Assembly (NCBI RefSeq): GCF_900129325.1
Contig: NZ_FQUP01000003.1
Location: 186,001 to 250,000, forward strand
DNA length: 64,000 bases
Origin: Kaistia soli DSM 19436
GTDB lineage: Bacteria; Pseudomonadota; Alphaproteobacteria; Rhizobiales; Kaistiaceae
Reading direction: 5' to 3'
Shown in pieces: positions 1-64,000 of this stretch. The position numbers and the translations under genes were made by a program. The notes under the pieces are model-generated. The model was given only the letters and a program-made list of their open reading frames with translations, had not been told where the DNA came from and did no database searches. Position 1 is the first letter of the stretch. Each line of letters starts with the position of its first letter.

Positions 1-3000
1 GAGCATGCCACTAACGACGGCGATGCCGATCGAGGCACGCGAGCTGGCACCGGCGCCGGTCGCGAAGACCAGCGGCAGCACGCCGAGGATGAAGGCAAAC
101 GAGGTCATCAGGATCGGGCGGAAGCGAAGCCGAGCCGCCTCGACCGCCGCCTCGGCGATCTCCATTCCTTCCGCTCGCTTTTCGCGCGCATATTCGACGA
201 TCAGAATCGCGTTTTTGGCCGCCAGCGCGATCAATAGGATGATGCCGATCTGCGTATAGAGATTGTTGGCGAGGCCGAGCGAGGTCAGGGCCGCGACCGT
301 GCCGAGCAGAGCCAGCGGCACCGCCAGAATGACCGAGAGCGGCTGGATCCAGCTCTCATACTGACCGGCCAGCACGAAATAGACGAGCACGACCGCAAGC
401 GCGAAGACGAAGTAGATGTCGTTGCCGACGATTTCTTCCTGGTACGACATCGCCGTCCAGGCATAGCCATAGCCCGGCGGCAGCGTTTCGTTCGCAATCT
501 GCCCCATCAATTGCATCGCCTGGCCCGAGCTGAAGCCCGCGGCGGGGCCGCCGGCCAGCGTCGCCGCCGGATAGAGATTGTAGAGGGTGATCAGCGGCGG
601 ACCGTCGCTGTTTTCGAACGAGATCAGGGTGCCAAGCGGCACCATATCGCCGGTCTTCGTCTTCACCTTCAGATTCAGGATGTCCTTCGGCTCGATGCGG
701 CTCTCGGGCGAGGCCTGCACATAGACCTGGAAGACATTGTTGAACTTCGTGAACTGATTGACATAGGTCGAACCGAGATAGGCCTCGATCGTCGAGAACA
801 CCTGGCCGACCGTGACACCCAGCGTCTCCGCCAGGATGCGGTTGATCTTGAGCGTGAACTGCGGCGTGGTCGCGCTGAAGCTCGAATTGACGCGCTGCAG
901 GCCCGTCTGCGTCGCGGCATTGGCTTCCACCTGGCTGACAGCCGCCTGAAGCTTGTGGAAGTCCGAGCTGCCGTCCTTGACCAGAATCTCCATCGTGAAG
1001 CCACCGGTGCTGCCGATGCCCTGAATGGGCGGGGGCACGATCACGAAGGCGGTGGCGTCGGACAGCTTGTTGAGCGACGCCGAGAGATTCTCGTAGATAG
1101 CGCGCAGGTTTTCGGCCTTGCCGCGCACCGACCAGTCCTTGAACATGACATAGACGGCGCCGGCATTGAACAAGGTCGCAGAATTGTCGAGCACCGATAT
1201 GCCGGTGATGCCGATTGCGCTGGCGACGCCGGGCGTCTTCAGCGCGATGTCGGTGGCTTCCTGTACGACACGATCCGTCCGCTGCAGCGAGGCGCCCTCG
1301 GGCAATTGTACCGAGATGACGACATAGCCCTGGTCTTCATTGGGCAGGAACGCAGTCGGGATTCGGCTCAGCCCCCAGAAGGCAACGCCGACCAGAATGA
1401 CAGCGACGAGCAGCATCAGATAGCTGACCTTCACCATGTGGCGGATCAGCCCGGCATAGTGACGCTCGCACCAGTCATAGACATGGTTGAAGCCGCGGAA
1501 GAAGAAGTTCTTCTTTTCAGGCGGTGTCGGCGCCCGCAGCCAGAGCGCGCACTGCGTCGGCTTCAGCGTCATGGCGTTAATCGCGGAGATGAACGCCGTC
1601 GCCGCGATCACCAGCGCGAATTGCTGGTACATCTGGCCGGTCAGGCCCGGCAGGGCTGCTGAGGGCAGAAACACGGCCATGAGCACGAGCGTGATGCCGA
1701 TGATCGGGCCGAACAGCTCGCTCATCGCCTTCACAGCCGCCTCGCGGCCGGTCATCCCGGCCTCCATATGACGTGAAACGCCTTCGACGATCACGATGGC
1801 GTCGTCGACGACGATACCGATCGCCAGGATGATGGCGAACAGGGTGGCCGTATTGACCGTGAAACCAAGCGCCGCCATGGCGGCGAAGGCGCCGATGATC
1901 GTCACGGGCACGGTTGTCGCCGGCACCAGCATGGCGCGCCAATCCTGCAGGAACAGCAGGATGACGATGAGGACCAGGATGGCCGCCTCGAACAGCGTCT
2001 TGTAGACCTCGTCGATCGATGCGGTCACGAACTTGGTGGTGTCGAACGGGATCTCGTATTTCAGGCCCGGCGGGAACGCCTTGGAAAGCTCCTGCATCTT
2101 GGCGGAGACGGCATCAGCAACCGCGAGCGCGTTGGCGTCAGGCAACTGGAATATGCCGATCGCCGCCGACGGCGCATTGTTGAAGGTTGCGGTATGGCTG
2201 TAGCTCTGCGAGCCAAGTTCGACACGGCCGATGTCGCGCACGCGAACGATCTGGCCGCCATTCTCGTTGTTGACCTTGACGACGATGTTCTCGAAATCCG
2301 GCGCGTCGTTGAAGCGCCCGTCCACGTTCACCGTGTACTGGAAGTTGAGGCCGTCCGGTGCCGGCGGCATGCCGGTCATGCCCGCCGTGACTTCCTGGCT
2401 CTGCTGCTGGATGGCATTGACGACGTCGCTCGGCGTCAACCCGAACGACTGCAGCTTGTCCGGGTCCATCCAGATGCGCATGGCATAGGGCCCGGCGCCG
2501 AACACCGTGACATTGCCGACGCCTGGAATACGCGCCAGTTCGTTCTGGATGTTGATGACGCCGTAATTCGACAGATAGAGCCCGTCATAGCTCTTGTCCG
2601 GCGAAAACAGAGTGATGAACTGCAGGATCGCCGTCGACTTCTTCTGGACGTTGACGCCCTGGACCTGCACCGACTGCGGCAGCGAGGCGAGCGCAATCGA
2701 CACACGGTTCTGGACGAGGACCTGCGCCTCATTCGGATCCGTGCCGATGTCGAACGTGACGACGAGATTGTAGGTGCCGTCACTGGCGCTCGTCGACTGC
2801 ATGTAGATCATGCCCTGGACGCCATTGACCTGCTCCTCGATGGGCAGGGCAACTGTGTTCATCAGGGTGCGCGCGCTGGCACCCGGATAGCTGGTCGAGA
2901 CCTGGATCGTCGGCGGCACGACATTGGGATATTGCGACACCGGAAGCGTGTAGAGCGCCACAGCGCCGAGCAGCACAATGACGAGCGCCAGGACGTTCGA

Positions 3001-3036
3001 AAGAACCGGCCGCTCGATGAAAAACTTTGAAAACAT
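1..3036 (-). CDS. RND multidrug efflux permease, HAE1 family (C-terminus off window)
   Basis: Inner-membrane proton/drug antiporter of the AcrB/MexB type. The reverse frame is open from an ATG at 3036 to the window edge, 1012 codons; the family is about 1040-1050 residues, so only the last few dozen residues are missing. It opens with the typical N-terminal MFSKFFIERPV and a first membrane helix, followed by the large periplasmic porter domain, and has the proton-relay pair Asp411-Asp412 in the helix reading GIVVDDAIVIVEG. A second helix bundle and porter repeat follow. The adaptor gene ends upstream with a 50-base gap, so the two form one adaptor-permease operon. No outer-membrane channel gene is visible inside the window. 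No frameshift seen. The exact drug range cannot be read from sequence. Confidence 0.95.
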   Translation of the reverse strand, partial: MFSKFFIERPVLSNVLALVIVLLGAVALYTLPVSQYPNVVPPTIQVSTSYPGASARTLMNTVALPIEEQVNGVQGMIYMQSTSASDGTYNLVVTFDIGTDPNEAQVLVQNRVSIALASLPQSVQVQGVNVQKKSTAILQFITLFSPDKSYDGLYLSNYGVINIQNELARIPGVGNVTVFGAGPYAMRIWMDPDKLQSFGLTPSDVVNAIQQQSQEVTAGMTGMPPAPDGLNFQYTVNVDGRFNDAPDFENIVVKVNNENGGQIVRVRDIGRVELGSQSYSHTATFNNAPSAAIGIFQLPDANALAVADAVSAKMQELSKAFPPGLKYEIPFDTTKFVTASIDEVYKTLFEAAILVLIVILLFLQDWRAMLVPATTVPVTIIGAFAAMAALGFTVNTATLFAIILAIGIVVDDAIVIVEGVSRHMEAGMTGREAAVKAMSELFGPIIGITLVLMAVFLPSAALPGLTGQMYQQFALVIAATAFISAINAMTLKPTQCALWLRAPTPPEKKNFFFRGFNHVYDWCERHYAGLIRHMVKVSYLMLLVAVILVGVAFWGLSRIPTAFLPNEDQGYVVISVQLPEGASLQRTDRVVQEATDIALKTPGVASAIGITGISVLDNSATLFNAGAVYVMFKDWSVRGKAENLRAIYENLSASLNKLSDATAFVIVPPPIQGIGSTGGFTMEILVKDGSSDFHKLQAAVSQVEANAATQTGLQRVNSSFSATTPQFTLKINRILAETLGVTVGQVFSTIEAYLGSTYVNQFTKFNNVFQVYVQASPESRIEPKDILNLKVKTKTGDMVPLGTLISFENSDGPPLITLYNLYPAATLAGGPAAGFSSGQAMQLMGQIANETLPPGYGYAWTAMSYQEEIVGNDIYFVFALAVVLVYFVLAGQYESWIQPLSVILAVPLALLGTVAALTSLGLANNLYTQIGIILLIALAAKNAILIVEYAREKRAEGMEIAEAAVEAARLRFRPILMTSFAFILGVLPLVFATGAGASSRASIGIAVVSGML

Positions 3037-3086
3037 GGAAGCCGCCTGCCCTGGGGTCGCCGATCGGTCGCGTTAGCTCGAAGCCC

Positions 3087-4412
3087 TCACGGGGTCGCTG
3101 GTGCCGGAGCCGGCGCCGCCGGCTCAGGCGTTGCGGCCGGCGCTGGTGTTGTCGCCGGAGCCGGGGCTGCCGGCGGAGCTGCTGTCGCAGCCGGAGCCGG
3201 TTCCGAGCCAGCTGGCGGCGTCACAGCCCGCGTGGCGCTTGCCGATGGCTGGGCGGCGCTCATGCTGCCCTTTTCCGGATCGACCGTATTTCCCGGGACG
3301 GCGCGCTGGTTGCCGCCGACGACGACCCAGTCATCCTTGGTCAGTCCGGAGTCGATCACGCGCAACTGGCCTTCCAGCTGACCCGGCTTGACGATCCGCT
3401 GCTCGACTTTGTTATCCGAACCGACAACCAGGACGTAGCTGCCGGCCTGGCTCGTGGCGATCGCGGTGTCGTTGACGAGGATGGCGTTCGGCTGCTTCTG
3501 CAGCGGCACGCGCACCTTGGCGAAGAGGCCCGGCAGAAGCGCCGAGTCCTTGTTGTCGAACACGCCGCGCACTGTGAGAGTGCCCGTATTCTGATCGACA
3601 TTCGGGGCGATGTAATCGATGACGCCGGTATAGGGATAATCGGTGTCGATCGAGAGGCCGATCTCGACGGGAATGTCGTGGACGTCCCGCAGCGTCTTGC
3701 CGCGCTTGGTGAGCGCTTCCTTGATGAGAAGAACCTGCCGCTCGTTGACGCTGAAATAAGTATAGATCGGGTCGTTCTGGACGATCGTCGCCAGCTTGGT
3801 CGGGCCGCTATAGCCGACAAGCGCGCCGATATCCTGCAGGTGGTTGCTGACCACGCCATCGAACGGCGCCTTGATCTCGGTGTAGCCGAGATTGATCTGC
3901 GCCACCTCGACATCCGCCTGGGCCTGCGCTGTCGCAGCGATGGCCTGGTCGAGCTGTGCCTTGGCGTCATCGGCCTTGGCGACCGACGTCACCTGCTGCT
4001 GAACCAGCGTGTTCTGGCGATTATATTCGAGCTGCTTGTTCTCCTGCGCAGCCTGAGCAGACGCCAGTGCGCCCTTCGCCTGATCGAGCTGTGCCTGATA
4101 GGTGTCCCGCTGGATCGTGAAGAGAACGTCGCCGGACTTCACCTTCTGGCCGTCAACATATTTGATGCCGGTGAGGAAGCCCTGGACGCGGGCCTCAAGA
4201 TCGACCTGATTGAATGCGTCCGTATTGCCCGTGAGCTCCATATAGAGCGTGACCGAGTCCTGCGTCGGCTGCGCGACCGTCACCTTTTGGGGCGGCGGCG
4301 GCACGTATTCATTCTTCTCGTTGCAGGCGGCCAGAGACAACACGGCGACCGATGCAGCTGCGAGCAGCAGTCCGCGGCCGGTTCTCACAAGGCTCAGGTC
4401 GCGACGGCTCAT
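3087..4412 (-). CDS. RND efflux periplasmic adaptor (membrane fusion) lipoprotein
   Basis: AcrA/MexA-type adaptor, 441 residues. The N-terminus is a lipoprotein signal with lipobox LAAC near residue 29, so the mature protein is probably lipid-anchored at the inner membrane. Next come the beta-barrel/lipoyl half (EARVQGFLTGIKYVDGQKVKSG), an alpha-helical hairpin rich in Gln and Ala (about residues 100-165), the second lipoyl half (APFDGVVSNHLQDIGALV) and the membrane-proximal domain. The last 55-60 residues are an almost pure Ala/Pro/Thr tail, unusual for the family and likely disordered. It is first in the operon with the permease; no TetR-type repressor lies beside it. About 175 bases upstream, to the terminator at 4586-4614, must hold the promoter, which I could not pinpoint. 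Confidence 0.94.
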   Translation of the reverse strand: MSRRDLSLVRTGRGLLLAAASVAVLSLAACNEKNEYVPPPPQKVTVAQPTQDSVTLYMELTGNTDAFNQVDLEARVQGFLTGIKYVDGQKVKSGDVLFTIQRDTYQAQLDQAKGALASAQAAQENKQLEYNRQNTLVQQQVTSVAKADDAKAQLDQAIAATAQAQADVEVAQINLGYTEIKAPFDGVVSNHLQDIGALVGYSGPTKLATIVQNDPIYTYFSVNERQVLLIKEALTKRGKTLRDVHDIPVEIGLSIDTDYPYTGVIDYIAPNVDQNTGTLTVRGVFDNKDSALLPGLFAKVRVPLQKQPNAILVNDTAIATSQAGSYVLVVGSDNKVEQRIVKPGQLEGQLRVIDSGLTKDDWVVVGGNQRAVPGNTVDPEKGSMSAAQPSASATRAVTPPAGSEPAPAATAAPPAAPAPATTPAPAATPEPAAPAPAPATP

Positions 4413-4585
4413 TCCATTTCCCCCGGAGCGGCCAGATCACGGCCGGTATCGCTGACGGTCACACCGCCGCCCGACGTGCAGCGAATCCGCCGGCACCTTC
4501 TCGAGCGACACAAGCATATAGCTGGTCGATTGTTAAGGAGCGGTGGCAATTGTCGACTGCAATGGCCATCAGCTGACCGGGCAAC

Positions 4586-4614
4586 AAAAAAGCCGCTGGC
4601 CTTTCGGCAGCGGC
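4586..4614 (-). terminator. Rho-independent terminator of the sugar transferase gene
   Basis: Stem GCCGCTG at 4592-4598 pairs with CAGCGGC at 4608-4614 around a nine-base loop. Read on the reverse strand the stem is followed by six T (positions 4591-4586). It sits 24 bases after the stop of the reverse-strand sugar transferase gene. The stem can be extended by three A-T pairs, giving weak activity in the other direction. Confidence 0.8.
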
Positions 4615-4637
4615 TTTCGATCTAGAGGCCAGCGACC

Positions 4638-5366
4638 TCAGAATGCATTGGCGTGCAGCAAAGATGCCGGCGTCAGTAGCAGGATCTTAACGTCGTAGAG
4701 CGGCGTCCATTTGCGGATATAGGCGCGGTCGCAGCGAAGACGCATCTGGATCTTGTTCATCGCATCCGTCGGTCCGCGATGGCCCTCGATCTGAGCCAAT
4801 CCAGTCAGACCCGGGCGCACGAGATGCCGGTCACTATAGTTCGGCAGAATGCGGCCGAATGTATCATCCATCGGCACCGCATGCGGGCGCGGGCCAACGA
4901 GCGACATGTCGCCTCTGAGGACATTGAGCAACTGCGGCAGCTCATCAAGGCTGGTCCGGCGGAGGAAGGCGCCAACCTTGGTGATGCGGCTATCGCCGGC
5001 CGAAACCTGCACGAACGTGCCGTGCGTTTCCAGAACGCTCATCGAACGGAACTTGTAGAGCGTGAAGATTTCGCGCGCTACGCCATAACGCTTCTGCCGG
5101 AAGAACACGGGACCCGTGCTTTCAAGACGAATTGCGAGCGCAATGATCAGCAGGACCGGCAGCAGCACGAGGAGAAGCGTTGCTGCGCCGACCACGTCGA
5201 GCGCGCGCTTGAATCGCGAGTTGTTGATTTCCGAGGCCCGTGTCACAAGTCTTGCACTCGGCACACCGACGTCACGCGCTGGGGCGACGTCGCTCTCTGC
5301 CGAACGGAACAGTCCAAGGCTGGCCGGCTCAGTCACGACGCCTTGAGCAGATTCATCAAAAAACAT
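4638..5366 (-). CDS. Bacterial sugar transferase (undecaprenyl-phosphate sugar-1-P transferase, WcaJ/ExoY type)
   Basis: Initiating glycosyltransferase for exopolysaccharide or O-antigen: moves a sugar-1-phosphate onto undecaprenyl phosphate at the inner membrane. It has one membrane segment (LDVVGAATLLLVLLPVLLI) followed by the family core: PVFFRQKRYG, FTLYKFRSM, the LRRTSLDELPQLLNVLRGDMSLVGPRP block and VRPGLTGLAQI. The long N-terminal transmembrane bundle of the WbaP class is absent, so it is the short ExoY-like form. I place the start at the ATG at 5366 because GGGGA lies six bases upstream; an in-frame ATG at 5426 would add 20 residues. No polysaccharide genes adjoin it, so it is an orphan here, ended by its own terminator. 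Confidence 0.88.
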   Translation of the reverse strand: MFFDESAQGVVTEPASLGLFRSAESDVAPARDVGVPSARLVTRASEINNSRFKRALDVVGAATLLLVLLPVLLIIALAIRLESTGPVFFRQKRYGVAREIFTLYKFRSMSVLETHGTFVQVSAGDSRITKVGAFLRRTSLDELPQLLNVLRGDMSLVGPRPHAVPMDDTFGRILPNYSDRHLVRPGLTGLAQIEGHRGPTDAMNKIQMRLRCDRAYIRKWTPLYDVKILLLTPASLLHANAF

Positions 5367-6235
5367 CGGTAGTCCCCGCGGATTGCCCGAGTTTTGCACC
5401 GCACAACTCACCGTGCACAGCAGCATAAGCGGTTTGTAACCTCTAGCCCGGTTGCCAGCAAGCGCTTTCTTGCGCCTGCCCCGGTTCGCGCCTGCCCACT
5501 AATCAGGCAAAACGCAGTTCGACATTCCTAGAAAATGACTGGCCCTTGCATGATCTGGCCCCCGCGCCCACCGGCATCGAGCTTTGCGATTATTCATTCA
5601 ACGATCCATTAACGGGGCCGCGTGAGGGTCCCACATCCGTTGTTGTCTGAATTAATCCTCGCTTGGGCAGCAGACACGACGATTGCGACACAATGAAGGG
5701 GTCGCCATGATCGAGCGCCTTTCGTTTTGCGCCCACGCCCAGAGATCCTGACTCCCATTTGGCATCGAAACACCAGTCTCAATAGCAGACAGGATTTTGG
5801 TGATTTTGCAAGCATATCCTTTGGTGAAGCCGAATATCACAGCAAATGCTCGACTCACGCGCCATGAGTGTCCGTCGCGAAGGTAGCAGGCAGGGTCGGT
5901 TGCAGAGAATGTCTTTGCCACTCTCGTGCGTCGGCAAGTCATTATTCTGTTGTTATTCTGTCATGTTCCATTGAGACATTTTCGCAACGGCAGCAACGCG
6001 AAAAATTGACCAAGTGATTATGACATTCTCTTCACATGCCAGCGCCCGACCGGCCCGCTAGGTTCCGCTCGACCTGACGCGAGGGGTCGCGACAGGCGGC
6101 GGTTGCTGATCGCAGCCGCATTCTACATTGATTTGGGGGCACCTGACCGAAAGATAAACTGGCGCCGAGGCAGTCATGCTTCGCCGACCGGTCTATCCGA
6201 TCGTGTCTTGTTTCTTCCTCAACACGAGGTCAGAC
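5367..6235. other. Intergenic region with porin promoter, no convincing gene
   Basis: About 870 bases between the divergent sugar transferase and porin genes, visibly richer in A+T than the surroundings. Short reverse frames (5609-5815, 5652-5942) lack a ribosome site and recognisable residues. The porin transcript presumably starts in the last 250 bases. TTGACC at 6006-6011 is a possible -35 element, but no good -10 follows at the right distance. Confidence 0.5.
5942..5961 (+). promoter_or_regulatory. Tandem TTATTCTGT repeats upstream of the porin
   Basis: TTATTCTGT occurs at 5942-5950 and again at 5953-5961, a period of 11 bases, about one helical turn, which fits tandem binding by a response regulator such as an OmpR-family protein. 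It lies about 275 bases before the porin start, so the link is an inference. Confidence 0.25.
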
Positions 6236-7516
6236 ATGAATTTCAAGCATTTGCTTCTCGGATCCGCTGCCGTGATCTTCGCTTGCGGCGCCGCCGAAGC
6301 TGCCGATCTTACGGTCGCCGAGCCGGTCGACTATGTAAAAGTCTGCGATGCGTTTGGTAAGGGCTTCTTCTATTCTCCTGGCACCGACACCTGCATCAAG
6401 GTCGGTGGCTACGTGAAGTTCGGTACCGCTTTTGGTGATACCGATTTCGGCACGTACAACAAGATTTACCCGAACAGCCAGTGGTCGAACTTCTACACGG
6501 AAGCCTCGGTCCAGCTCACGGCTTCGTCGGTCACCGAATTCGGAAACCTCACCGGCTTCCTCGACTTCCGTGCTCAGTCCGGCAACACCGGCTCCTTCAC
6601 GCAGTCGGCGACGCAGACCGTCAACGCGGCCACCAATTCGGCCTATGTCGACAGCGCTTATCTCGCGCTCGGTCCGATCAAGGCAGGCCGTTTCGACTCC
6701 CTGTATGATTTCGGCCAGGGCTATACCGATACCGGCGGCTTCGCGTCCGACACCAAGACCGACCACATCCAGCTGACCTACGCCGTCAACGGCTTCGGTC
6801 TCGCGATCTCGGTGGAAGACCAGCGTGACCGCGGCGCTTCCGGCAACACCGGCGATCCGGTGCTCAGCGGCGCGAGCTACTACCAGGGCGGCCAGACCAA
6901 CATCCCCGACATCGTCGGCGCCCTGACCTACGCCTCGGGCATCTTCTCGACGAAGATCGCCGTCGCCTATGTGAATGACGCCGTTGATATCAATGGCGGC
7001 GCCGGCACGCTTGCCAATCCCTATGTGATCGACGCCAAGTCAGGCTACGCCATCGGCGGCAGCGTCGAGTTCGCTCTCGACAGCTTCTCGAAGGGCGACA
7101 AGTTCTTCGTGACCGGTTCGTATGGCGACAACGCCAACTCGTACACCGGCATCGCCGGCGGTACGTCGGTCGCCAACCTGACCTCGAGCGTCAATAGCAA
7201 TTTCATTGCTTCTGCCGCGCCTGGCTCCAGCTGGTCGGCGCTCGCTTCGTACAAGCATGTCTGGACCCCGACCGTCTGGTCGGCCGTCTCCGGCGGCTAC
7301 GCGTCCTATGACGGCGACAGCTACTATGACAACTACACCGTCGATGCGTACCGTGGCGTGTTCTCGACGGGCTGGACCCCGGTCACCGGTCTCGACCTGA
7401 TGCTCGACGGCCAATACTCGCATGTCGAGGTCTCCGATGGCCGCACGGCCGCCGCCCTCAAGGAAACCGATGGCGACGCCTGGACGGTCAACCTCTGGAT
7501 GAAGCGCTCCTGGTAA
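6236..7516 (+). CDS. Outer-membrane porin, Rhizobiales Porin_2 family
   Basis: Beta-barrel general porin of the outer membrane, 426 residues. The ATG at 6236 follows ACGAGG by six bases and begins a clear signal peptide (MNFKHLLLGSAAVIFACG, cleaved after AEA near residue 21). The mature N-terminus ADLTVAEPVDYVKVCDAFGKG with a second Cys some 17 residues on is the hallmark of rhizobial/Brucella Omp2-like porins. The rest is alternating strand sequence rich in Tyr, Gly and Asn, and the chain ends in an aromatic residue (KRSW) as outer-membrane barrels do for BAM recognition. A longer frame from 6176 has no ribosome site and would hide the signal peptide. Single-gene unit followed by a strong hairpin. 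Confidence 0.95.
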   Translation: MNFKHLLLGSAAVIFACGAAEAADLTVAEPVDYVKVCDAFGKGFFYSPGTDTCIKVGGYVKFGTAFGDTDFGTYNKIYPNSQWSNFYTEASVQLTASSVTEFGNLTGFLDFRAQSGNTGSFTQSATQTVNAATNSAYVDSAYLALGPIKAGRFDSLYDFGQGYTDTGGFASDTKTDHIQLTYAVNGFGLAISVEDQRDRGASGNTGDPVLSGASYYQGGQTNIPDIVGALTYASGIFSTKIAVAYVNDAVDINGGAGTLANPYVIDAKSGYAIGGSVEFALDSFSKGDKFFVTGSYGDNANSYTGIAGGTSVANLTSSVNSNFIASAAPGSSWSALASYKHVWTPTVWSAVSGGYASYDGDSYYDNYTVDAYRGVFSTGWTPVTGLDLMLDGQYSHVEVSDGRTAAALKETDGDAWTVNLWMKRSW

Positions 7517-7563
7517 TATCCGGCTTCCTGCGGCTCGCCGCTCGTAGCCTCTCCTGACAATCT

Positions 7564-7593
7564 GGCCGGCGTCGCGATCCAGCGGCGCCGGCC
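7564..7593 (+). terminator. Strong hairpin after the porin gene
   Basis: Arm 7564-7575 (GGCCGGCGTCGC) pairs over 12 bases with 7582-7593, with one G-T wobble and a six-base loop. It starts 47 bases after the porin stop. There is no long T run after it, so it may act as a terminator or as an mRNA-stabilising end. Confidence 0.55.
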
Positions 7594-7627
7594 ATTCGTT
7601 ACTGGAGGGCAACCGCGCGAGGAACCC

Positions 7628-8044
7628 ATGCTGAACGCCCTTACCTATGCCGTGACGCTCGTCCTGTTCGCCGCCATCGACACGGTCTGGCTCGGCACCA
7701 TGGCGGCCCGGATCTACCGTCCGCTCCTCGGCGATATTCTCCTCGAGAGCTTCAGGCCGGGGCCGGCTGTCATCTTCTATCTCTTCTACGCCGTCGGTCT
7801 GGTCGTGTTCGCCGTGCTCCCAGGCGTCAAGGGCGCCGGCGCTGGCTATGCGCTGCTCTGGGGCGCGCTGTTCGGCCTCTTCGCCTATGGCACCTATGAC
7901 CTCACCAATTTTGCCACCCTGCGCAACTGGGGCGTCGCCATCACCGCCATCGACATGACATGGGGCACGGTTGTGAGTGGCGTTGCCGCGTGGCTTGCCA
8001 CCGTCATCGCCAGCTGGCTTGCGCGGCAGTTCGGCCTTCTCTAG
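7628..8044 (+). CDS. DUF2177 family integral membrane protein
   Basis: Protein of 138 residues with about four hydrophobic helices. The opening (LFAAIDTVWLGTMAARIYRPLLGDIL) and the middle block LFGLFAYGTYDLTNFATLRNW match the DUF2177 family of bacterial membrane proteins, whose function is unknown. Length is normal for the family. GAGGA lies six bases before the ATG. Its stop codon overlaps by four bases the stop of the convergent DUF1295 gene, so the two 3' ends interlock; both families often occur in lipid or steroid-like redox neighbourhoods, but nothing here shows a joint role. Confidence 0.85.
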   Translation: MLNALTYAVTLVLFAAIDTVWLGTMAARIYRPLLGDILLESFRPGPAVIFYLFYAVGLVVFAVLPGVKGAGAGYALLWGALFGLFAYGTYDLTNFATLRNWGVAITAIDMTWGTVVSGVAAWLATVIASWLARQFGLL

Positions 8045-8856
8045 GCGCGCTTCCGGCTTGGAGGCCTTGGGAAAAAGGCGGGCACGCGGTCGCGATAGCG
8101 CGCAAAGGCCTCCGGGCGGCTGCGCATCATATGCGCCTCGAGCGGCGGAATGCCCGAAACATGGACGAGCAGCCAGTACATGAAGGCGGGGCCGGTCAGC
8201 GCCACGAAACCGAACGCATAACCGCCGAAATCGATCGCGAAGACCGGATAGGCGAGCCAGCCCAGCCATTCGAAGAAGTAGTTGGGGTGGCGCGACCACG
8301 CCCAGAGGCCATCCTCGCAGACGGCGCCCTGCCCTGCCTGCTGGCGCTCGCGAAAGCGCTGCAACCGGCGGTCGGCCAGCGTCTCGCCGAGGATCGCGAC
8401 CAGAATGAGCGCCACCGCCGCGGCATCCTGAAGACCCAGTCCCTCTCGCGGGTTCTGGGCCGCGGCCAGGATCGACAGACCGAGAAACCAGCCGGCCGCA
8501 GCCTGTATCATCAGGAAGACGAAGAGCCGGCGCTGGAACGCGGCGCCCCACTCCTTGCGGAAGGCGGCATAGCGCGCATCTTCCGCGCTGCCGCGTGAGC
8601 GCGCCGCAATATGGCTGCCGAGTCGGACCGACCAGAGCCCCGCCGCCAGCGCGACCAGAAGCTGGCGGCTGCTTGGCCATTCCAAACCCGAGACCGGCAG
8701 GAGCGCGAGGCCAACGCCGGCCAGACCTACGCCGAACGACCAGAACGCATCCGACCATCCGGCATTCCCCGTGACGCGTTGCGTCAGCCAGGCCAGCGTC
8801 ATCACGGCGACCAGCACGAGGCCGGCGCCGACGAGACCAACGACGATCACCGTCAT
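8041..8856 (-). CDS. DUF1295 / steroid 5-alpha-reductase-like membrane protein
   Basis: Protein of 271 residues with about six membrane segments. The C-terminal half carries the family block GLWAWSRHPNYFFEWLGWL, followed by FMYWLLVHVSGIPPLEAHMM, typical of DUF1295 proteins in the steroid 5-alpha-reductase/isoprenylcysteine methyltransferase fold group. The conserved RHPNY(F)(F)EW segment forms the cofactor-binding end in structurally known relatives. Substrate unknown; a lipid double-bond reductase is the usual guess. Convergent with the DUF2177 gene. It appears to be a single-gene unit. Confidence 0.87.
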   Translation of the reverse strand: MTVIVVGLVGAGLVLVAVMTLAWLTQRVTGNAGWSDAFWSFGVGLAGVGLALLPVSGLEWPSSRQLLVALAAGLWSVRLGSHIAARSRGSAEDARYAAFRKEWGAAFQRRLFVFLMIQAAAGWFLGLSILAAAQNPREGLGLQDAAAVALILVAILGETLADRRLQRFRERQQAGQGAVCEDGLWAWSRHPNYFFEWLGWLAYPVFAIDFGGYAFGFVALTGPAFMYWLLVHVSGIPPLEAHMMRSRPEAFARYRDRVPAFFPRPPSRKRA

Positions 8857-9056
8857 CTCGCTGGGCTCACCGGCTGAGGGGCGTTAATTCGGTGGGCTGG
8901 CGAAACGGCATGCGTGCGGGACAAGGCGGCTCCATCGGCAGATCTATGGCAAGTCCTCGGATTGCTTGCCTCAGCGGAGCACATAGCGCCGGACTTGGCC
9001 GCGCATAGCGCCGTCTGTCGATTTGCCGGACAGCAGACGCCTGCCGAGATGAGGCG

Positions 9057-9404
9057 CTACGATTTGAGCGCGTGATTGAACGCCTTGGAGAAGGCCGCGT
9101 CGAAACCGCCAACGAATCCGACGGCGAACTGGCCTGCCATCGACACCACCACCATCGCCACAATGATCGCTCCGATCTGGGCCGGCCGCAGCTTCAGCAC
9201 CAGCGCAACGACAACCGTCACCAAGACGAAGGCCAAGAATGCGATCAGGATCGTCGCGCCGGCGAGCTGCGCGACACATGAAGCGATGAAGCCGGCGGCC
9301 GCAGCCGCCACGCCGACGCCAAGCGGCGCTTTGGTGAGATAGGCGCCGAGCGCTCCGCCACAAAGCGCAAGCACTGCATAGAATACCGTGAACATAGAAA
9401 TCAT
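9057..9404 (-). CDS. Small hydrophobic membrane protein, unknown function
   Basis: Protein of 115 residues made almost entirely of four hydrophobic helices (about residues 5-23, 30-50, 52-72 and 78-100), ending in a short charged tail. No family recognised. A clear AAGGAG lies seven bases before the ATG at 9404, which supports translation. It is divergent from the ParD-like/aminopeptidase pair; the 180 bases between them are shared upstream space. The 200 bases between its stop and the DUF1295 start contain nothing I can identify. Confidence 0.65.
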   Translation of the reverse strand: MISMFTVFYAVLALCGGALGAYLTKAPLGVGVAAAAAGFIASCVAQLAGATILIAFLAFVLVTVVVALVLKLRPAQIGAIIVAMVVVSMAGQFAVGFVGGFDAAFSKAFNHALKS

Positions 9405-9556
9405 CGCTCATTCTCCTTGCGAACCCTCTTCGCATAGCGACGGAGACTTTAAGAAACTCTTCCCGCGGCCAGCTGTTCTTCACCGAACTGTCTCAGCGCG
9501 CGCCGATCGGTTCACATCCGAGATCGAGACTGGATTCCCATCTTGGAAGCGATATA

Positions 9557-9581
9557 CTCCATATACGTTTCGTATATGGAG
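9557..9581. promoter_or_regulatory. Perfect 11-bp inverted repeat: operator over the antitoxin ribosome site
   Basis: CTCCATATACG at 9557-9567 is repeated inverted and without mismatch at 9571-9581, separated by TTT. The right arm ends in the GGAG that serves as ribosome-binding site for the ATG at 9588, and TATACT (9553-9558) just before the left arm could be a -10 box. A DNA-binding protein here would block both transcription and translation start. Autoregulation by the adjoining ParD-like protein is the obvious reading; an RNA hairpin hiding the ribosome site is the alternative. Confidence 0.7.
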
Positions 9582-9587
9582 GCCGTC

Positions 9588-9800
9588 ATGGGCATCGTGA
9601 ATATCGAGGACGACTTGCATGAGCAGCTGCGCAGGGCGAGCCGGGTTTCGTTCCGTTCCATCAACGCCCAGGCGGCGTACTGGATCAAACTCGGCATGCT
9701 CTGCGAGACCAATCCGGGGCTGTGCTTCAGCGAGATTCTCGGGCGCGAGCTCAAATCCGCCGGCGTCTCGGCGCAGCCGCTCGTCGCGAGTGAAGCATGA
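9588..9800 (+). CDS. ParD-like antitoxin-family protein
   Basis: Protein of 70 residues from the ATG at 9588, chosen because GGAGG precedes it by six bases; an upstream in-frame start at 9543 would run through the operator. The opening MGIVNIEDDLHEQLRRAS followed by a helix-turn pattern is the ribbon-helix-helix form of the ParD_like family. The reading frame overlaps the methionine aminopeptidase gene by four bases (ATGA), so the two are translationally coupled, and there is no ParE-type toxin. The coupling to a Map gene in the toxin position is unusual. Likely a repressor of its own operon through the inverted repeat just upstream. Confidence 0.78.
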   Translation: MGIVNIEDDLHEQLRRASRVSFRSINAQAAYWIKLGMLCETNPGLCFSEILGRELKSAGVSAQPLVASEA

Positions 9801-10561
9801 CCAAGACGCCCCAGGAACTGGCATTGCTGGCTGAATCCGGGCGGCTGCTGGCGTCCGTCTTCGCGATGCTGGACCGCACGCCGCTGATCGGCATCTCGAC
9901 CTTCGAGATCAACGAACTGGTCGAGCGCTTCATCGTCGATAATCTCGCGGCCCGGCCGGCCAGCAAGGGACAGTACGGCTACGGCTTCGTCCTGAACGCT
10001 TCCGTCAATGACGTGGTCTGCCACGGCATCCCGTCGCAATCGGACGTGCTGCGCGACGGCGACATCGTCAACTTCGACATCACGCTGGAAAAGAACGGCT
10101 ACATCGCCGACTCCAGCAAGACCTACCTCGTCGGTGCGGTCCATCCAGCCGCGAAACGGCTGGTCCGGACGACCTATGACGCGATGTGGGCCGGCATCCG
10201 CGCGGTTCGTCCCGGCGCGCAGCTTGGCGATATCGGCTTCGCGATCGAGCGACACGCAAGGTGCAACGGGTATTCGGTCGTGCGCGAATATTGCGGCCAT
10301 GGAATCGGCCGCCAGATGCATGAGGAGCCGCAGATTCTGCATTTCGGACGACCCGGAACGGGCCTCGCCCTCCGCGAAGGCATGGTGTTCACCATCGAAC
10401 CGATGCTCAACCGCGGCCGGCGGACCGTGAAGACCGAAGCGGACGGCTGGACCGTCGTGACACGCGACGGATCACTCTCGGCCCAGTTCGAGCACACCGT
10501 CGCCGTCACCGCCTCCGGCGTCGCGGTCCTGACGCTGCGCCCGGATGAACGCGCAGCCTGA
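9797..10561 (+). CDS. map: Methionine aminopeptidase, type I
   Basis: Cytosolic dimetal enzyme that removes the initiator methionine, 254 residues, the usual type I length without an SH3-type extension. All five metal ligands are in place: Asp94 (VNFDITL), Asp105 (YIADSS), His168 (YCGHGIGRQMHE), Glu201 (VFTIEPM) and Glu232 (QFEHTV); the substrate His76 lies in VCHGIPS. It is coupled by a four-base overlap to the ParD-like gene. This is probably an accessory second copy, since essential map genes normally sit alone or by ribosomal genes; that cannot be checked inside this window. Downstream 170 bases hold nothing recognised. Confidence 0.93.
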   Translation: MTKTPQELALLAESGRLLASVFAMLDRTPLIGISTFEINELVERFIVDNLAARPASKGQYGYGFVLNASVNDVVCHGIPSQSDVLRDGDIVNFDITLEKNGYIADSSKTYLVGAVHPAAKRLVRTTYDAMWAGIRAVRPGAQLGDIGFAIERHARCNGYSVVREYCGHGIGRQMHEEPQILHFGRPGTGLALREGMVFTIEPMLNRGRRTVKTEADGWTVVTRDGSLSAQFEHTVAVTASGVAVLTLRPDERAA

Positions 10562-10732
10562 TGGTCGGGACGGCGCGATGACAGGTCGGCACCGCTGATC
10601 CTGCCGGCATCCCCTTGGCGACCAAGTCGCCAGGGGCTTTGGCACGCGAAGGCCGCAGGACCGCCCGGAGACTGATCTGGGCGAGTGCAGAGAACAGAGC
10701 CACGCTCTCGCCAGAATCTGGCCGCGTTACGC

Positions 10733-11155
10733 TCAACCGGCGTCGCTGCTTTGGACATCGAGAACCCAGGTGATGCCGAACCTGTCCTTCAGCATTCCGT
10801 AGAGCGGCGACCAGCCGGCCGGCGCAAGGTCCTGCAAAACCTCCCCGCCGACCTTGAGTTTGTCCCAATAGGCGGTGATTTCGTCGCCGTCATTGCCGCT
10901 GACGGACATGAAGAACGGGCTTTGTCCCGGATCGTAGGCCCGGCTCGCCGGTGCGTCATAGGCCATGACGGCAAAGCCTTCGTTCGAAACGACACGACCC
11001 CAACCCACCAGGTCGGCTTCCGCCGGATCGGTGGTGCCATAAATCTGCGCATGGGTGAGAAGCACCAGATCGCCACCGAAGACGGATTGGTAGAAGGACA
11101 GTGCCGGGCGCGCTTCGCCGCGGAAATTGATGTGTGCGACGGTCTTGATGCTCAT
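10733..11155 (-). CDS. VOC family protein (PhnB/glyoxalase-like)
   Basis: Protein of 140 residues of the vicinal-oxygen-chelate fold, closest to the PhnB/YjdN-type group (HINFRGEARPALSFYQSVFGG at the start; a C-terminal DRFGITWVLDV strand). The start is the ATG at 11155; the frame stays open far upstream but has no ribosome site there and would run through the divergent gene. Relatives lack metal-lyase activity or act on small toxic substrates. It is divergent from the YafY-type regulator with 78 bases between them, an arrangement in which the regulator commonly controls the VOC gene. Confidence 0.88.
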   Translation of the reverse strand: MSIKTVAHINFRGEARPALSFYQSVFGGDLVLLTHAQIYGTTDPAEADLVGWGRVVSNEGFAVMAYDAPASRAYDPGQSPFFMSVSGNDGDEITAYWDKLKVGGEVLQDLAPAGWSPLYGMLKDRFGITWVLDVQSSDAG

Positions 11156-11233
11156 CGTCTTCGCCCTCTGGCTGTGTGAAACGGCTGAAGCGGGTATAGA
11201 TGCACCCACCTGACACTTCACGGCAGTTGGACG

Positions 11234-11926
11234 ATGAGCGGACCCGATCGATTGCTGCGCCTGCTGCAACTGATGCGCGTCATGGCGCCCCCGATCACGG
11301 CGCAGCGCCTGGCGGTCGAACGCGGCGTGTCCGTCCGATCGATCTACCGCGATATCGAGCTGTTGCGGCTGTCGGGCGCCCGGATCGAGGGGGAACGCGG
11401 CTATGGCTATCGGTTGGTCGAGGACTACGCCCTGCCGCCGCAAACATTCGATCGTCTGGAAATCGAGGCGATCACCGTGGGCCTCAGCGAGGTGCGCCAG
11501 ATGGGCGACCCGGACCTCGCGCGTGCCGCCGATTCCGTCCTCGCGAAGGTCGCCGCAACCTTGCCGGATGATCGCGAACGGCAATTGCTGCATGCGATAT
11601 CCCATGTCTACAGGCCAACGGGTCGCTACGGCCTGCATCCGCATCTGCAGGCGATACGGCAGGCGTGCTGGGAGGAACAGGAGATCGAGATCAGCTATCT
11701 CGATCAAGCGGGCACCGCCAGCCAGCGCATCATTCGTCCCCTTGCCATCATGTACAGCGATCACGTGCTGACGGTTCTGGCCTGGTGCTGCCTGCGTGAT
11801 GACTTCCGCATGTTCAGGGTCGACCGGGTCGAGAGCCTTTCAAGCAACGGAACCAGCTTTCGTCCCCGGCGGGCGCCGTTGTTGCGCGACTATCTGGCAA
11901 AGCTCAGTGAGAAACGGAGCGACTGA
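11234..11926 (+). CDS. YafY-family transcriptional regulator (HTH_11 plus WYL domain)
   Basis: Protein of 230 residues. Residues 5-60 form the HTH_11 winged helix (RLLRLLQLMRVMAPPITAQRLA then VSVRSIYRDIELLRLSGA). From about 140 follows a WYL domain (EIEISYLDQAG, RIIRPLAIMYSDHVLTVLAWC, FRMFRVDRVESL), an Sm-like ligand- or nucleic-acid-sensing fold. Length is typical. Divergent from the VOC gene, whose promoter it probably regulates along with its own in the 78-base gap. The signal it senses is unknown. Confidence 0.88.
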   Translation: MSGPDRLLRLLQLMRVMAPPITAQRLAVERGVSVRSIYRDIELLRLSGARIEGERGYGYRLVEDYALPPQTFDRLEIEAITVGLSEVRQMGDPDLARAADSVLAKVAATLPDDRERQLLHAISHVYRPTGRYGLHPHLQAIRQACWEEQEIEISYLDQAGTASQRIIRPLAIMYSDHVLTVLAWCCLRDDFRMFRVDRVESLSSNGTSFRPRRAPLLRDYLAKLSEKRSD

Positions 11927-12250
11927 ACGGCAGCTTTCGGGTCAGGCTTCGCCAATATGCTTTGACAGCAATGGGGCAGCCGTCCGCCGAAACTAACTTT
12001 CTGCGGTAAGCCAAGTTCGTGATCTGCGGACGCGGTCCGCGCGGCAATCGGCGGGAGTGGCAGAGAGGATTGAATTCGGCGCTCGCGATCAATTCGTTAG
12101 TTCATAGACACTTATCTCAGGCGCCGAGCGGCACTTTGGACGACAGATTGGCGTTGTTTTGGACGGGAGCCGAATCCTGATTCACAGGCACTAGATGGTG
12201 CCAGAGCAGTGCATTTGTTTCCTAGCGCAGCGGCTCGAACGGTTACCCCC
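11927..12250. other. Gene-free stretch at the left edge of the tRNA-adjacent insert
   Basis: No supported gene in these 324 bases. The one structure I see is the degenerate copy of the tRNA-Ser 3' end at 12057-12078. To its right the base composition becomes visibly A+T richer, up to the tRNA. Confidence 0.5.
12057..12078 (+). repeat. Imperfect copy of the tRNA-Ser 3' end (putative att remnant)
   Basis: These 22 bases match 13661-13682, the 3' end of tRNA-Ser(GCU), at 18 of 22 positions in the same orientation, starting with GTGGC(A/G)GAGAGGA and ending with ATTCG. Direct repeats of a tRNA 3' end are what site-specific integration leaves at the far border of an island. Confidence 0.5.
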
Positions 12251-13261
12251 TCAACTGCAGAGAACATTGAAGAACGTCGCAAGCTGTTCCTTGCCGTCAG
12301 AAGTAGCCATTGGCGCAATTCCTAAAAACATGCCTGCTTCCCGAGAACCCCTAATGTGAATACCTACACTGTCCGAAAACGCAATTGTCCTCGCTTCGGC
12401 CTCACTAAGATTGACGAACACATTGACGTACATCCCTTCAATAATTCGGTGGCAGCGGCTGGAGACGTCTATCTTGATCTCTTCGTTTTTTACAACTAAT
12501 TCTACAGGAACGAAATTCATCAACTCGTGCTCTCTACCTTGCGCCTCTATTACAGCCCAGAACATAAAGCCGGATTCTTTCAAATAATTCAGTATTATCT
12601 TATGATGGCCATAGATTGAATCCCGCTCTCCTCGGACGTAGATCATATTGCGCCGCGCCTGGACTGTCCAAACTACAGTCGTTTGACCTCCGGTAATAAC
12701 CTTCAGTCTCTCAAGTTCGGCCTCAGTAACTATGGTAATTTCATCGCTACGTGTTGAGGCAGAGAGCGCCATAAATTCCGGCGAAATACCCATTTCGTGA
12801 ATATAGCCAGCTATCCTTGCGGAAAGCACTTGAGAATGGCCAATCGCATCCGGAGTCGGATTGCGGAAGGAAAACTGATGGACTCCAACCTGTCCTCCTT
12901 TGAGGACAAGCCTGATCCTGCCGCCAATCAATATAAGTGTCGCCGCGCTCATGCAACGGCCCGGTTGGTAGTCTCGCTTGAAAATGAATTCGGAGGAATT
13001 GTCATGTTTTAGGAGGCACTTGCCGACAGTAGTCTCCAGCCAGTGCTCTCTAATAGCTCGCCCTATGCCAATAGCCGCATCAACATCGCCACCGCTCGAG
13101 TCAATATATACGGTAGTGCGCGGCGGAACCTTAGATATCTTCAAGAACTGAGTAAACTTGCGATCATCCCCCGGCTCAATCTGGCCGAGCGCATTGACGT
13201 AGAAATAGCCCCCAATCATGCGCTCGAATTCTGTCTGCGGGTCGGTGTAGAAGAACTGCAA
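12251..13261 (-). CDS. ClpP/crotonase-fold protein, COG3904-like, on AT-rich insert
   Basis: Protein of 336 residues. Residues 15-160 resemble the COG3904 periplasmic/cytosolic ClpP-like group: INALGQIEPGD-type strand (here YVNALGQIEPGDDRKF), VYIDSSGGDVDAAIGIGRAIRE as oxyanion/strand turn, GRCMSAATLILIGG with Ser in the nucleophile position, then VGVHQFSF with His. The C-terminal 150 residues match nothing I know. No signal peptide. Codon use and composition are clearly more A+T rich than all neighbours, which points to transfer. The start is a TTG at 13261 with GGTGAG upstream; the ATG at 13219 is an alternative. Function unknown; serine-protease activity is possible but unproven. Confidence 0.75.
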   Translation of the reverse strand: MQFFYTDPQTEFERMIGGYFYVNALGQIEPGDDRKFTQFLKISKVPPRTTVYIDSSGGDVDAAIGIGRAIREHWLETTVGKCLLKHDNSSEFIFKRDYQPGRCMSAATLILIGGRIRLVLKGGQVGVHQFSFRNPTPDAIGHSQVLSARIAGYIHEMGISPEFMALSASTRSDEITIVTEAELERLKVITGGQTTVVWTVQARRNMIYVRGERDSIYGHHKIILNYLKESGFMFWAVIEAQGREHELMNFVPVELVVKNEEIKIDVSSRCHRIIEGMYVNVFVNLSEAEARTIAFSDSVGIHIRGSREAGMFLGIAPMATSDGKEQLATFFNVLCS

Positions 13262-13332
13262 GATCGCTCACCATCATCGGTAGGAACTCGCCCATACTGG
13301 TTCGATTCGAAGATGGATTGCGACCGCCGGTA

Positions 13333-13367
13333 GAAAAAAGGGCGCCGATGCCAAATCCGAGCGCCCT
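13333..13367 (-). terminator. Rho-independent terminator after the 62-codon reverse frame
   Basis: Reverse-strand stem GGGCGC/GCGCCC (arms 13362-13367 and 13339-13345, one extra A-T pair) with a 15-base loop, followed by a run of T on the reverse strand (A run at 13334-13339). It lies 13 bases beyond the stop of the small reverse frame at 13380-13568. Confidence 0.65.
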
Positions 13368-13379
13368 CTGATCGTCGCG

Positions 13380-13568
13380 CTATGGATCGCGGCTAGCCCT
13401 TGCATCCGGCAGACTTCGTTGTTTGCCGCGTGGCTGCGTCCAAGCCAGATGCTTCTTGATGTTTGCCAGTGCGACCGGGTCGCTTGCGGCGATCTCGTCC
13501 ATCCGAGCGGGTAGCTCGAAGCAGTCGGGGCGCGCCGTTTTGCCGTCGATCGTCCCGCCTGCTTTCAA
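13380..13568 (-). CDS. Small hypothetical protein inside the tRNA-adjacent insert
   Basis: Open frame of 62 residues from a TTG at 13568 (frame is open further upstream without an ATG). The sequence is hydrophilic and mixed (PDCFELPARMDEIAAS, then ANIKKHLAWTQPRGK) with good codon use, and a textbook terminator follows at once, which argues that something is transcribed here. No ribosome site is convincing and no family is recognised. It could be the 3' remnant of a longer gene cut by the insertion next to the tRNA. Confidence 0.4.
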   Translation of the reverse strand: MKAGGTIDGKTARPDCFELPARMDEIAASDPVALANIKKHLAWTQPRGKQRSLPDARASRDP

Positions 13569-13660
13569 TCCGGTTTTGTAACCGAAATTGTAACAGGGCT
13601 CCGGCCGTTTTATTATGAATCGGCAGAATTCAGACGCTCTGCGAGCGGTACAGGAGGTAA

Positions 13661-13682
13661 GTGGCGGAGAGGAAGGGATTCG
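13661..13682 (+). repeat. tRNA 3'-end copy of the direct repeat (putative att site)
   Basis: The last 21 bases of tRNA-Ser(GCU), including the encoded CCA, plus one flanking base. Matches 12057-12078 at 18 of 22 positions, same orientation; the two copies bracket about 1.6 kb of A+T-richer DNA. Confidence 0.5.
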
Positions 13683-13754
13683 AACCCTCGAGACGGTTTT
13701 AAGCCGTCTACTCCCTTAGCAGGGGAGCGCCTTCGGCCACTCGGCCACCTCTCC
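13662..13754 (-). tRNA. tRNA-Ser (anticodon GCU)
   Basis: Reverse-strand tRNA of 93 bases with encoded CCA. Acceptor stem GGAGAGG (13754-13748) pairs with CCTCTCC (13672-13666), discriminator G at 13665, CCA at 13664-13662. The anticodon stem CTCCC/GGGAG encloses the loop CTGCTAA, anticodon GCU, reading AGC/AGU. The long variable arm (GACGGCTTAAAACCGTC) is the class II mark of serine tRNAs, and GGTTCGAATCC is the T loop. A 3'-end copy lies at 12057-12078. Confidence 0.97.
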
Positions 13755-13913
13755 GCCGCCGGGTCTACAAGAGGCAAAGGAGCGAAACAAGGTCTTTCGG
13801 CAGTTTCCCAGAACTATGTCGCCCCGTGCCGGGCCGCTGTGGTCGTTCAGCGATCAGGATGCATGATCCTTGAGCAATGGGTCTTGACAGGCGCAGCGGA
13901 TCGGATAGACGTG

Positions 13914-13927
13914 AGTAAACGATAACC
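13914..13927. promoter_or_regulatory. Putative LacI-family operator upstream of its regulator gene
   Basis: AGTAAACGATAACC, 11 of 14 bases identical to the perfect palindrome AGTAAACGTTTACT found in the next gene (15015-15028). It lies 21-34 bases before the regulator start and a little downstream of TTGACA at 13884-13889, a position suited to autorepression. Confidence 0.55.
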
Positions 13928-13947
13928 CAGCAGCGCGGAACGCCAAC

Positions 13948-14961
13948 ATGGCGCGCTCGAAGGTCTCCCTTCAGGACATTGCAGGGCAGCTTGGCGTCTC
14001 GGTCAAGACTGTCTCCGGCGCGCTCAGCGGCGACGGCTCGATCCGCATGGCGGAGGATACGCGCCAGCGTATCCGTTCGCTTGCCGACGAACTCGGCTAC
14101 ATGCCGAACCTGATCGCGCGCGGCATGCGCCAGGGCGTGATGCCGATCATCGGCATCGTCGCCGACGGGCTGATCACCCAGCCGTTCGCGACCGAGATCA
14201 TGCGCGCCTTCGACAATTCGATGCGCAGCGACGGTCTCTCGGTGATCGTGACCAGCACCGGCAGCGGACGTTCGGTCGATGCCAGCATCGCCGAGCTGCA
14301 ACGGCTCATGCCGCAGTCGATCGCCTATGCGACGATGTATCATCAGGTCGTCGATCTTCCGGCCGCCGCGCAGGATTCGATCGCGCTGATGATCAATTGC
14401 CGCGACAGCAGAGGCTCGCTGCCCTCGCTGGTGCCGGCCGAGCGGCAGGCCGGGGCTGACATCACCGGCCGTCTGATCGAGGCTGGCCGGCAGCGCATCG
14501 CCTTCTTCAATCTGCCCGGCCTTCTCGCCGGCGCGCTCCGCGCCGAGGGCTTTCGCGATGCCCATGCGAGCGCCGGAATCGCCGTCGACGAGACGCTCCT
14601 GCGGCCGGCGACGCGCGGAACCTACAGCAACCAGGCGCGCAGCCTCGTCTTCGAGCATGTGGCCGAGCTCTTTGGCGGCCCGGCGCGGCCCGATGCGATC
14701 CTTTGCGGCAATGACCGCGTCGCGCTCGAGGTCTATGGCGCGCTGCGCCGCCACGATCTTCGCATTCCGGACGATGTCGCCATCGCGAGCTTCGACAACC
14801 AGGTCGAGATCGCCGCGCGCCTCGATCCGCCGCTGACCACCATGGCCCTGCCGCACAGAGCCATGGGCCGACGCGCAGCAGAAATTCTGGCCGGGCAAGG
14901 CGCCCCGGCGCGTACCGTTGAAGAAATCCCGTTCCGTCTTGTGGAGCGGGCTTCGATCTGA
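13948..14961 (+). CDS. LacI-family transcriptional regulator of the fructan/sucrose operon
   Basis: Protein of 337 residues. Residues 5-55 are the LacI helix-turn-helix with hinge (VSLQDIAGQLGVSVKTVSGALSG, then RIRSLADELGYMPN), followed by a periplasmic-binding-like sensor domain ending in the usual DDVAIASFDN and LTTMALPHRAMGRRAAEIL. It heads an operon with a sugar ABC importer and a GH32 hydrolase, so the inducer is probably sucrose, a fructooligosaccharide or a product. Only 38 bases separate it from the binding-protein gene. Operator candidates lie before its own start and inside the start of the next gene. Orientation and order suggest a self-regulated local repressor. Confidence 0.9.
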   Translation: MARSKVSLQDIAGQLGVSVKTVSGALSGDGSIRMAEDTRQRIRSLADELGYMPNLIARGMRQGVMPIIGIVADGLITQPFATEIMRAFDNSMRSDGLSVIVTSTGSGRSVDASIAELQRLMPQSIAYATMYHQVVDLPAAAQDSIALMINCRDSRGSLPSLVPAERQAGADITGRLIEAGRQRIAFFNLPGLLAGALRAEGFRDAHASAGIAVDETLLRPATRGTYSNQARSLVFEHVAELFGGPARPDAILCGNDRVALEVYGALRRHDLRIPDDVAIASFDNQVEIAARLDPPLTTMALPHRAMGRRAAEILAGQGAPARTVEEIPFRLVERASI

Positions 14962-14999
14962 AGCCCCGCGGAACGGTCTTAAGAGGGAGAGAGAACGCC

Positions 15000-16301
15000 A
15001 TGGCGTTTCATCTGAGTAAACGTTTACTGAGCCTGTTCTGTGCCGGCACGATGCTGGCGGGCGCGCTGACGGCGGCCGAGGCGGAAACGCTGAAGCTGAT
15101 GTTCCAGGGCGATGCCTATGAGATCAAGAACATCACGGCGACGGCGAAGAAGTTCGAGGCCGCCAATCCGGGTGTGACGGTCGAACTGATCAACACGCCG
15201 CATGACGGCTACAACGAGAAGATCGGCGCCGCGGTTTCCGCCAAGGCGCTGCCCGACGTGATCGAGCTCGATGGACCGTTCCTGGCTAACTATGTCTGGT
15301 CCGGCCTGCTGCAGCCGATCGAGGGTCTCGTCGACCAGGCGATCATCGACGACATGACGCCGTCGAATGTCGCGCAGGGCACCTATCCGATCGACAAGAA
15401 GCTCTATGCGATCGGCCTCACCGACTCGACGGTCGTGATGTATGGCAGCCGCAAGCAGCTGACCGAGCTCGGCATCCGCATCCCGACTTCGGTCGACGAT
15501 GCCTGGACCAAGGACGAGTTCCAGGCAGCGCTCGAGAAGCTCTCGACGGCGCCCGGCGTGAAGTGGCCGCTCGACCTCTTCCGCTCCTATGGCACCAAGT
15601 CGGAATGGATCACTTATGGCTACGAGCCGCTGCTCGTCTCCATGGGCTGTGATGTCATCGACCGCATCAGCTGGAAGGCCGAGGGCATGCTTGACGGCGC
15701 GACCTGCGTCGAGGCGGCCAAGATGATGCAGGATTGGGTGAAGAAGGGCTGGGTCGTTCCGCAGTCGGCTGGCGGCAACCAGTTCTACGCGGCCGGCCGG
15801 CCTGCGGCGCTCGCCTGGGGCGGCCATTGGTTCTATGCCGAGGCCGAGGCCCAGATGGGCGACGATGTCGTCGTGATGCCGCTGCCGAAGTTCGGCGAGA
15901 AGGGCGCGAGCCCGAATGCGACCTGGATCTATGCGATCTCCAAGGATTCGGCCAATCCGCAGCTCGCCGGCAAGTTCCTCAGCTTCATGCTGCAGGATCC
16001 GGACTATCGCGCCGGCTATCGTGACCATGCCGGCTTCCCGGGCCTGAAGTCGTTCGCTGCGGCCTCGCCGCTCTATGCGCCGGGCGGCGCCATGGCGGTT
16101 GCGTTCGAACAGGCCGGCAAGACGGCCGTTCCGCGTCCGCCGCATCCGGCCTATCCGACCATCACGCTCGCTTTCCAGCAGGCGATGACGAACATCTTTG
16201 ATGGCGCCGACGCCCAGCAGGAGCTGACCAAGGCGGCCAAGGAGATCGACGCCGACATCGAGGACAATGACGGTTATCCGCCGTTCGGCGAGGCCAAGTA
16301 G
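15000..16301 (+). CDS. Sugar ABC transporter substrate-binding protein (family 1)
   Basis: Periplasmic binding protein of 433 residues. A signal peptide of about 28 residues (cut near AAEAETL) is followed by a two-lobe fold of the MalE/UgpB group: TLKLMFQGDAYEIKNITATAKKF-type first strand, DVIELDGPF, and aromatic-rich substrate segments (AALAWGGHWFY, GYRDHAGFPG). It delivers sugar to the two permeases downstream. The neighbouring GH32 enzyme points to sucrose or short fructans. A perfect 14-bp LacI-type palindrome lies in codons 6-10. Its 3' end is followed by two strong hairpins, which usually keep binding-protein mRNA more abundant than permease mRNA. Confidence 0.9.
   Translation: MAFHLSKRLLSLFCAGTMLAGALTAAEAETLKLMFQGDAYEIKNITATAKKFEAANPGVTVELINTPHDGYNEKIGAAVSAKALPDVIELDGPFLANYVWSGLLQPIEGLVDQAIIDDMTPSNVAQGTYPIDKKLYAIGLTDSTVVMYGSRKQLTELGIRIPTSVDDAWTKDEFQAALEKLSTAPGVKWPLDLFRSYGTKSEWITYGYEPLLVSMGCDVIDRISWKAEGMLDGATCVEAAKMMQDWVKKGWVVPQSAGGNQFYAAGRPAALAWGGHWFYAEAEAQMGDDVVVMPLPKFGEKGASPNATWIYAISKDSANPQLAGKFLSFMLQDPDYRAGYRDHAGFPGLKSFAAASPLYAPGGAMAVAFEQAGKTAVPRPPHPAYPTITLAFQQAMTNIFDGADAQQELTKAAKEIDADIEDNDGYPPFGEAK
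15015..15028. promoter_or_regulatory. Perfect 14-bp LacI-type palindrome inside the binding-protein gene
   Basis: AGTAAACGTTTACT is its own reverse complement, with the central CG and A/T flanks typical of LacI-family operators. It begins 15 bases after the ATG at 15000. A related half-conserved site precedes the regulator gene. Location inside coding sequence suggests roadblock repression or a looping site. Confidence 0.55.
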
Positions 16302-16308
16302 GCTGTTT

Positions 16309-16373
16309 GCCCGGCCTTCTTGGCCGGGCGGATGCCGCAAGACATCAGCGCCGCGTCCCCGGGGGACGCGGCG
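16309..16373 (+). promoter_or_regulatory. Two tandem hairpins between binding-protein and permease genes
   Basis: Hairpin 1: GCCCGGCC (16309-16316) pairs perfectly with 16322-16329 over a five-base loop. Hairpin 2: a 12-base perfect inverted repeat, arms 16349-16360 and 16362-16373. Neither is followed by a T run, so they are better explained as 3' stabilisers or partial attenuators within the operon than as full terminators. Confidence 0.65.
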
Positions 16374-16400
16374 TTATCCAAGAGCCGGAGATGATCCCAA

Positions 16401-17321
16401 ATGTCTACCGAAACCCTGACGGCCGGCCGGCATCGCCGCGCCCCGCTCTGGGGCGGTCGCTTTCAGGAACTCGGTATGCTGCTGCCATCTCTGGCACTCA
16501 TCGCCGCGTTCCTGCTGCTGCCGTTCCTCTCGTCCTTTCGCATCGCGCTCACCAATGAGCGGCTGATCCCGCGTCCGGTCCCCGCCCGCTTCGTCGGCCT
16601 CGACAATTTCCAGAAAGTCCTGACGGACCATGATTTCTGGCAGGCGCTGTGGAATGTCGCCCGCTTCACCGTGATGGTGCTGCCGGTGCAATGCGGCTTC
16701 GCGCTCGCCATCGCCCTGCTTCTGAACCAGAAGCTGCCGTTCCGCAATTTCTTCCGCGGCCTGTTCTTCCTGCCGGCGATCACGTCGATGGTGGTCGTGT
16801 GCGTGATCTGGGCAACGCTGTTCCAATATCCGACCGGCCCGTTCAACCAGATCCTCGGTGTCGTCTCGTTCGGCATGGCGCAGCCGATCGACTGGCTCGG
16901 CGATCCCGCCTGGTCGATGCCGGCCATCGTGCTGCTCTCGGCTTGGCAGGCCTATGGCTTCCAGATGATCGTCTATCTCGCAGGCCTGCAGGGCATCTCG
17001 GATTCGCTTTACGAGGCGGCATCGCTGGATGGCGCCAATCGCTGGCAGAAGTTCTGGCATGTCACGATGCCGTCTCTGCGGCAGACGCATGTCTTCGTGC
17101 TGATCATCACGACGATCCAGGCCTTCAAGCTGTTCACGCAGGTGAACATCCTGACCCAGGGAGGACCGCGCGGCACGACGGAAACGCTCGTGCACTACAT
17201 GTTCTCCGCCGGCTTCGTGAATCAGCGGCTGGGTCTCGCCTCCGCCGTTGCCATCATCCTGTTTTTCATCGTGCTGGCCGTCTCGCTCGTGCAGCGCCTG
17301 GTGGTGAGGGACCGCAAATGA
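16401..17321 (+). CDS. Sugar ABC transporter permease (MalF type)
   Basis: Inner-membrane permease of 306 residues with six predicted helices. The EAA loop that contacts the ATPase is clear near residue 205 (YEAASLDGANRWQKFWHVTMP). The N-terminal 28 residues are cytosolic. It pairs with the second permease, whose start codon overlaps its stop (ATGA). Family 1 sugar importer; substrate inferred from the adjoining GH32 gene. No ATPase gene lies in the operon, so a shared MsiK/UgpC-type ATPase encoded elsewhere must energise it. Confidence 0.92.
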   Translation: MSTETLTAGRHRRAPLWGGRFQELGMLLPSLALIAAFLLLPFLSSFRIALTNERLIPRPVPARFVGLDNFQKVLTDHDFWQALWNVARFTVMVLPVQCGFALAIALLLNQKLPFRNFFRGLFFLPAITSMVVVCVIWATLFQYPTGPFNQILGVVSFGMAQPIDWLGDPAWSMPAIVLLSAWQAYGFQMIVYLAGLQGISDSLYEAASLDGANRWQKFWHVTMPSLRQTHVFVLIITTIQAFKLFTQVNILTQGGPRGTTETLVHYMFSAGFVNQRLGLASAVAIILFFIVLAVSLVQRLVVRDRK

Positions 17322-18208
17322 CCGTCATCTCGGAACCCCTCTCGCCGCCTCGGCGGACCGCCTCCGAGCCGCGCGATATTGGCGGCATCATCAAGCTGGT
17401 TGCCGTCTCGATCATCGCGCTGGTCATCGTCTCGCCGCTGATCGTGCTCGTCGTCGGCAGCCTCAAGGCCGACCGTTTCCAGATCCTCGCCGACATGGGA
17501 ACGTTCCGCGCCTTCTGGGTCGAGAACCCGACGTTGCAGAATTTCCGCGACATGTGGGTCTTTTCGGGCGCCCTGCCCTTCGGCCGCTACCTGCTGAATT
17601 CGCTGGTCATCCTGTTCTGCACGGTGATCGGCGGCGTGTTCCTCAATTCCATGGCCGCCTTCGTGCTGGCCTGGGGGCGGCTGCCGGGGCGTGCGGTCAT
17701 TCTTGCCGCCCTCGTCGCGCTCTATATAGTGCCGCAGGAATCGATCGTCCTGCCGCTCTTGACGATCATCAACAGGATCGGCCTGTCCGACAGCTTTGCG
17801 GCGCAGATCCTGCCCTTCATGGCGAGCCCGCTCTACATCTTCCTCATCTACCAGTTCTTCATCCAGATCCCGCGCGACATCTATGATGCCGCGACGGTCG
17901 ACGGCGCCGGGCCCTTCCGCATCTACTGGTCCGTCTTCCTGCCGATCAGCCTGCCGGTCCTCGCCACGGTCGCCATCCTGCTCGGGATCGAGACCTGGAA
18001 CCAGTATCTGTGGCCGCTGATGGTGACGCAGACCGACTATGCGCGGCCGATCTCGGTGGGCATCGCCTCGTTCTTCGGGACCGGCACCGTCTACTGGAAC
18101 AACGCCATGGCAGCCTCGGTGATGATGATGATCCCGGTGCTCATCTTCTACCTCGCCTTCCAGAGATGGTTCGTCAGTTCGTTCATCTCCTCCGCCGTCA
18201 AAGGCTGA
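17318..18208 (+). CDS. Sugar ABC transporter permease (MalG type)
   Basis: Second permease of the importer, 296 residues. I start at the ATG at 17318, which overlaps the previous stop; the frame is open further upstream but only inside the first permease. After a cytosolic N-terminus come six helices, with the EAA loop near residue 190 (IYDAATVDGAGPFRIYWSVFLP) and the conserved C-terminal end RWFVSSFISSAVKG. The typical SYAFARLRF-like block is represented by MAAFVLAWGRLPGR. It forms the heterodimeric channel with the MalF-type partner. Confidence 0.92.
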   Translation: MTVISEPLSPPRRTASEPRDIGGIIKLVAVSIIALVIVSPLIVLVVGSLKADRFQILADMGTFRAFWVENPTLQNFRDMWVFSGALPFGRYLLNSLVILFCTVIGGVFLNSMAAFVLAWGRLPGRAVILAALVALYIVPQESIVLPLLTIINRIGLSDSFAAQILPFMASPLYIFLIYQFFIQIPRDIYDAATVDGAGPFRIYWSVFLPISLPVLATVAILLGIETWNQYLWPLMVTQTDYARPISVGIASFFGTGTVYWNNAMAASVMMMIPVLIFYLAFQRWFVSSFISSAVKG

Positions 18209-18230
18209 AACGCCCGTCAGGATTTCCATC

Positions 18231-19901
18231 ATGAAGATCGACTTTGCCCTCAATGCGGGCGAGACGCTGCACGTTTTCCTGAAGCCGGTCGGGGCAGCGC
18301 GCGAATCCGTGGCGAACCTTGTCACCGCGGACGGGGCGTCGCGCGAACTCCGCGGTCCTGCCTCGGACGACTTCACCCGAGCTGAAGCGGAGGGGCTGAC
18401 AGCAGGCCCGGCTTCGCTGACATGCGACGCCGCAACGACCGCACTCTCGCTGGTTTATGCCTTCGACCCCGCGTCGGTGCTCACCTCGGGCATCCGCACG
18501 CTGTTTACGACGGATCGGAACCGGGCCAACACAGCCCGTCATCTGTTGCATCTCGCGCCGCCCTTCGGATGGATGAACGATCCGAACGGGCTGTCTCGGG
18601 CGGGTGGGCTCACGCATCTGTTCTACCAGCACTATCCGCACAGCCATCGCTGGAACACCATGCATTGGGGCCATGCCGTCTCACAGAACGGCATCGACTG
18701 GACCCATCAGCCGATCATGGTGATGCCGAGGCCGGAACTGCTCGCCTCGGACGAGAAGGTCGGGGGCGTGTTCTCCGGCTCCGCCATCAATCTGCCGGAT
18801 GGCGGCCTGCGCATTTACTACACCGACCGCGAGGACGATCGCCTGCCGAACTGGGAATGGCAGATGACGGCGGTGACGGAGGATCTCGTCACCGTCGGGC
18901 CGTCTTCACCTGTCGTCAGCGCGACTCCGGCCTTACCCGGCTTTGGCAAGAATTTCCGGGATCCCTATGTCTTCAAGGGGCCGGACGGTCTCTGGAAGAT
19001 GCTGCTCGGCGGCGGCACCGAGACTGCAGCCGTCGTGCTGCTTTATGAGACGAGCGATCCGCAGGGTGTTGCCGACTGGCGTTTCGTCGGCGTTGTGCAT
19101 GAAGAACCGACGACGCAGAAGCTCCCGGCCGAATGTCCTTGCATGGTGGCGCTCGATGGCGAGGGCGAAGGGCTACACGTGCTCATCCTCGGCCTGCTTG
19201 GTTCACGCGACGAAGTCAGCCGCCGCCGCAACATCACCGTCGCGATGGTCGGCCGCTTCGATGGCAAGACCTTCGAACCCCTGGAGCGCTTCGAGCTCGA
19301 TTATGGCACCGACGCCTATGCCTTTCAGGGCATTGCCGGCGACGATGGCCCGTTCGGCTATGCCTGGGCGGCCAACTGGACCGACGTCTTCAAGGAACGC
19401 GACTTCCCGAGCGCCATGACCTTCCCGCGCCGGCTGGTCTGGAAAAACGGCACGCTCTCGACGCCGCCGCTTGAAACGGTCGAGGCGCTGCGCCTGCCGG
19501 CATCTCCCGTCGCGATCGAGCCCACGTCGCCGCCCGTCGCTTTGCGGGACGGGCTCGGCGAGATCGAAATCGAGATCGGCGCCAAGGGCGAGCCTTTTGA
19601 GCTGGCATTCGCGCATCCGGCCTTCGGCCTGTCGCTCGGCTTCGATGGCAAGGTGCTCGAGCTGCACTTCAAGCCGCCGGGCACGCGGCCCTCGCCGCGC
19701 TACTTCATCGAGAATATTGCACCCGAGAAGCTCAGGATCTTCGTCGATGTCGGGTTGATCGAGATCTATGTCGACGATGGCCGCTGGTGCATCACCAAGC
19801 GGATCGACAGCGACGAGCCAATCAGCTCGGTGAGCCTCGCCGCAGCGCCCGGTATCATCGCCGCCGCGTCGTTGCGCGCTCTGCGTCCGCAAGGCGCCTG
19901 A
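18231..19901 (+). CDS. Glycoside hydrolase family 32 (sucrose/fructan hydrolase), cytoplasmic
   Basis: Hydrolyses beta-fructofuranosyl bonds in sucrose or fructooligosaccharides. All three GH32 catalytic motifs are present: nucleophile Asp117 in WMNDPNG, transition-state Asp244 in FRDPY, and acid/base Glu301 in AECP. A beta-sandwich domain fills the C-terminal 170 residues. There is no signal peptide, so the sugar is cut after import by the ABC system. The first 100 residues before the five-blade propeller form an extra N-terminal segment longer than in most sucrose-6-phosphate hydrolases (556 against about 480-500). Last gene of the LacI-controlled operon. No phosphotransferase gene is nearby, so the substrate is probably not phosphorylated. 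Confidence 0.92.
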   Translation: MKIDFALNAGETLHVFLKPVGAARESVANLVTADGASRELRGPASDDFTRAEAEGLTAGPASLTCDAATTALSLVYAFDPASVLTSGIRTLFTTDRNRANTARHLLHLAPPFGWMNDPNGLSRAGGLTHLFYQHYPHSHRWNTMHWGHAVSQNGIDWTHQPIMVMPRPELLASDEKVGGVFSGSAINLPDGGLRIYYTDREDDRLPNWEWQMTAVTEDLVTVGPSSPVVSATPALPGFGKNFRDPYVFKGPDGLWKMLLGGGTETAAVVLLYETSDPQGVADWRFVGVVHEEPTTQKLPAECPCMVALDGEGEGLHVLILGLLGSRDEVSRRRNITVAMVGRFDGKTFEPLERFELDYGTDAYAFQGIAGDDGPFGYAWAANWTDVFKERDFPSAMTFPRRLVWKNGTLSTPPLETVEALRLPASPVAIEPTSPPVALRDGLGEIEIEIGAKGEPFELAFAHPAFGLSLGFDGKVLELHFKPPGTRPSPRYFIENIAPEKLRIFVDVGLIEIYVDDGRWCITKRIDSDEPISSVSLAAAPGIIAAASLRALRPQGA

Positions 19902-19919
19902 CGGCGCTCCGACCAGCAA

Positions 19920-20393
19920 TCACGCGATGATGGTCGCCGCCAATGCTTCGGCGGCCATCAGCAGATCGGCGGGCGAGAGGCGGATCTGCAGTCCACGCTG
20001 GCCGCCATTCACATAGACATAGGTCTCGTCGATCGCGGCGGCTTCGACGACCGTGCGCAACTTGCGCTTCTGTCCGAACGGGCTGACGCCGCCGACCTTG
20101 TAGCCCGTCAGCCGCTCGGCGTCCGGCACCGGCATCATCGCCGCCGACTTGCCGCCGAAGGCGATCGCGACCTTCTTCATGCTGGCCTCGCGATCCGAGG
20201 GAAGCACCAGGCAGACCGGCTTGCCATCGACCTGCGCGATCAGCGTCTTCAGGACGCGATGCGGCGGCTCCCCGATGGCCTCAGCCGCCTGCAATCCGAC
20301 GCGCTCGGCGCCCGGATCATAGTCATAGGTCACGAGTTCGAAGGCGACGCCGAGCTTGCGGAGCGCGAGAGTCGCGGGGGTCGTCTGGGCCAT
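19920..20393 (-). CDS. ybaK: Cys-tRNA(Pro)/Cys-tRNA(Cys) deacylase, YbaK/EbsC family
   Basis: Editing enzyme of 157 residues that hydrolyses mischarged Cys-tRNA(Pro). The YbaK-specific sequence is seen: TPATLALRKLGVAFELVTYDYDPG at the start, VLKTLIAQVDGKPVCLVLP with the catalytic Lys region near residue 50, GYKVGGVSPFGQKRKL and a final strand LQIRLSPADL. I chose the ATG at 20393 giving MAQTT; an ATG nine bases upstream is possible. Convergent with the GH32 gene, 18 bases apart, and not functionally tied to it. Confidence 0.9.
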   Translation of the reverse strand: MAQTTPATLALRKLGVAFELVTYDYDPGAERVGLQAAEAIGEPPHRVLKTLIAQVDGKPVCLVLPSDREASMKKVAIAFGGKSAAMMPVPDAERLTGYKVGGVSPFGQKRKLRTVVEAAAIDETYVYVNGGQRGLQIRLSPADLLMAAEALAATIIA

Positions 20394-20475
20394 CCGGAGC
20401 ATTCCACGAAAATGATCGCCCCTTGATGCGGGATGGCAGGCCCTTGCCGCAAGCCCTCTCCGAAGTCGGACGACG

Positions 20476-21426
20476 TCAGAGCGCCTGATCGAGGATCAAT
20501 GCCGCGGCACCGACGAGGCCGGCATTTTCTCCAAGACCGGCCGGAACGACCACGACGTCGCGGAAAGCAGGCATGAGGTTCTCACGCATGACGTGATGAA
20601 TCCGGGCCTCCATCAGGTCGAAGCCGGAGACTACGCCTCCGCCCATGATGACCCGCTCCGGGCTGTAGAGATGAACGAGGCTCGCGAAGCCGCGACCAAG
20701 CAGCCACGCCTCCTCATCGATCAACGCCCGCGCCACGGCGTCACCGTCGCGCGCGGCGGCCACGACATGGCGGGCATCGACATGCCCGTCCCGCGCCAGC
20801 GCGCCGAGAGCGCTTTCCGGATGAGCGATGGCTGCGGCGCGCGCGCGCTTGCCGAGCGCAGTCCCCGAGGCATGCGCCTCGAAGCAGCCGACGACGCCGC
20901 AAGGACAGCGCGGGCCATCTGGCGTCATCGTGAAATGGCCAACATGGCCGGCCATGCCACGCCGCCCATGCAGCACGCGGCCATCGGCGATGACGCCGCC
21001 GCCGATCCCCGTCGAGACCGTCACATAGACGAGATGGTCGAGCCCCTGCCCCGCACCGTGGCGCCATTCGCCAACCGCCGCGGAGATGCCGTCGTTTTCC
21101 AGCACCACGGTACGGCCGGTTATGTCCCGAAGGCGATCACAGAGTGGGTAGTCATCCCAGCCCGGCAGTGTGGGAATGTGCAGGATAGTACCTGTCTCGC
21201 CGTCCAAAGGCCCGGGCGCCGAGATGCCGATCCCCGCCACCTGCGCATGATCGGCATCCCCCTCGACGCTGGCGATCAGCCGGCGCATCTGGTCCAGCAC
21301 CGCATCGGGTCCACCGACGGCATCGGTCGGTTCGGCCGCGCGTCGCAGCACCTTGGCACCATCGACAAGGGCGGCGCGGAGCTGGGTTCCGCCGAGGTCA
21401 ATGGCGATGGCGAGACGGCCGCTCAT
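20476..21426 (-). CDS. ROK-family sugar kinase
   Basis: Cytosolic sugar kinase of 316 residues. The phosphate-binding IDLGGTQLRAALVDG opens the protein; ENDGISAAVGEWRHGAG holds the catalytic Asp region; the zinc site is the ROK signature CPCGVVGCFEAHASG. There is no N-terminal helix-turn-helix, so it is an enzyme and not a repressor. It is last in a reverse operon with an AlsE-like epimerase and sugar oxidoreductase/isomerase, which suggests phosphorylation of a rare sugar such as allose or allulose; AlsK of E. coli is a ROK kinase. Gap to the next gene is three bases. Confidence 0.9.
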   Translation of the reverse strand: MSGRLAIAIDLGGTQLRAALVDGAKVLRRAAEPTDAVGGPDAVLDQMRRLIASVEGDADHAQVAGIGISAPGPLDGETGTILHIPTLPGWDDYPLCDRLRDITGRTVVLENDGISAAVGEWRHGAGQGLDHLVYVTVSTGIGGGVIADGRVLHGRRGMAGHVGHFTMTPDGPRCPCGVVGCFEAHASGTALGKRARAAAIAHPESALGALARDGHVDARHVVAAARDGDAVARALIDEEAWLLGRGFASLVHLYSPERVIMGGGVVSGFDLMEARIHHVMRENLMPAFRDVVVVPAGLGENAGLVGAAALILDQAL

Positions 21427-21429
21427 GCT

Positions 21430-22137
21430 TCAGCGGGCAAGCGGCAGGCCGTGGACCCAGCCGATGCGCGCCGAAAGATCCGGGGCGCCAAAGGCCAGCG
21501 AGCCCATGACGATTGTCTCGGCGCCGCTAGCTCTCAGATCAGGCACGGTGTTTTCGCGGATGCCGCCATCGGCGGCGAGCCGCAGATCTCCCGTCCGGCC
21601 TGCACCCGCGATCAGCTTCGCAGCCTCGCGCAGGCGAGAGGTCGCGGACGGGTCGAGCCCTTGTCCCTTCACGCCAATTCGCGTTCCCAGCAGCGTCAGG
21701 AGGCTGATGCGGTCGAGATGATCGGCGACGGTGGCGACAGGCGTCTCCAGCTTCAGCACGATGCCCGAGGGCAGGCCGAGCCGGCCGATCAGGTCGAGGC
21801 CGGCGTCGAGATTGCCATTCTCGGCATGAATGCTGATAAGATCGGCGCCGGCTTCCGCGAATTGCTCGATCTGCGCGCCTAGGATTGCGTCCTCGACCAT
21901 CAAATGAACATGCAATGGCTTGGCCGTGACTTTGCGAACAGCAACCAGAAGGTCCGGGAAATAGAGCAGCGCCGGCGAGAAATGTCCGTCGGCGACGTCG
22001 ACATGGTAGATGTCCACGAAGGGATCGACGCGCGCGACATCATCGGCGAGGCGGCCGAGATCAGCCGACCAGAGCGAGAATTCTGCGAGCAGACGGTCTT
22101 TCGGCAGCGCCTCGAACCAGCCGGTTTCGGGTTTCAT
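21430..22137 (-). CDS. Ribulose-phosphate 3-epimerase family, AlsE-like
   Basis: TIM-barrel epimerase of 235 residues. Metal ligands and catalytic acids appear in IYHVDVADGHFSP (His, Asp), LHVHLMVED (His) and the late ADGGI (Asp). The phosphate loop is VKGQGL and not the NPGFGGQ of true Rpe, which together with the operon context points to D-allulose-6-phosphate 3-epimerase (AlsE)-type substrates. The extra N-terminal 15 residues are also AlsE-like. It overlaps the hydrolase gene by four bases. Confidence 0.85.
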   Translation of the reverse strand: MKPETGWFEALPKDRLLAEFSLWSADLGRLADDVARVDPFVDIYHVDVADGHFSPALLYFPDLLVAVRKVTAKPLHVHLMVEDAILGAQIEQFAEAGADLISIHAENGNLDAGLDLIGRLGLPSGIVLKLETPVATVADHLDRISLLTLLGTRIGVKGQGLDPSATSRLREAAKLIAGAGRTGDLRLAADGGIRENTVPDLRASGAETIVMGSLAFGAPDLSARIGWVHGLPLAR

Positions 22138-22943
22138 GTGGACGTCTCCTTCAGGAAATCGGATAGCGCGGCGCGAGCCTCGCGAACATAGGCTTCACGG
22201 CTCACCGCCTTCGGCGTAATGCGGACCAGCGTCGCGGACGGGATCGTCCTGGCCAGCGCCTCGGCATGGGCGAGCGGGTGGATCGCATCCTGCTCATGCG
22301 CAATGATCAGCGTCGGAACGCGGAGGGACGCTACGGCATCGGTGTCGACCCCCGGCCCATCCGAAGAGATACGGATCAGAAGTTCGGAGGTCGTGGCGAT
22401 CGGCATGCGCTGAAAGAAGCCGCGCAGCGAGGCGATGTTATCCGGCACGCGCTCGGCGAGTTCGGCGGCGACGGACGAATTCTCGAAAAGAACCCGCGCC
22501 TCAACGGGCCCGTAATCGCGCAGCAGTTCTCCAACCAGCGCGTTCGGCAGCATATTGGCGGGCGCCAGCTCGGTGAACCAGGCCGGGCGGACGAGAACGA
22601 GACCGGAAACCAGATCGGGCCGTGTGACCGCGAGCCTCAGCGCGATCGCGGCCCCCATCGAGACGCCACCGATGACGACAGGCGGCCTCGCCTCAGCCTC
22701 AATCAGCGCCGCGACATCGTCGGCGAAGGTCGCAATTGAAAAGCGCTGCGCCGGACCAGCCTCGGACAGGCCGTGACCGCGGCATTCCAGCGTCAGGCAC
22801 GACCAGTCGGCAAGCGGCGGAAATAACTCGGCCGGCTGGGCGGCATCGCCGCAGAGACCATGCTGGAACAGCATCGTCCGCCCGGCACCGCTTCGCGCCG
22901 TGGAAAGGGCAAGTCCCTCCCGCTCGAAGCGCCCCCGGATCAT
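22134..22943 (-). CDS. Alpha/beta-fold hydrolase
   Basis: Protein of 269 residues with the alpha/beta hydrolase layout: oxyanion strand TMLFQHGLCGD, then LECRGHGLSEAG, nucleophile Ser in GGVSMGAAIAL near residue 95, acid Asp in IIAHEQDAIHPLAHAEAL near 215, and no obvious late His in the usual place: the C-terminal region reads VRITPKAVSREAYV where a GH motif is expected. This may mean altered activity. Lies between the epimerase and isomerase genes with four-base overlaps on both sides, so it belongs to the sugar pathway, perhaps as a lactonase or esterase that frees the sugar. Confidence 0.82.
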   Translation of the reverse strand: MIRGRFEREGLALSTARSGAGRTMLFQHGLCGDAAQPAELFPPLADWSCLTLECRGHGLSEAGPAQRFSIATFADDVAALIEAEARPPVVIGGVSMGAAIALRLAVTRPDLVSGLVLVRPAWFTELAPANMLPNALVGELLRDYGPVEARVLFENSSVAAELAERVPDNIASLRGFFQRMPIATTSELLIRISSDGPGVDTDAVASLRVPTLIIAHEQDAIHPLAHAEALARTIPSATLVRITPKAVSREAYVREARAALSDFLKETST

Positions 22944-23767
22944 GTCGGAGCGCCTGACGCTTCGAGGAAGGCGGCGACCCGGGCCGCATCGCCGGCCGCA
23001 AGGCCATGTGTGACGAGCGGGCCGTCGAAACCGGCTGCCCGAAGGACGCGAATGAAATGCGGGAAGTCGATGACGCCATCGCCGGCTGTCGCGAAGCTGC
23101 CATCGGCGTGGCGATCCTTGGCGTGGGCCAGCGCGATGCTGTCGCCGAGCCGCGAGACCGCATCCTCGACCAGGGCTTCCCGCTCGGCGGCAGTCGCCGC
23201 CTCGAACAGATTGGCGGGATCGAGCACGATCCTGATGCGCGAGCTCCCGAAATGGTCGATCAGCGTGCGCGCGTTGGCTGCCGAAGAGACGACATTGCCA
23301 AGCTCTGGCTCAACGCCGATCGCGATGTCATGCGCCTCGGCGATCGGCAATAGCAGCTCGAATTCGGCGATCAGATCGTGCCATGCCGCCGGGCTGGCAT
23401 TGTCGGGATGATGGCGCCACTGGTCGGCGGCATCACGGCTGCCGGTGCAGACGGTCAGGAGCCGCGTGCCGATCACCGGCGCGGCAGCGGCGAGCGCGGC
23501 GAAGCTGGAACGGCCTTCCTCGCGAACGGAGAGCGCGGGATGGATCATGTTGTAGGTGGCCGAGAGCGCCGCGATCGCGACGCCGGTGCGCTCCGAGGCA
23601 TCGGCGACCGCACGAGCTGTCGACATGTCGACGGATACCGGCAAGGACGGCAGGCCCGAACAGGCCATATTGTACTGCACAGCCGCATAGCCGGCGTCAC
23701 GCGCGGCCGCGAGCACGGCGTCGGGGGTCGTTCCGGGGAAGGTCTTCGCGAAGATACCGAGTTGCAT
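22940..23767 (-). CDS. Sugar phosphate isomerase/epimerase (xylose-isomerase-like TIM barrel)
   Basis: AP-endonuclease-2/IolE-type TIM barrel of 275 residues. The N-terminus MQLGIFAKTFPGTTPDAVLAAARDAGY fits the family, with metal-site residues in GVEPELGN (Glu), VLDPANLFE (Asp), ALAHAKDR (His) and the C-terminal GPLVTHGL. Relatives isomerise keto sugars or dehydrate inosose. Its start overlaps the stop of the Gfo/Idh gene by one base, and this dehydrogenase plus isomerase pair recurs in inositol and rare-sugar catabolism. Confidence 0.85.
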   Translation of the reverse strand: MQLGIFAKTFPGTTPDAVLAAARDAGYAAVQYNMACSGLPSLPVSVDMSTARAVADASERTGVAIAALSATYNMIHPALSVREEGRSSFAALAAAAPVIGTRLLTVCTGSRDAADQWRHHPDNASPAAWHDLIAEFELLLPIAEAHDIAIGVEPELGNVVSSAANARTLIDHFGSSRIRIVLDPANLFEAATAAEREALVEDAVSRLGDSIALAHAKDRHADGSFATAGDGVIDFPHFIRVLRAAGFDGPLVTHGLAAGDAARVAAFLEASGAPT

Positions 23768-24843
23768 CAGAGCGCTCCGGCCACGTCGGCAAGTTTCACC
23801 GGCTGGCCGGTACGCGCCGATTCCGCGACCGCGACCATGCCGCGCACGCAGGCGACGCCGTCCTCGATATCGGCGCCACGCATCGGCGCGCCGTCGAGGA
23901 TCACCGATGCGAAACCCTCCAGCTGGCGGCGATAGAAGTGGCCGTCAGCGCCGAGCACCCGCGAGGTGGTTCCGGTCGCTTCGTGGAAGATGTCGACGTC
24001 GGAACTCTTGTAGTACCAGGGATTGTAGGTCTTGCCGACGATGCTGCCGCGCTCGCCATAGATCTGGAAGCCCTCGTGCCAGTCCATGCGCACCGGGATC
24101 GTCAGATCGAGATGGCCGAAAGTGCCATTTTCGAAGGCGACATCAACGAACCAGCAATAGGCGTTGAAGCGCTCACGGAAATGCGCGTCGACCTCGACGA
24201 TCGGTCCACCGAAATAGCGGGCCGTATCCAGAAGGTGGCTGCCATGGGCGAGCATGAAATAGCGCCGGAGATCGGCCTTCGGATTGCCTGAGGGCCGCTT
24301 CGAGCCGGCACTTGTCACGATCAGCGGCTGCACTGCGTCGGTCATGGCGTAGCGATGGGTCGAGTCGCAGTACCAGGCCTTCAGCGCGAGCATTTCGCCC
24401 ATTTCGCCGTCGATGAAATCCTTGGCGCTCTCGAGTCCAGCGTCGAAGCGCTTCATATGGCCGACCTGCAGCACCTTGCCTGAAGCCTCGACGGTTGCCT
24501 TCAGAGCCTCGACTTCCTCGACCGTGATGCCGATCGGCTTCTCGGAGAGAACGTGCTTGCCGGCCGCGAGCGCAGCCTTGGCAGCCGGAACATGGAAAGC
24601 GTCGGCCGTCGCGATGATCACCGCATCGAGTTCAGGATCGGCGAGCATGGCATCGTAACTGTCGAACGTCTTTTCCGGCGCATGCATCGCCGCCATCCGG
24701 GCCAGCAGATCCGGCGCGACGTCGCAGATCGCGAACAGATCGGCATTCTTGGCCTTGGTCGCGCTTTCGAAATGCGCCGCTTGAGCAATCTGCCCGCAGC
24801 CGAGCACGCCAACCTTCAGCCGCCGTTCGTTCTTCGCAACCAT
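23767..24843 (-). CDS. Gfo/Idh/MocA family oxidoreductase
   Basis: NAD(P)-dependent sugar or inositol dehydrogenase of 358 residues. The Rossmann part begins with KVGVLGCGQIAQAAHFESA and contains the EKPIGIT block (Lys as catalytic base) near residue 100; the C-terminal dimer domain has the YFMLAHGSHLLDTARYFGG helix with the His of the DxxxH-type active site. First gene of the reverse sugar operon after the regulator; an inverted repeat lies 49-60 bases before its start. Confidence 0.9.
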   Translation of the reverse strand: MVAKNERRLKVGVLGCGQIAQAAHFESATKAKNADLFAICDVAPDLLARMAAMHAPEKTFDSYDAMLADPELDAVIIATADAFHVPAAKAALAAGKHVLSEKPIGITVEEVEALKATVEASGKVLQVGHMKRFDAGLESAKDFIDGEMGEMLALKAWYCDSTHRYAMTDAVQPLIVTSAGSKRPSGNPKADLRRYFMLAHGSHLLDTARYFGGPIVEVDAHFRERFNAYCWFVDVAFENGTFGHLDLTIPVRMDWHEGFQIYGERGSIVGKTYNPWYYKSSDVDIFHEATGTTSRVLGADGHFYRRQLEGFASVILDGAPMRGADIEDGVACVRGMVAVAESARTGQPVKLADVAGAL

Positions 24844-24891
24844 TGCCGTTCCCTCTCGCGCGCCGTCGTTCCGCCTCTTCGATTAATATCT

Positions 24892-24903
24892 TTACTAAAG
24901 TAA
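24892..24903. promoter_or_regulatory. Inverted repeat TTACT-AA-AGTAA before the sugar operon
   Basis: Perfect five-base arms with a two-base spacer in the 82-base gap between the ROK regulator stop and the Gfo/Idh start, in an A+T-rich pocket. Shape and placement suit a ROK-repressor operator at an internal promoter. Confidence 0.45.
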
Positions 24904-24925
24904 CAAATCAAGGACAAGCCGGATG

Positions 24926-26122
24926 CTAGGCTTCCCCGTCCGCCAGATCGAAATTGGAGAGATCGAATGCGCGGTGATGCGCAATGGTCGCGGCCCCGAT
25001 CGCGCATTCATGCAAGCCAAGCGCCGAAAGGCGGATATCCGGCACGCGCATGCCCGGGACGATGCCTGACGCCACCACCGCCTCCAGCACGGGGATCATC
25101 CGCTCGATCACCGGCCGCATAACGCCGCCAAGGACGATCGTCGAGGGATTGAAGATATTGACGAGGCTGACGATACCGCGGCCGAGCCGTTCGGCGATAT
25201 GATCGATGGCTGTGACAGCGTTGGGGTCATCGTTCTCCGCGGCCTCAGCGACCCGCCCCGGAAGACCGGTCGTGTCGCTTTCGCCGGTTTCATCACCGCT
25301 GCGCCAGAGGCGGGCGAGCGCCGCGAGATTGACGAAGGTCTCCAGACAACCGACCTGCCCGCAGGAGCAACGGGGGCCGTTGTCTGCAATGCGGACATGC
25401 CCGAACTCGCCAGCCGTGCCCGAGCCGCCGCGCAGCAGACGGCCATTGATGATGGCCGCCCCGCCGAGACCCGTGCCGAGCTTTAGGAAGATCGTGCAGT
25501 CACTCGGCAGTTCCGGCTGGGTATAGACCGCGCCAAAGGCGGCGGCGGTGGCATTGTTCTCGACGATGGCGGGAAGCGGAATTGCCTCCGCAAGCAGCGC
25601 CCTGAGGTTCAGTTCCCGCCAACCGAGGATCGGGAGGTGGACGACATAGCCGTCAAGCGTGACAAGGCCCGGAACCGTGACGCCAACGGAACGAATCCGG
25701 CCAGAAAAACGCGGATCCGACTCATGGGCTGCGAGTTCGTCGGCGATCATAGCGGTGATCATCTCGGGCGACGTTGCCCTCGGGATGATCCGTTCCGCCG
25801 TTTGCGTCACCTTCGCGGCCAGATCGAGCAAGGCAAAGCGGAGCACGCCGACGCCGATCTCGACACCGAGAAAATAGGCACCCTCAGGAGCCAGGGCGAC
25901 CGCTACCGCCGGACGGCCAGGCTCCCTCCCCGCCCGCGCCGCGCCGCGCGGCTCCTCGCGCACCAGGCCACGCTCGATCATCTCGGTGACAAGGCGCGTG
26001 ACGGTCGCCGGCGTCAGCGAGAGCTGTCGCGCCATGTCGGCGCGGCTTGAAGGTCCATGGACGCGCAGAAGCGTCAGGATGCCCCGTTCGTTGACGTAAC
26101 GGGCCAGCGTCTGGTCGGCCAT
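24926..26122 (-). CDS. ROK-family transcriptional regulator
   Basis: Repressor of 398 residues of the NagC/XylR-ROK type. Residues 10-70 form a winged helix-turn-helix (GILTLLRVHGPSSRADMARQ, then LTPATVTRLVTEMIERGLV). The sugar-binding ROK domain follows with GVEIGVGVLRFALLDL, an AIVENNATAAAFG block and the zinc signature CSCGQVGCLETFV. Sits directly upstream of and in line with the Gfo/Idh-isomerase-hydrolase-epimerase-kinase operon and probably controls it through the inverted repeat at 24892-24903. Confidence 0.9.
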   Translation of the reverse strand: MADQTLARYVNERGILTLLRVHGPSSRADMARQLSLTPATVTRLVTEMIERGLVREEPRGAARAGREPGRPAVAVALAPEGAYFLGVEIGVGVLRFALLDLAAKVTQTAERIIPRATSPEMITAMIADELAAHESDPRFSGRIRSVGVTVPGLVTLDGYVVHLPILGWRELNLRALLAEAIPLPAIVENNATAAAFGAVYTQPELPSDCTIFLKLGTGLGGAAIINGRLLRGGSGTAGEFGHVRIADNGPRCSCGQVGCLETFVNLAALARLWRSGDETGESDTTGLPGRVAEAAENDDPNAVTAIDHIAERLGRGIVSLVNIFNPSTIVLGGVMRPVIERMIPVLEAVVASGIVPGMRVPDIRLSALGLHECAIGAATIAHHRAFDLSNFDLADGEA

Positions 26123-26204
26123 GCGCAGCGAACCCTTTCCTCGGGCCCAGCCGCGGCCCCCCGGATCATCTATCCGATCAGGGTCGCAATGTCAGGCAGC
26201 GCCG

Positions 26205-26990
26205 TCAGATGATCGAGCGCCGCGAGGCGATGCCGCCATCGACGGTCATGATCGTGCCGGTGATATAGCCCGCGCGATAGGAGGCGAGGAACACGATCAG
26301 ATCGGTGACCTCGTGCACATGGGCCGGACGTCCGAGCGGATAGGTCGTTTCCAACTCGCCATAACGGTTTTCGTCGCCGAAGACGTCCTTGGCGCGCTTC
26401 TTCAGCATGTTGTAGATGCGGTCGGTGTTGACCGGACCCGGATTGACGCCCACGACGCGGATCTTGTCGTCGAGGCTCGACCCGCCGAGCGCGCGTGTGA
26501 AATGCATCAGACTGGCATTGCCGACCGCGCCCGCGATGTAGCGCGGGTCCGTAACCTCGCCGCCATTGCCGATATTGTTGATGATCACGCCGCCGCCGGC
26601 CGCCTTCATACGAGGGTAATAGAGCCTGCAGAGATTGATATAGCCGAAGACCTTCAGTTCCCACCCGGCGCGCCATTTGGCCTCGTCGATATCGAACAGC
26701 GAGCCCGAAGGAATGACGCCTGCATTGTTGACGAGCACATCGACATCGCCCGCCGCATCCGCCAGCCGCTCGGCCGCCCCAGGCTCGGTCAGATCGAGCG
26801 GCATCAGCGTGACGCTCCGCTCCGGCATCTCGTCGACGATCTCGGCCTTCAGCGCGGCGAGCTTCTCGACATTGCGCGCGGTCAGCACGAGTTCGCAGCC
26901 CTCCTCGGCGAATGCCTTGGCAAGCCCGGCACCAATCCCCTGCGAGGCGCCGGTGATCAACACCTTCTTGCCGGTCAAACGCAGATCCAT
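26205..26990 (-). CDS. Short-chain dehydrogenase/reductase lacking the usual Tyr-x3-Lys
   Basis: Classical-SDR fold of 261 residues: cofactor loop TGASQGIGAG near residue 13, NNAG at about 88, and the C-terminal GYITGTIMTVDGGI. The active-site region, however, reads GVIINNIGNGGEV and then RYIAGAVGNASLMHFTRAL, so aligned on the TRAL segment the catalytic Ser, Tyr and Lys are not in their normal places (Gly and Asn stand for Tyr and Lys; a Tyr lies three residues earlier). NADP(H) binding is likely but standard catalysis is doubtful. Sixty bases downstream of the catabolic operon, which may read through into it. The 82 bases to the ROK gene contain nothing evident. Confidence 0.82.
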   Translation of the reverse strand: MDLRLTGKKVLITGASQGIGAGLAKAFAEEGCELVLTARNVEKLAALKAEIVDEMPERSVTLMPLDLTEPGAAERLADAAGDVDVLVNNAGVIPSGSLFDIDEAKWRAGWELKVFGYINLCRLYYPRMKAAGGGVIINNIGNGGEVTDPRYIAGAVGNASLMHFTRALGGSSLDDKIRVVGVNPGPVNTDRIYNMLKKRAKDVFGDENRYGELETTYPLGRPAHVHEVTDLIVFLASYRAGYITGTIMTVDGGIASRRSII

Positions 26991-27050
26991 CGGGGGTCTC
27001 CTCTTGATTTCAAACGGTCGTCGCGACCGGGCGGTAAAATGTCTGCTGCG

Positions 27051-27992
27051 CTAGCGCGGCGAATTCAGTGGATGGACCGTCGTCCGGATGTCCGTCCAGA
27101 GACCCATCCTGGCGGCGCCTTCAGCAGCGCTGTCAGAGGGCAACTGGCCGTTGCGGATCAGAAAATCGTTGGTGAAGCGAATTGCTTCGTTCGAGAGATA
27201 GCCAAGGCCCACCGCCGTTCCGTCGCCCCATAGCGCCAGCTTCGCGATCTCGGCGATCATCACCGTCTGGAGGGTGGCATCGAGGGAGGGATCGCGCCGG
27301 AGCACACTTTCGACCGCTTCGCCTTGCTGAGCGAACGCATGCTGCCAGCCTCGCAGGCTCGCTTCGACGAAACGGGCAACGAGCGACGGCTCCTGGTCGG
27401 CCAATTGTTCGGAGGTAATGATTGGATCGCGCGGGATGACGATGCCGTGGCCAGCCGGATCGAACAGGACCAGGTCGTCGATCCCCGCAGACCGCAGCTT
27501 GGGCAACTGATTGTAGAAAGTCGCGGCGGCGATATCGACGTCGCCATCAAGGAACGGCTGCATGGAGCCGCCTTGAATGACTTCTTCGATCGAGGCCGGA
27601 CTGACGCCGGCCTCCGCCAGCATCGCGCGGAGGATCAGATGGATGCCGGTGTACCATGTGCTGACGCGCCGGCCGGCAAAGTCCGCGAGCGAGTAGATGC
27701 CCGATCCGGCACGCGCGATGTAGACGACATCGGTTTTCTGAAACACCGTGGCTACGGCGACAACCGGCAGGCCTTCGGCGCGGGCTGCCAGCACACTCTC
27801 GAGCCCGCCGCCCTGCGCAAATTCGGCTTCGCCGCTGGCAACGACCCGCTCGGGATCAACGCCCGGTCCACCAACCCGGATGTCGACGTCGAGACCGGCC
27901 GCCTCGTAGAAGCCCTTGTCTGCCGCGACGTAGTAACCGGCGAACTGCGACTGATGCAGCCATTTGAGCTGCAAGGAAACCCTGTCCGTCAT
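27051..27992 (-). CDS. NMT1/THI5-like domain protein without signal peptide
   Basis: Protein of 313 residues in the periplasmic-binding-protein fold (RVSLQLKWLHQSQFAGYYVA, DKGFYEAAGLDVDIR, VDIAAATFYN). It begins where the mature part of the exported homologue at 38057 begins, and the upstream frame lies inside the oxidoreductase gene (four-base overlap), so no signal peptide can be hidden. It is therefore predicted to stay in the cytoplasm, as an enzyme, a sensor or a soluble carrier. The THI5-specific cysteine cluster is absent, so it is not the pyrimidine synthase. Last gene of the large reverse operon, next to the dehydrogenase subunits. Confidence 0.85.
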   Translation of the reverse strand: MTDRVSLQLKWLHQSQFAGYYVAADKGFYEAAGLDVDIRVGGPGVDPERVVASGEAEFAQGGGLESVLAARAEGLPVVAVATVFQKTDVVYIARAGSGIYSLADFAGRRVSTWYTGIHLILRAMLAEAGVSPASIEEVIQGGSMQPFLDGDVDIAAATFYNQLPKLRSAGIDDLVLFDPAGHGIVIPRDPIITSEQLADQEPSLVARFVEASLRGWQHAFAQQGEAVESVLRRDPSLDATLQTVMIAEIAKLALWGDGTAVGLGYLSNEAIRFTNDFLIRNGQLPSDSAAEGAARMGLWTDIRTTVHPLNSPR

Positions 27993-29380
27993 AGTGCGCC
28001 CTCGCGAGTGCCAGCCAGCACGACGTTCAGCGGCACCGGACGCAGCGGAATGCGTGGCGGGTTGAAGCCGGCCGCTTCGGGCGAGGTGCCTGTTTCAGCC
28101 GCGACGATCTCAGCGACGGCAAAACCGCAGATACGGCCCTGGCAGCGGCCCATGCCGGCGCGCGTCCATAATTTGGCCCCGGCGACACCTTTCGTGCCTC
28201 CGCTCAAGGCCGCGCGTATGTCCCCCTTGCGCACGTCCTCGCAGCGGCAGACGATTGTCTCGTCGCAGACCAGCGTGGCGATGGACTCGGGGACTGGATA
28301 GAGCCGGCCCAGCGCTTGGCCGAAGGCACGGGCGGTCTGTAGCCGGCGCGCGAGGATCGCTCTGCGGTGTGCGAAGTCGGATGTAACGAGACCGAGATCC
28401 GCCGCCGCGGCAATGCCGGCTAACGCGCCCGATAACCGGGCCGGGGCAGCGCCAGCGATCCCTGTCACCTCGCCGGCTGCATAAATGCCCGGTATCGACG
28501 TCCGGCCTGTCTCAGCATCTGCGCTGCAATACCAGCCGCCAACGTCCCGGTCGTAAGCATGGCGACAACGCAAGAGCGCCGTCAGTTCGATCATTGGCCG
28601 GAAGCCCCAACCGATCAGCAATGCATCAATGCCGGAGATGGTCTCCGTTCGTGTCGTGTCGATGGCCCCGTCATGGCTGATCGGCGCGATCCGTATGGCC
28701 TGGACGCGATCACCGCCAAGAGCCTCCGTGACGACGAAGCCGCGGCGGCGGTCCCGGATCGCCCGAACAGCGGCCAGAAGCTGCAGCGCCTCGGCCCAGC
28801 GTGCCGGATGGCGGGACACAAGTCGTGCAGGCGCACACCGCGCCGTCCCCGCCTCCACCAGCATCGCCGGCGTCGCCCCGATCCCGCGCAGGGTCGCCGC
28901 GACCGCGTAGAGGAACGGTCCATTGCCGGCGAGCGCGATGCGTCGCCCCGGAGCGGTGCCGCCGAGCTTGGCGAGGCGCTGGCCGGCGCCTGGCGTCATC
29001 ACGCCCGGCAAGGTCCAGCCAGGGAAGGGCATGACGCGATCATAAGCGCCACTGGCGACGATGAGCGCGCGGTAGCGGAAGGCGAGCGGACCTGCCGGGC
29101 CGTTGGCAAGGATCTCGCGCTCCGGAAAAGCCGCCCAGACCTCGGCGCCACTATGAATGGTGACGTTTGCGGCAATAGCGGCGCGGGCGGCGGCTGCCCC
29201 TTCAGCCTGCTGACGCGTCGATGGCGGCCCGACAGGATCCTGCATCCAATATTGACCGCCCGGCTGCGTGCCGGCGTCGATGAGATCGACTTTTGCCCCA
29301 GCTTTGGCGGCGGCGAGTGCTGCCGAGAGCCCCGCAGGACCGCCACCGACCACGAGGATATCAGTTTCGATCCGCATCAT
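27989..29380 (-). CDS. FAD/NAD-dependent oxidoreductase subunit (HcnB/SoxA-alpha-like)
   Basis: Flavoprotein of 463 residues. The start ATG at 29380 overlaps the stop of the 2Fe-2S gene. N-terminal FAD site VVGGGPAGLSAALAAAKAG, then PGGQYWMQDP, a central NAD-type GxG (GRRIALAGNGPFLYAVA) and a C-terminal FAD-closing GIYAAGEVTGIAGAAPARLSG. The tail holds a BFD-like cysteine set (CRCEDVRKGDI and later GRCQGRICG) that binds a second iron-sulphur cluster, as in HcnB, OoxA and D-hydroxyproline dehydrogenase alpha. Works with the small ferredoxin subunit and the DAO-type subunit as a membrane- or quinone-linked amine/imino-acid dehydrogenase. Confidence 0.9.
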   Translation of the reverse strand: MMRIETDILVVGGGPAGLSAALAAAKAGAKVDLIDAGTQPGGQYWMQDPVGPPSTRQQAEGAAAARAAIAANVTIHSGAEVWAAFPEREILANGPAGPLAFRYRALIVASGAYDRVMPFPGWTLPGVMTPGAGQRLAKLGGTAPGRRIALAGNGPFLYAVAATLRGIGATPAMLVEAGTARCAPARLVSRHPARWAEALQLLAAVRAIRDRRRGFVVTEALGGDRVQAIRIAPISHDGAIDTTRTETISGIDALLIGWGFRPMIELTALLRCRHAYDRDVGGWYCSADAETGRTSIPGIYAAGEVTGIAGAAPARLSGALAGIAAAADLGLVTSDFAHRRAILARRLQTARAFGQALGRLYPVPESIATLVCDETIVCRCEDVRKGDIRAALSGGTKGVAGAKLWTRAGMGRCQGRICGFAVAEIVAAETGTSPEAAGFNPPRIPLRPVPLNVVLAGTREGAL

Positions 29381-29631
29381 GGCCGGCCGGTCTCGATGCG
29401 CATGCCGTCGCTGACCGGCGTGATACAGGCACGAATATTGGGCCGACCATCGACGGTGACGAGGCATTCGAAGCAGATGCCCATGCCGCAAAAGAGTCCG
29501 CGCGGTTCCTCGCCTTTCGCCGTTCGGCGGAGGATCGGATTTCCCTCGCCATGCAGCACAGCGCCGAGAGGCCGTCCGGCCACGGATTCGACGCGGCGCC
29601 CATCGACGAGGAGGGTAATCCGCGCAGTCAT
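29377..29631 (-). CDS. Small 2Fe-2S subunit (HcnA/OoxX-like)
   Basis: Protein of 84 residues in the Fer2_4 family. The cluster ligands are Cys at LFCGMGICFECLV (C-x4-C-x2-C) and the later IRAC. Length and spacing match the gamma or HcnA-type subunit that shuttles electrons between the two flavin subunits. Four-base overlaps with both neighbours show tight coupling within the heterotrimer operon. Confidence 0.92.
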   Translation of the reverse strand: MTARITLLVDGRRVESVAGRPLGAVLHGEGNPILRRTAKGEEPRGLFCGMGICFECLVTVDGRPNIRACITPVSDGMRIETGRP

Positions 29632-30776
29632 GCCGCAGCCCTGGCGGCAAACCGGCCGACATCGTAGAGGTCGTCACGGCAGGGCGGCGTCGTGCCGTCG
29701 ATGCGGTCCCTGATGATCCTGGCCATGCCGAGCGACCGAACGAAGCCAGTGCCGCCATCGCCTGCCGCCACAAACAATCCCTCGGGCCCGGCAGGACCGG
29801 TCAGGAAGCGATCGTCCGGCGTCACCGCCTCATAACGGACCCAGGACCGCAGCAGATCGAGTCCCGCCAGCGCTGGAAACAGGAAGAGCAATGTATCAAC
29901 GGAATCGCGCACGAAGGCTCTATCAACTTCCGGCACGATCTCGGGACTGCCTGTAGCAGTCACGCCGCCTTCGAGCACGGTATTGAACAGCACCTGCCCG
30001 CTCGCGGCCTGCTGGATCTGCGTGTAGCCGGCATCGACGCCCCCTTCCGCCTTGCAGGCGCCGACGACGGTGCGAATGACGGGTCTCGTTCCAACCGTGG
30101 CGAGACATTGAGCCTTTCGCGGCACAATGGGCAGTTCCACGTCGGCGGTCGCAGCAAGCCTCTGCGTCCATGGCCCTCCGGCGATGACAACGATGCTGGC
30201 CTCGAAGCGGCCGAGCGACGTCTCGACGCCGGCTATCCGTCCGCCTCTGGTTACCAAAGCCGTCACCGTGGCTCCGGAAACGACGTCGGCTGATCCACTC
30301 CTCGCGACATCGAGCAGGGTTCGGACGGCGAGAAACGGATTGACGACCGCGGAGTCGGGCGACCAGGTGGCCGCCACGATCGGACCTGTCAGTCCCGGTT
30401 CGATCGCCTGGACCTCCGCCGGGTCGAGCAATTCAGGCCTCAGTCCGGCCGCGCGCTCGATGCCGATCCAAGTCTCGGCCGACCGCCGCTCATTCTCGTG
30501 CCGCAGGAAGCGCAGCTGGCCGCAGCGGTTGTATTCGAAGCGCGGCGCCCGGCGATCGAGCTCCGCCCAGGCCTCGCAGCACCATGTGAGAAGCGGCAGC
30601 TCCTCCTCGTCCATCATATGCGTGCCGATGCAGGCGAGGCTCGCGCCCGAGACCGCACCACCCGGGACGCCTTGCTCAAGAACGAGGACGCGACGCCCGC
30701 TTTCGGCCAGCGCCGCAGCAGTCGCGGCGCCCACGACGCCGGCGCCCACCACGATGGCGTCGGCGCGCTTCACCAT
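29628..30776 (-). CDS. FAD-dependent amine/D-amino-acid dehydrogenase subunit (DAO family)
   Basis: Catalytic flavin subunit of 382 residues. The dinucleotide site VVGAGVVGAATAAALAESG is followed by a central substrate domain and a C-terminal FAD-closing GLFVAAGDGGTGFVRSLGMA. Family members (HcnC, sarcosine oxidase beta, OoxB, D-hydroxyproline dehydrogenase beta) oxidise glycine, N-methyl or imino amino acids. Together with the two genes downstream it makes an alpha-beta-gamma dehydrogenase. In this locus the substrate may be an amine released from the ring compound. Confidence 0.9.
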   Translation of the reverse strand: MVKRADAIVVGAGVVGAATAAALAESGRRVLVLEQGVPGGAVSGASLACIGTHMMDEEELPLLTWCCEAWAELDRRAPRFEYNRCGQLRFLRHENERRSAETWIGIERAAGLRPELLDPAEVQAIEPGLTGPIVAATWSPDSAVVNPFLAVRTLLDVARSGSADVVSGATVTALVTRGGRIAGVETSLGRFEASIVVIAGGPWTQRLAATADVELPIVPRKAQCLATVGTRPVIRTVVGACKAEGGVDAGYTQIQQAASGQVLFNTVLEGGVTATGSPEIVPEVDRAFVRDSVDTLLFLFPALAGLDLLRSWVRYEAVTPDDRFLTGPAGPEGLFVAAGDGGTGFVRSLGMARIIRDRIDGTTPPCRDDLYDVGRFAARAAA

Positions 30777-31699
30777 GAGCTGCTCCGCACCGCCTCGGGC
30801 GCCGCAGCCCAGAAGCGGGTATCAACGAGACCAGGATCGTCCGGCACGCTGTGGCCTTCGATCTCTGCCATCGCGCGAAGCGCCTGTTCCATGTGGCGCG
30901 GATCTGGATAGCCGAGGCCCTCCGACAAAGTCGCCCCGGAAAGCGCGAGCGCCCGTATATCGGCAAGCTGCCCTTCCTGCTCGAGCCGGGACATGTCGGG
31001 CCTGAGGCGAACCGTCAGCGAGATCGCCGCGTCGAGATCGTGGAACGCCTTGGTCCAGCCGGCCAGGACGGCGTTGATGACGCTCTGCGTCGCCTCGGGA
31101 TGGGCCTCCACGAAGTCGCGCCGTGCCACCAGACCATCCTTCAGAAGCGACGCGCCATAATCTGCCGCTCGGAAAATGATGAAGTCGTCGAGCGATCCGG
31201 CTGCATGCTCAAGATGATGGATCTCGTGATAGGTCGTCATCTGCGCACAGTCGACCTTGGCCTCAAGAATGGCCGAAACGGTGTCGTTGACCGCCATGCG
31301 CTCGTAGTCGTCCTGCGTAAGGCCGGCGCGATGCAACATCCAGGTCAGCTCGAGATCCTCGCGGCCCGGCCAGACGCCGAGACGCCGTCCCGCCAGATCG
31401 CGCGGCCGCTCGATGCCCAGGCTGCGGCGGGCGGGGTAGACGAGCGAGCTGACCTGCTGGATCGCGAGCAGGAAAACGAGCTCGTCGGCCCTGCCGCTCT
31501 CCATCATGTGGGCGGGACTTGCCACCGCGAAGGATACGTCGCCATCCAGCACCGCTGCGATCGGCCCCTTGGCAAAATCAAGCGGCACGCACCGGATATC
31601 GACGCCGGCATCAAGGCCGAGACCCTCATGCTCGGCGATGAGATAGCCGGCGAATTGTGGTTGCGGATGCCAAAGCAGGCGGATGCGGATCGTCTTCAT
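30770..31699 (-). CDS. Second NMT1/THI5-like domain protein without signal peptide
   Basis: Protein of 309 residues from the ATG at 31699, chosen because GAGGG precedes it; an ATG at 31714 that overlaps the previous stop would add five residues. The fold opens directly with IRIRLLWHPQPQFAGYLIAEHEGLGLDAGVDIR, without any signal sequence. It is a distant paralogue of the protein at 27051 and of the exported protein at 38057. No THI5 cysteine cluster. It sits between an aldehyde dehydrogenase and a flavin dehydrogenase, all overlapping, so it is an integral cytoplasmic part of the pathway rather than a transporter receptor. Confidence 0.83.
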   Translation of the reverse strand: MKTIRIRLLWHPQPQFAGYLIAEHEGLGLDAGVDIRCVPLDFAKGPIAAVLDGDVSFAVASPAHMMESGRADELVFLLAIQQVSSLVYPARRSLGIERPRDLAGRRLGVWPGREDLELTWMLHRAGLTQDDYERMAVNDTVSAILEAKVDCAQMTTYHEIHHLEHAAGSLDDFIIFRAADYGASLLKDGLVARRDFVEAHPEATQSVINAVLAGWTKAFHDLDAAISLTVRLRPDMSRLEQEGQLADIRALALSGATLSEGLGYPDPRHMEQALRAMAEIEGHSVPDDPGLVDTRFWAAAPEAVRSSSW

Positions 31700-31710
31700 G
31701 TCGCCCTCGT

Positions 31711-33213
31711 TCATCCGTAGCGCTTGCCGCCGGCAAACCAATCGTCAAATCCAGGCGCCGTGCTCACGACGACGTTGCGCTTGCGCTGGTAGCCCTTGAG
31801 CGCGTCCCAACCGTTTTCGAGGCCATAGCCACTGTCGCCGAAGCCGCCCCAGATGGAGCGCGGGTCGTTCTTGTGGTGATCGTTGACCCACACCATGCCG
31901 GCGCGGATGCGTCCGGCAACGCGGTGGGCGCGGGCGACATCGCGCGTCCAGACCGAAGCGCCCAGCGCATAGGGCGAGTCATTGGCAAGCCTCAGGGCCT
32001 CGGCTTCGTCCGAGAACGCAGTGACCGAGACGACGGGACCAAACACCTCGTCGCGGAACAGTGCCATGCCGGGCTCGACGCCGGCAAAGATCGTCGGCTC
32101 GACATAGAAGCCGGCTGAGAAGGGTGCTGGAAGATCCGGCACTTCGCCGCCGACGACGCAGCGCGCGCCGGCTTTCATGGCGCCGTCGATATAGGCAAGG
32201 CAGCGCGCCTGCGCGCCCGCGGAAATGACAGGTCCCATGTCGGTGGCCGGATCGGCGGGGTCACCGAGGCGCAGCGCCCTCGCCCGCCTTGCGAAGGCCT
32301 CGACGAAAGCGTCGTGAATGCTGTCCTCGACGATGAAGCGGCTCGCCGAGACGCAGGTCTGCCCCGCCGCAACGAAGGCCGCAAAGGCGGCTCCGGCCGC
32401 CGCTTCCTCGATATTCGTGTCCGCGAAAATCACCACCGGCGTCTTGCCGCCGAGTTCCAGCGTGCAGGGAACCAGCCGTTCGGCAGCCGCGGCGGCCACC
32501 TTGCGGCCGGTCGCAGTGCCGCCGGTCAGATCGATATGCCTCACCGCAGGTGCGGCGCAGACCAGCGCGCCGGTTGTGCCGTCGCCCGTGATGACATTGA
32601 CGACGCCAGCGGGCAGGCCGGCCTCGGAGCACCATGCGGAGAAAAGCAGTGGCGTTGCCGGCGCGAGTTCGGACGGCTTGATCACCACGGTGTTGCCAGC
32701 GGCAAGTGCGGCGGCAAGCTTTTTGACGAGGATGAGGATCGGGTGGTTCCACGGCGTCAGCAGCGCGCAGACACCATGCGGCTCATAGGCGGTGTAGGCT
32801 AGGAACCCTCCCCGCAGACGGTTTGATTCCGCCTCGAGACCGGCGGCGATACCGCCGAAATAGTCGAGCCATTCGGGAATGCGGCCCATCTGTGCGCGCA
32901 TCTCGCGGATCGCTCGGCCCGTGATGGCCGATTCGAGCGTCGCGAGTTCGGCCATGCGCTGGCGTACGATCTCGGCGATCGCCCGAAGGTGCCGGCCGCG
33001 ATCGAGTGGATCCAGCGCCGCCCATTGCGGCCCGGCGGCTTCCGCCGCCGCCACGGCCGCTTCGACGTCGGAGGCGTCACCGATCGGAACCGCGCCGAAA
33101 ACCTCGCGACTGGCCGGGCTCGCGACGGGAATGCGGCCCGCACCCGAGGCAACGCGCCATTCGCCACCGATATGCAGCATGCTGCCCGAGAGCATCAGAT
33201 CACGATCCGTCAT
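31711..33213 (-). CDS. NAD(P)-dependent aldehyde dehydrogenase
   Basis: Protein of 500 residues of the ALDH superfamily. Catalytic Cys lies in AGQTCVSASRF, the general base Glu in LELGGKTPVVIF, the cofactor segment in LTPWNHPILILVKKLAAALAAGN, and the C-terminal motif EVFGPVVSV. The ATG at 33213 follows GGAG by eight bases; a GTG one codon upstream overlaps the preceding stop. Likely oxidises the semialdehyde that arises from the monooxygenase or dehydrogenase step. Confidence 0.92.
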   Translation of the reverse strand: MTDRDLMLSGSMLHIGGEWRVASGAGRIPVASPASREVFGAVPIGDASDVEAAVAAAEAAGPQWAALDPLDRGRHLRAIAEIVRQRMAELATLESAITGRAIREMRAQMGRIPEWLDYFGGIAAGLEAESNRLRGGFLAYTAYEPHGVCALLTPWNHPILILVKKLAAALAAGNTVVIKPSELAPATPLLFSAWCSEAGLPAGVVNVITGDGTTGALVCAAPAVRHIDLTGGTATGRKVAAAAAERLVPCTLELGGKTPVVIFADTNIEEAAAGAAFAAFVAAGQTCVSASRFIVEDSIHDAFVEAFARRARALRLGDPADPATDMGPVISAGAQARCLAYIDGAMKAGARCVVGGEVPDLPAPFSAGFYVEPTIFAGVEPGMALFRDEVFGPVVSVTAFSDEAEALRLANDSPYALGASVWTRDVARAHRVAGRIRAGMVWVNDHHKNDPRSIWGGFGDSGYGLENGWDALKGYQRKRNVVVSTAPGFDDWFAGGKRYG

Positions 33214-34508
33214 CACTGCCGCTCCGGACGATCGAGTCCTAGATGGTCGCGCAACGTCTTACCCTCGTAGTCGGCCCGAAAGAGCCCACGGTCCTGCAGG
33301 ATCGGCACGACGAGGTCGACGAAGTCGTCGAGACCGGCCGGGAAATAAGGTGGCATGACATTGAAGCCGTCGGCCGCACCGTTCTCGAACCAGTATTGCA
33401 GCGTGTCGGCGACCGTCTCAGCCGACCCGGCGAGCACCCAATGGCCGCGCGCCGCAGCGGTCAGATTGTAGAGATCACGCAGCGTCATGTTCTCGCGTCG
33501 CGCCTTGGCAAGCATCACCTTGGCAAAGGCGTGATAGGCGTCGTTCTCGCCGAGTTCGGGTACAGGCCCGTCGAGGTCATAGGCGCTCATATCCGTGCCG
33601 AAGCGATCGGACAGCATGGCGAGTGCGTTGGTGGACGAGACGAAACTCTGCAGTGTCTTCAACTTGTCGAAGGCCTCGCGATCGGTGCGGCCGACGACCG
33701 GCATCACACCCGGCAGCATCGTGACCGCGTCGGTGCTGCGGCCGAAGCACGGCAGCAGCGCCTTGAACGACGCATACTGCGCCTTGGCCTCGTCGAAGTC
33801 CTGCACCACGGAGAAGACGACGTCGGCGGTGCGCGCCGCAAGGCGCTGTCCGGGCGCCGAGCCGCCTGCCTGCAACACGACCGGCTGGCCTTGCGGCGAA
33901 CGGCCGATGTTGAGCGGGCCCTTCACCTTGAGATAGGGACCATCATGATCGAGCGCGCGGACCTTCGCCGGGTCGATATAGAGACCGCTCTCGCGGTTCA
34001 TGACGATGGCGTCGTCGGCCCAGCAGTCCCACAGCCCCTTCACCGTCGAGACGAATTCCTCGGCGATCTCGTAGCGGAGGCTGTGGTCGGGGTGGGCGCG
34101 GCCGAAATTGGCGCCCGAAACGGCGTTTGAAGTCGTTACGGCATTCCAGGCCGCACGGCCCTTGGAAATATGATCGAGCGATGCGAAGGCGCGCGCCGTC
34201 GACCAAGGATCGCCATAGGTAGTGGATGCGGTGGCGCCAAGGCCGATCCGGCTGGTGGTAACGGCAAGCGCCGAAAGCATCGTCAGCGGCTCGAGGCGCA
34301 GCGTATAGGAGGGGTGCGCTGCCGGATCGGCGTAGAGATTGTCGCCCATGAAGATGAGATCAAATTTGCCGCGCTCGGCGCTGCGGCCGATCTCCTGGAT
34401 CGCCGTGAAATCCTGGAAGCTGTCGAACGCGCCGGGATAACGCCAGCCCGCGACATGGCTGCCGGTGCCGAGAATGAAAAGGCCGAGATGCATCTGCCGC
34501 TTGGTCAT
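33213..34508 (-). CDS. LLM-class flavin-dependent monooxygenase (NtaA/SnaA/DszA type)
   Basis: FMNH2-dependent monooxygenase of 431 residues with the bacterial luciferase TIM-barrel. The N-terminus RQMHLGLFILGTGSHVAGWRYPGA is that of the NtaA/EmoA/SnaA subgroup that attacks C-N or C-S bonds and some nitrogen rings. Other markers: LEPLTMLSALAVTTSRIGLGATASTTYGDP (split over residues 90-120) and GRAAWNAVTTSN. It needs reduced flavin from a reductase; the only reductase gene in the window is at 52877. Start ATG at 34508 overlaps the nucleoside hydrolase stop. Confidence 0.93.
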   Translation of the reverse strand: MTKRQMHLGLFILGTGSHVAGWRYPGAFDSFQDFTAIQEIGRSAERGKFDLIFMGDNLYADPAAHPSYTLRLEPLTMLSALAVTTSRIGLGATASTTYGDPWSTARAFASLDHISKGRAAWNAVTTSNAVSGANFGRAHPDHSLRYEIAEEFVSTVKGLWDCWADDAIVMNRESGLYIDPAKVRALDHDGPYLKVKGPLNIGRSPQGQPVVLQAGGSAPGQRLAARTADVVFSVVQDFDEAKAQYASFKALLPCFGRSTDAVTMLPGVMPVVGRTDREAFDKLKTLQSFVSSTNALAMLSDRFGTDMSAYDLDGPVPELGENDAYHAFAKVMLAKARRENMTLRDLYNLTAAARGHWVLAGSAETVADTLQYWFENGAADGFNVMPPYFPAGLDDFVDLVVPILQDRGLFRADYEGKTLRDHLGLDRPERQ

Positions 34509-35449
34509 TTCAGCACCTGGACGAGCATGTCCGCGAATGCCGCCGTGTCCGCCCGCCTGACGATGCGCGCATTGGCGTCGCGGTCCTCCCAGCGCTCGAC
34601 GAGCCGCGGCGGATGGACGCTCGACCAACCGCGCGTCGTCTCGCCGCCCACCTCGACATCGACGACGACTTCAGCGCTTTCGAGGATCAGGCTCTCGTCG
34701 ATCGCCATCGCGCAGGTCAGTGAATCGGGATGGGTCGAGATGGTGCTGCCATAACGTTCGAAGGCGACCCGTCGGGGGGTCTTCGTCACGTCCATGAAGA
34801 ATTTTCCAAGCGGCGTGCCGAGTGCCTCGATCCGCGCCACCGCTTCGGCATCGATCGAGCCGGAATTCAGCGTCAGCGTCCAGGTCGACAGCGTGATGTT
34901 GAATCCCGCGCCGAACACGATCTTCGCCGCTTCCGGGTCGACGTAGAAATTGAACTCGGCCGCCGGCGTCACATTGCCGACAGCATTGTCGGTGCCGCCC
35001 ATGATCCAGAGACGCTTCAGCGCCTTGGCGATGCGGGGCTCCTTCAGGAAGGCGAGCGCGATATTGGTGAGCGGGGCCTGCGCGATGATCGAGATCTCGC
35101 CGGGATTGCCCATCACAAGATCGATGATGGCGTCGATCGCGTGCTTGGCTTCCGGCCGCTGCGCAGCCGGCGCGAACTCCAGTTCGCTCATCCCGTTCGA
35201 GCCATGGAAGCTCGCCGCTTCCCAGCGTCCCATGAGTGGTCGCGCGCTGCCGAGATAGACCGGAACCTCCCCGCCCCTGCCCGCCACTTCGATCGTGTGG
35301 AGGGCGTTTTCGACCTGTTGGTCGAAGGCGACATTGCCGTTGCAGATCGTCACCGCCTCGAGGCGGGCGGCAGGATGGCGAAGGCCGAGCAACAACGAAA
35401 AGCAATCGTCGCCGGCGGTATCCGTATCGATGATCAGGCGCGTCATCAT
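34505..35449 (-). CDS. Inosine-uridine-preferring nucleoside hydrolase family
   Basis: Calcium-dependent N-ribohydrolase of 314 residues. The Asp cluster DTDTAGDD near residue 8 is the family signature; APLTNIALAFLKEP and IMGGTDN form the rest of the active site, and EFNFYVDPEAAKIV is conserved. It cleaves the base from a ribonucleoside, which suggests that the pathway can start from a nucleoside form. The bacterial queuosine hydrolase QueK is from this family, as are pyrimidine and purine hydrolases; substrate cannot be told from sequence. Lies 12 bases after the cupin gene. Confidence 0.9.
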   Translation of the reverse strand: MMTRLIIDTDTAGDDCFSLLLGLRHPAARLEAVTICNGNVAFDQQVENALHTIEVAGRGGEVPVYLGSARPLMGRWEAASFHGSNGMSELEFAPAAQRPEAKHAIDAIIDLVMGNPGEISIIAQAPLTNIALAFLKEPRIAKALKRLWIMGGTDNAVGNVTPAAEFNFYVDPEAAKIVFGAGFNITLSTWTLTLNSGSIDAEAVARIEALGTPLGKFFMDVTKTPRRVAFERYGSTISTHPDSLTCAMAIDESLILESAEVVVDVEVGGETTRGWSSVHPPRLVERWEDRDANARIVRRADTAAFADMLVQVLK

Positions 35450-35461
35450 GAAATTGATCGC

Positions 35462-36415
35462 TTATTCGAGAAACGCGAAACCCATGGTGCGCGCGTGGTA
35501 ATGCAGGCCACCATCCTGGACGATGAGGAACATCGCCCGCTCGGCACTGTCGTTGTGATGCGAGTGCGGCTCGGTGGCAGGAGTCACCAGTGTCGCGAAG
35601 GGCGACCAAACGCATTTCTCGCCGCCGACCATCGAATAGCAGTCGTCGCCCCTCAGGATGAGCGTGATGGCAGCCGAGTTATGCCGATGCGCGCGCTGCT
35701 GCTCGCCAGCCGGAACGGTGTTCAGCGAGAGCGTCAGGGTCGGCATGATGTTGCGCGCCTTTTCCTGCCGGTCAGAAGAGAAAATCAGCGCGATGCCTGA
35801 CGTGGTTGCATTCTGGGCCGCCTCCACGACCCTGCCAAGTTGGGCCGCGATCTCGGCCGCCGGATAATGCACGACGTCGATAGGCGCTTCGGCGTCTGGC
35901 GCCGGCCGCGATCCGTCGAAGGCGAGTTGCGGCTCGTTGGTGACGACCCAGAGGACGGCGCCGCCATCGGCTGCTGTCAACCTTGCCGCCACGCCGCCCG
36001 GCGCGAGAAAGACATCACCGGGGCCAAAGTCGACACGCTCCAGACCGATTTCGGCCGAGCCGGAGCCGCGCATGACATACCAGATCGCGCCTGTCGCTGC
36101 GAAATCGGCCACTAGCGTGTCGCGCGGAGCGATGGCGGCATAGCGGGCGAGCATCAACGGCGTTGTCGCCGCGAAGGCAGTACCGATCGCCGGTGACTGG
36201 TCACAGGGATAAAGACCGGTCACGGCGGATTCGAGAGCCGTCTGCGCTTCGTCGCGGAAGCAGGTCGCCGGGACTTTCGGTAGCTTCACATTGAAGGCAT
36301 TGCCTGAATTGAAGAAACGCGCCCGCGCTTCGGCAGCGTTGCCCGGCGCGCCGGGCAACTGGACCGGCATGTCCGCCATGTCGATCGGCGGAGCCTTGGA
36401 AGCAGCACTGGTCAT
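35462..36415 (-). CDS. Bicupin protein (gentisate-dioxygenase-like fold)
   Basis: Protein of 317 residues with two cupin domains. The second holds a probable metal site: RAHRHNSAAITLILRG (His pair) and TEPHSHHNDSAERAMFLIVQD (His cluster). The first (residues 90-165) has GAIWYVMRGSGSAEIG but few His. Overall it looks like the bicupins related to gentisate 1,2-dioxygenase. Could be an oxygenase or an isomerase of the pathway. AAGGAG lies before the ATG at 36415, which I prefer over a longer frame reaching into the amidase gene. Confidence 0.8.
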   Translation of the reverse strand: MTSAASKAPPIDMADMPVQLPGAPGNAAEARARFFNSGNAFNVKLPKVPATCFRDEAQTALESAVTGLYPCDQSPAIGTAFAATTPLMLARYAAIAPRDTLVADFAATGAIWYVMRGSGSAEIGLERVDFGPGDVFLAPGGVAARLTAADGGAVLWVVTNEPQLAFDGSRPAPDAEAPIDVVHYPAAEIAAQLGRVVEAAQNATTSGIALIFSSDRQEKARNIMPTLTLSLNTVPAGEQQRAHRHNSAAITLILRGDDCYSMVGGEKCVWSPFATLVTPATEPHSHHNDSAERAMFLIVQDGGLHYHARTMGFAFLE

Positions 36416-36432
36416 GTCCGTGTCTCCTTGTC

Positions 36433-37830
36433 TCAAAGGTTCGGCCGGCGTCGATGCCAGTCGGACACGCCCTGGTAAGCGTGCGCGGCGCGGCACAGCA
36501 GCGCTTCGGCAAAGGGCTTGCCCGCAAGCTGGAAAGCCATCGGGATGCCCATGCTGCTCGCGCCGCATGGCACCGTGATCGTCGGATATCCGCAGATGTC
36601 AAACGGAGCATTGAACGGTCCCACGGCCAGAATACCGTCGGGGTCAGGACCGAGCGTCGCCATATGAGCAAGCGTTGGCCCGGCAATCGGCAATGCGGGC
36701 ACGAGGAAGAGATCGATCGGCGCGAACATCGCCGCCACGGCGCCGTTAAAGGCCCGCCGAGCCTGCTGCGCCTCTGCAAGTTCGAAGGCTGTCACGCGGT
36801 GACCGAAGTCCAGCAGCGCGGACAGGCGCTCGCCATATTCTGACCGGCGGGCTGGGAATGTATCACGGTGTGCAAGTGCAGCTTCGACCGAGCATTCGGT
36901 GTGCCAACCATAGAGAATGGGGCGCGTCTCCGGGAAATTCACCGCAACGAAGCGCGCGCCGAGACTCTCGAGAACGGGAACAACGGCATCGATCGAGGCA
37001 ACGACTTCCGGCGTCGCCTTCGCAATGATGAAATCCCGATCGATGCCGATCGTGAGGCCGCCGATCCCCGCATCAATCCCGTCCATGTAGTCCGGAACCG
37101 CAACGGAGGCTGCCGTTGGGTCGGATGGGTCCGCTCCCGCGATGGCATGGAGCAGCGCGGCCGCGTCGCGGGCCGACCGCGCCATCGGCCCGACATGGTC
37201 CAGCGACTCTGCAAGCGGGAATACGCCATGACGGCTGACCCGACCCCAGGTCGGCTTGATGCCAGTCAGACCACAGCAGGCGGACGGAAGGCGGATCGAG
37301 CCGCCGGTGTCGGTTCCGAGCGTGCCGTAGGCAAGGCCCGACGTGACAGCGACACCTGAGCCGCTCGACGAATTGCCGGTCCAGTGCGCGTCGCCGAACG
37401 GGTTGACGGGTTCGGTGATGGACGGATGATAGCCGGCATAGACGCCCTCGGTGGCGGTCAGCTTGCCGAGCATGACGGCGCCGGCCGAGCGCAGGCGCGC
37501 CGTTGCGGTCGATTCATAGGGTGCCTGGAAATCGTCGTACATCGACGAGCCAAAGCCGGTACGAATGTCCATCGTATAGAAGACGTCTTTGACGGCCATC
37601 GGTATGCCGTGCAACGGGCCGCGCCAACCTCCGGCCGCGATTTCGGCATCGGCCTCCATCGCCGATTTGAGGGCCATTTCGGGCGCGACGGCGATATACG
37701 AGTGCAGCCGCCCGTCATGCTCCGCGATACGGGCGAGCATCAGCTCCGTGAGCCCCAGCGATGTCACGCGACCCGAACGAATCGCGTCGGAGAGCGATGT
37801 AAATTCTGCGCTCCAAAGCTCGTCCTCCAT
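36433..37830 (-). CDS. Amidase-signature amidohydrolase
   Basis: First gene of the reverse operon, 465 residues from the ATG at 37830, which has GAGGG eight bases before it; an upstream GTG at 37839 lacks room for a ribosome site. The Ser-cisSer-Lys triad is visible: Lys81 (GIPMAVKDVF), Ser around 154-156 (TGNSSSGSG) and Ser178 (TDTGGSIRLPSA). Hydrolyses a carboxamide, ureide or ring-opened lactam. GTATACAAT lies about 45 bases upstream in the divergent control region. Confidence 0.93.
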   Translation of the reverse strand: MEDELWSAEFTSLSDAIRSGRVTSLGLTELMLARIAEHDGRLHSYIAVAPEMALKSAMEADAEIAAGGWRGPLHGIPMAVKDVFYTMDIRTGFGSSMYDDFQAPYESTATARLRSAGAVMLGKLTATEGVYAGYHPSITEPVNPFGDAHWTGNSSSGSGVAVTSGLAYGTLGTDTGGSIRLPSACCGLTGIKPTWGRVSRHGVFPLAESLDHVGPMARSARDAAALLHAIAGADPSDPTAASVAVPDYMDGIDAGIGGLTIGIDRDFIIAKATPEVVASIDAVVPVLESLGARFVAVNFPETRPILYGWHTECSVEAALAHRDTFPARRSEYGERLSALLDFGHRVTAFELAEAQQARRAFNGAVAAMFAPIDLFLVPALPIAGPTLAHMATLGPDPDGILAVGPFNAPFDICGYPTITVPCGASSMGIPMAFQLAGKPFAEALLCRAAHAYQGVSDWHRRRPNL

Positions 37831-38056
37831 CGTGCGCACCCTCGTTGCCGGCCGCCACCGATGCCGCCGATCTGCGTATACAATAATAGATGATCTGGAT
37901 AACCGATGCCCATATTATGGGCTCGCGACGCTCAGATTGGCGTCGAATCGCGGTTTGTGGGTCCATCCCGACGTCCCGCCGTCCATCGCACCACACGGCT
38001 TTGGCTTGGCATGCATATTGCTGATGAGTTCTTGCATACATGGACGGAGGGTCTGA
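37831..38056. promoter_or_regulatory. Divergent control region of the two catabolic operons
   Basis: The 226 bases between the amidase and binding-protein starts hold both promoters. GTATACAAT at 37876-37884 (half of the ATTGTATACAAT-like palindrome common for FCD GntR regulators) lies near the amidase; TTGCATACA at 38032-38040 lies just before the GGAGG (38046-38050) of the binding-protein gene. ATGCATAT at 38011-38018 is a further half-palindrome. The nearby GntR regulator is the likely binder. Confidence 0.5.
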
Positions 38057-39067
38057 ATGTCGACTTCTATCACGCAGGGCATAGCGGCAGCATTCTTGGC
38101 CGCAATCACCGGCATCGCGGCGATCGACAGCGCCGCAGCTGCCGATCCGGTTTCCGTGCGCCTCAAATGGGTGGCGCAGGCGCAATTCGCGGGCGTCTAT
38201 GTCGCCAAGGCCAAGGGCTTCTACGAGGCGGCCGGCCTCGACATGACCATCAATCCAGGCGGACCCAACGTCAATGTGGAGACGCTCGTGGCCTCGGGCG
38301 CCGATACATTCGGCATCGCATCGGGCACCGAAGGCGTGCTCTATGCGCGCGAGAAGAAACTGCCGCTGGTCGCGATCGGCATGTCGCAGCAGATCACGCC
38401 TTTTGCCTATGTGGCCTACACCGAGTCCGGCATCAATTCGGTCAAGGATTTCAAAGGCAAGCGCGTCGCGACCTGGATGGTTGGGCCGCAATATACGCTC
38501 TATTCGGTGCTGGCCGCCGAAGGTTTGAAGCAGGACGAAGTCAACATCGTCTCGCAACCCTTCTCGATGCAGCCCTTCATCGACAAGCAGTTCGATGTCG
38601 CGACGGTCACGCTCTACAACGAGCTGAACACGCTCAAGGAGCAGGGCATCACGAACATCAAGGTGTTCATGCCCGACGATAGCGGCGTCACCACCCAGCA
38701 GGACGCCATCGTCACCTCCGAGACGATGATCAAGGACAAGCCGGCCGAGGTGCAAGCCTTCTTGGACGCGACGCTGAAGGGCTGGAAATACGCTTTCGAG
38801 CACAAGTCTGAGGCCGTGGACATCGTGATGGCCGCCGGCTCGGGTCTTGAGCGCAAGCATCAGGAACTCATGCTTGACGAGATCGAGCGCGTCATGACGG
38901 CGAAGGCCGGCACGACGGAAGGCCTGGGCTACATGGATATGAAGTCGATCGAAACGGTGCAGGCAGATCTCATCAAGTTCGGCGCCATGAAGACCCCAGT
39001 CGATCTCAAGTCCGCCTTCGACAGCGCCTTCTGGGCCAAGGTCCCGGACGCCGACAAGAAGATGTGA
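38057..39067 (+). CDS. ABC transporter substrate-binding protein, NMT1/THI5-like (exported)
   Basis: Periplasmic receptor of 336 residues. A normal signal peptide (cut after SAAAA near residue 29) leads into VSVRLKWVAQAQFAGVYVAKAKGFYEAAGLDMTI, the family opening shared with the two signal-less proteins in the reverse operon. NMT1/THI5-like receptors bind pyrimidines (ThiY), riboflavin (RibY) and related heterocycles. It heads the ATPase and two permease genes, so it is the uptake arm of the locus. GGAGG lies six bases before the ATG. Confidence 0.92.
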   Translation: MSTSITQGIAAAFLAAITGIAAIDSAAAADPVSVRLKWVAQAQFAGVYVAKAKGFYEAAGLDMTINPGGPNVNVETLVASGADTFGIASGTEGVLYAREKKLPLVAIGMSQQITPFAYVAYTESGINSVKDFKGKRVATWMVGPQYTLYSVLAAEGLKQDEVNIVSQPFSMQPFIDKQFDVATVTLYNELNTLKEQGITNIKVFMPDDSGVTTQQDAIVTSETMIKDKPAEVQAFLDATLKGWKYAFEHKSEAVDIVMAAGSGLERKHQELMLDEIERVMTAKAGTTEGLGYMDMKSIETVQADLIKFGAMKTPVDLKSAFDSAFWAKVPDADKKM

Positions 39068-39078
39068 TCACCGGCCTC

Positions 39079-39102
39079 GGCGGCGCCATCTGGTGCGCCG
39101 CC
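39079..39102 (+). promoter_or_regulatory. Hairpin between binding-protein and ATPase genes
   Basis: GGCGGCGC at 39079-39086 pairs perfectly with 39095-39102 around an eight-base loop, 11 bases after the binding-protein stop and without a T run. Same placement as the hairpins at 16309-16373, consistent with higher receptor than transporter expression. Confidence 0.55.
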
Positions 39103-39148
39103 GCAGCTCCGTTCTGCCGGCGCAATAGGCCGGAAAGGAGACCGATCC

Positions 39149-39973
39149 TTGCCTGACGAGACGACCGCCGTCGCCACCCCGCCGCATCTCCAGCTGGTCA
39201 ATGTCTGGAAGCGCTTCGGCGAAGCGCCGAAGCAGACCGTTGCAGTGCGCAATGTCGACCTGTCGATCGAGCCGGGCGCATTCGTGACGCTGATCGGGCC
39301 GTCGGGCTGCGGCAAGTCAACGCTGTTCAGCATGATCTCCGGCTTGCTGCCGCCCGACTCGGATGGCTCGCTACTGCTCAATGGCAAGGTGCAGCAGGAT
39401 GGCGCGCTGCTCGGCAAGATCGCCTTCATGCCGCAGCGCGACCTGCTGTTTCCCTGGCGAACGGTCCTCGACAATGCGACGCTGGCGCTCGAGGTGGAAG
39501 GCATGCCGCGCCGCAGGGCGCGCGCCAAAGCCGAGGCGCTGTTTCCCGAGTTCGGGCTTGGCGGCTTCGAACAGCACTATCCGCATCAGCTCTCAGGTGG
39601 CATGCGCCAGCGCGTTGCGCTGATGCGCACCTTCCTGTTCGAGCGCGACCTGATCTTGCTCGACGAACCCTTCGGTGCGCTGGACGCGCTGACGCGCAGC
39701 ATGATGCAGCGCTGGCTGCTCGACATCTGGGCGAAGCATCGCCGGACTGTTCTGTTCATCACGCACGATATCGACGAGGCGATTTTCCTCGGCGACAAGG
39801 TCGTCGTCATGACCGCCCGGCCGGGCACGATCAAATGCGAGGAGGCGATCACATTGCCGCGCCCGCGTGATCTCGGCGTCGTGACGACGCCGGAATTCAT
39901 GGCCGTCAAGAAGAAGCTTCTCGCGGTTGTCGAAGAGGAGAGCCTCAAGACCTTCGCGGCGGCATCGCCATGA
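39149..39973 (+). CDS. ABC transporter ATP-binding protein (SsuB/TauB type)
   Basis: ATPase of 274 residues. Walker A GPSGCGKST, Q-loop MPQRDLLFPWRT, signature LSGGMRQR, Walker B LILLDEPFG and H-loop ITHDIDEA are all intact. I start at TTG 39149, eight bases after AAAGGAG; no ATG is placed as well. Pairs with the two following permeases of the same class. Its four-base overlap with the first permease shows coupling. Confidence 0.93.
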   Translation: MPDETTAVATPPHLQLVNVWKRFGEAPKQTVAVRNVDLSIEPGAFVTLIGPSGCGKSTLFSMISGLLPPDSDGSLLLNGKVQQDGALLGKIAFMPQRDLLFPWRTVLDNATLALEVEGMPRRRARAKAEALFPEFGLGGFEQHYPHQLSGGMRQRVALMRTFLFERDLILLDEPFGALDALTRSMMQRWLLDIWAKHRRTVLFITHDIDEAIFLGDKVVVMTARPGTIKCEEAITLPRPRDLGVVTTPEFMAVKKKLLAVVEEESLKTFAAASP

Positions 39974-40719
39974 ATGCGCGCGCCCTCGCCCGCTCGCCGG
40001 TCGCCTCTGTCGTCTATGTCGCCGCCGCCTGGCTGGTTCTGGTTCCGCTCTTCAAAGTCCAGCCGCGCTATTTGCCGCCGCTGCCGGTGGTTCTCGCCGA
40101 CGGACTCTCGGTCTGGCCGGATCTCGTCGCCGGCTTCTGGCGTACACTGGTCGAGACCGTGCTGGGATTTCTCGCCGGCGTCGTGCTCGGCGTCGGCTTT
40201 GGCATCGCGTTTTCGGCCTCTCGCATCATGGAGCGTGCGTTTCTGCCGATCTTCGTTGCATTGCAGACGGTTCCTGTGATCGCTTTCGGTGCCATCGTGG
40301 TGATCTGGTTCGGCAACACGATCATGGCGAAGGTCGTCATCGCGCTCTATCTCGCCTTCTTCCCCATCGCGGTGAACACGCTGCGCGGGCTGGAGCTTGC
40401 CGATCCGCAGCGCATCGCGTTGATGAAGAGCTTCGGCGCCTCGCACCTGCAACTGTTCCTGAAGCTCGCATTGCCGACCGCGCTCCCCAACATTCTCATC
40501 GGCATGAAGCTCGCGGTTGCCCTCAGCCTTGCCGGTGCGATCGTCGGCGAATGGTTCGGCGATACGGTCGGCCTCGGCGTCATGCTGCTGCAGGCGCTCT
40601 ATTTCGAGCAGATCCCGCGCGTCTGGGTGCTGATCATCGCCTGCGGGGCGATGGGCACGCTGCTCTATGGCGCCCTCGTCCTTCTCGAACGGAGGTTCGT
40701 CTGGTGGCGTACGGACTGA
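39970..40719 (+). CDS. ABC transporter permease (SsuC/TauC type), first copy
   Basis: Permease of 249 residues with about six helices. The EAA-like loop is LMKSFGASHLQLFLKLALPTALPNIL near residues 155-180. The short NMT1-type transporter permeases normally homodimerise, yet two different permease genes follow each other here, so the channel may be a heterodimer. ATG overlaps the ATPase stop. Confidence 0.9.
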   Translation: MNARALARSPVASVVYVAAAWLVLVPLFKVQPRYLPPLPVVLADGLSVWPDLVAGFWRTLVETVLGFLAGVVLGVGFGIAFSASRIMERAFLPIFVALQTVPVIAFGAIVVIWFGNTIMAKVVIALYLAFFPIAVNTLRGLELADPQRIALMKSFGASHLQLFLKLALPTALPNILIGMKLAVALSLAGAIVGEWFGDTVGLGVMLLQALYFEQIPRVWVLIIACGAMGTLLYGALVLLERRFVWWRTD

Positions 40720-41459
40720 GATTCATCCGATCCGCCTGGCCCGTTGCGTCGGCGCTCGCGCTGCTGCTGCTCCTGTGGCAGTTCGGCGCCGCGGCGCTCG
40801 ACATCCCGACCTATATCCTGCCGCGCCCGGCCGAGATCTTCGTCACCGCCATCGCGAAATGGCCGCTGCTCGGTGACGCGCTGACGGTCACGCTGATCGA
40901 AGCGGTCGGCGGATTCCTTCTCGGCGCGGCGATAGGCATCGTGCTTGCCGTTCTGATGATCCTGGTGCCGCCGCTCGAGGCGCTACTGATGCCGATCGCC
41001 GTCGTCATCAATGCGGTGCCGTCGATCGCCTTCGTGCCGCTGGTACTACTCTGGTTCGGCCTCGGCATGGAATCGAAGATCGCGATCGGCGCACTTGCTG
41101 TCGTCCTCGTCGTGCTGCTCAATCTCCTGGCCGGGCTGAAGCGGCCAGAGGCCGATGCGATCAACCTGATGCGCTCGTTTGGCGCGGGGCGAATCGGCAT
41201 CCTGTGGCGCCTGCAGCTGCCAGCAGCGATGCCGGGCCTCGTGACCGGCCTTCGCGTTGGGCTCGCCCGCAGCACGATCGCCGTCATCGTCGCGGAAATG
41301 ATGGGCGCCTATAGCGGCATTGGCCAGGTCATCTATCAGGCCACTGGCCAAGTCGATTATCTGACGGTCTGGGCGGCGGTGTTCGTCGCCTCATTGGGCA
41401 GTCTCGCCCTTTATGGCGTGCTGGTCGCGATCGACCGCAAACTCGTATGGTGGAGATGA
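40704..41459 (+). CDS. ABC transporter permease (SsuC/TauC type), second copy
   Basis: Permease of 251 residues. Starts with GTG at 40704, inside the 3' end of the first permease, with GGAGG eight bases upstream. Six helices; coupling loop LMRSFGAGRIGILWRLQLPAAMPGLV. Similar in length and layout to the first permease but with clearly different residues, so it is an old duplication rather than a recent one. Confidence 0.9.
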   Translation: MAYGLRFIRSAWPVASALALLLLLWQFGAAALDIPTYILPRPAEIFVTAIAKWPLLGDALTVTLIEAVGGFLLGAAIGIVLAVLMILVPPLEALLMPIAVVINAVPSIAFVPLVLLWFGLGMESKIAIGALAVVLVVLLNLLAGLKRPEADAINLMRSFGAGRIGILWRLQLPAAMPGLVTGLRVGLARSTIAVIVAEMMGAYSGIGQVIYQATGQVDYLTVWAAVFVASLGSLALYGVLVAIDRKLVWWR

Positions 41460-42250
41460 AGATGGCGTCGTTCCCGGCCAACATGGATCCCGCGCTGGAA
41501 GTGGCGCCGACCAGCGAGGCGGCGCTTCGCATCCAACTCGCCGCCTGCTTTCGCCTCGTCGCCCATTTCGGCATGGACGACCTCATCTACAATCACATCT
41601 CCGTCCGCCTGCCGGGACCGGAGCATCATTTCCTCATCAATCCCTACGGCCTGCTCTTTTCCGAAATCGACGCTTCCTGCTTCGTCAAGATCGACCTCGA
41701 CGGCAACAAGGTCGAGCCGAGCGACTATGAAGTGAACCAGGCCGGTTTCATCATCCACAGCGCCATCCATTTAGGCCGCGAGGACGCGCTCTGCGTGCTG
41801 CACACGCATTCGGAGGCGGCGACCGCCATCTCGGCACTCGAGGAAGGGCTGCTGCCGCTCAGCCAATTCGCCATGCGCTATCAGGGGCATATGGGGCTGC
41901 ACGACTATGAAGGCGTCGCCATCGACACCGATGAGCGGCAGCGCCTCATCGACGATATCGGCACCCACAACACGCTAGTGCTGCGCAATCACGGCGTGCT
42001 GACCGTCGGCCGCACGATCCAGGAGGCCTTCATCCTGATGTATTACTTCGAGAAGGCGGCGCGCGTGCAATTGCTGGCGCAGAGCGCGGTTGCCGGCGGC
42101 GCTCACTTCGCCGTTCCGGCTACGGAAGTCACCGACAAGGCTGCGCGGCAGTTCAATGATCATCAAGGCGATATCCGCGCGCCCGGATCACGCGAATGGC
42201 CGGCCTTCATACGCCTTCTCGACCGGATCGACCCTTCCTATCGAAATTGA
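41447..42250 (+). CDS. Class II aldolase/adducin family protein
   Basis: Zinc enzyme of 267 residues. Metal-site histidines occur in LCVLHTHSEAATAIS and LRNHGVLTVG; the phosphate or carboxylate pocket is in IYNHISVRLP and FLINPYG. Family members are L-fuculose-phosphate-type aldolases, but many catabolic ones are decarboxylases, for example of dihydroxyphthalate or hydroxypyridine acids. In this operon, downstream of heterocycle-type uptake genes, a decarboxylase or retro-aldol step is plausible. The start could also be the ATG at 41456 that overlaps the previous stop. Confidence 0.9.
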   Translation: MVEMKMASFPANMDPALEVAPTSEAALRIQLAACFRLVAHFGMDDLIYNHISVRLPGPEHHFLINPYGLLFSEIDASCFVKIDLDGNKVEPSDYEVNQAGFIIHSAIHLGREDALCVLHTHSEAATAISALEEGLLPLSQFAMRYQGHMGLHDYEGVAIDTDERQRLIDDIGTHNTLVLRNHGVLTVGRTIQEAFILMYYFEKAARVQLLAQSAVAGGAHFAVPATEVTDKAARQFNDHQGDIRAPGSREWPAFIRLLDRIDPSYRN

Positions 42251-42264
42251 ACCGAATCGGTTGG

Positions 42265-42276
42265 TTGCATGCACAA
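42265..42276. promoter_or_regulatory. TTGCATGCA-type site before the GntR gene
   Basis: TTGCATGCACAA lies 61-72 bases before the GntR start. It shares TTGCAT(A/G)CA with sites at 38032-38040 and 44110-44118. Probable autoregulatory operator. Confidence 0.45.
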
Positions 42277-42336
42277 TCTGCGGTCTATGATCGAATGGCT
42301 GCTTTCGAGCGGCCCTGCAAACGGTGACGGACAACC

Positions 42337-43062
42337 ATGACAGCGCGCGACGCCATCGCCGAAAGCCATCCAGACGACGCCACTCCTCTACGTGGACGAG
42401 GCAGCACGCTTTCCGAGGACCTCCGCTCCGCGCTGGAGGAAATGATCGTCTCCGGTCAGTTGCAGCCTGGCACTCGGCTCGACGAAGCCGAGATCGCAGC
42501 GCGATTCAAAGTGTCGCGAACCCCCGTGCGTGAGGCGCTCAAGGCGCTGATCGCCACCGGCCTCGTCGAAGTTAAGAGTCGACAGGGCGTGACCGTCGCG
42601 ACGATTTCAATCCCGATCCTGCTCGAGATGTTCGAGATGATGGCCGCGCTCGAAGGCCTCTGTGCGAAGCTCGCCGCCCGGCGCGCCACGACTTCAGAAA
42701 AGGCCAATCTTCGCGCCATCCATGGCCGGTTGATCGAGGCGCTGGATGCCAGCGAGCCAGAACGCTTCTATGCGATCAACCATGCTTTCCATGACGCACT
42801 CTATGATGCGGCGCATACGCATTTCCTCGCCGGCCAGACGCGCCAGCTTCGACGCCGTGTGGCCGCTTATCGCCGCCACGTCACGCATCAGCCCGGCCGG
42901 ATGGCAGCGACGATCGGCGAACACGCCCGCATCCTCGAAGCGATCGAGCATGCCGATGCCGAGCGTGCCTTCCGCGCCGCCAGCGAGCATGTCAACTTGC
43001 TCGGCGACGACATGGCGGACTTCATCTCCTCACTGCCAGCAGCCCTGACGCAGCAGTCCTGA
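42337..43062 (+). CDS. GntR-family transcriptional regulator, FadR/FCD subfamily
   Basis: Regulator of 241 residues. Winged helix-turn-helix at about 25-90 (LRSALEEMIVSGQLQPGTRL, then FKVSRTPVREALKALIATGLVEV), followed by an all-helical FCD ligand domain with the metal histidines (FYAINHAFHDALYDAAH, and HARILEAIEHADAERAFRAASEHV near the end). FCD regulators sense carboxylic or hydroxy acids. Located between the transport operon and the ECF block; it most probably controls both divergent catabolic operons through the TTGCATACA-like sites. Confidence 0.92.
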   Translation: MTARDAIAESHPDDATPLRGRGSTLSEDLRSALEEMIVSGQLQPGTRLDEAEIAARFKVSRTPVREALKALIATGLVEVKSRQGVTVATISIPILLEMFEMMAALEGLCAKLAARRATTSEKANLRAIHGRLIEALDASEPERFYAINHAFHDALYDAAHTHFLAGQTRQLRRRVAAYRRHVTHQPGRMAATIGEHARILEAIEHADAERAFRAASEHVNLLGDDMADFISSLPAALTQQS

Positions 43063-43140
43063 GACGCACAATGACCGGCGACAGCAATTCGGCCGGACGC
43101 CCTTGGAAGCTGCGGCCAAGACAACCTCGCAGCCGGATTT

Positions 43141-43971
43141 TCATCCGAGGCGCTCCACGAGAATATTCCGCAGCAGAGCGTTGAATTCGCTTGGATTCTC
43201 TAGCATGGGGAAATGCCCCACGTCTTCCATGAGGCGGACGTCCAGTCCGGCAAGCTCGATGAGTTCGTTGCGCCGGGCGAGCATGGCCGAGTTGATCGTC
43301 GTCACAGGCACCGGACAGAGATCCCACCGGGGCACAATGTCCCAGGCGAGCAAAGCCTCGAGAACGCCGAGTGCCGCCTTCGGATTCGTCGCGGCCATGG
43401 CATCGCCAATCCAGTCGATGAGGCCGGCCCCGGCGCCGTCTGCGGTGATCGCAGCGATCATCCCGCGCATCGTGTCTTTGAAACTAGCTTCAAACATGGC
43501 CCGCCGCGCAGCGATTTCCGCCGCCGGCCGAGCCGCATAGAAGCCGGCTTCCGTAAACGTATCGACGCCGATCAGGGCGCGACAACGCGGGCCAAGCTGC
43601 ACCGCTGCTTCGAGCGCGACGGCGCCTCCCATAGAATGTCCGACGAGGACGACGTCTGATCCGATCCAGTCCGCAACTGCGGCAATGTCGGAGCCGAATT
43701 CAGCCATGGACCAGTGGCCCGACGGCCTCGTTGGTTCGGCCAGTCCATGACCCGGCAAGTCAATCGTGACGACGCGATAATCGCGCGCCAGATGTGCCGC
43801 CTGCTGGTCCCAGAATGCCGCGCTGCAGCTCCAGCCGTGCACGAGGATGATAACGGGCCCTGCGCTGCCGTAGAGCGTGACAGGGATCGGTGCGCCGTCC
43901 TCGGCGACGACGACTGTGGAAACTGAATTTCCAGAAGAAGTCGCCATGGAGGCAACCGGATTGCGTGACAT
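43141..43971 (-). CDS. Alpha/beta-fold hydrolase
   Basis: Protein of 276 residues. Oxyanion HGWSCSAAFWDQQ, then DLPGHGLAEPTRPSGHWSM, nucleophile Ser in GHSMGGAVAL near 115, and catalytic His in DVGHFPMLENPSEF near 255. The closest general types are cyclic-ester, amide or C-C bond hydrolases with ring-opened substrates. Starts considered: ATG 43971 (used), ATG 43947 and TTG 43980. Convergent with GntR and divergent from the PPC/ECF operon, so it shares the control region that holds TTGCATACA at 44110. Confidence 0.87.
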   Translation of the reverse strand: MSRNPVASMATSSGNSVSTVVVAEDGAPIPVTLYGSAGPVIILVHGWSCSAAFWDQQAAHLARDYRVVTIDLPGHGLAEPTRPSGHWSMAEFGSDIAAVADWIGSDVVLVGHSMGGAVALEAAVQLGPRCRALIGVDTFTEAGFYAARPAAEIAARRAMFEASFKDTMRGMIAAITADGAGAGLIDWIGDAMAATNPKAALGVLEALLAWDIVPRWDLCPVPVTTINSAMLARRNELIELAGLDVRLMEDVGHFPMLENPSEFNALLRNILVERLG

Positions 43972-44109
43972 GCCAGCCAACCACTGATCCTATCGAGCTG
44001 CCGAGCTTAAGCACGGCGGCCGCCCACATCATGCTCAAAGCGACGGCACGCGGAGACTGCTATTTCCGCATGCAGCGACCTTGACCATGCTTATGCGGAT
44101 AACGAATAG

Positions 44110-44118
44110 TTGCATACA
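44110..44118. promoter_or_regulatory. TTGCATACA site before the PPC/ECF operon
   Basis: Exactly the same nine bases as at 38032-38040. It lies about 29-37 bases before the ATG at 44147, in the gap between the divergent hydrolase and PPC genes. ACTGCAT at 44122-44128 is a second half-site one helical turn away. Confidence 0.5.
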
Positions 44119-44146
44119 GAAACTGCATCTGCGTGGACATGAGATC

Positions 44147-44584
44147 ATGACAGAATCCGCCGTGCCGGCCCCTCTCGTCAGCGGCGGACGCTTCTTCGCC
44201 ATGCGACTGAAGCCTGGCGAGGATGTCCTCGACACGCTCCAGGCCTTCGTCGCGGCGAACGACCTGAAAGCTGTCGGCATCGTCACCAGCGTCGGCAGCC
44301 TGACGCATGCAATGATCCGCTACGCGGCCCGTCCGGTGGGCGCACTCCGCGAAGGTTTGTTCGAGATCGTCTCGCTCATTGGCACGATCGAGCCTACCGG
44401 CTGCCATGTTCACATCTCCTGCTCGGACGAGAACGGCGACATGTTCGGTGGCCACATGCTGTCCGGGTGCCTTGTGCGCACGACTTGCGAAGTGGTGCTC
44501 GTCGATCTGACCGACATGGCTTTCGGTCGCGAGTATTGCCCCCTCTCGACGTGGGATGAACTCGTCATCTCGCCACGGTCCTGA
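44147..44584 (+). CDS. PPC/DUF296 domain protein
   Basis: Protein of 145 residues from the ATG at 44147 (an earlier in-frame ATG at 44081 would include the putative operator). It is the stand-alone PPC fold (RFFAMRLKPGEDVLDTLQAF, GIVTSVGSLTHAMIRYA) with the metal-binding histidine set GCHVHISCSDENGDMFGGHML. Archaeal and bacterial members bind zinc as trimers and their role is unclear. It directly precedes the ECF transporter genes by 19 bases, so it probably helps to handle the same ligand. Confidence 0.85.
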   Translation: MTESAVPAPLVSGGRFFAMRLKPGEDVLDTLQAFVAANDLKAVGIVTSVGSLTHAMIRYAARPVGALREGLFEIVSLIGTIEPTGCHVHISCSDENGDMFGGHMLSGCLVRTTCEVVLVDLTDMAFGREYCPLSTWDELVISPRS

Positions 44585-44603
44585 CAACAGAGCTGAGGAA
44601 CGG

Positions 44604-45179
44604 ATGATGAAGTTCGACACACGAACCCTGATCTTGATGGCGGCTGCCGTCGTCATCAACATAATCGGCGGCCAGATCGCCCACTTTCTCAAACTTCCCC
44701 TCTATCTGGACTCGATCGGTACGATCCTGGTCGCAATCCTTGCGGGCCCGCTGGCCGGCGGCATCACCGGGCTCGTCACCAATCTTGTCTGGGGCCTGAT
44801 CCTTAATCCTGTCGCGGCCGCCTTTGCGCCGGTCGCTCTGGTCATCGGTGTTGTCGCGGGATTGCTCGCTCGCGCCGGCTGGTTCCGGACCTGGTGGCAG
44901 GCCACGATCTCGGGCGCCATCGTTGCCGTGCCAAGCACGATCGTGGCGGTACCGATCATCGTCTACATGTTCGGCGGCGTCACTGGCGGCGGCCCCGATT
45001 TTGCGGCAGCCTATCTTCTGGCAGTCGGGCAATCGCTGGTTCAGTCGGTGGCATTCTCCAATCTCGGCATCAATATCGCCGACAAGGCCGTGACGGCGCT
45101 GATCGCCTGGATCGTCGCCAGCCGCCTGCCGCTGCGCCTGACGAGCAATTTCGGTTTCTTCGAACATTCGAGGGTGTGA
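44604..45179 (+). CDS. ECF transporter substrate-specific (S) component
   Basis: Membrane protein of 191 residues with six helices. The S-component arrangement is seen: LKLPLYLDSIGTILVAILAG, then GGITGLVTNLVWGLILNP and a late AVGQSLVQSVAFSNLGINIADK. The small-residue motif in helix 1 for docking to EcfT is plausible (AAAVVINIIGG). GAGGAA lies before the ATG at 44604. The vitamin or base bound cannot be read from the sequence; other S proteins of this broad type carry pyrimidines, queuosine precursors or cobalamin intermediates. Confidence 0.87.
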   Translation: MMKFDTRTLILMAAAVVINIIGGQIAHFLKLPLYLDSIGTILVAILAGPLAGGITGLVTNLVWGLILNPVAAAFAPVALVIGVVAGLLARAGWFRTWWQATISGAIVAVPSTIVAVPIIVYMFGGVTGGGPDFAAAYLLAVGQSLVQSVAFSNLGINIADKAVTALIAWIVASRLPLRLTSNFGFFEHSRV

Positions 45180-45183
45180 GACG

Positions 45184-45978
45184 GTGGCAAGCGGGAGCAA
45201 ACAGGAAGCCGGCAAGCAGAGTCTTCTGTTCACGCCTGGCGAGAGCCTGCTCCACAAGGCCAATCCCCTGACATCGTTGGTGATCATGCTCTGGATGATC
45301 TCGGCCGCGGCGGTGTTGCCGACGGCCGGGACCGCGATCCTCGTCCTCGCAGCCATCACGGTTTCGATGGCGACCGGCGTCGGCAAGCGATCGGTCAAAC
45401 GGCTGCTCATCACCATGACGCCGATCGGCGTCGCGCTCATCGTGGTGCATGGGCTGCTCATCGAACGGCCCGACCAGACCGACCTCGGCCTCGTCGCGAT
45501 CAGTCCTGATGGCCTCGACTACGCCCTCAAGGTGTTCATGCGGGTGGCGGCGATGCTGATGGCGACGCTGCTCTTCGTGACAACGACGCATCCATCGGAA
45601 ATGCTGAAGGCGCTCGACCAGCGCGGCGTGCCGCCCGGCGTCGGCTATCTGGTGGCGAGCCCGCTGCTGCTGATCGAGCCGTTCTCGGACCGTGCCAAGG
45701 CGATCCGGGACGCGCAACGTGTGCGAGGGCTCGACCTCACCGGCTCATGGAAGGCACGCATCATCGCCCTCCCCATATTGCTGATGCCGCTGATCACGCT
45801 GGCCCTTTCCGATCTCGACCAGCGTGCATCGATCCTTTCGGGACGGGCTTTCCGCGCCTTTCCCCGGCGCACCGTCATCAACGCGCCGCACGATTCGACC
45901 TTTCAGGTCTGGTTTCGTCGCATTCTGGTCGCGGTCGCCGTTCTCCAACTCGGGATTCCCTTGCTGTGGCACTTCTAG
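45184..45978 (+). CDS. ecfT: ECF transporter transmembrane (T) component
   Basis: Protein of 264 residues starting with GTG at 45184. Several helices (LTSLVIMLWMISAAAVLP, LLITMTPIGVALIVVHGLLI) and the two cytosolic coupling helices with the family X-R-X signatures: RDAQRVRGLDLTG and, later, ILSGRAFRAF. These bind the two ATPases. Overlaps the first ATPase gene by 13 bases. Confidence 0.88.
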   Translation: MASGSKQEAGKQSLLFTPGESLLHKANPLTSLVIMLWMISAAAVLPTAGTAILVLAAITVSMATGVGKRSVKRLLITMTPIGVALIVVHGLLIERPDQTDLGLVAISPDGLDYALKVFMRVAAMLMATLLFVTTTHPSEMLKALDQRGVPPGVGYLVASPLLLIEPFSDRAKAIRDAQRVRGLDLTGSWKARIIALPILLMPLITLALSDLDQRASILSGRAFRAFPRRTVINAPHDSTFQVWFRRILVAVAVLQLGIPLLWHF

Positions 45979-46817
45979 AAGTCCACGACCTCGCCTTTCG
46001 CTTCCCGCGCGCGGAGAAGCTGGTCCTCGACGGCGTCTCTTTCTCGGTCGAGCGCGGCGAGCGGGTCGCGATCCTATCGCCGAACGCCGGTGGCAAGACG
46101 ACGCTAGCCCGATGGCTGGCCGGACTGCTTCCCGACGGGGTCCTGAAGGCCGAACGCGGCCATGTCAGCATGGACGGCAAGGATTGGACGGAGTGGCATA
46201 TCGCCGAGCGATCGTCAGCGATCCAATATGTCGGGCAGGTCCCCTCGCAGCAGATGACCGGCTGCGCCTTCACGGTGTTCGAGGAGATCGCCTTCGGACC
46301 GTGCAATCTGGCTCTGCCGGAGGCCGAGGTTCGGGCCCGGGTCGACGAGGCGATGACGGTCTGCAACCTGCGCCATCTCGTTGATCGCGATCCCTTCACC
46401 CTCTCGGGCGGCGAGCAACAGAGGCTTTCGATCGCGGCAGCCCTCGCCATGAAGCCGCAAGTGCTCATCCTCGACGAGCCGACCTCCAATCTCGATCCAG
46501 AATCACGCGACGATCTCCTTGCACAGCTGGAACTCTTGCCGGGTGAACTGACCATCGTCGTGCTTGAGGTGGCGCTTCGGCCATCTTTGGCTCTCGCCGA
46601 CCGCTTCCTTCTGCTCGACGAAGGTCGGATTGCCGTCGATGGTCCGGCAATTGATGTGCTGACACACCCACGCTGCATCGAAACGCTCGGCATGACGGCG
46701 ATCACGGAGGCAGGCCGGCGTATTCAGAATGCCGGCGGCTGGGCGGAGGGGCGGCCTCTGCCCCTGACACTCGCCGACGCGCTCCAGACCCTGCAGGTGC
46801 CCGATGCTGTCCGTTGA
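45966..46817 (+). CDS. ECF transporter ATPase with degenerate ATP site and intact signature
   Basis: ATPase of 283 residues, GTG start at 45966 within the end of the T gene. Its signature LSGGEQQR (146-153) and Walker B LILDEP (Asp170, Glu171) are normal. The Walker A reads SPNAGGKT with Ser38 for the usual first Gly, and the H-loop His is missing (VVLEVALRP where a THD motif belongs). Thus its own nucleotide site looks impaired while it can still complete the partner's site. Partner overlaps by 14 bases at the 3' end. Confidence 0.88.
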   Translation: MALLEVHDLAFRFPRAEKLVLDGVSFSVERGERVAILSPNAGGKTTLARWLAGLLPDGVLKAERGHVSMDGKDWTEWHIAERSSAIQYVGQVPSQQMTGCAFTVFEEIAFGPCNLALPEAEVRARVDEAMTVCNLRHLVDRDPFTLSGGEQQRLSIAAALAMKPQVLILDEPTSNLDPESRDDLLAQLELLPGELTIVVLEVALRPSLALADRFLLLDEGRIAVDGPAIDVLTHPRCIETLGMTAITEAGRRIQNAGGWAEGRPLPLTLADALQTLQVPDAVR

Positions 46818-47607
46818 CGACGTTACCTTTTCCTATGTCGCGGGTGCGCCTGTCCTGGCCGACATCGACTTCAAAGTCGCGTCCGGCGAAGTGGTGGCAA
46901 TCGTAGGGCGCAACGGCGCCGGCAAAAGCACGCTGCTGCGCCTCCTGAACGGGCTTTTCCAACCCGAGAGCGGCGCGATCATCGTTGCCGGCAACGCGAC
47001 TTCTGATACGCCGGTGCACATTCTCGCCCGATCGATCGGCACGGTGTTCCAGGCGCCGGAACAGCAGATCTTCAATCCACGGGTCCGCGATGAAATCGCC
47101 TTCGGCCCCAAGCAGCTTGGCCTTACGGGCGCGACGCTCGAGGCGCGCATCGCCGAGGTACTGGAGCGCATCGGTCTCGCGTCAGAAGCGGACGCGCATC
47201 CGCTTGACCTCGACCAGTCTGCCCGGCGCATGGTTGCGATCGGCTCCGTGCTGGCGATGCAGCCGCCGATCCTCTTGCTCGACGAGGCCCAGCGGGGACT
47301 CGACAAAACGGCGATCACGCGGCTTTCCACGATCATCGAGACTGAAAAAGCCCGCGGCACGGCCGTGATCCTCGTCTGTCACGATATGGATTTCGTGGCC
47401 CGGCAGGCGGACCGCGTGCTGGGGCTCGCCCGTGGCCGGCTCGCGGCCAATCTGCCGACAAAAGCATTCTTCACCGACAAGGCTCTGACCGCGTCGATCG
47501 GAGTCGAGGTGCCGGATGTGCTCGCGCTTTCGGAAGCGCTCGCGCTGCCTCCGACTTTGACACCGGCGGCATTCGCCGACGCCTATATGGCGCGTGAGCG
47601 GACTTGA
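46804..47607 (+). CDS. ECF transporter ATPase with intact ATP site and degenerate signature
   Basis: ATPase of 267 residues. Walker A GRNGAGKS (35-42), Q-loop FQAPEQQIF, Walker B LLLDEAQRGLD and H-loop His193 (VCHDMD) are intact. The ABC signature is lost: in place of LSGGQ the aligned residues are DLDQS (135-139, in HPLDLDQSARRMVAIG). Paired with the preceding ATPase this gives one consensus composite site and one doubly degenerate site. Last gene of the ECF operon. Confidence 0.88.
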   Translation: MLSVDDVTFSYVAGAPVLADIDFKVASGEVVAIVGRNGAGKSTLLRLLNGLFQPESGAIIVAGNATSDTPVHILARSIGTVFQAPEQQIFNPRVRDEIAFGPKQLGLTGATLEARIAEVLERIGLASEADAHPLDLDQSARRMVAIGSVLAMQPPILLLDEAQRGLDKTAITRLSTIIETEKARGTAVILVCHDMDFVARQADRVLGLARGRLAANLPTKAFFTDKALTASIGVEVPDVLALSEALALPPTLTPAAFADAYMARERT

Positions 47608-47636
47608 CGCCGCGTGGTACGGGCGACTAGCTTTTG

Positions 47637-47649
47637 CGATGCAGCATCG
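47637..47649. promoter_or_regulatory. Inverted repeat CGATG-CAG-CATCG before the HpaB operon
   Basis: Five-base perfect arms with a three-base spacer in the 164-base gap between ecfA and the monooxygenase gene. TTGACG at 47604-47609 with CTAGCT 17 bases on could be a weak promoter, placing the repeat just downstream of it. Operator role is a guess. Confidence 0.3.
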
Positions 47650-47771
47650 AACCCGAGAATGGGCGATGCCGCGATGATCGCGACACTTCGACAGTTTAAT
47701 TCAAATCGTCTCCCGATTGCGAAGGGCATGAAGCCTGGCGTCGGCATCCAGCTTGGAAAGCAGGATCCGCC

Positions 47772-49250
47772 ATGGTGAAAGACGGCAAGCAGCATCTCGC
47801 AAGCCTCCGCGACAGCCGCACGATCTATATCGACGGGCGCAAGGTTGCCGATGTGACCACAGACCCGGCCTTCGCGAATGCCGTCGCGACGTCGGCCGCA
47901 TTTTATGACTATCAGGCCGCGCCGGAAAACATCGAAGCGATGACCTTTCGCTCGCCGACTTCAGGCGACCAGGTCAGCCGCGCATGGCATCTGCCGCGCA
48001 ATCATCGCGAACTCGTGGAGCGGCGGGAGGCGCTGACGCGCTGGGCCGAGATGACCTGCGGCATGGTGGGCCGCTCGCCGGATCACGTCGCTTCAACGCT
48101 CGCCGGCTTCCGCATGGGCTTGCCAGCATTCCGCGACTACGATCCGGCCCGGGCCAGCGCGGTCGAATCCTATTTCGACTATGCGCGCGACAACGACCTC
48201 TATCTCTCTTACGTCATCATCAACCCGCAGTCCGACAAGGCGAAGTCGGCGAGCGGCCAGCCTGACGCGCATCTCGTCGCGTCGATCGTCGACGAGGATG
48301 CCGCCGGCATCACGATCCGCGGCGCCAAGATGCTAGCAACGAGTGGCATCATGGCCAATGAGATCATGGTCTCGGGCTTCAACGCGCTGCAGGCCGGCGA
48401 CGAGGCCTATGCCTTCACGGCGGTACTGCCCATCGGTGCCAAGGGCCTGACGCTGATGTCGCGGCGCAGCTACGAGCAGGCTGCAACGTCTGAATTCGAT
48501 TATCCGCTGTCGACCCGCTTCGACGAGAACGACGCGGTGGTCTATTTCGATGACGTGAAGATCCCCTGGGATCACGTCTTCGTCTACAAGGACCTCAAGA
48601 TGGCCCAGGCGCAGTGGCACGACAGCCGCGCGCATGTGATGCAGAACTACCAGTGCATGATCCGGCTGATGGTGAAGCTGAAATTCCTGCTCGGCATCAC
48701 ACGCAAGATCGCCGAGACCAACAACATCATCAACTATCCGCAGGTTCGCGAGACGCTTGGCCTCGTCGCGGCCAAGGTCAACAATATCGAGGCGCTGGTC
48801 GTCGCCATGGAGGCGACAGGCGAGCACTTCAACGGCTATTATGTGCCGAACCGCACGATCCTCTGCACCGCGCAGGTCATCGCGCAGACGACCTATCCCG
48901 AGGTGGTCGAAGCGCTGCGCACGCTTTCGGGCGGCGGCATGATCATGGTGCCCTCCTCCTTTGCTGACTTCGAGACGCCGGAGACCCGCGCGATCATCGA
49001 AAAGACGCAGCGTTCCATCGTCACCAACTCCGAAGGGCGCGTGAAGCTGATGAAGCTCGCCTGGGATGCCGTCGGCTCGGAGTTCGGCTCGCGCCATCTA
49101 CAGTATGAGATGTTCTATTCAGGCCCGACTTTCGTCACGCGCGGCAACTCGTTCCGCTTCTTCGACTGGGATGGCGTGAAAGGCACGGTCGACGGTTTCA
49201 TGGAAACCTATGGGCTACCGGCGCCGGGCCTTCGCTCGGCCGCAGAGTGA
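47772..49250 (+). CDS. FADH2-dependent monooxygenase, HpaB family
   Basis: Large component of a two-component aromatic hydroxylase, 492 residues. HpaB features are seen across the chain: an N-terminal helical region with PRNHRELVERREALTRWAE, the FAD segment (MLATSGIMANEIMVSG), VYFDDVKIPWDHVFVYKD and a C-terminal bundle with GGGMIMVPSSFADFETPE. It uses reduced FAD from a partner, surely the flavin reductase at 52877 in the same operon. HpaB relatives hydroxylate phenols, chlorophenols and hydroxypyridines. Substrate here is unknown but the amide hydrolases that follow suggest a nitrogen ring. Confidence 0.93.
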   Translation: MVKDGKQHLASLRDSRTIYIDGRKVADVTTDPAFANAVATSAAFYDYQAAPENIEAMTFRSPTSGDQVSRAWHLPRNHRELVERREALTRWAEMTCGMVGRSPDHVASTLAGFRMGLPAFRDYDPARASAVESYFDYARDNDLYLSYVIINPQSDKAKSASGQPDAHLVASIVDEDAAGITIRGAKMLATSGIMANEIMVSGFNALQAGDEAYAFTAVLPIGAKGLTLMSRRSYEQAATSEFDYPLSTRFDENDAVVYFDDVKIPWDHVFVYKDLKMAQAQWHDSRAHVMQNYQCMIRLMVKLKFLLGITRKIAETNNIINYPQVRETLGLVAAKVNNIEALVVAMEATGEHFNGYYVPNRTILCTAQVIAQTTYPEVVEALRTLSGGGMIMVPSSFADFETPETRAIIEKTQRSIVTNSEGRVKLMKLAWDAVGSEFGSRHLQYEMFYSGPTFVTRGNSFRFFDWDGVKGTVDGFMETYGLPAPGLRSAAE

Positions 49251-49255
49251 CGGCG

Positions 49256-50458
49256 ATGGATGTGCCCGAACGGCCTTCCCGCGAGGCGATCGAACGCCTC
49301 GCCTTTGTCGATCACGGCCGTGACAGCCTTTTGCTGACCGGAGAGGGACCGCTGGCGGGGCTCTCCTTCGCGGTGAAGGATCTGATCGACGTTGCGGGCT
49401 ATCGATCGGCCTGGGGCAATCCCGACCGGCTCCGCGATGCTCCTCCGGCCATAGCAACCGCGCCTTCGGTGCTGGTCCCGCTGATGGCCGGCGCGCGCAT
49501 GGCCGGAAAGACCGCGACGGACGAGCTGGCCTGCGGCATGTTCGGGATGAACCCGCATTTCGGCATCCCGATCAACCCAGCGGCTCCGGATCGCGTGCCG
49601 GGCGGGTCGTCGAGCGGCTCGGCCTCTGCCGTCGCGGCGGGCCTCGTCGATTTCGCCCTCGGCTCCGATACCGGCGGCTCGATTCGTGCGCCGGCGAGTT
49701 TCTGTGGCCTTTACGGGCTCCGGACGACTTTTGGTCGCGTCTCGGTCGCCGGCGTGATGCCAATGGCGCCGAGCTTCGATACGGTCGGATGGCTCACGCG
49801 CAACATCGCGATGATGAAGCGCGTCAGTGCCTGTTATTTCGGTCCGATCGGGCCGGCGGCGGCGCCGCGGCTGATGGTCGCCCGTGATGCGTTCGATATC
49901 CCGGAGCACGGGATCGGCGCTGCGCTGCTGCCGATCGCGAAGAGCCTCGGCGCCTCGACCGAGATCACGCTTTACGAGGAAGGGGTCGAGCACTGGCTGG
50001 AAACCTTCCGCCCGCTGCAACTGCATGACCTGTATGCAACGCTCGGCGCCTTCGCGACCGAGCCCGGACGACGGCTGTCGCAGGCTGTTGCCGAGCGGTT
50101 CGCGCTCGCCTCGACGGTCAAAGCTGAGGACGTCGCCAAAGCGATACCGAATCGCGAGGCCTTGACCGACCGGCTCGTCGCCCTGCTCGGCGACGACGGC
50201 ATCATCGTCCTGCCGACGGTGCATGACCTCCCGCCCCGGCGCGATGCGCCTGTCACGGCTCAGATCGCCTTTCGCGAGAAGACTCTCGCCCTCACGGCCG
50301 TCGCCAGCCTCACTCGGTTACCGCAACTCGCAATCCCCGCGACGACGTTCGAAGGTTGTCCGGTCGGCCTGTCGCTGATCGGCGGCCCTCGCAGCGAGAA
50401 GCGCCTGATCGCCTTTGCCGACACTTTGGGTGACCTGACGCGCAAGGCTGCGGCATGA
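49256..50458 (+). CDS. Amidase-signature amidohydrolase (AtzE/GatA-like)
   Basis: Protein of 400 residues. Triad Lys41 (FAVKDLID), cis-Ser around 118-120 (GGSSSGSA) and Ser142 (SDTGGSIRAPAS). Shorter than the amidase at 36433 and more like the 1-carboxybiuret/indole-acetamide group with the N-terminal AVKDLIDVAGYRSAWGNPD. Start: ATG at 49256; a GTG at 49247 overlapping the HpaB stop is equally possible. Coupled by four bases to the deacetylase gene. Confidence 0.9.
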   Translation: MDVPERPSREAIERLAFVDHGRDSLLLTGEGPLAGLSFAVKDLIDVAGYRSAWGNPDRLRDAPPAIATAPSVLVPLMAGARMAGKTATDELACGMFGMNPHFGIPINPAAPDRVPGGSSSGSASAVAAGLVDFALGSDTGGSIRAPASFCGLYGLRTTFGRVSVAGVMPMAPSFDTVGWLTRNIAMMKRVSACYFGPIGPAAAPRLMVARDAFDIPEHGIGAALLPIAKSLGASTEITLYEEGVEHWLETFRPLQLHDLYATLGAFATEPGRRLSQAVAERFALASTVKAEDVAKAIPNREALTDRLVALLGDDGIIVLPTVHDLPPRRDAPVTAQIAFREKTLALTAVASLTRLPQLAIPATTFEGCPVGLSLIGGPRSEKRLIAFADTLGDLTRKAAA

Positions 50459-51378
50459 CCCCAGTCGCCAATGGTGTCCGCGACTTCGTGGGCTATGGTC
50501 GGACACCGCCGGACCCACGTTGGCCGGGCGGAGCACGGCTGGCGCTCGTTGTCGTGCTGAATGTCGAAGAAGGCGCGGAGCCATCGATCCCGGATGGCGA
50601 CGAGGCCTCCGAGGCCGCACTGACCGATGCCATTCCGGGTGAAGTGAGCGCCGGGCGCCGTGACTTCGTAGCAGAGACGCTGTTCGAATACGGATCACGT
50701 GTCGGCTTCTGGCGGCTCACCGAGCTTTTCGCCGAGCGTGGCATGCCGCTGACGATCAATGCCTGCGCGGCCGCGCTACGCCGCAACGGCGAGATCGCCG
50801 CGGCCATCCGCGATGGCGGGCTGGATCTCTGCTGCCATGGCGACCGCTTTGTCCGCTACTACCGCATGGACGCGGCCGAGGAGCGCGCCGCGATCGCCGC
50901 CGCCTATCTTGGCATCGTCGAGACAATCGGCCGGCCGCCGCTGGGGTGGCAGAGCCGCTATTCGTCCAGCGAGGCGACACGGGCGCTGCTGGTCGAGCAT
51001 GGCGGGTTTCTGTACGACTCCGACTCCTATGCCGACGACCTGCCCTATTGGGTAGCGGTTGGCGACGCGCCGCATCTCGTCGTCCCGCACTCCTTCACGC
51101 ATAACGACAACCGGCTTGCCACGGCCAAACTCGGGACGGCCGAGGACTTCTACGATCATCTCGCAAGCGCATTTCGCGTCCTGCATGCCGAGAGCGCGCG
51201 GCGGCCGCGCATGATGACGGTAAGCTTGCACAGCCGCATTTCGGGCCAACCTTCGCGCTTTGAGGCGATCAGGCGCTTTCTCGATCTGGTCTCTGCCCAT
51301 GACGACGTCTGGTGCGCCGGCCGCTCGGAGATCGCACGGCACTGGATGGCGACGCATCCCGCGGAGAGTGTGCCATGA
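50455..51378 (+). CDS. Polysaccharide-deacetylase-fold amidohydrolase (PuuE-like), first copy
   Basis: Protein of 307 residues from the NodB-fold group that includes PuuE allantoinase and cyclic imidases, not true polysaccharide deacetylases: RDFVGYGRTPPDPRWPGGARLALVVVLNVEEG (split over residues 9-40) is the PuuE start, followed by SRVGFWRLTELFAERGMPLTIN and DLCCHGDRF and, late, TVSLHSRISGQPSRFEAI. In known metal-free PuuE enzymes the active site uses similar His and Glu. Likely opens a cyclic ureide or imide. Overlaps the genes on both sides by four bases. Confidence 0.88.
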   Translation: MTPVANGVRDFVGYGRTPPDPRWPGGARLALVVVLNVEEGAEPSIPDGDEASEAALTDAIPGEVSAGRRDFVAETLFEYGSRVGFWRLTELFAERGMPLTINACAAALRRNGEIAAAIRDGGLDLCCHGDRFVRYYRMDAAEERAAIAAAYLGIVETIGRPPLGWQSRYSSSEATRALLVEHGGFLYDSDSYADDLPYWVAVGDAPHLVVPHSFTHNDNRLATAKLGTAEDFYDHLASAFRVLHAESARRPRMMTVSLHSRISGQPSRFEAIRRFLDLVSAHDDVWCAGRSEIARHWMATHPAESVP

Positions 51379-52880
51379 GCCGCACCGTCATCACGGGCGG
51401 GCTCGTCGCCGATCTTGCGTCAGGAACGGCAACCGCACGCGACCTGCTTGTCGAGAACGGCCGTCTTGCGGCGATCGCAGAGCCCGGCGGCCTCGACGCC
51501 GGCGATGCCGCCCGTCATGACGCTTCCGAGCGTTTGATCCTGCCGGGCTTCGTCAACAGTCACACCCATGGCCATGCCAATCTCGCCAAAGGCGTCGCCG
51601 ACCGCTGGACACTTGAAGCCTCGCTCACCAACGGGCCGTGGATGGGCGGCGCGCGCGATGTCGAGACGATCTATCTCTCGACGCTGATCGGCGCGCTCGA
51701 CATGCTTTCGAAGGGCTGCACGGCCTGTTTCGACCTCGTCTATGAGTTCCCGCGCCCAACGGTCGGGGGCTTCATGGCGGTGGCGCGGGCCTATGCGGAC
51801 GCCGGCGTCAAGGCGGTGCTGGCGCCGATGGTCGCCGACAAGACACTGTTCACGGCGATTCCCGGTCTAGCCGCCTCCCTCCCCCAAGACCTGCGCGAAA
51901 GCGTCGGCCGTTTCGCACTGGACGGCGGAGATGCCACGATCGAGGCTGTCGAGGCCATCATCGCCGAGCGGGCAAACCTGCCGGCCGGCATAGCGCTGGC
52001 TTTGGCGCCGACGATTCCGCATCACTGCTCGGAGCACTTCCTGCTGCGCCACGGGGAGCTTGCCGAGCAGCATGGTCTCCCGGTCCATATGCATGTCGCT
52101 GAGTCTCGGCTGCAAGCGAGTGTGGCGCGCGATCTCTGGGGTCAGTCGCCCGTCGCCTATCTCGCCGAGCGCGGCGTGCTCGGCCCGCATTTCATCGCGG
52201 CGCACGCCGTCTGGCTCGACGCTGCCGATCTTGACCTTCTTGCCGCGCACCGCTGCAGGATCGCTCACATTCCGGCCTCCAACTTCCGCCTCGGCGCTGG
52301 CATCGCGCATGTGCGGCCGATGCTGGAGCGCGGCATCTGCGTCGGACTCGCGACCGATGGCGCAAACTCCTCGGATGCCCTTTCAATGCCACAGGCGATC
52401 CGCCTCGCCTCCTATGCGTCGCGCATATTCGACGCTCCGCGAGAGGATTGGCTTGGCGCTGGCGAGACCCTTCGCCTCGCGACCGAAGGCGGCGCCGATC
52501 TCCTTGGCCTGCCGCGCGCCGGCAGGATCGAGGTGGGGGCGGCAGCCGATCTCGCCTTCTTCGATCTCGGCCATATCGACTTCCTGCCCCTCATCGACCC
52601 GCTCAACCAGGTCGTGACCGCCGCAGATTCCGGCTCAATTGCCGACGTGATGGTCGACGGAGACCTCGTGATCCGCGACCGCCGCCCGACGCGGATCGAC
52701 CGGATGGACCTTCGCGCCCGGGTCGGCGAAGCCGTTGCCCGGCTCGATCCGAGCCTCACCGAAGCGCGGACGCTCGCCGGACGGCTCGAACCACACGTGG
52801 TCGCCTTTGCGCGCAGCCAGCGCCACAAGCCGCTTCCCATCAATCGTTTCCTGTCCGTCGAAGGGAAAGACCGATCATGA
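51375..52880 (+). CDS. Metal-dependent amidohydrolase (TrzA/AtzB/cytosine-deaminase-like)
   Basis: Protein of 501 residues. The zinc site is HTHGH (His63, His65), then HMHVAES and FIAAHAVWL and TDGAN with the catalytic Asp. This is the subtype III amidohydrolase set of guanine deaminase, TrzA chlorohydrolase and AtzB. It would remove an amino or halide group from a nitrogen ring, or hydrolyse a cyclic amidine. Starts at 51375, overlapping the previous stop; a longer frame is inside the previous gene. Confidence 0.9.
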   Translation: MSRTVITGGLVADLASGTATARDLLVENGRLAAIAEPGGLDAGDAARHDASERLILPGFVNSHTHGHANLAKGVADRWTLEASLTNGPWMGGARDVETIYLSTLIGALDMLSKGCTACFDLVYEFPRPTVGGFMAVARAYADAGVKAVLAPMVADKTLFTAIPGLAASLPQDLRESVGRFALDGGDATIEAVEAIIAERANLPAGIALALAPTIPHHCSEHFLLRHGELAEQHGLPVHMHVAESRLQASVARDLWGQSPVAYLAERGVLGPHFIAAHAVWLDAADLDLLAAHRCRIAHIPASNFRLGAGIAHVRPMLERGICVGLATDGANSSDALSMPQAIRLASYASRIFDAPREDWLGAGETLRLATEGGADLLGLPRAGRIEVGAAADLAFFDLGHIDFLPLIDPLNQVVTAADSGSIADVMVDGDLVIRDRRPTRIDRMDLRARVGEAVARLDPSLTEARTLAGRLEPHVVAFARSQRHKPLPINRFLSVEGKDRS

Positions 52881-53371
52881 CCAACCCTGTCGATCCGACG
52901 GACTTTCGCCGCGCCTGCGCCTTGTTCCCGACCGGCGTTGCGGTCGTGACGACGCATCACGGCGACATCTTTGCCGGGATGACGATCAACTCTTTCGCAT
53001 CGGTCTCTCTCCAGCCCTCGCTGGTGCTGTGGAGCATCCGCGAGAACGCCCGCTCGCGCGCCATTTTCGAGGGTGCCGGACGTTTCGCGGTCAACGTTCT
53101 CTCCAGCACCCAGATGGATGAGGCGCGACATTTCTCGAAGCACACACTGGAGGCCTTCGACGGCGAACCGATGGTGATCTCGGAGCGCGGCCTTCCGCTG
53201 CTGCCCGGCGCGCTGGTTCATCTCGAATGTGAGACGCGGGCGATCCATGATGGCGGCGATCATCGCATCATGATCGGCGAAGTCGTCGCGCTTTCGGCGC
53301 GTGAGGGCGATCCGCTGATCTTCTTTAACGGCCGTCTTTCGGCCGGCTTCCATGCGTTCGAAAAGAGCTGA
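52877..53371 (+). CDS. Flavin reductase, HpaC/RutF-like
   Basis: NAD(P)H:flavin oxidoreductase of 164 residues. Flavin-reductase domain features: FRRACALFPTGVAVVTT, AGMTINSFASVSLQPSLVLWSI, FAVNVLSSTQ and the late GDHRIMIGEV. Supplies reduced flavin to the HpaB-type monooxygenase in this operon and possibly to the LLM enzyme at 33213, which has no reductase of its own nearby. Overlaps the amidohydrolase gene by four bases. Confidence 0.93.
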   Translation: MTNPVDPTDFRRACALFPTGVAVVTTHHGDIFAGMTINSFASVSLQPSLVLWSIRENARSRAIFEGAGRFAVNVLSSTQMDEARHFSKHTLEAFDGEPMVISERGLPLLPGALVHLECETRAIHDGGDHRIMIGEVVALSAREGDPLIFFNGRLSAGFHAFEKS

Positions 53372-53376
53372 TCTTC

Positions 53377-54114
53377 ATGAGCATAGCCCGTATCGGCCAC
53401 ATCACCCCCTCCTCCAACACGCAACTGGAGCCGCTGACCTATGCGATGAACCGATCGCTCGACGGACGGCTCGCGCATCACTTTTCGCGCATCCGCGTCA
53501 AGCATCTGGCGCTGGAGGCCGCCTCCGACGCACAATTCCGCCTGGAGACGATGCTGGCCGGCGCCCGGCTCCTCGCGGATGCGCCGCTTCAGGGCATCGT
53601 CTGGAACGGCACGTCGGCAAGCTGGCGCGGGCTCGAAAACGACGTCGCGCTCTGCGAGGCGATCACGCGCGAGACCGGACTTCCCGCTTCGACCTCGACC
53701 CTCGCCTTCTACCGCGCCTTCCGGACATTCGGCTGGAAAACCGTCGCGCTCGCCGTCCCCTATACCGAGGACATCACAGAGGACATCGCCAAGGAATATA
53801 CGCGCCAGGGCTTCCCTGTGGTCGGAGCCGCGTCGCTCGGCATCCGCGAGAATATCGATATCGGCGCGTCGCCCGCGGACGACATCCGCAAGGTGCTGCG
53901 GTCCGCTGCAACGAGCAAACCCGACTGCATCGCGGTTGTCTGCACCAACTTCAACGCCACCGAACTCGTCCAGGAGATGGAGGCCGAACTCGGCATCCCG
54001 ATCGTCGATTCGATCGCCGTGACATTCTGGGAGGCCTGCCGGCTTGCCGGAATGTCGACGCCCGTCCTGGGCTGGGGCAAGCTCCTTGCATCAGACACGG
54101 CGGCTTCGGCCTAG
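53377..54114 (+). CDS. Asp/Glu racemase superfamily enzyme, single-Cys AMDase-like
   Basis: Protein of 245 residues related to maleate isomerase and arylmalonate decarboxylase. It starts with IGHITPSSNTQLEPLT. The first catalytic position has Gly78 (WNGTSASW) where racemases and maleate isomerase have Cys, while the second keeps Cys189 (AVVCTNFNAT). Gly plus late Cys is the arrangement of arylmalonate decarboxylase (Gly74/Cys188), so decarboxylation of a malonate-type intermediate is a reasonable prediction. Malonates arise naturally from barbiturate- or pyrimidine-like ring opening. Starts six bases after the flavin reductase. Confidence 0.87.
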   Translation: MSIARIGHITPSSNTQLEPLTYAMNRSLDGRLAHHFSRIRVKHLALEAASDAQFRLETMLAGARLLADAPLQGIVWNGTSASWRGLENDVALCEAITRETGLPASTSTLAFYRAFRTFGWKTVALAVPYTEDITEDIAKEYTRQGFPVVGAASLGIRENIDIGASPADDIRKVLRSAATSKPDCIAVVCTNFNATELVQEMEAELGIPIVDSIAVTFWEACRLAGMSTPVLGWGKLLASDTAASA

Positions 54115-54143
54115 TTCAAGCAGTCCACTGAAAAGAGGGAAAG

Positions 54144-55040
54144 ATGGCCAAGGAAATCTTCGTTGCCTATGGCGTCGACGTCGACGCGGTCGCCGGATGG
54201 CTGGGTTCCTATGGAGGCGAGGATAGCCCGTGCGACATTTCCCGCGGCGTTTTTGCCGGAGAAGTGGGCACGCCGCGCCTTTTGAAGCTGTTCGATCGCT
54301 TCGGCATCAAGACGACCTGGTTCATCCCTGGCCATTCGATCGAGACTTTTCCCGACGAGATGGCGGCTGTCGCGGCGGCCGGCCATGAGATCGGCATGCA
54401 TGGCTACAGCCATGAGAACCCGCTGATGATGACGCGCGACCAGGAGGCCGCCGTCCTCGACAAGTCGATCGCGCTGATCGAGAATCTGCAGGGGCGCAAG
54501 CCCTCCGGCTATGTCGCGCCGTGGTGGGAGTTCTCGAACACCACGATCGAGATGCTGATCGAACGCGGCATCATCTACGATCACTCGCTGATGCATAACG
54601 ACTTCTTCCCCTACTACGCCCGCACCGGGGAAAGCTGGTCGAAGATCGATTATGGCAAGCCGGCAGAGACCTGGATGACGCCGATGAACCGCGGCACCGA
54701 GACGCCGCTCGTCGAGATTCCGGCGTCCTGGTATATCGATGACCTGCCGCCGATGATGTTCATGAAGGCGGCGCCAAACAGCCACGGCTTTGTCAATCCG
54801 CGCGATATCGAGGAGCTGTGGCGCGACCAGTTCGACTGGGTCTATCGCGAATACGACTATGCCGTGTTCACGATCACCATCCATCCGGATGTCTCCGGCC
54901 GGCCGCAAGTGCTGATGATGCATGAGCGGCTGTTCGGCCATATGGCCAAGCACCCTGGCGTCAAGTTTGTGACCTTCGAGGACATCGCCAAGGACTTCCT
55001 GAAGCGGCATCCGAAGGGCACGCCCGGTCCGAAGCCGTAG
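54144..55040 (+). CDS. Polysaccharide-deacetylase-fold amidohydrolase (PuuE-like), second copy
   Basis: Protein of 298 residues. The NodB metal site is fuller than in the first copy: GVDVDA at residue 10, HGYSHE near 90 and VAPWWEFSN as the substrate wall, then [15 protein letters not shown] with a late His. Resembles the cyclic-imide or peptidoglycan-like deacetylases of the PuuE/HpPgdA branch. AAGAGGGAAAG precedes the ATG at 54144. Ends the HpaB operon. Two different members in one operon suggest two separate ring or N-acyl hydrolyses. Confidence 0.88.
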
Positions 55041-55094
55041 CGGCGGACAGAGGAGACTGGTCGCATGCGTGCGGAATGGCGGCGGACATGCGAC

Positions 55095-55487
55095 CTAATC
55101 CTCGAAGCGGCCGCCGGTCTCGCGATCACGCTCATACCGTCGGGCCAGCGGAAATGGCGGCAACCAGTGCTCCCGGCGGATGGTCCAACTCTCATAGGTC
55201 GGCCGCATCTGGTCAGGAGCATCGAGCGACCCGAGATTGATTTCGATTTCGTCGTCGCTGACGGAATAGACGGACGAGCCGCAACGGGGACAAAAGAAGC
55301 GTCCGGCATAGGAACGCGTCTCGCCCTCGATCGCCACGGCATTTCCGGGAAATATCGCCGAGGCATAAAAAAGGGCGCCGTGATGCTTGCGGCAGTCGAG
55401 GCAGTGGCAGATGCCGACCCTGTAGGGGCGCCCCGATGCGACGAACCGGACATCGCCGCACAAGCAGCCGCCGGTGAATTGTTCCAT
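55095..55487 (-). CDS. GFA-family zinc protein
   Basis: Protein of 130 residues in the glutathione-dependent formaldehyde-activating (GFA) family. Three cysteine groups bind zinc: GCLCGDVRF, CHCLDCRK and FFCPRCGSSVY. Function of most members is unproven; formaldehyde handling is possible and would suit a pathway with N-demethylation. Only gene on the reverse strand in this part; divergent from the small CobW-linked gene. Confidence 0.9.
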   Translation of the reverse strand: MEQFTGGCLCGDVRFVASGRPYRVGICHCLDCRKHHGALFYASAIFPGNAVAIEGETRSYAGRFFCPRCGSSVYSVSDDEIEINLGSLDAPDQMRPTYESWTIRREHWLPPFPLARRYERDRETGGRFED

Positions 55488-55579
55488 GATGCGCCTCCTT
55501 TACGGTCCGCTAGCCAGGATAGCGTCAACCGGCAACCCGTTCGAGGGTTTGCCATAGTCTGCGAGGATTGAGTCCTCCG

Positions 55580-55855
55580 ATGTGCGGCCTTTGCGGAACT
55601 TTCACCGAAATGCACTGGGCGGCAGCGCCGACAGCGGCTGCCCGTCCCGGACTCGGACGTGCGCGCCTTGCCGCCGCTGCCGCAGACATCGCAGCAGAAT
55701 CGGGGGTCCGTATCGCCGCCTGGGGTCAAGGATTCCGCGTCATCGGTCCGACCGGACGCACCGAGATCGTGCCTGATCTCGCGGCGCTGTGGCGGGCAAT
55801 AGACCGGCTCGGTCGCGCAAGGCCTGATCCGCTCGCGAGCCGCCACGATGAATGA
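55580..55855 (+). CDS. Small protein with MCGLCG start, coupled to CobW gene
   Basis: Hypothetical protein of 91 residues. Its ATG is followed at once by CGLCGTF, a Cys pair reminiscent of glutamine amidotransferases or zinc chelation, but the rest (an Ala/Arg-rich helix and GVRIAAWGQGFRVIGPTGRTEIV) has no amidotransferase fold length. It overlaps the CobW gene by eight bases, so the two are co-translated. A metal-delivery client or partner of CobW is a fair inference. The longer frame from TTG 55568 lacks support. Function unknown. Confidence 0.65.
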   Translation: MCGLCGTFTEMHWAAAPTAAARPGLGRARLAAAAADIAAESGVRIAAWGQGFRVIGPTGRTEIVPDLAALWRAIDRLGRARPDPLASRHDE

Positions 55856-56840
55856 GCCGATCGATGTCGATATCCTCACCGGCTTTCTCGGCAGCGGCAA
55901 GACAAGCTTGATCCGGCGCTTGGTCGACGGCGGCGCTCTCACGGAAACAGCGATCCTCGTCAACGAAATGGCCGATCTGCCGGTTGATCGCGAACTGATC
56001 AATCTGTCCGGCGCGGCCGCCTCGGTTGTCGGCGACCGCTGCCTCTGCTGCGTTACCGACGGCAATCTTCGCGCCGCGATCGTCGCGCTGATCGAGAGCA
56101 AGGCGAACGGAACCGTTCCGCCGTTCCGCCGCATCCTGATCGAGACGTCGGGAATAGCCGATCCAACATCCTTGATCGCGACGCTCTCGACTGACCCCAT
56201 CCTGAAGGCGCGCGTTCGTCTTGGACGGGTCGTCACCCTGGTCGATCTCTGCCACGGCTCGGTGACACTCGACGAATCCGCCGAAGCGATGTCCCAGCTC
56301 ATCGCCGCCGATATCATCCTGCTGACGAAGGCAGACCTCGCCGAAGCCGGCACGGCGGAGCAACTGGCCGACCGTATCGGAGCCGTCAACCCGATTGCCC
56401 GGACATTTGCGGCAGGCGGTCTCGATCCGTTCGATCGGTCCCTTCTTGCCGATCAAGCCCTGCCCGCCCGCGCCATCCGCTCGTTCATGGCCGCACCGAC
56501 GACGCCCGGTCACAACCGCATCGTGGCCTCGGTGCTCACTGCGGAGGCTCCTGTGGCCTGGGCGCGCCTCGCTGCCTGGCTGTCGCTTCTTCTGCATCGC
56601 CACGGCGACGCCATCCTCCGCATAAAGGGATCGGTGGGCATCGAGATGGATGACGGACCCGTCGCCGTCGTCGTCCAGTCAGTGCGCCATGTGGTGCACA
56701 AGCCCGAGCATATGCCGGCGAATGGCGGCGCGCCTCAGACCGCATTGGCGGTGATCGCACGCGGCCTGGATCACGAACGACTCGCCGCCTCATTTCGCCG
56801 CCATGTCACGGAAGAGAAGGTCTCGAAAAACGCTCATTGA
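55848..56840 (+). CDS. CobW/G3E-family GTPase (metal chaperone type)
   Basis: GTPase of 330 residues. P-loop GFLGSGKTS near residue 15, Walker B Glu-rich ILIETSGIADP, nucleotide specificity LLTKADLAEA, and the metal-binding C-x-C-C motif as CLCC. The C-terminal CobW_C domain (about 240-330) includes ILRIKGSVGIE. G3E proteins insert or supply metals to client enzymes; the amidohydrolases in this block need Zn. Last gene before a 232-base gap. Confidence 0.9.
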   Translation: MNEPIDVDILTGFLGSGKTSLIRRLVDGGALTETAILVNEMADLPVDRELINLSGAAASVVGDRCLCCVTDGNLRAAIVALIESKANGTVPPFRRILIETSGIADPTSLIATLSTDPILKARVRLGRVVTLVDLCHGSVTLDESAEAMSQLIAADIILLTKADLAEAGTAEQLADRIGAVNPIARTFAAGGLDPFDRSLLADQALPARAIRSFMAAPTTPGHNRIVASVLTAEAPVAWARLAAWLSLLLHRHGDAILRIKGSVGIEMDDGPVAVVVQSVRHVVHKPEHMPANGGAPQTALAVIARGLDHERLAASFRRHVTEEKVSKNAH

Positions 56841-56955
56841 AGAGGTGCCGATTGCTCAATGAGCAGCGTCTGCATAGCGTTTCGGCATGTCGCCGGCGCC
56901 GCTCTTCGGTAGACCGCCAGCTTCGGTTGGTATGCGGATTGCTTGGAAGATTGCC

Positions 56956-56984
56956 GTCCAATCGACCGGAAGACCGGATTGGAC
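56956..56984. promoter_or_regulatory. 8-bp inverted repeat before the flavoprotein gene
   Basis: GTCCAATC at 56956-56963 is repeated inverted at 56977-56984, spacer 13. It lies about 90 bases before the FMO-like start in a 232-base gap that has no gene. Possible operator, perhaps for the AraC regulator downstream. Confidence 0.3.
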
Positions 56985-57072
56985 ATTCCCGAACAGAAGT
57001 CCGGTGCTTTGCGCCGCGCGTATGTCCGCCTGGCGAAAGCCTGATGGCGCGGACCGGTATGGAGTGCGTCGC

Positions 57073-58521
57073 ATGACGATGAGCAGCCTCGACGAGTTGG
57101 CGAAGCGCGTTCGCTTCGAACTAGACTGCGTTGCCTATCCGGCGCGCGAGTGGGTCGTGCCCCGCCAGCACGACGGCAAGCCGGTGCTCGACGTCCTCAT
57201 CGTCGGTGGCGGCCAGAACGGCCTTGCCCTCGCCTTCCGCCTGCTGCGGGAGCGCGTCACCAATGTCCGCGTGCTTGACCGAAGCCCGAGCGGTCAGTCG
57301 GGGCCTTGGATCACCTATGCTCGCATGCAGACACTGCGGACGCCGAAGCATGTGTCAGGGCCGGAACTTGGACTGCCGGGTCTCTCGATCCGCGCATGGT
57401 ACGAAGCGAAGTTCGGTGCCGCGGCCTGGGCCGGCGTCAACAAGATCCCGCGCGCCGACTGGCATGACTATCTCGGCTGGCTGCAGTCGACCGTCGGCAT
57501 CGACGTCACCAACGACGCGGCCGTGATCGACATCGAGCCGCTTGCCGACGATCTCTTCGACGTCCGCGCAATAATCGCCGGCAAGGCGGAACGGCTGCTG
57601 GCGCGCCACGTCGTGCTTGCGACGGGCATCGAGGGCGCGGGTAAATGGCAGGTGCCCACTGTCGTCAAGCAGGCCCTGCCCAGAGAGCGATATGCGCACA
57701 CGGCCGAGCCGATCGATTTCGCCGCCCTGAACGGCAAGCGCGTCGGCGTCATAGGCGCCGGGGCCTCGGCCTTCGACAATGCGGCGATGGCGCTGGAAGC
57801 CGGCGCGAGCGCGGTCGACGTTTTTGCGCGGCGGCGTTCGCTGCCGAAGGTCAATCCAAACCGCTATATCGAGAATGCGGGGTATATTCGCCATTTCGCC
57901 GATCTCGACGACGAGGCGAAGTGGCGTTTCATGCGGCGGTTCTTCGCGCTCAACCAGCCGCCGCCCCAGGATACGTTTGAGCGCTGTGCGCGCTTCGACG
58001 CTTTCGATCTCCATCTCGGCAGTCCGATTGAAAGCGTCACCTTCGAGGATGGACATGTGCGGCTCGGCACGCCTGGGGGCGTGTTTGACTATGATTTCCT
58101 GATCGTGGGTACGGGTTTCGTCGTCGATCTGGCGTTGAGGCCGGAACTGGCCCGCTTTGCGCACAAGATCGCTGTCTGGTCTGATCGCTATACGCCTCCC
58201 AAAGGCGCGGAGAGCTCGATGCTCGGCGCCTATCCTTACCTGTCGGGTGACTTCCAGTTCACGGAGAAGGCATCCGGCGCGGCGCCCTATCTGTCGCGGC
58301 TCTACTGCCATTCCTTCGGGGCCATGATGAGCCTTGGTGCCACCGCCGGCATCTCCCAGCTCAAATTCTCAACCGAGCGCATCGCCCTTGGCATCACACG
58401 CCAGCTTTTTCGCGACGACGCCGAGGCCTTCATTGCCGGTCTTGACCGCTATGACGAGGTCGAGCTCGACATTTCCGCCTTCGAAGCGCGCCGCGCCGCC
58501 CGCGCCTCGCGAGTTGCCTGA
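57073..58521 (+). CDS. FAD-dependent monooxygenase-like oxidoreductase (FMO-type)
   Basis: Flavoprotein of 482 residues. FAD-site VLIVGGGQNGLALAFRLL near residue 40 and a second Rossmann site RVGVIGAGASAFDNAAMALEAGAS near 215 for NADPH, with ATG(I/T)-type middle motif VVLATGIEG. This is the pattern of N-hydroxylating or Baeyer-Villiger-like monooxygenases, though the exact FxGxxxHxxxW motif is not seen. Start ATG at 57073; another ATG lies two codons later. First gene of a run that includes the ArcS-motif protein. Confidence 0.85.
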   Translation: MTMSSLDELAKRVRFELDCVAYPAREWVVPRQHDGKPVLDVLIVGGGQNGLALAFRLLRERVTNVRVLDRSPSGQSGPWITYARMQTLRTPKHVSGPELGLPGLSIRAWYEAKFGAAAWAGVNKIPRADWHDYLGWLQSTVGIDVTNDAAVIDIEPLADDLFDVRAIIAGKAERLLARHVVLATGIEGAGKWQVPTVVKQALPRERYAHTAEPIDFAALNGKRVGVIGAGASAFDNAAMALEAGASAVDVFARRRSLPKVNPNRYIENAGYIRHFADLDDEAKWRFMRRFFALNQPPPQDTFERCARFDAFDLHLGSPIESVTFEDGHVRLGTPGGVFDYDFLIVGTGFVVDLALRPELARFAHKIAVWSDRYTPPKGAESSMLGAYPYLSGDFQFTEKASGAAPYLSRLYCHSFGAMMSLGATAGISQLKFSTERIALGITRQLFRDDAEAFIAGLDRYDEVELDISAFEARRAARASRVA

Positions 58522-58539
58522 AAGGACGAACAAAGCGAA

Positions 58540-59565
58540 ATGGTCACTGTCACCGATCGCGCCCAGCGCATCACCGAATCCGCGGACAAGATCGAAAGCC
58601 CGTTCGTCCTCGATCCGACGCTTTGCCTCTACAGCCCGCAGGACAATGTCGACAGCCTCACACATCCGCGCATTGCGGCGTGGCTCGATTTCATCCGCAA
58701 CGACTACGAACCGAAGCTGCCAGCCGCGAAGCGCAAGGTTTTGCTCTTCATGCCCTGCACGAAGACAAAGCCCTATCCCTTTTCATCTGAACATAAAGCG
58801 ATCAATCAGCGCCTTGCCGACACCGGCTTCCGGCCGACCGCGCAGCTCGACCTGCCGCAGGAATTGCAGGCCCGGCTCGAGCCGGAATTCTCACAGGACG
58901 TACTCAATCTCTCGCCGCTGATGGACGATGCCGGCACGCTTGTGCACCGCATGGTGATCTCCGAGCCGATGGGCGTCGTGCCCTATGAACATATCATCGA
59001 CTATCCGGGCGGCGCCTCGCCGGCCACGGCCTATGACGACCCGGGCCTGTTCGAGAAGCGCGGCAATGCGGTGTCGCCCTGGCGCAGCGACTCGACAGCC
59101 ATTGCCGTTTCTAAGACACGCTGGAAATGGGGCGACGAGGAGCGGCGTCACTATGCGCTGATGCACAACGCCATGGCCGAGGCGGTCGCCGCCGTCGTCG
59201 GCCGGATCGGGCATCGCTATGACGACATCGTCTCCTGGGTGGCGCCCGGCCTGACCCATCGCAGCTTCGTCATCGGCAAAGCCGAGCGCGCGGCGAACAA
59301 CGTTCCCGCCACCCGCAAGGTCGGTTCCGGCCGCGTGGACCTTGTTGGTGCCAATGACTACCTTGGCCCCGACGCCGCCATCGTCTGCCTGCCGACGCTC
59401 GACCAGTGCAAGGATGCGATCGACCGCCTCGCCGCGCGGCTCGGCATCGACACGATCCAGGCGACCGGCATCTATGCCCGCGGCGGCGCCAACGCTACGC
59501 CGCTTGCCCTCCCCGAACTTCTTGACGTGCTTGTCGCGCGGCTGCGCGACCAGAAGGAAAAGTGA
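58540..59565 (+). CDS. Protein with archaeosine-synthase (ArcS) core motif, DUF5591-like
   Basis: Protein of 341 residues. Residues 67-90 read KVLLFMPCTKTKPYPFSSEH, matching exactly the PC-x3-KPY-x2-S-x2-H pattern I recall for the ArcS core domain: Pro72, Cys73, Lys77-Pro-Tyr79, Ser82, His85. In archaea ArcS adds lysine to the nitrile of preQ0 in tRNA. Here no TGT-like or PUA domain is apparent and the gene sits in a catabolic run. A later region (VSWVAPGLTHRSFVIGKAERAANN) is unassigned. It may form or break a C-N bond at a nitrile or amidine. The activity is unknown; family placement is from the motif, not a search. Confidence 0.7.
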   Translation: MVTVTDRAQRITESADKIESPFVLDPTLCLYSPQDNVDSLTHPRIAAWLDFIRNDYEPKLPAAKRKVLLFMPCTKTKPYPFSSEHKAINQRLADTGFRPTAQLDLPQELQARLEPEFSQDVLNLSPLMDDAGTLVHRMVISEPMGVVPYEHIIDYPGGASPATAYDDPGLFEKRGNAVSPWRSDSTAIAVSKTRWKWGDEERRHYALMHNAMAEAVAAVVGRIGHRYDDIVSWVAPGLTHRSFVIGKAERAANNVPATRKVGSGRVDLVGANDYLGPDAAIVCLPTLDQCKDAIDRLAARLGIDTIQATGIYARGGANATPLALPELLDVLVARLRDQKEK

Positions 59566-59567
59566 GA

Positions 59568-60542
59568 ATGACGCTTCTGAAACTGACCATCGGCGCCAGC
59601 GACAGCGACCGCACCCGGCCGATCGCCAACGGCGAGGTCAAGATTGCCGGCGTCGAGCCGGATGTGACACTGATGGGCGTGCAGGCGCTGTTCAACAAGC
59701 AGCTCGGCTCGCACCATTTCGACGCCTGCGAATTTCCCCTCGCGACCTATCTGCGCACGCTGGAGCGGCCAGACCGGCCCTATCTCGCCGTGCCGATCTT
59801 TCCCTCGCGCCATTTCCGCTTTTCCAGCGTCTTCATCAACAAGGCGAGCGGCATCCGGACGCCGGCTGACATGGCAGGAAAGCGGATCGGGCTCATGGTG
59901 TTCGACATGGCCGCAGCCGTCTGGCAACGCGGCTTCTTCGAGGAGCACTACGGCCTCGACCGGACGGCGCCGATTTACGTCACCGGGGGGCTCGAAGCGC
60001 CCCGGACGGGCGATGAACATCCGCAGGTCTATCCTGACAAATTCAAGGTGGAGCGCACCGACAGATCTTTGGCGCAGATGCTGGCGAGCGGCGAGATCGA
60101 CGCGCTTTATACGGCTCGCGCGCCAAGCACCTGGCCATCCGAGACCGTTGGCCGGCTGTTCGAGGATGCCAAAACCGCTGAGCTCGACTATTTCCGCAAG
60201 ACCGGCATCTTCCCGCCGATGCATATCCTCGCGGTCAAGCGGCCGATCGCCGAAGCAAATCCTGGCCTGACAAAGGCGCTGTTCGACGCTTTCGCCGAGG
60301 CACAGACAGTGGCGCGGGCGAAGCTCTTCGACCAGGTGGCGCTTTCGACCATGTTGCCCTGGGCGCTTGAATCGCTGCTTGAGGCCGAGCGTGAGCTCGG
60401 GAAAGATTATTGGCCGGTTGGGTTTGCCAAGAACCGTGCCATGCTGGAGGTCATCATCCGCTACCTCACCGAGGACGGCCTGATTTCGACGGCCTTCAAG
60501 CCGGAAGACCTTTTCGAAGGCGCGGATATTCTCGCCACCTGA
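59568..60542 (+). CDS. 4,5-dihydroxyphthalate decarboxylase-like protein (SBP fold, cytoplasmic)
   Basis: Protein of 324 residues from the ATG at 59568 (AAGGA lies eight bases upstream; a GTG overlapping the previous stop is also possible). No signal peptide. Sequence LTIGASDSDRTRPIANGEVKI, FDACEFPLATYL and FPSRHFRFSSVFINKASGI follows the Pht5-type decarboxylases, a group with the periplasmic-binding fold used as an enzyme. It would decarboxylate an aromatic or heteroaromatic acid. Directly downstream of the ArcS-motif gene. Confidence 0.85.
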   Translation: MTLLKLTIGASDSDRTRPIANGEVKIAGVEPDVTLMGVQALFNKQLGSHHFDACEFPLATYLRTLERPDRPYLAVPIFPSRHFRFSSVFINKASGIRTPADMAGKRIGLMVFDMAAAVWQRGFFEEHYGLDRTAPIYVTGGLEAPRTGDEHPQVYPDKFKVERTDRSLAQMLASGEIDALYTARAPSTWPSETVGRLFEDAKTAELDYFRKTGIFPPMHILAVKRPIAEANPGLTKALFDAFAEAQTVARAKLFDQVALSTMLPWALESLLEAERELGKDYWPVGFAKNRAMLEVIIRYLTEDGLISTAFKPEDLFEGADILAT

Positions 60543-60545
60543 GCG

Positions 60546-61523
60546 ATGGAGCATGCGATGACCGTTTCGGGCTTCGGCTGGCGGGATCTCTCGACGGATG
60601 CGGTTCCGGCTGCCGAGCGGCTCGACTATTGGCGCGAGGCGACGAACAGCTTGTTTCCGCCGACACAACTGCGGCGGGACGGGTTTGAGGGCTTCTATGG
60701 CCATGTCGCCTGGTTGAGCCTCGGCGAAGTGACGATCGCCGACATCGTCTCGACCAGTCTCGATGTCGTGCGCAGCGAGCGGGATATCCATTGCGGCGAT
60801 GATCGCTGGTACGAGCTGACGATCCAAATCGACGGTGAATGCGCATTCTCGCAGGATGGGCGTGACATCGTAACGGGCCCACGATCGATGGTCCTCTATG
60901 ACAGCCGTCGGCCCTACCAGATGCGCTTTCGCGGCCCCTATCGGCAGGTTTCGCTGAAGGTGCCGCGTGCGGCTCTCAGGGAGCGCGTACCCTCTGTCGA
61001 CCGTCTGGTAGCGCTGCATCTCGCAGCCGACCGTATTCCGGGCCGGTTCATCTACGATTTGGCCAGTGGACTGTGCGAGCGGCCCAACGACATCCCGGCC
61101 GCGCTTTCGAGTCGGCTGGAGCAGCATGTGCTCGAACTGACAGCGACCGCTTTGATGGATGTGGGGAGCGGTGAAACCGTCTCGTTCTCCCGTGTTTCGC
61201 AGCTCGATCGCATCAAGGCCTATATTCTTGCCCATCTCGACGACGCCGAACTCTCGCCGCGCGGCATCGCAGCGGCGCATGGCATTTCGCTGCGCCGCCT
61301 CTATGAACTATTTGAGGGTGAAGAGCAGCAGGTCGCCCGCTTCGTCCAGGCGCAGCGGCTCGACCGCATCCGCCGCGAACTGGCGGATCCGCTGATGCGC
61401 GGGCTTCCGATCAACAGCATAGCCCTCCGCCGCGGTTTCAAGGATTTCTCGCATTTCAGCCGCGCTTTCCGACGCCAGTTCGGCGTCGCTCCGGGTGCGT
61501 TCAGATCGGCCTCGTCACATTGA
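60546..61523 (+). CDS. AraC-family transcriptional regulator
   Basis: Regulator of 325 residues. The N-terminal 200 residues form the cupin-like AraC-binding domain (WREATNSLFPPTQL, MVLYDSRRPYQMRF). The C-terminal pair of helix-turn-helix motifs reads SPRGIAAAHGISLRRLYELF and INSIALRRGFKDFSHFSRAF, ending in FGVAPGAFR. ATG at 60546, or 60558. It follows the decarboxylase gene by only three bases, so it may be autoregulated with this operon and act on the upstream promoters near 57,000 and/or the aminotransferase promoter. Confidence 0.9.
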   Translation: MEHAMTVSGFGWRDLSTDAVPAAERLDYWREATNSLFPPTQLRRDGFEGFYGHVAWLSLGEVTIADIVSTSLDVVRSERDIHCGDDRWYELTIQIDGECAFSQDGRDIVTGPRSMVLYDSRRPYQMRFRGPYRQVSLKVPRAALRERVPSVDRLVALHLAADRIPGRFIYDLASGLCERPNDIPAALSSRLEQHVLELTATALMDVGSGETVSFSRVSQLDRIKAYILAHLDDAELSPRGIAAAHGISLRRLYELFEGEEQQVARFVQAQRLDRIRRELADPLMRGLPINSIALRRGFKDFSHFSRAFRRQFGVAPGAFRSASSH

Positions 61524-61628
61524 AGGAACGAGCGCACGCAGCACCATGCTTTTGCGCCAGCACAGCACTGTCGTCTTGAAGGCGCATGCCTCCTAATGCC
61601 CTCCTGAAGATGCGAGGAGCAGACGAAC

Positions 61629-63008
61629 ATGGCCTATCGGGAAATGGACACGCAGGGCTGGCAGGTGCTGGACCGCGCCCATTATCTGCATCCCTTCACG
61701 GACCATGCGAGCCTGCGCCAGGGCGGAGCCCGCGTCGCCGTGCGCGGCGAGGGCATCTATGTCTGGGATACCGAAGGGACGCGCATCATCGACGGCCTTT
61801 CCGGGCTCGGCAATGTGAATATCGGCTATGGGCGGCGCGAGCTGGTCGAGGCCGCGGCTTCGCAGATGCTTGAGCTTTCCTATTGCCAGTCCTTCTTCAA
61901 GACGACGCATCGCTCGGCGGTCATGCTTGCCGAGAAGCTGACATCGATGCTGCCCGACAGCCTCAACCACGTCTTCTTTCAGTCGTCCGGCTCTGAGGCC
62001 AACGAGACCGCCATTCGTCTGGTGCGGCACTATTGGGACCTTGCCGGACGGCCGCAGAAGCGGATGATCATCGGGCGTGAGCTTGCCTATCACGGCTCGA
62101 CGCACATGGCGGCCAGCCTCTCCGGCATCCCGCCGATGCACAGCGCCGGCGGCGACATCCCGATGCCGAGCGTCACCCATATCAAGACGGCCTATCAGTA
62201 TCGCAACGGCTTCGGCATGGACCCGGCTGAGTTCGGCGTGCTTGCCGCGAGCTGGCTCGAGGACAAGATCCTCGAGCTTGGGCCGGACAATGTCGCGGCC
62301 TTCATCGCCGAGCCCGCACAGAGCGCCGGCGGCGCGCTCTGTCCGCCCGAGACCTACTGGCCCGAGATCCAGCGCATTTGCAGGAAATATGACGTTCTGC
62401 TCATCCTCGACGAGGTCGTGATGGGCTTCGGGCGCACCGGCCACTGGTTCGGCCATCGCCGCTACGGCATCGAGCCGGACATCCTGCAGCTTGGCAAGGC
62501 GATCACCTCCGGCTACCTGCCGCTCTCCGCGACGGTCATCTCCGACCGTATTGCCGATCTGCTGATCGACAAGGGCGGCGAATGGGCTCACGGCTACACC
62601 TATTCCGGTCATCCGACCTGCTGCGCCGTGGCACTCGAAAACATCCGCATCCTCGACGAGGAGAAGTTGGTCGAGAACGCCGGCGCGACGCTGGCCCCTT
62701 ATTTCAAGGCTAAGCTCGACTCATTCATCGATCATCCGTTGATCGGCGACGTGCGCTCGGTCGGGCTGATGGGCGGGCTGGAGATCGTGCAGGACAAGGC
62801 AACGCGCGAGGCGTTTCCCTACGAGGCCCATATTGGCGACTATTGCGCCGCCGAGGGCCTGAAGCGCGGCCTCGCCTTCCGCGCCAATGGCGACACGATG
62901 AGCCTAATGCCGCCTCTGGTCACGACGATCGAACAATTCGACACGATCTTCGACATCGCCCGTGAGGCGCTGGATGCCACCGCGAAAGAGTTCGGTGTCA
63001 CGGCATGA
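61629..63008 (+). CDS. Class III PLP-dependent aminotransferase
   Basis: Aminotransferase of 459 residues (omega-amino acid:pyruvate type). The PLP-binding Lys is in LQLGKAITSGYLPLSATVI; the cofactor pocket includes SSGSEANETAIRL and ILDEVVMGFGRTG. Likely moves the amino group of an omega-amine or beta-alanine-like product to pyruvate. GAGGAG lies nine bases before the ATG. Its stop overlaps the next start (ATGA). Confidence 0.93.
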   Translation: MAYREMDTQGWQVLDRAHYLHPFTDHASLRQGGARVAVRGEGIYVWDTEGTRIIDGLSGLGNVNIGYGRRELVEAAASQMLELSYCQSFFKTTHRSAVMLAEKLTSMLPDSLNHVFFQSSGSEANETAIRLVRHYWDLAGRPQKRMIIGRELAYHGSTHMAASLSGIPPMHSAGGDIPMPSVTHIKTAYQYRNGFGMDPAEFGVLAASWLEDKILELGPDNVAAFIAEPAQSAGGALCPPETYWPEIQRICRKYDVLLILDEVVMGFGRTGHWFGHRRYGIEPDILQLGKAITSGYLPLSATVISDRIADLLIDKGGEWAHGYTYSGHPTCCAVALENIRILDEEKLVENAGATLAPYFKAKLDSFIDHPLIGDVRSVGLMGGLEIVQDKATREAFPYEAHIGDYCAAEGLKRGLAFRANGDTMSLMPPLVTTIEQFDTIFDIAREALDATAKEFGVTA

Positions 63009-64000
63009 CGAAACCGACCGGCCTCGTCTGGCATGAATTGCTGATGTGGCACGACACGCATGCACTGGCGGGATTCATGCAATCCGGCCGCGGCGTGATC
63101 GAGCCCGACGAGCCATCGGAAAGCGCGGCTGGCAAGCGACGGATCAAGAACCTGCTCGATGTTGCAGGACTGACCGAGCAACTCCTTCTCATCAAGCCCC
63201 GGCCTGCGCGCGAGGAAGAGCTCGGCCGCGTTCATCACGTCGATTACATTGCCCGGTTGAAGGCGATGAGCGATGCGGATGGCGGCGACGCCGCGCTCGG
63301 CGATCCGGTCGGCGTGACGCCGTTCGGCCCTGGCGGCTACGAGATCGCGGCGCTGGCAGCAGGCGGCGTTCTCGAAGCGGTCGACGCGATCATGGAGGGC
63401 CGCGTCGCCAATGCGTACGCCCTGCTCCGTCCGCCCGGCCATCATGCAGAAGCGGCCCGTGGCTTCGGTTTCTGCATCTTCAACCACGGCGCCCTGGCCG
63501 CCCGCCACGCGCAACTGGTGCATGGTCTCCAGCGTGTCGCGATCCTTGATTGGGATGTCCATCACGGCAATGGCGCGGAACGGATCTTCTGGACCGATCC
63601 GAGCGTCCTGACGATCTCGATCCACCAGGACAACTGCTATCCGCCCCAATCAGGGCTGATCGATGCGATAGGCGGCGGCCCCGGTGCCGGCTATAATGTC
63701 AACGTTCCGCTGCCGCCCGGCTGCGGCAGCGGCGCATACCTTGCTGCCATGGATCGCGTCATCCTGCCGGCCCTCCGTGCTTTTTCGCCGGAGATGATCA
63801 TCATCGCCTCTGGCCTCGACGCCGGCGCCTATGATCCGCAGGCACGCATGATGCTCGGCGGCAGCGCCTTCGCCGCCATGACAAAGCGCGTCATGAACGT
63901 CGCCGCCGATTGCTGCGACGGACGTCTTTTGCTGAACCACGAGGGCGGCTATCACCGGCCCTCGGTGCCGTTCCTCGGCCTTGCCATCATCGAGGCGCTG
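63005..64000 (+). CDS. Histone-deacetylase-fold amidohydrolase (AcuC/acetylpolyamine type), cut by window
   Basis: First 332 codons, with the window ending inside the gene. Zinc-site motifs: RPPGHHAE, DWDVHHGNGAERIFW, and the later SGLDAGAYDPQARM with the Asp ligand. Members remove acetyl groups from polyamines or act on acylated amines. Next to a class III aminotransferase it could free the amine that the aminotransferase then uses. Coupled by overlap; the C-terminus, about 30-40 residues, is beyond the edge. Confidence 0.92.
   Translation, partial: MTKPTGLVWHELLMWHDTHALAGFMQSGRGVIEPDEPSESAAGKRRIKNLLDVAGLTEQLLLIKPRPAREEELGRVHHVDYIARLKAMSDADGGDAALGDPVGVTPFGPGGYEIAALAAGGVLEAVDAIMEGRVANAYALLRPPGHHAEAARGFGFCIFNHGALAARHAQLVHGLQRVAILDWDVHHGNGAERIFWTDPSVLTISIHQDNCYPPQSGLIDAIGGGPGAGYNVNVPLPPGCGSGAYLAAMDRVILPALRAFSPEMIIIASGLDAGAYDPQARMMLGGSAFAAMTKRVMNVAADCCDGRLLLNHEGGYHRPSVPFLGLAIIEAL

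What the first reader, a model, noticed from the sequence alone, without database searches (positions are those of the whole stretch)
58540..59565. Bacterial catabolic-operon protein with an exact ArcS core motif
The sequence shows PC-x3-KPY-x2-S-x2-H without mismatch at residues 72-85 of a 341-residue protein. I know this pattern as the mark of the archaeosine synthase core, which joins an amine to the nitrile of preQ0. Here it is set between a flavoprotein monooxygenase and a dihydroxyphthalate-decarboxylase-like gene, with no tRNA-modification genes near. The fold may have been reused for small-molecule C-N chemistry (amidine, nitrile or deazapurine side chain).
Basis: partly seen in the sequence, partly recalled or inferred. 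Interest (0 to 1): 0.85.

Follow-up and report, generated by a model that had tools for sequence, protein, structure and literature searches.

The report
Archaeosine-synthase core in bacterial catabolism
Some soil alphaproteobacteria carry a stand-alone relative of the catalytic core of an archaeal tRNA-modifying enzyme inside a large gene cluster that looks built to break down purine-like, possibly queuosine-type, molecules.

The parts
58540..59565 (+). ArcS-core (DUF5591) homologue, 341 aa; motif 1 PC-x3-KPY-x2-S-x2-H at aa 72-85, motif 2 (S141..P148..Y165) at aa 140-166; family-specific insertions around aa 97-133 and 172-198
57070..58521 (+). FMO-type flavoprotein monooxygenase (ORF open from 56887; start uncertain), directly upstream in 12 of 14 genome-contig loci
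   Evidence: no PDB sequence match at E<=1e-5
59562..60542 (+). 4,5-dihydroxyphthalate decarboxylase homologue; directly downstream in 13 of 14 loci
   Evidence: 9jp7 E 8.6e-58; PF09084 23 bits
60546..61523 (+). AraC-type regulator, nearest NCBIfam model FeaR (169.4 bits, below cut-off 199)
61629..63008 (+). class III aminotransferase (NCBIfam subfamily PRK07480, 639.4 bits, cut-off 510)
63005..64000 (+). histone-deacetylase-fold hydrolase (runs past the window end)
   Evidence: PF00850 282.5 bits
55848..56840 (+). CobW-type GTPase
54144..55040 (+). polysaccharide-deacetylase/PuuE-fold hydrolase (TIGR03212 79.9 bits)
53377..54114 (+). arylmalonate-decarboxylase/Asp-Glu-racemase family protein
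52862..53371 (+). flavin reductase, likely partner of the HpaB-type oxygenase
   Evidence: PF01613 127.4 bits
51312..52880 (+). ATZ/TRZ-type amidohydrolase (start uncertain)
50455..51378 (+). PuuE-like (allantoinase-like) hydrolase; TIGR03212 330.7 bits, below the 424.6 cut-off
49247..50458 (+). amidase-signature hydrolase
47772..49250 (+). HpaB-type flavin-dependent oxygenase (two-component type)
46804..47607 (+). ECF transporter ATPase
   Evidence: TIGR04521 211.7 bits, best model but below its cut-off of 330
45972..46817 (+). ECF transporter ATPase (start uncertain)
   Evidence: TIGR04520 175.1 bits, best model but below its cut-off of 315
45184..45978 (+). ECF T component (CbiQ-type)
   Evidence: PF02361 73.6 bits
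44604..45179 (+). ECF S component, nearest NCBIfam model the CD3073 family (127.3 bits, below cut-off 180)
44081..44584 (+). PCC-domain protein beside the ECF genes
   Evidence: PF03479 94.9 bits
38057..42250 (+). ABC importer with NMT1/THI5-like binding protein (38057-39067), ATPase (39149-39973), a third ORF taken as the permease by position and not given to a family library (39927-41459), and a class II aldolase (41447-42250)

Best explanation
The 341-residue protein is a stand-alone, rebuilt ArcS core: same fold and invariant residues as the catalytic domain of archaeosine synthase, without the TGT-like and PUA parts that handle tRNA. It works as an enzyme on free purine-like substrates in a catabolic cluster. 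Most likely mechanism (inferred): Cys73 of the PCxxxKPY motif attacks a nitrile carbon (as in 7-cyano-7-deazaguanine) or a related C=N carbon on position 7 of a deazaguanine, giving a thioimide; water (or an amine) resolves it, so the side chain becomes an amide or acid, which the neighbouring dihydroxyphthalate-decarboxylase homologue can strip off. Upstream, the FMO would oxidise the aminomethyl side chain; the deaminase, HpaB-type oxygenase, PuuE-like and amidase enzymes would then dismantle the bicyclic ring. Shown by computation: homology, fold, invariant residues, conserved cluster. Inferred: deazaguanine substrate, thioimide step, order of steps.
For: Homology and fold. Ten residues (P72 C73 K77 P78 Y79 S82 H85 S141 P148 Y165) are identical in 20 bacterial rows (19 distinct genes), seven archaeal/viral rows and the AF0587 stretch. 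Cluster over 14 genome-contig loci: FMO adjacent in 12, decarboxylase homologue in 13, 8-oxoguanine-deaminase homologue in view in 12. 8-oxoguanine deaminase over its curated cut-off for the L028 copy (618.3 vs 532); PuuE-like 330.7 bits; decarboxylase homologue. Independent contexts: G719, at the end of a same-strand run with PuuE-UraD, allantoicase, ureidoglycolate lyase and xanthine permease, near an AtzD-type enzyme, a molybdenum hydroxylase and a urate-oxidase-family protein; L022, after a cytidine-deaminase-fold gene. Of 14 genus members, all 8 carriers have HpaB and decarboxylase homologues and an ECF-S match; of 6 non-carriers 0, 0 and 1 do. Uptake and nucleoside-hydrolase genes in the genus. 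Chemistry precedent: ArcS acts on preQ0; QueF and QueF-L attack its nitrile through a cysteine thioimide.
Against: T. kodakarensis ArcS does not act on free preQ0 base, only on nucleoside or nucleotide (PMC11298593 section 7). The ECF and nucleoside-hydrolase genes are not a fixed part: none of the 15 named stretches (14 genome-contig loci of 9.6-21 kb and the 31-kb plasmid stretch L028) has an ECF S, ECF T, PCC or this nucleoside hydrolase at E<=1e-8 (stretches of the window's own genus are cut before they reach these genes); G037, G719 and G790 have no ECF-S match; in G008 the ECF operon lies on another contig, in G012 it exists without the ArcS-like gene, and the only S match of G006 is on a separate 7.2-kb contig. 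S components are below the CD3073 cut-off. The best PDB match of the own-genome deaminase is named both 8-oxoguanine deaminase and hydroxydechloroatrazine ethylaminohydrolase (7ww2). No riboswitch in the three sources searched. G719 and G790 lack the HpaB homologue and have only 30-31% identical decarboxylase relatives elsewhere. Members are mostly close relatives, so conserved order is partly shared ancestry.
Confidence: 0.37

Rival explanations
1. The ArcS core was reused for ordinary purine breakdown (oxidised guanine, urate, ureides), as a base-binding hydrolase or deaminase; no 7-deazaguanine is involved.
For: G719 places it in a plain ureide pathway run; the 8-oxoguanine deaminase and PuuE-like genes of the main cluster; the cytidine-deaminase-fold neighbour in L022; the queuosine-type transporter link is limited to one genus in what I saw.
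Against: G719 already encodes a urate-oxidase-family protein, PuuE-UraD and allantoicase, leaving no obvious gap; the residues shared with ArcS are fully kept.
Confidence: 0.27
2. It is an amide/amidine-forming enzyme on a small molecule: it joins an amine to a nitrile or related carbon, in a pathway that need not concern purines.
For: ArcS itself transfers lysine to preQ0 (abstract); class III aminotransferase and amidase-type genes nearby.
Against: The neighbours are dominated by hydrolases, oxygenases and uptake systems, which suggests breakdown rather than assembly.
Confidence: 0.15
3. It is a genuine archaeosine-type tRNA or DNA modification enzyme acquired from an archaeon or virus.
For: Its only NCBIfam matches are the two ArcS models; stand-alone cores exist in viral contigs.
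Against: No TGT or PUA hit in Pfam at E<=1; about 30 bits against ArcS cut-offs of 440 and 600; no preQ0-synthesis or TGT family among the window neighbours scanned; co-occurrence with catabolic genes.
Confidence: 0.05
4. It is a non-catalytic substrate-binding or regulatory protein that kept the fold of the ArcS core.
For: The insertions and much of the region after residue 246 align to nothing in the archaeal/viral cores.
Against: All seven motif-1 residues and S141, P148, Y165 are invariant in the 20 rows, unusual for a dead enzyme.
Confidence: 0.08

Closest known systems
Archaeosine synthase ArcS (NF040592, NF053620), core domain DUF5591/PF17884
   Same: Core fold, PC-x3-KPY-x2-S-x2-H, second motif S..P..Y
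   Different: No TGT-like or PUA hit, large insertions, bacterial, catabolic neighbours; score far below equivalog cut-offs
AF0587 of Archaeoglobus fulgidus (PDB 2q07)
   Different: Archaeal, of unknown function by its PDB title; the window protein has an N-terminal extension and inserts
Stand-alone viral ArcS cores (L062, L068, L064, L065)
   Same: Short proteins with both motifs; three over the DUF5591 cut-off, L064 below it at 22.9 bits
   Different: About 184-206 residues, without the insertions, viral; functions unknown to me
QueF / QueF-L
   Same: Act on the preQ0 nitrile through a cysteine thioimide (passages of PMC5485725)
   Different: T-fold enzymes described there as non-homologous to ArcS; chemical analogy only
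C. difficile queK-qrtT-queL salvage operon
   Same: Nucleoside hydrolase next to an ECF S component, as at the 3' end of the cluster in the window's genus (operon from passages of PMC11477304)
   Different: Salvage, not breakdown; I did not search for a queL analogue; specificity of our S components and hydrolase is untested, and family models see the hydrolase as generic

Membership tests
DUF5591 (PF17884) | Score at or above the curated cut-off of 26 bits | tested here: met
   33.1 bits, aa 47-93 vs profile 3-45 of 150; all 20 rows of A4 match at E<=1
ArcS | Motif PC-x3-KPY-x2-S-x2-H (recalled as the ArcS signature; the primary paper was not held) | tested here: met
   Exact at aa 72-85; invariant in 20 of 20 rows, 19 distinct genes
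ArcS | Core-domain fold as in AF0587 | tested here: met
ArcS | TGT-like N-terminal half | tested here: not met
   341 aa, no TGT hit at E<=1; two archaeal TGT-DUF5591 proteins score 99.0 and 96.2 bits for TGT
ArcS | C-terminal PUA domain | tested here: not met
   No PUA hit in Pfam at E<=1; sequence test only
ArcS | NCBIfam equivalog cut-off (440 or 600 bits) | tested here: not met
   30.3 and 30.5 bits
ArcS | Lysine transfer to preQ0 in tRNA | not testable with these tools
   Needs biochemistry
ArcS | RaSEA partner gene | not tested
   No search for RaSEA was made
Uracil-DNA-glycosylase superfamily (fold of AF0587 by my recall of SCOP) | Fold match to UDG-type enzymes | tested here: inconclusive
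CD3073-family ECF S component (transporter next door) | NCBIfam NF045596 cut-off of 180 bits | tested here: not met
   127.3 bits (window copy; next model 24.4 bits) and 125.4 bits (second copy)
8-oxoguanine deaminase (PRK08203), cluster gene | NCBIfam cut-off of 532 bits | tested here: met
   618.3 bits for the L028 copy; the own-genome copy, 78% identical to it, was not scored against NCBIfam

The most novel reading that the evidence does not exclude
The cluster is a catabolic pathway for 7-deazaguanines (queuosine, queuine, preQ1, preQ0): taken up by dedicated importers (in the window's genus CD3073-type ECF systems), freed by a nucleoside hydrolase, stripped at position 7 by the FMO, ArcS-core and decarboxylase trio, then deaminated and ring-opened. 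The ArcS core, known for building archaeosine in tRNA, would be run here as a nitrile/thioimide hydrolase on small molecules.
Probability: 0.25. Interest if true: 0.9.

Novelty: new variant of a known kind. Interest (0 to 1): 0.7.

Why it matters
It takes the archaeosine-synthase core out of archaeal tRNA modification and into bacterial small-molecule catabolism, and gives a concrete gene set with which to ask how microbes destroy queuosine-type bases. My two searches on that question (judged from titles and opening lines of the 5 and 20 papers listed, of 6 and 56 holding the terms) showed no paper on such a pathway. If right, it also gives a small RNA-free ArcS-core enzyme in which to study nitrile-to-amidine or nitrile-to-amide chemistry.

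Tried and rejected

Alignment A2 had two rows on the wrong strand and was dropped; A3 and A4 replace it. A4 holds one gene twice (L006 and L013), so 20 rows are 19 genes. Four viral rows in A5 were found with the motif pattern, so motif 1 is invariant there by construction; S141, P148 and Y165 were not part of the pattern. The two archaeal records came from a segment search with E-value limit 10 (E 2e-3 and 3e-2, the two best of 7 records after the Rhizobium orthologue).

Full report
OBSERVATION. The ORF at 58540-59565 (+) encodes 341 residues, and PCTKTKPYPFSSEH stands at residues 72-85, the only exact PC-x3-KPY-x2-S-x2-H in six frames of the window. Residue composition predicts 1.2e-5 such hits in the window. 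The gene is under protein constraint: against the 92%-identical orthologue in L011, differences fall 18/11/107 on codon positions 1/2/3 over 340 codons. That this motif is the published ArcS signature is recalled; the primary paper was not held.

HOMOLOGY. Pfam gives one family, DUF5591, at 33.1 bits (cut-off 26), aligned over residues 47-93 only; each of the 20 rows of A4 matches that family at E<=1 and no other family appears. NCBIfam gives the two archaeosine synthase alpha models at about 30 bits, far under their cut-offs of 440 and 600. To test the rest of the domain I gathered comparison cores. A search of 7.3 Gb of plasmids with the 60-residue core segment (E-value limit 10, 7 records) found, after the Rhizobium orthologue, two haloarchaeal records with 'tRNA-guanine transglycosylase' genes at E 2e-3 and 3e-2; the two proteins I scanned have TGT plus DUF5591. 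A motif-pattern scan of viral contigs gave 14 stretches, of which four (L062, L064, L065, L068) have the motif in ORFs of 185-206 codons with a second shared motif; three are over the DUF5591 cut-off, L064 is under it at 22.9 bits. Profile-profile comparison of the bacterial family with these seven cores gives probability 98.4 and E 9.7e-15 over 134 columns, residues 38-246. Ten residues, seven of motif 1 and S141, P148, Y165 of motif 2, are identical in the 20 bacterial rows (19 distinct genes), the seven comparison cores and the AF0587 stretch; motif 1 in the four pattern-found viral rows is so by construction.

DISTRIBUTION. 9 of 61 relatives, 7 of 397 genomes of the order, 3 of 385 of the class and 1 of 398 of the phylum have it, each count including the query genome. 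The genome-contig scan gave 14 loci, 66-92% identical, all alphaproteobacterial by title, including Kaistia, Bradyrhizobium, Martelella, Parvibaculum and Ciceribacter; plasmids gave one, phages none. The window's own genus is probably Kaistia: contigs of G004 and G008 have the lengths of Kaistia records; this is inference. Patchy presence at high identity suggests transfer as a cassette; I did not build a tree.

NEIGHBOURHOOD. Across the 14 loci (match at >=40% identity over half the query) the FMO is next door in 12, the decarboxylase homologue in 13, and an 8-oxoguanine-deaminase homologue is in view in 12; the exceptions are L022 (none of the three), L015 (no adjacent FMO; a 42% relative further off) and L013 (a 9.6-kb contig with no deaminase in view). 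In this genome the cluster runs about 37 kb, from 38057 to about 11 kb past the window end. Among six further genomes fetched (G007, G013 and G008 are also among the 14 loci) it is kept nearly whole in four; G008 lacks the downstream ABC importer genes and has the 38057-47607 module on another contig, and G037 has a shorter version without the flavin reductase, second PuuE-fold, CobW, nucleoside hydrolase and ECF genes. Parts: HpaB-type oxygenase with flavin reductase, amidase, PuuE-like hydrolase (330.7 bits; cut-off 424.6), ATZ/TRZ amidohydrolase, arylmalonate-decarboxylase-family protein, second PuuE-fold hydrolase, CobW, FMO, ArcS core, decarboxylase homologue, regulator, aminotransferase, HDAC-fold hydrolase, aldehyde dehydrogenase, 8-oxoguanine deaminase (618.3 bits against cut-off 532 for the L028 copy; best PDB match of the own-genome copy 7ww2, named both 8-oxoguanine deaminase and hydroxydechloroatrazine ethylaminohydrolase), ABC importers, nucleoside hydrolase and ECF parts. 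The S components, one in the window at 44604-45179 and one about 10 kb past its end, match the CD3073-family model at 127.3 and 125.4 bits, below its cut-off of 180.

TWO OTHER CONTEXTS. In G719 the gene is the last of a same-strand run of ORFs that begins with PuuE-UraD, allantoicase, ureidoglycolate lyase and xanthine permease, near an AtzD-type ring-opening enzyme, a molybdenum hydroxylase and a urate-oxidase-family protein. In L022 (genome G790) it follows, on the same strand, a cytidine-deaminase-fold gene of unknown specificity (39.5 bits; no NCBIfam hit). Three unlike neighbourhoods, two of them clearly and one possibly about nucleobase breakdown, are the best evidence for a purine-like substrate.

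CO-OCCURRENCE. Of 14 genus members (own included) 8 carry the gene: all 8 have HpaB, decarboxylase and ECF-S matches; of 6 non-carriers 0, 0 and 1 do. These genomes are related, so no probability is attached. In G008 the decarboxylase match has one in-frame TGA; the only S match of G006 is on a small separate contig. Against a tight transporter link: the ECF operon occurs without the ArcS-like gene in G012, and none of the 15 named stretches holds an ECF S, ECF T, PCC or this nucleoside hydrolase, though stretches of the window's own genus end before reaching them.

MECHANISM. T. kodakarensis ArcS adds lysine to preQ0 in tRNA, slowly to the nucleoside, well to the 5'-monophosphate, and not to the free base (PMC11298593: abstract, passages and section 7). 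QueF and QueF-L attack the preQ0 nitrile with a cysteine to give a thioimide (PMC5485725 passages). For some phage ArcS homologues an amidohydrolase-like reaction has been suggested (PMC6884629 passages). By analogy C73, present in all 28 aligned rows, is the candidate nucleophile; hydrolysis would suit a catabolic setting and feed the decarboxylase homologue. Of two C. difficile QrtT components one carries preQ1 and the other preQ1, queuine and queuosine, and an operon there pairs a queuosine hydrolase with an S component (passages of PMC11130926, PMC11477304, PMC11570991); passages of PMC5372724 describe qrtT/queT as predicted preQ1 transporters. That CD3073 is one of the tested components is recall. 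On this I rest 0.25 for a 7-deazaguanine catabolic pathway and about 0.65 for a purine-like substrate of some kind.

NOVELTY. Text searches for DUF5591 (no paper), for ArcS with archaeosine and bacteria (8 papers) and for 7-deazaguanine breakdown listed nothing that reports a bacterial catabolic ArcS core or such a pathway, judged from titles and opening lines except for the papers named above; the library lacks most subscription papers. I file it as a new variant of a known kind: it is an ArcS-core homologue, membership in ArcS proper fails on domains and cut-offs, and a new function is likely but untested.

Noticed in passing
L062:7092-7643, L068:9549-10106, L064:3055-3672, L065:3162-3755: Stand-alone ArcS-core proteins of about 184-206 aa in viral contigs; two contigs have the lengths of Sulfolobus viruses STSV2 and STSV1 (76107 and 75294).
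   Followed up: partly
window 44081-47607: A complete ECF transporter (S, T, two ATPases) preceded by a PCC-domain gene; the S gene is hidden under a longer antisense ORF (44565-45461, minus).
   Followed up: yes
L075 (G012) and L076 (G008 contig 5): The PCC-ECF module occurs apart from the ArcS-like gene, in G012 near an asparaginase relative, a CobW-type gene and a PuuE-fold hydrolase; its own substrate could be a ring-hydrolysis product.
   Followed up: partly
L037, L038, L039: HpaB-type oxygenases at 53-56% identity on Caballeronia, Thioclava and Roseateles plasmids sit in another shared cluster: flavin reductase, cupin or DUF4437, amidase, DUF2848, branched-chain-type ABC importer.
   Followed up: no
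G008:C2:79541-80512: The decarboxylase homologue next to the ArcS-like gene has one in-frame TGA in this genome.
   Followed up: no
L034:4344-5364: A cyanuric-acid-amidohydrolase family gene (404.4 bits, cut-off 360) near the ArcS-like gene in G719.
   Followed up: no
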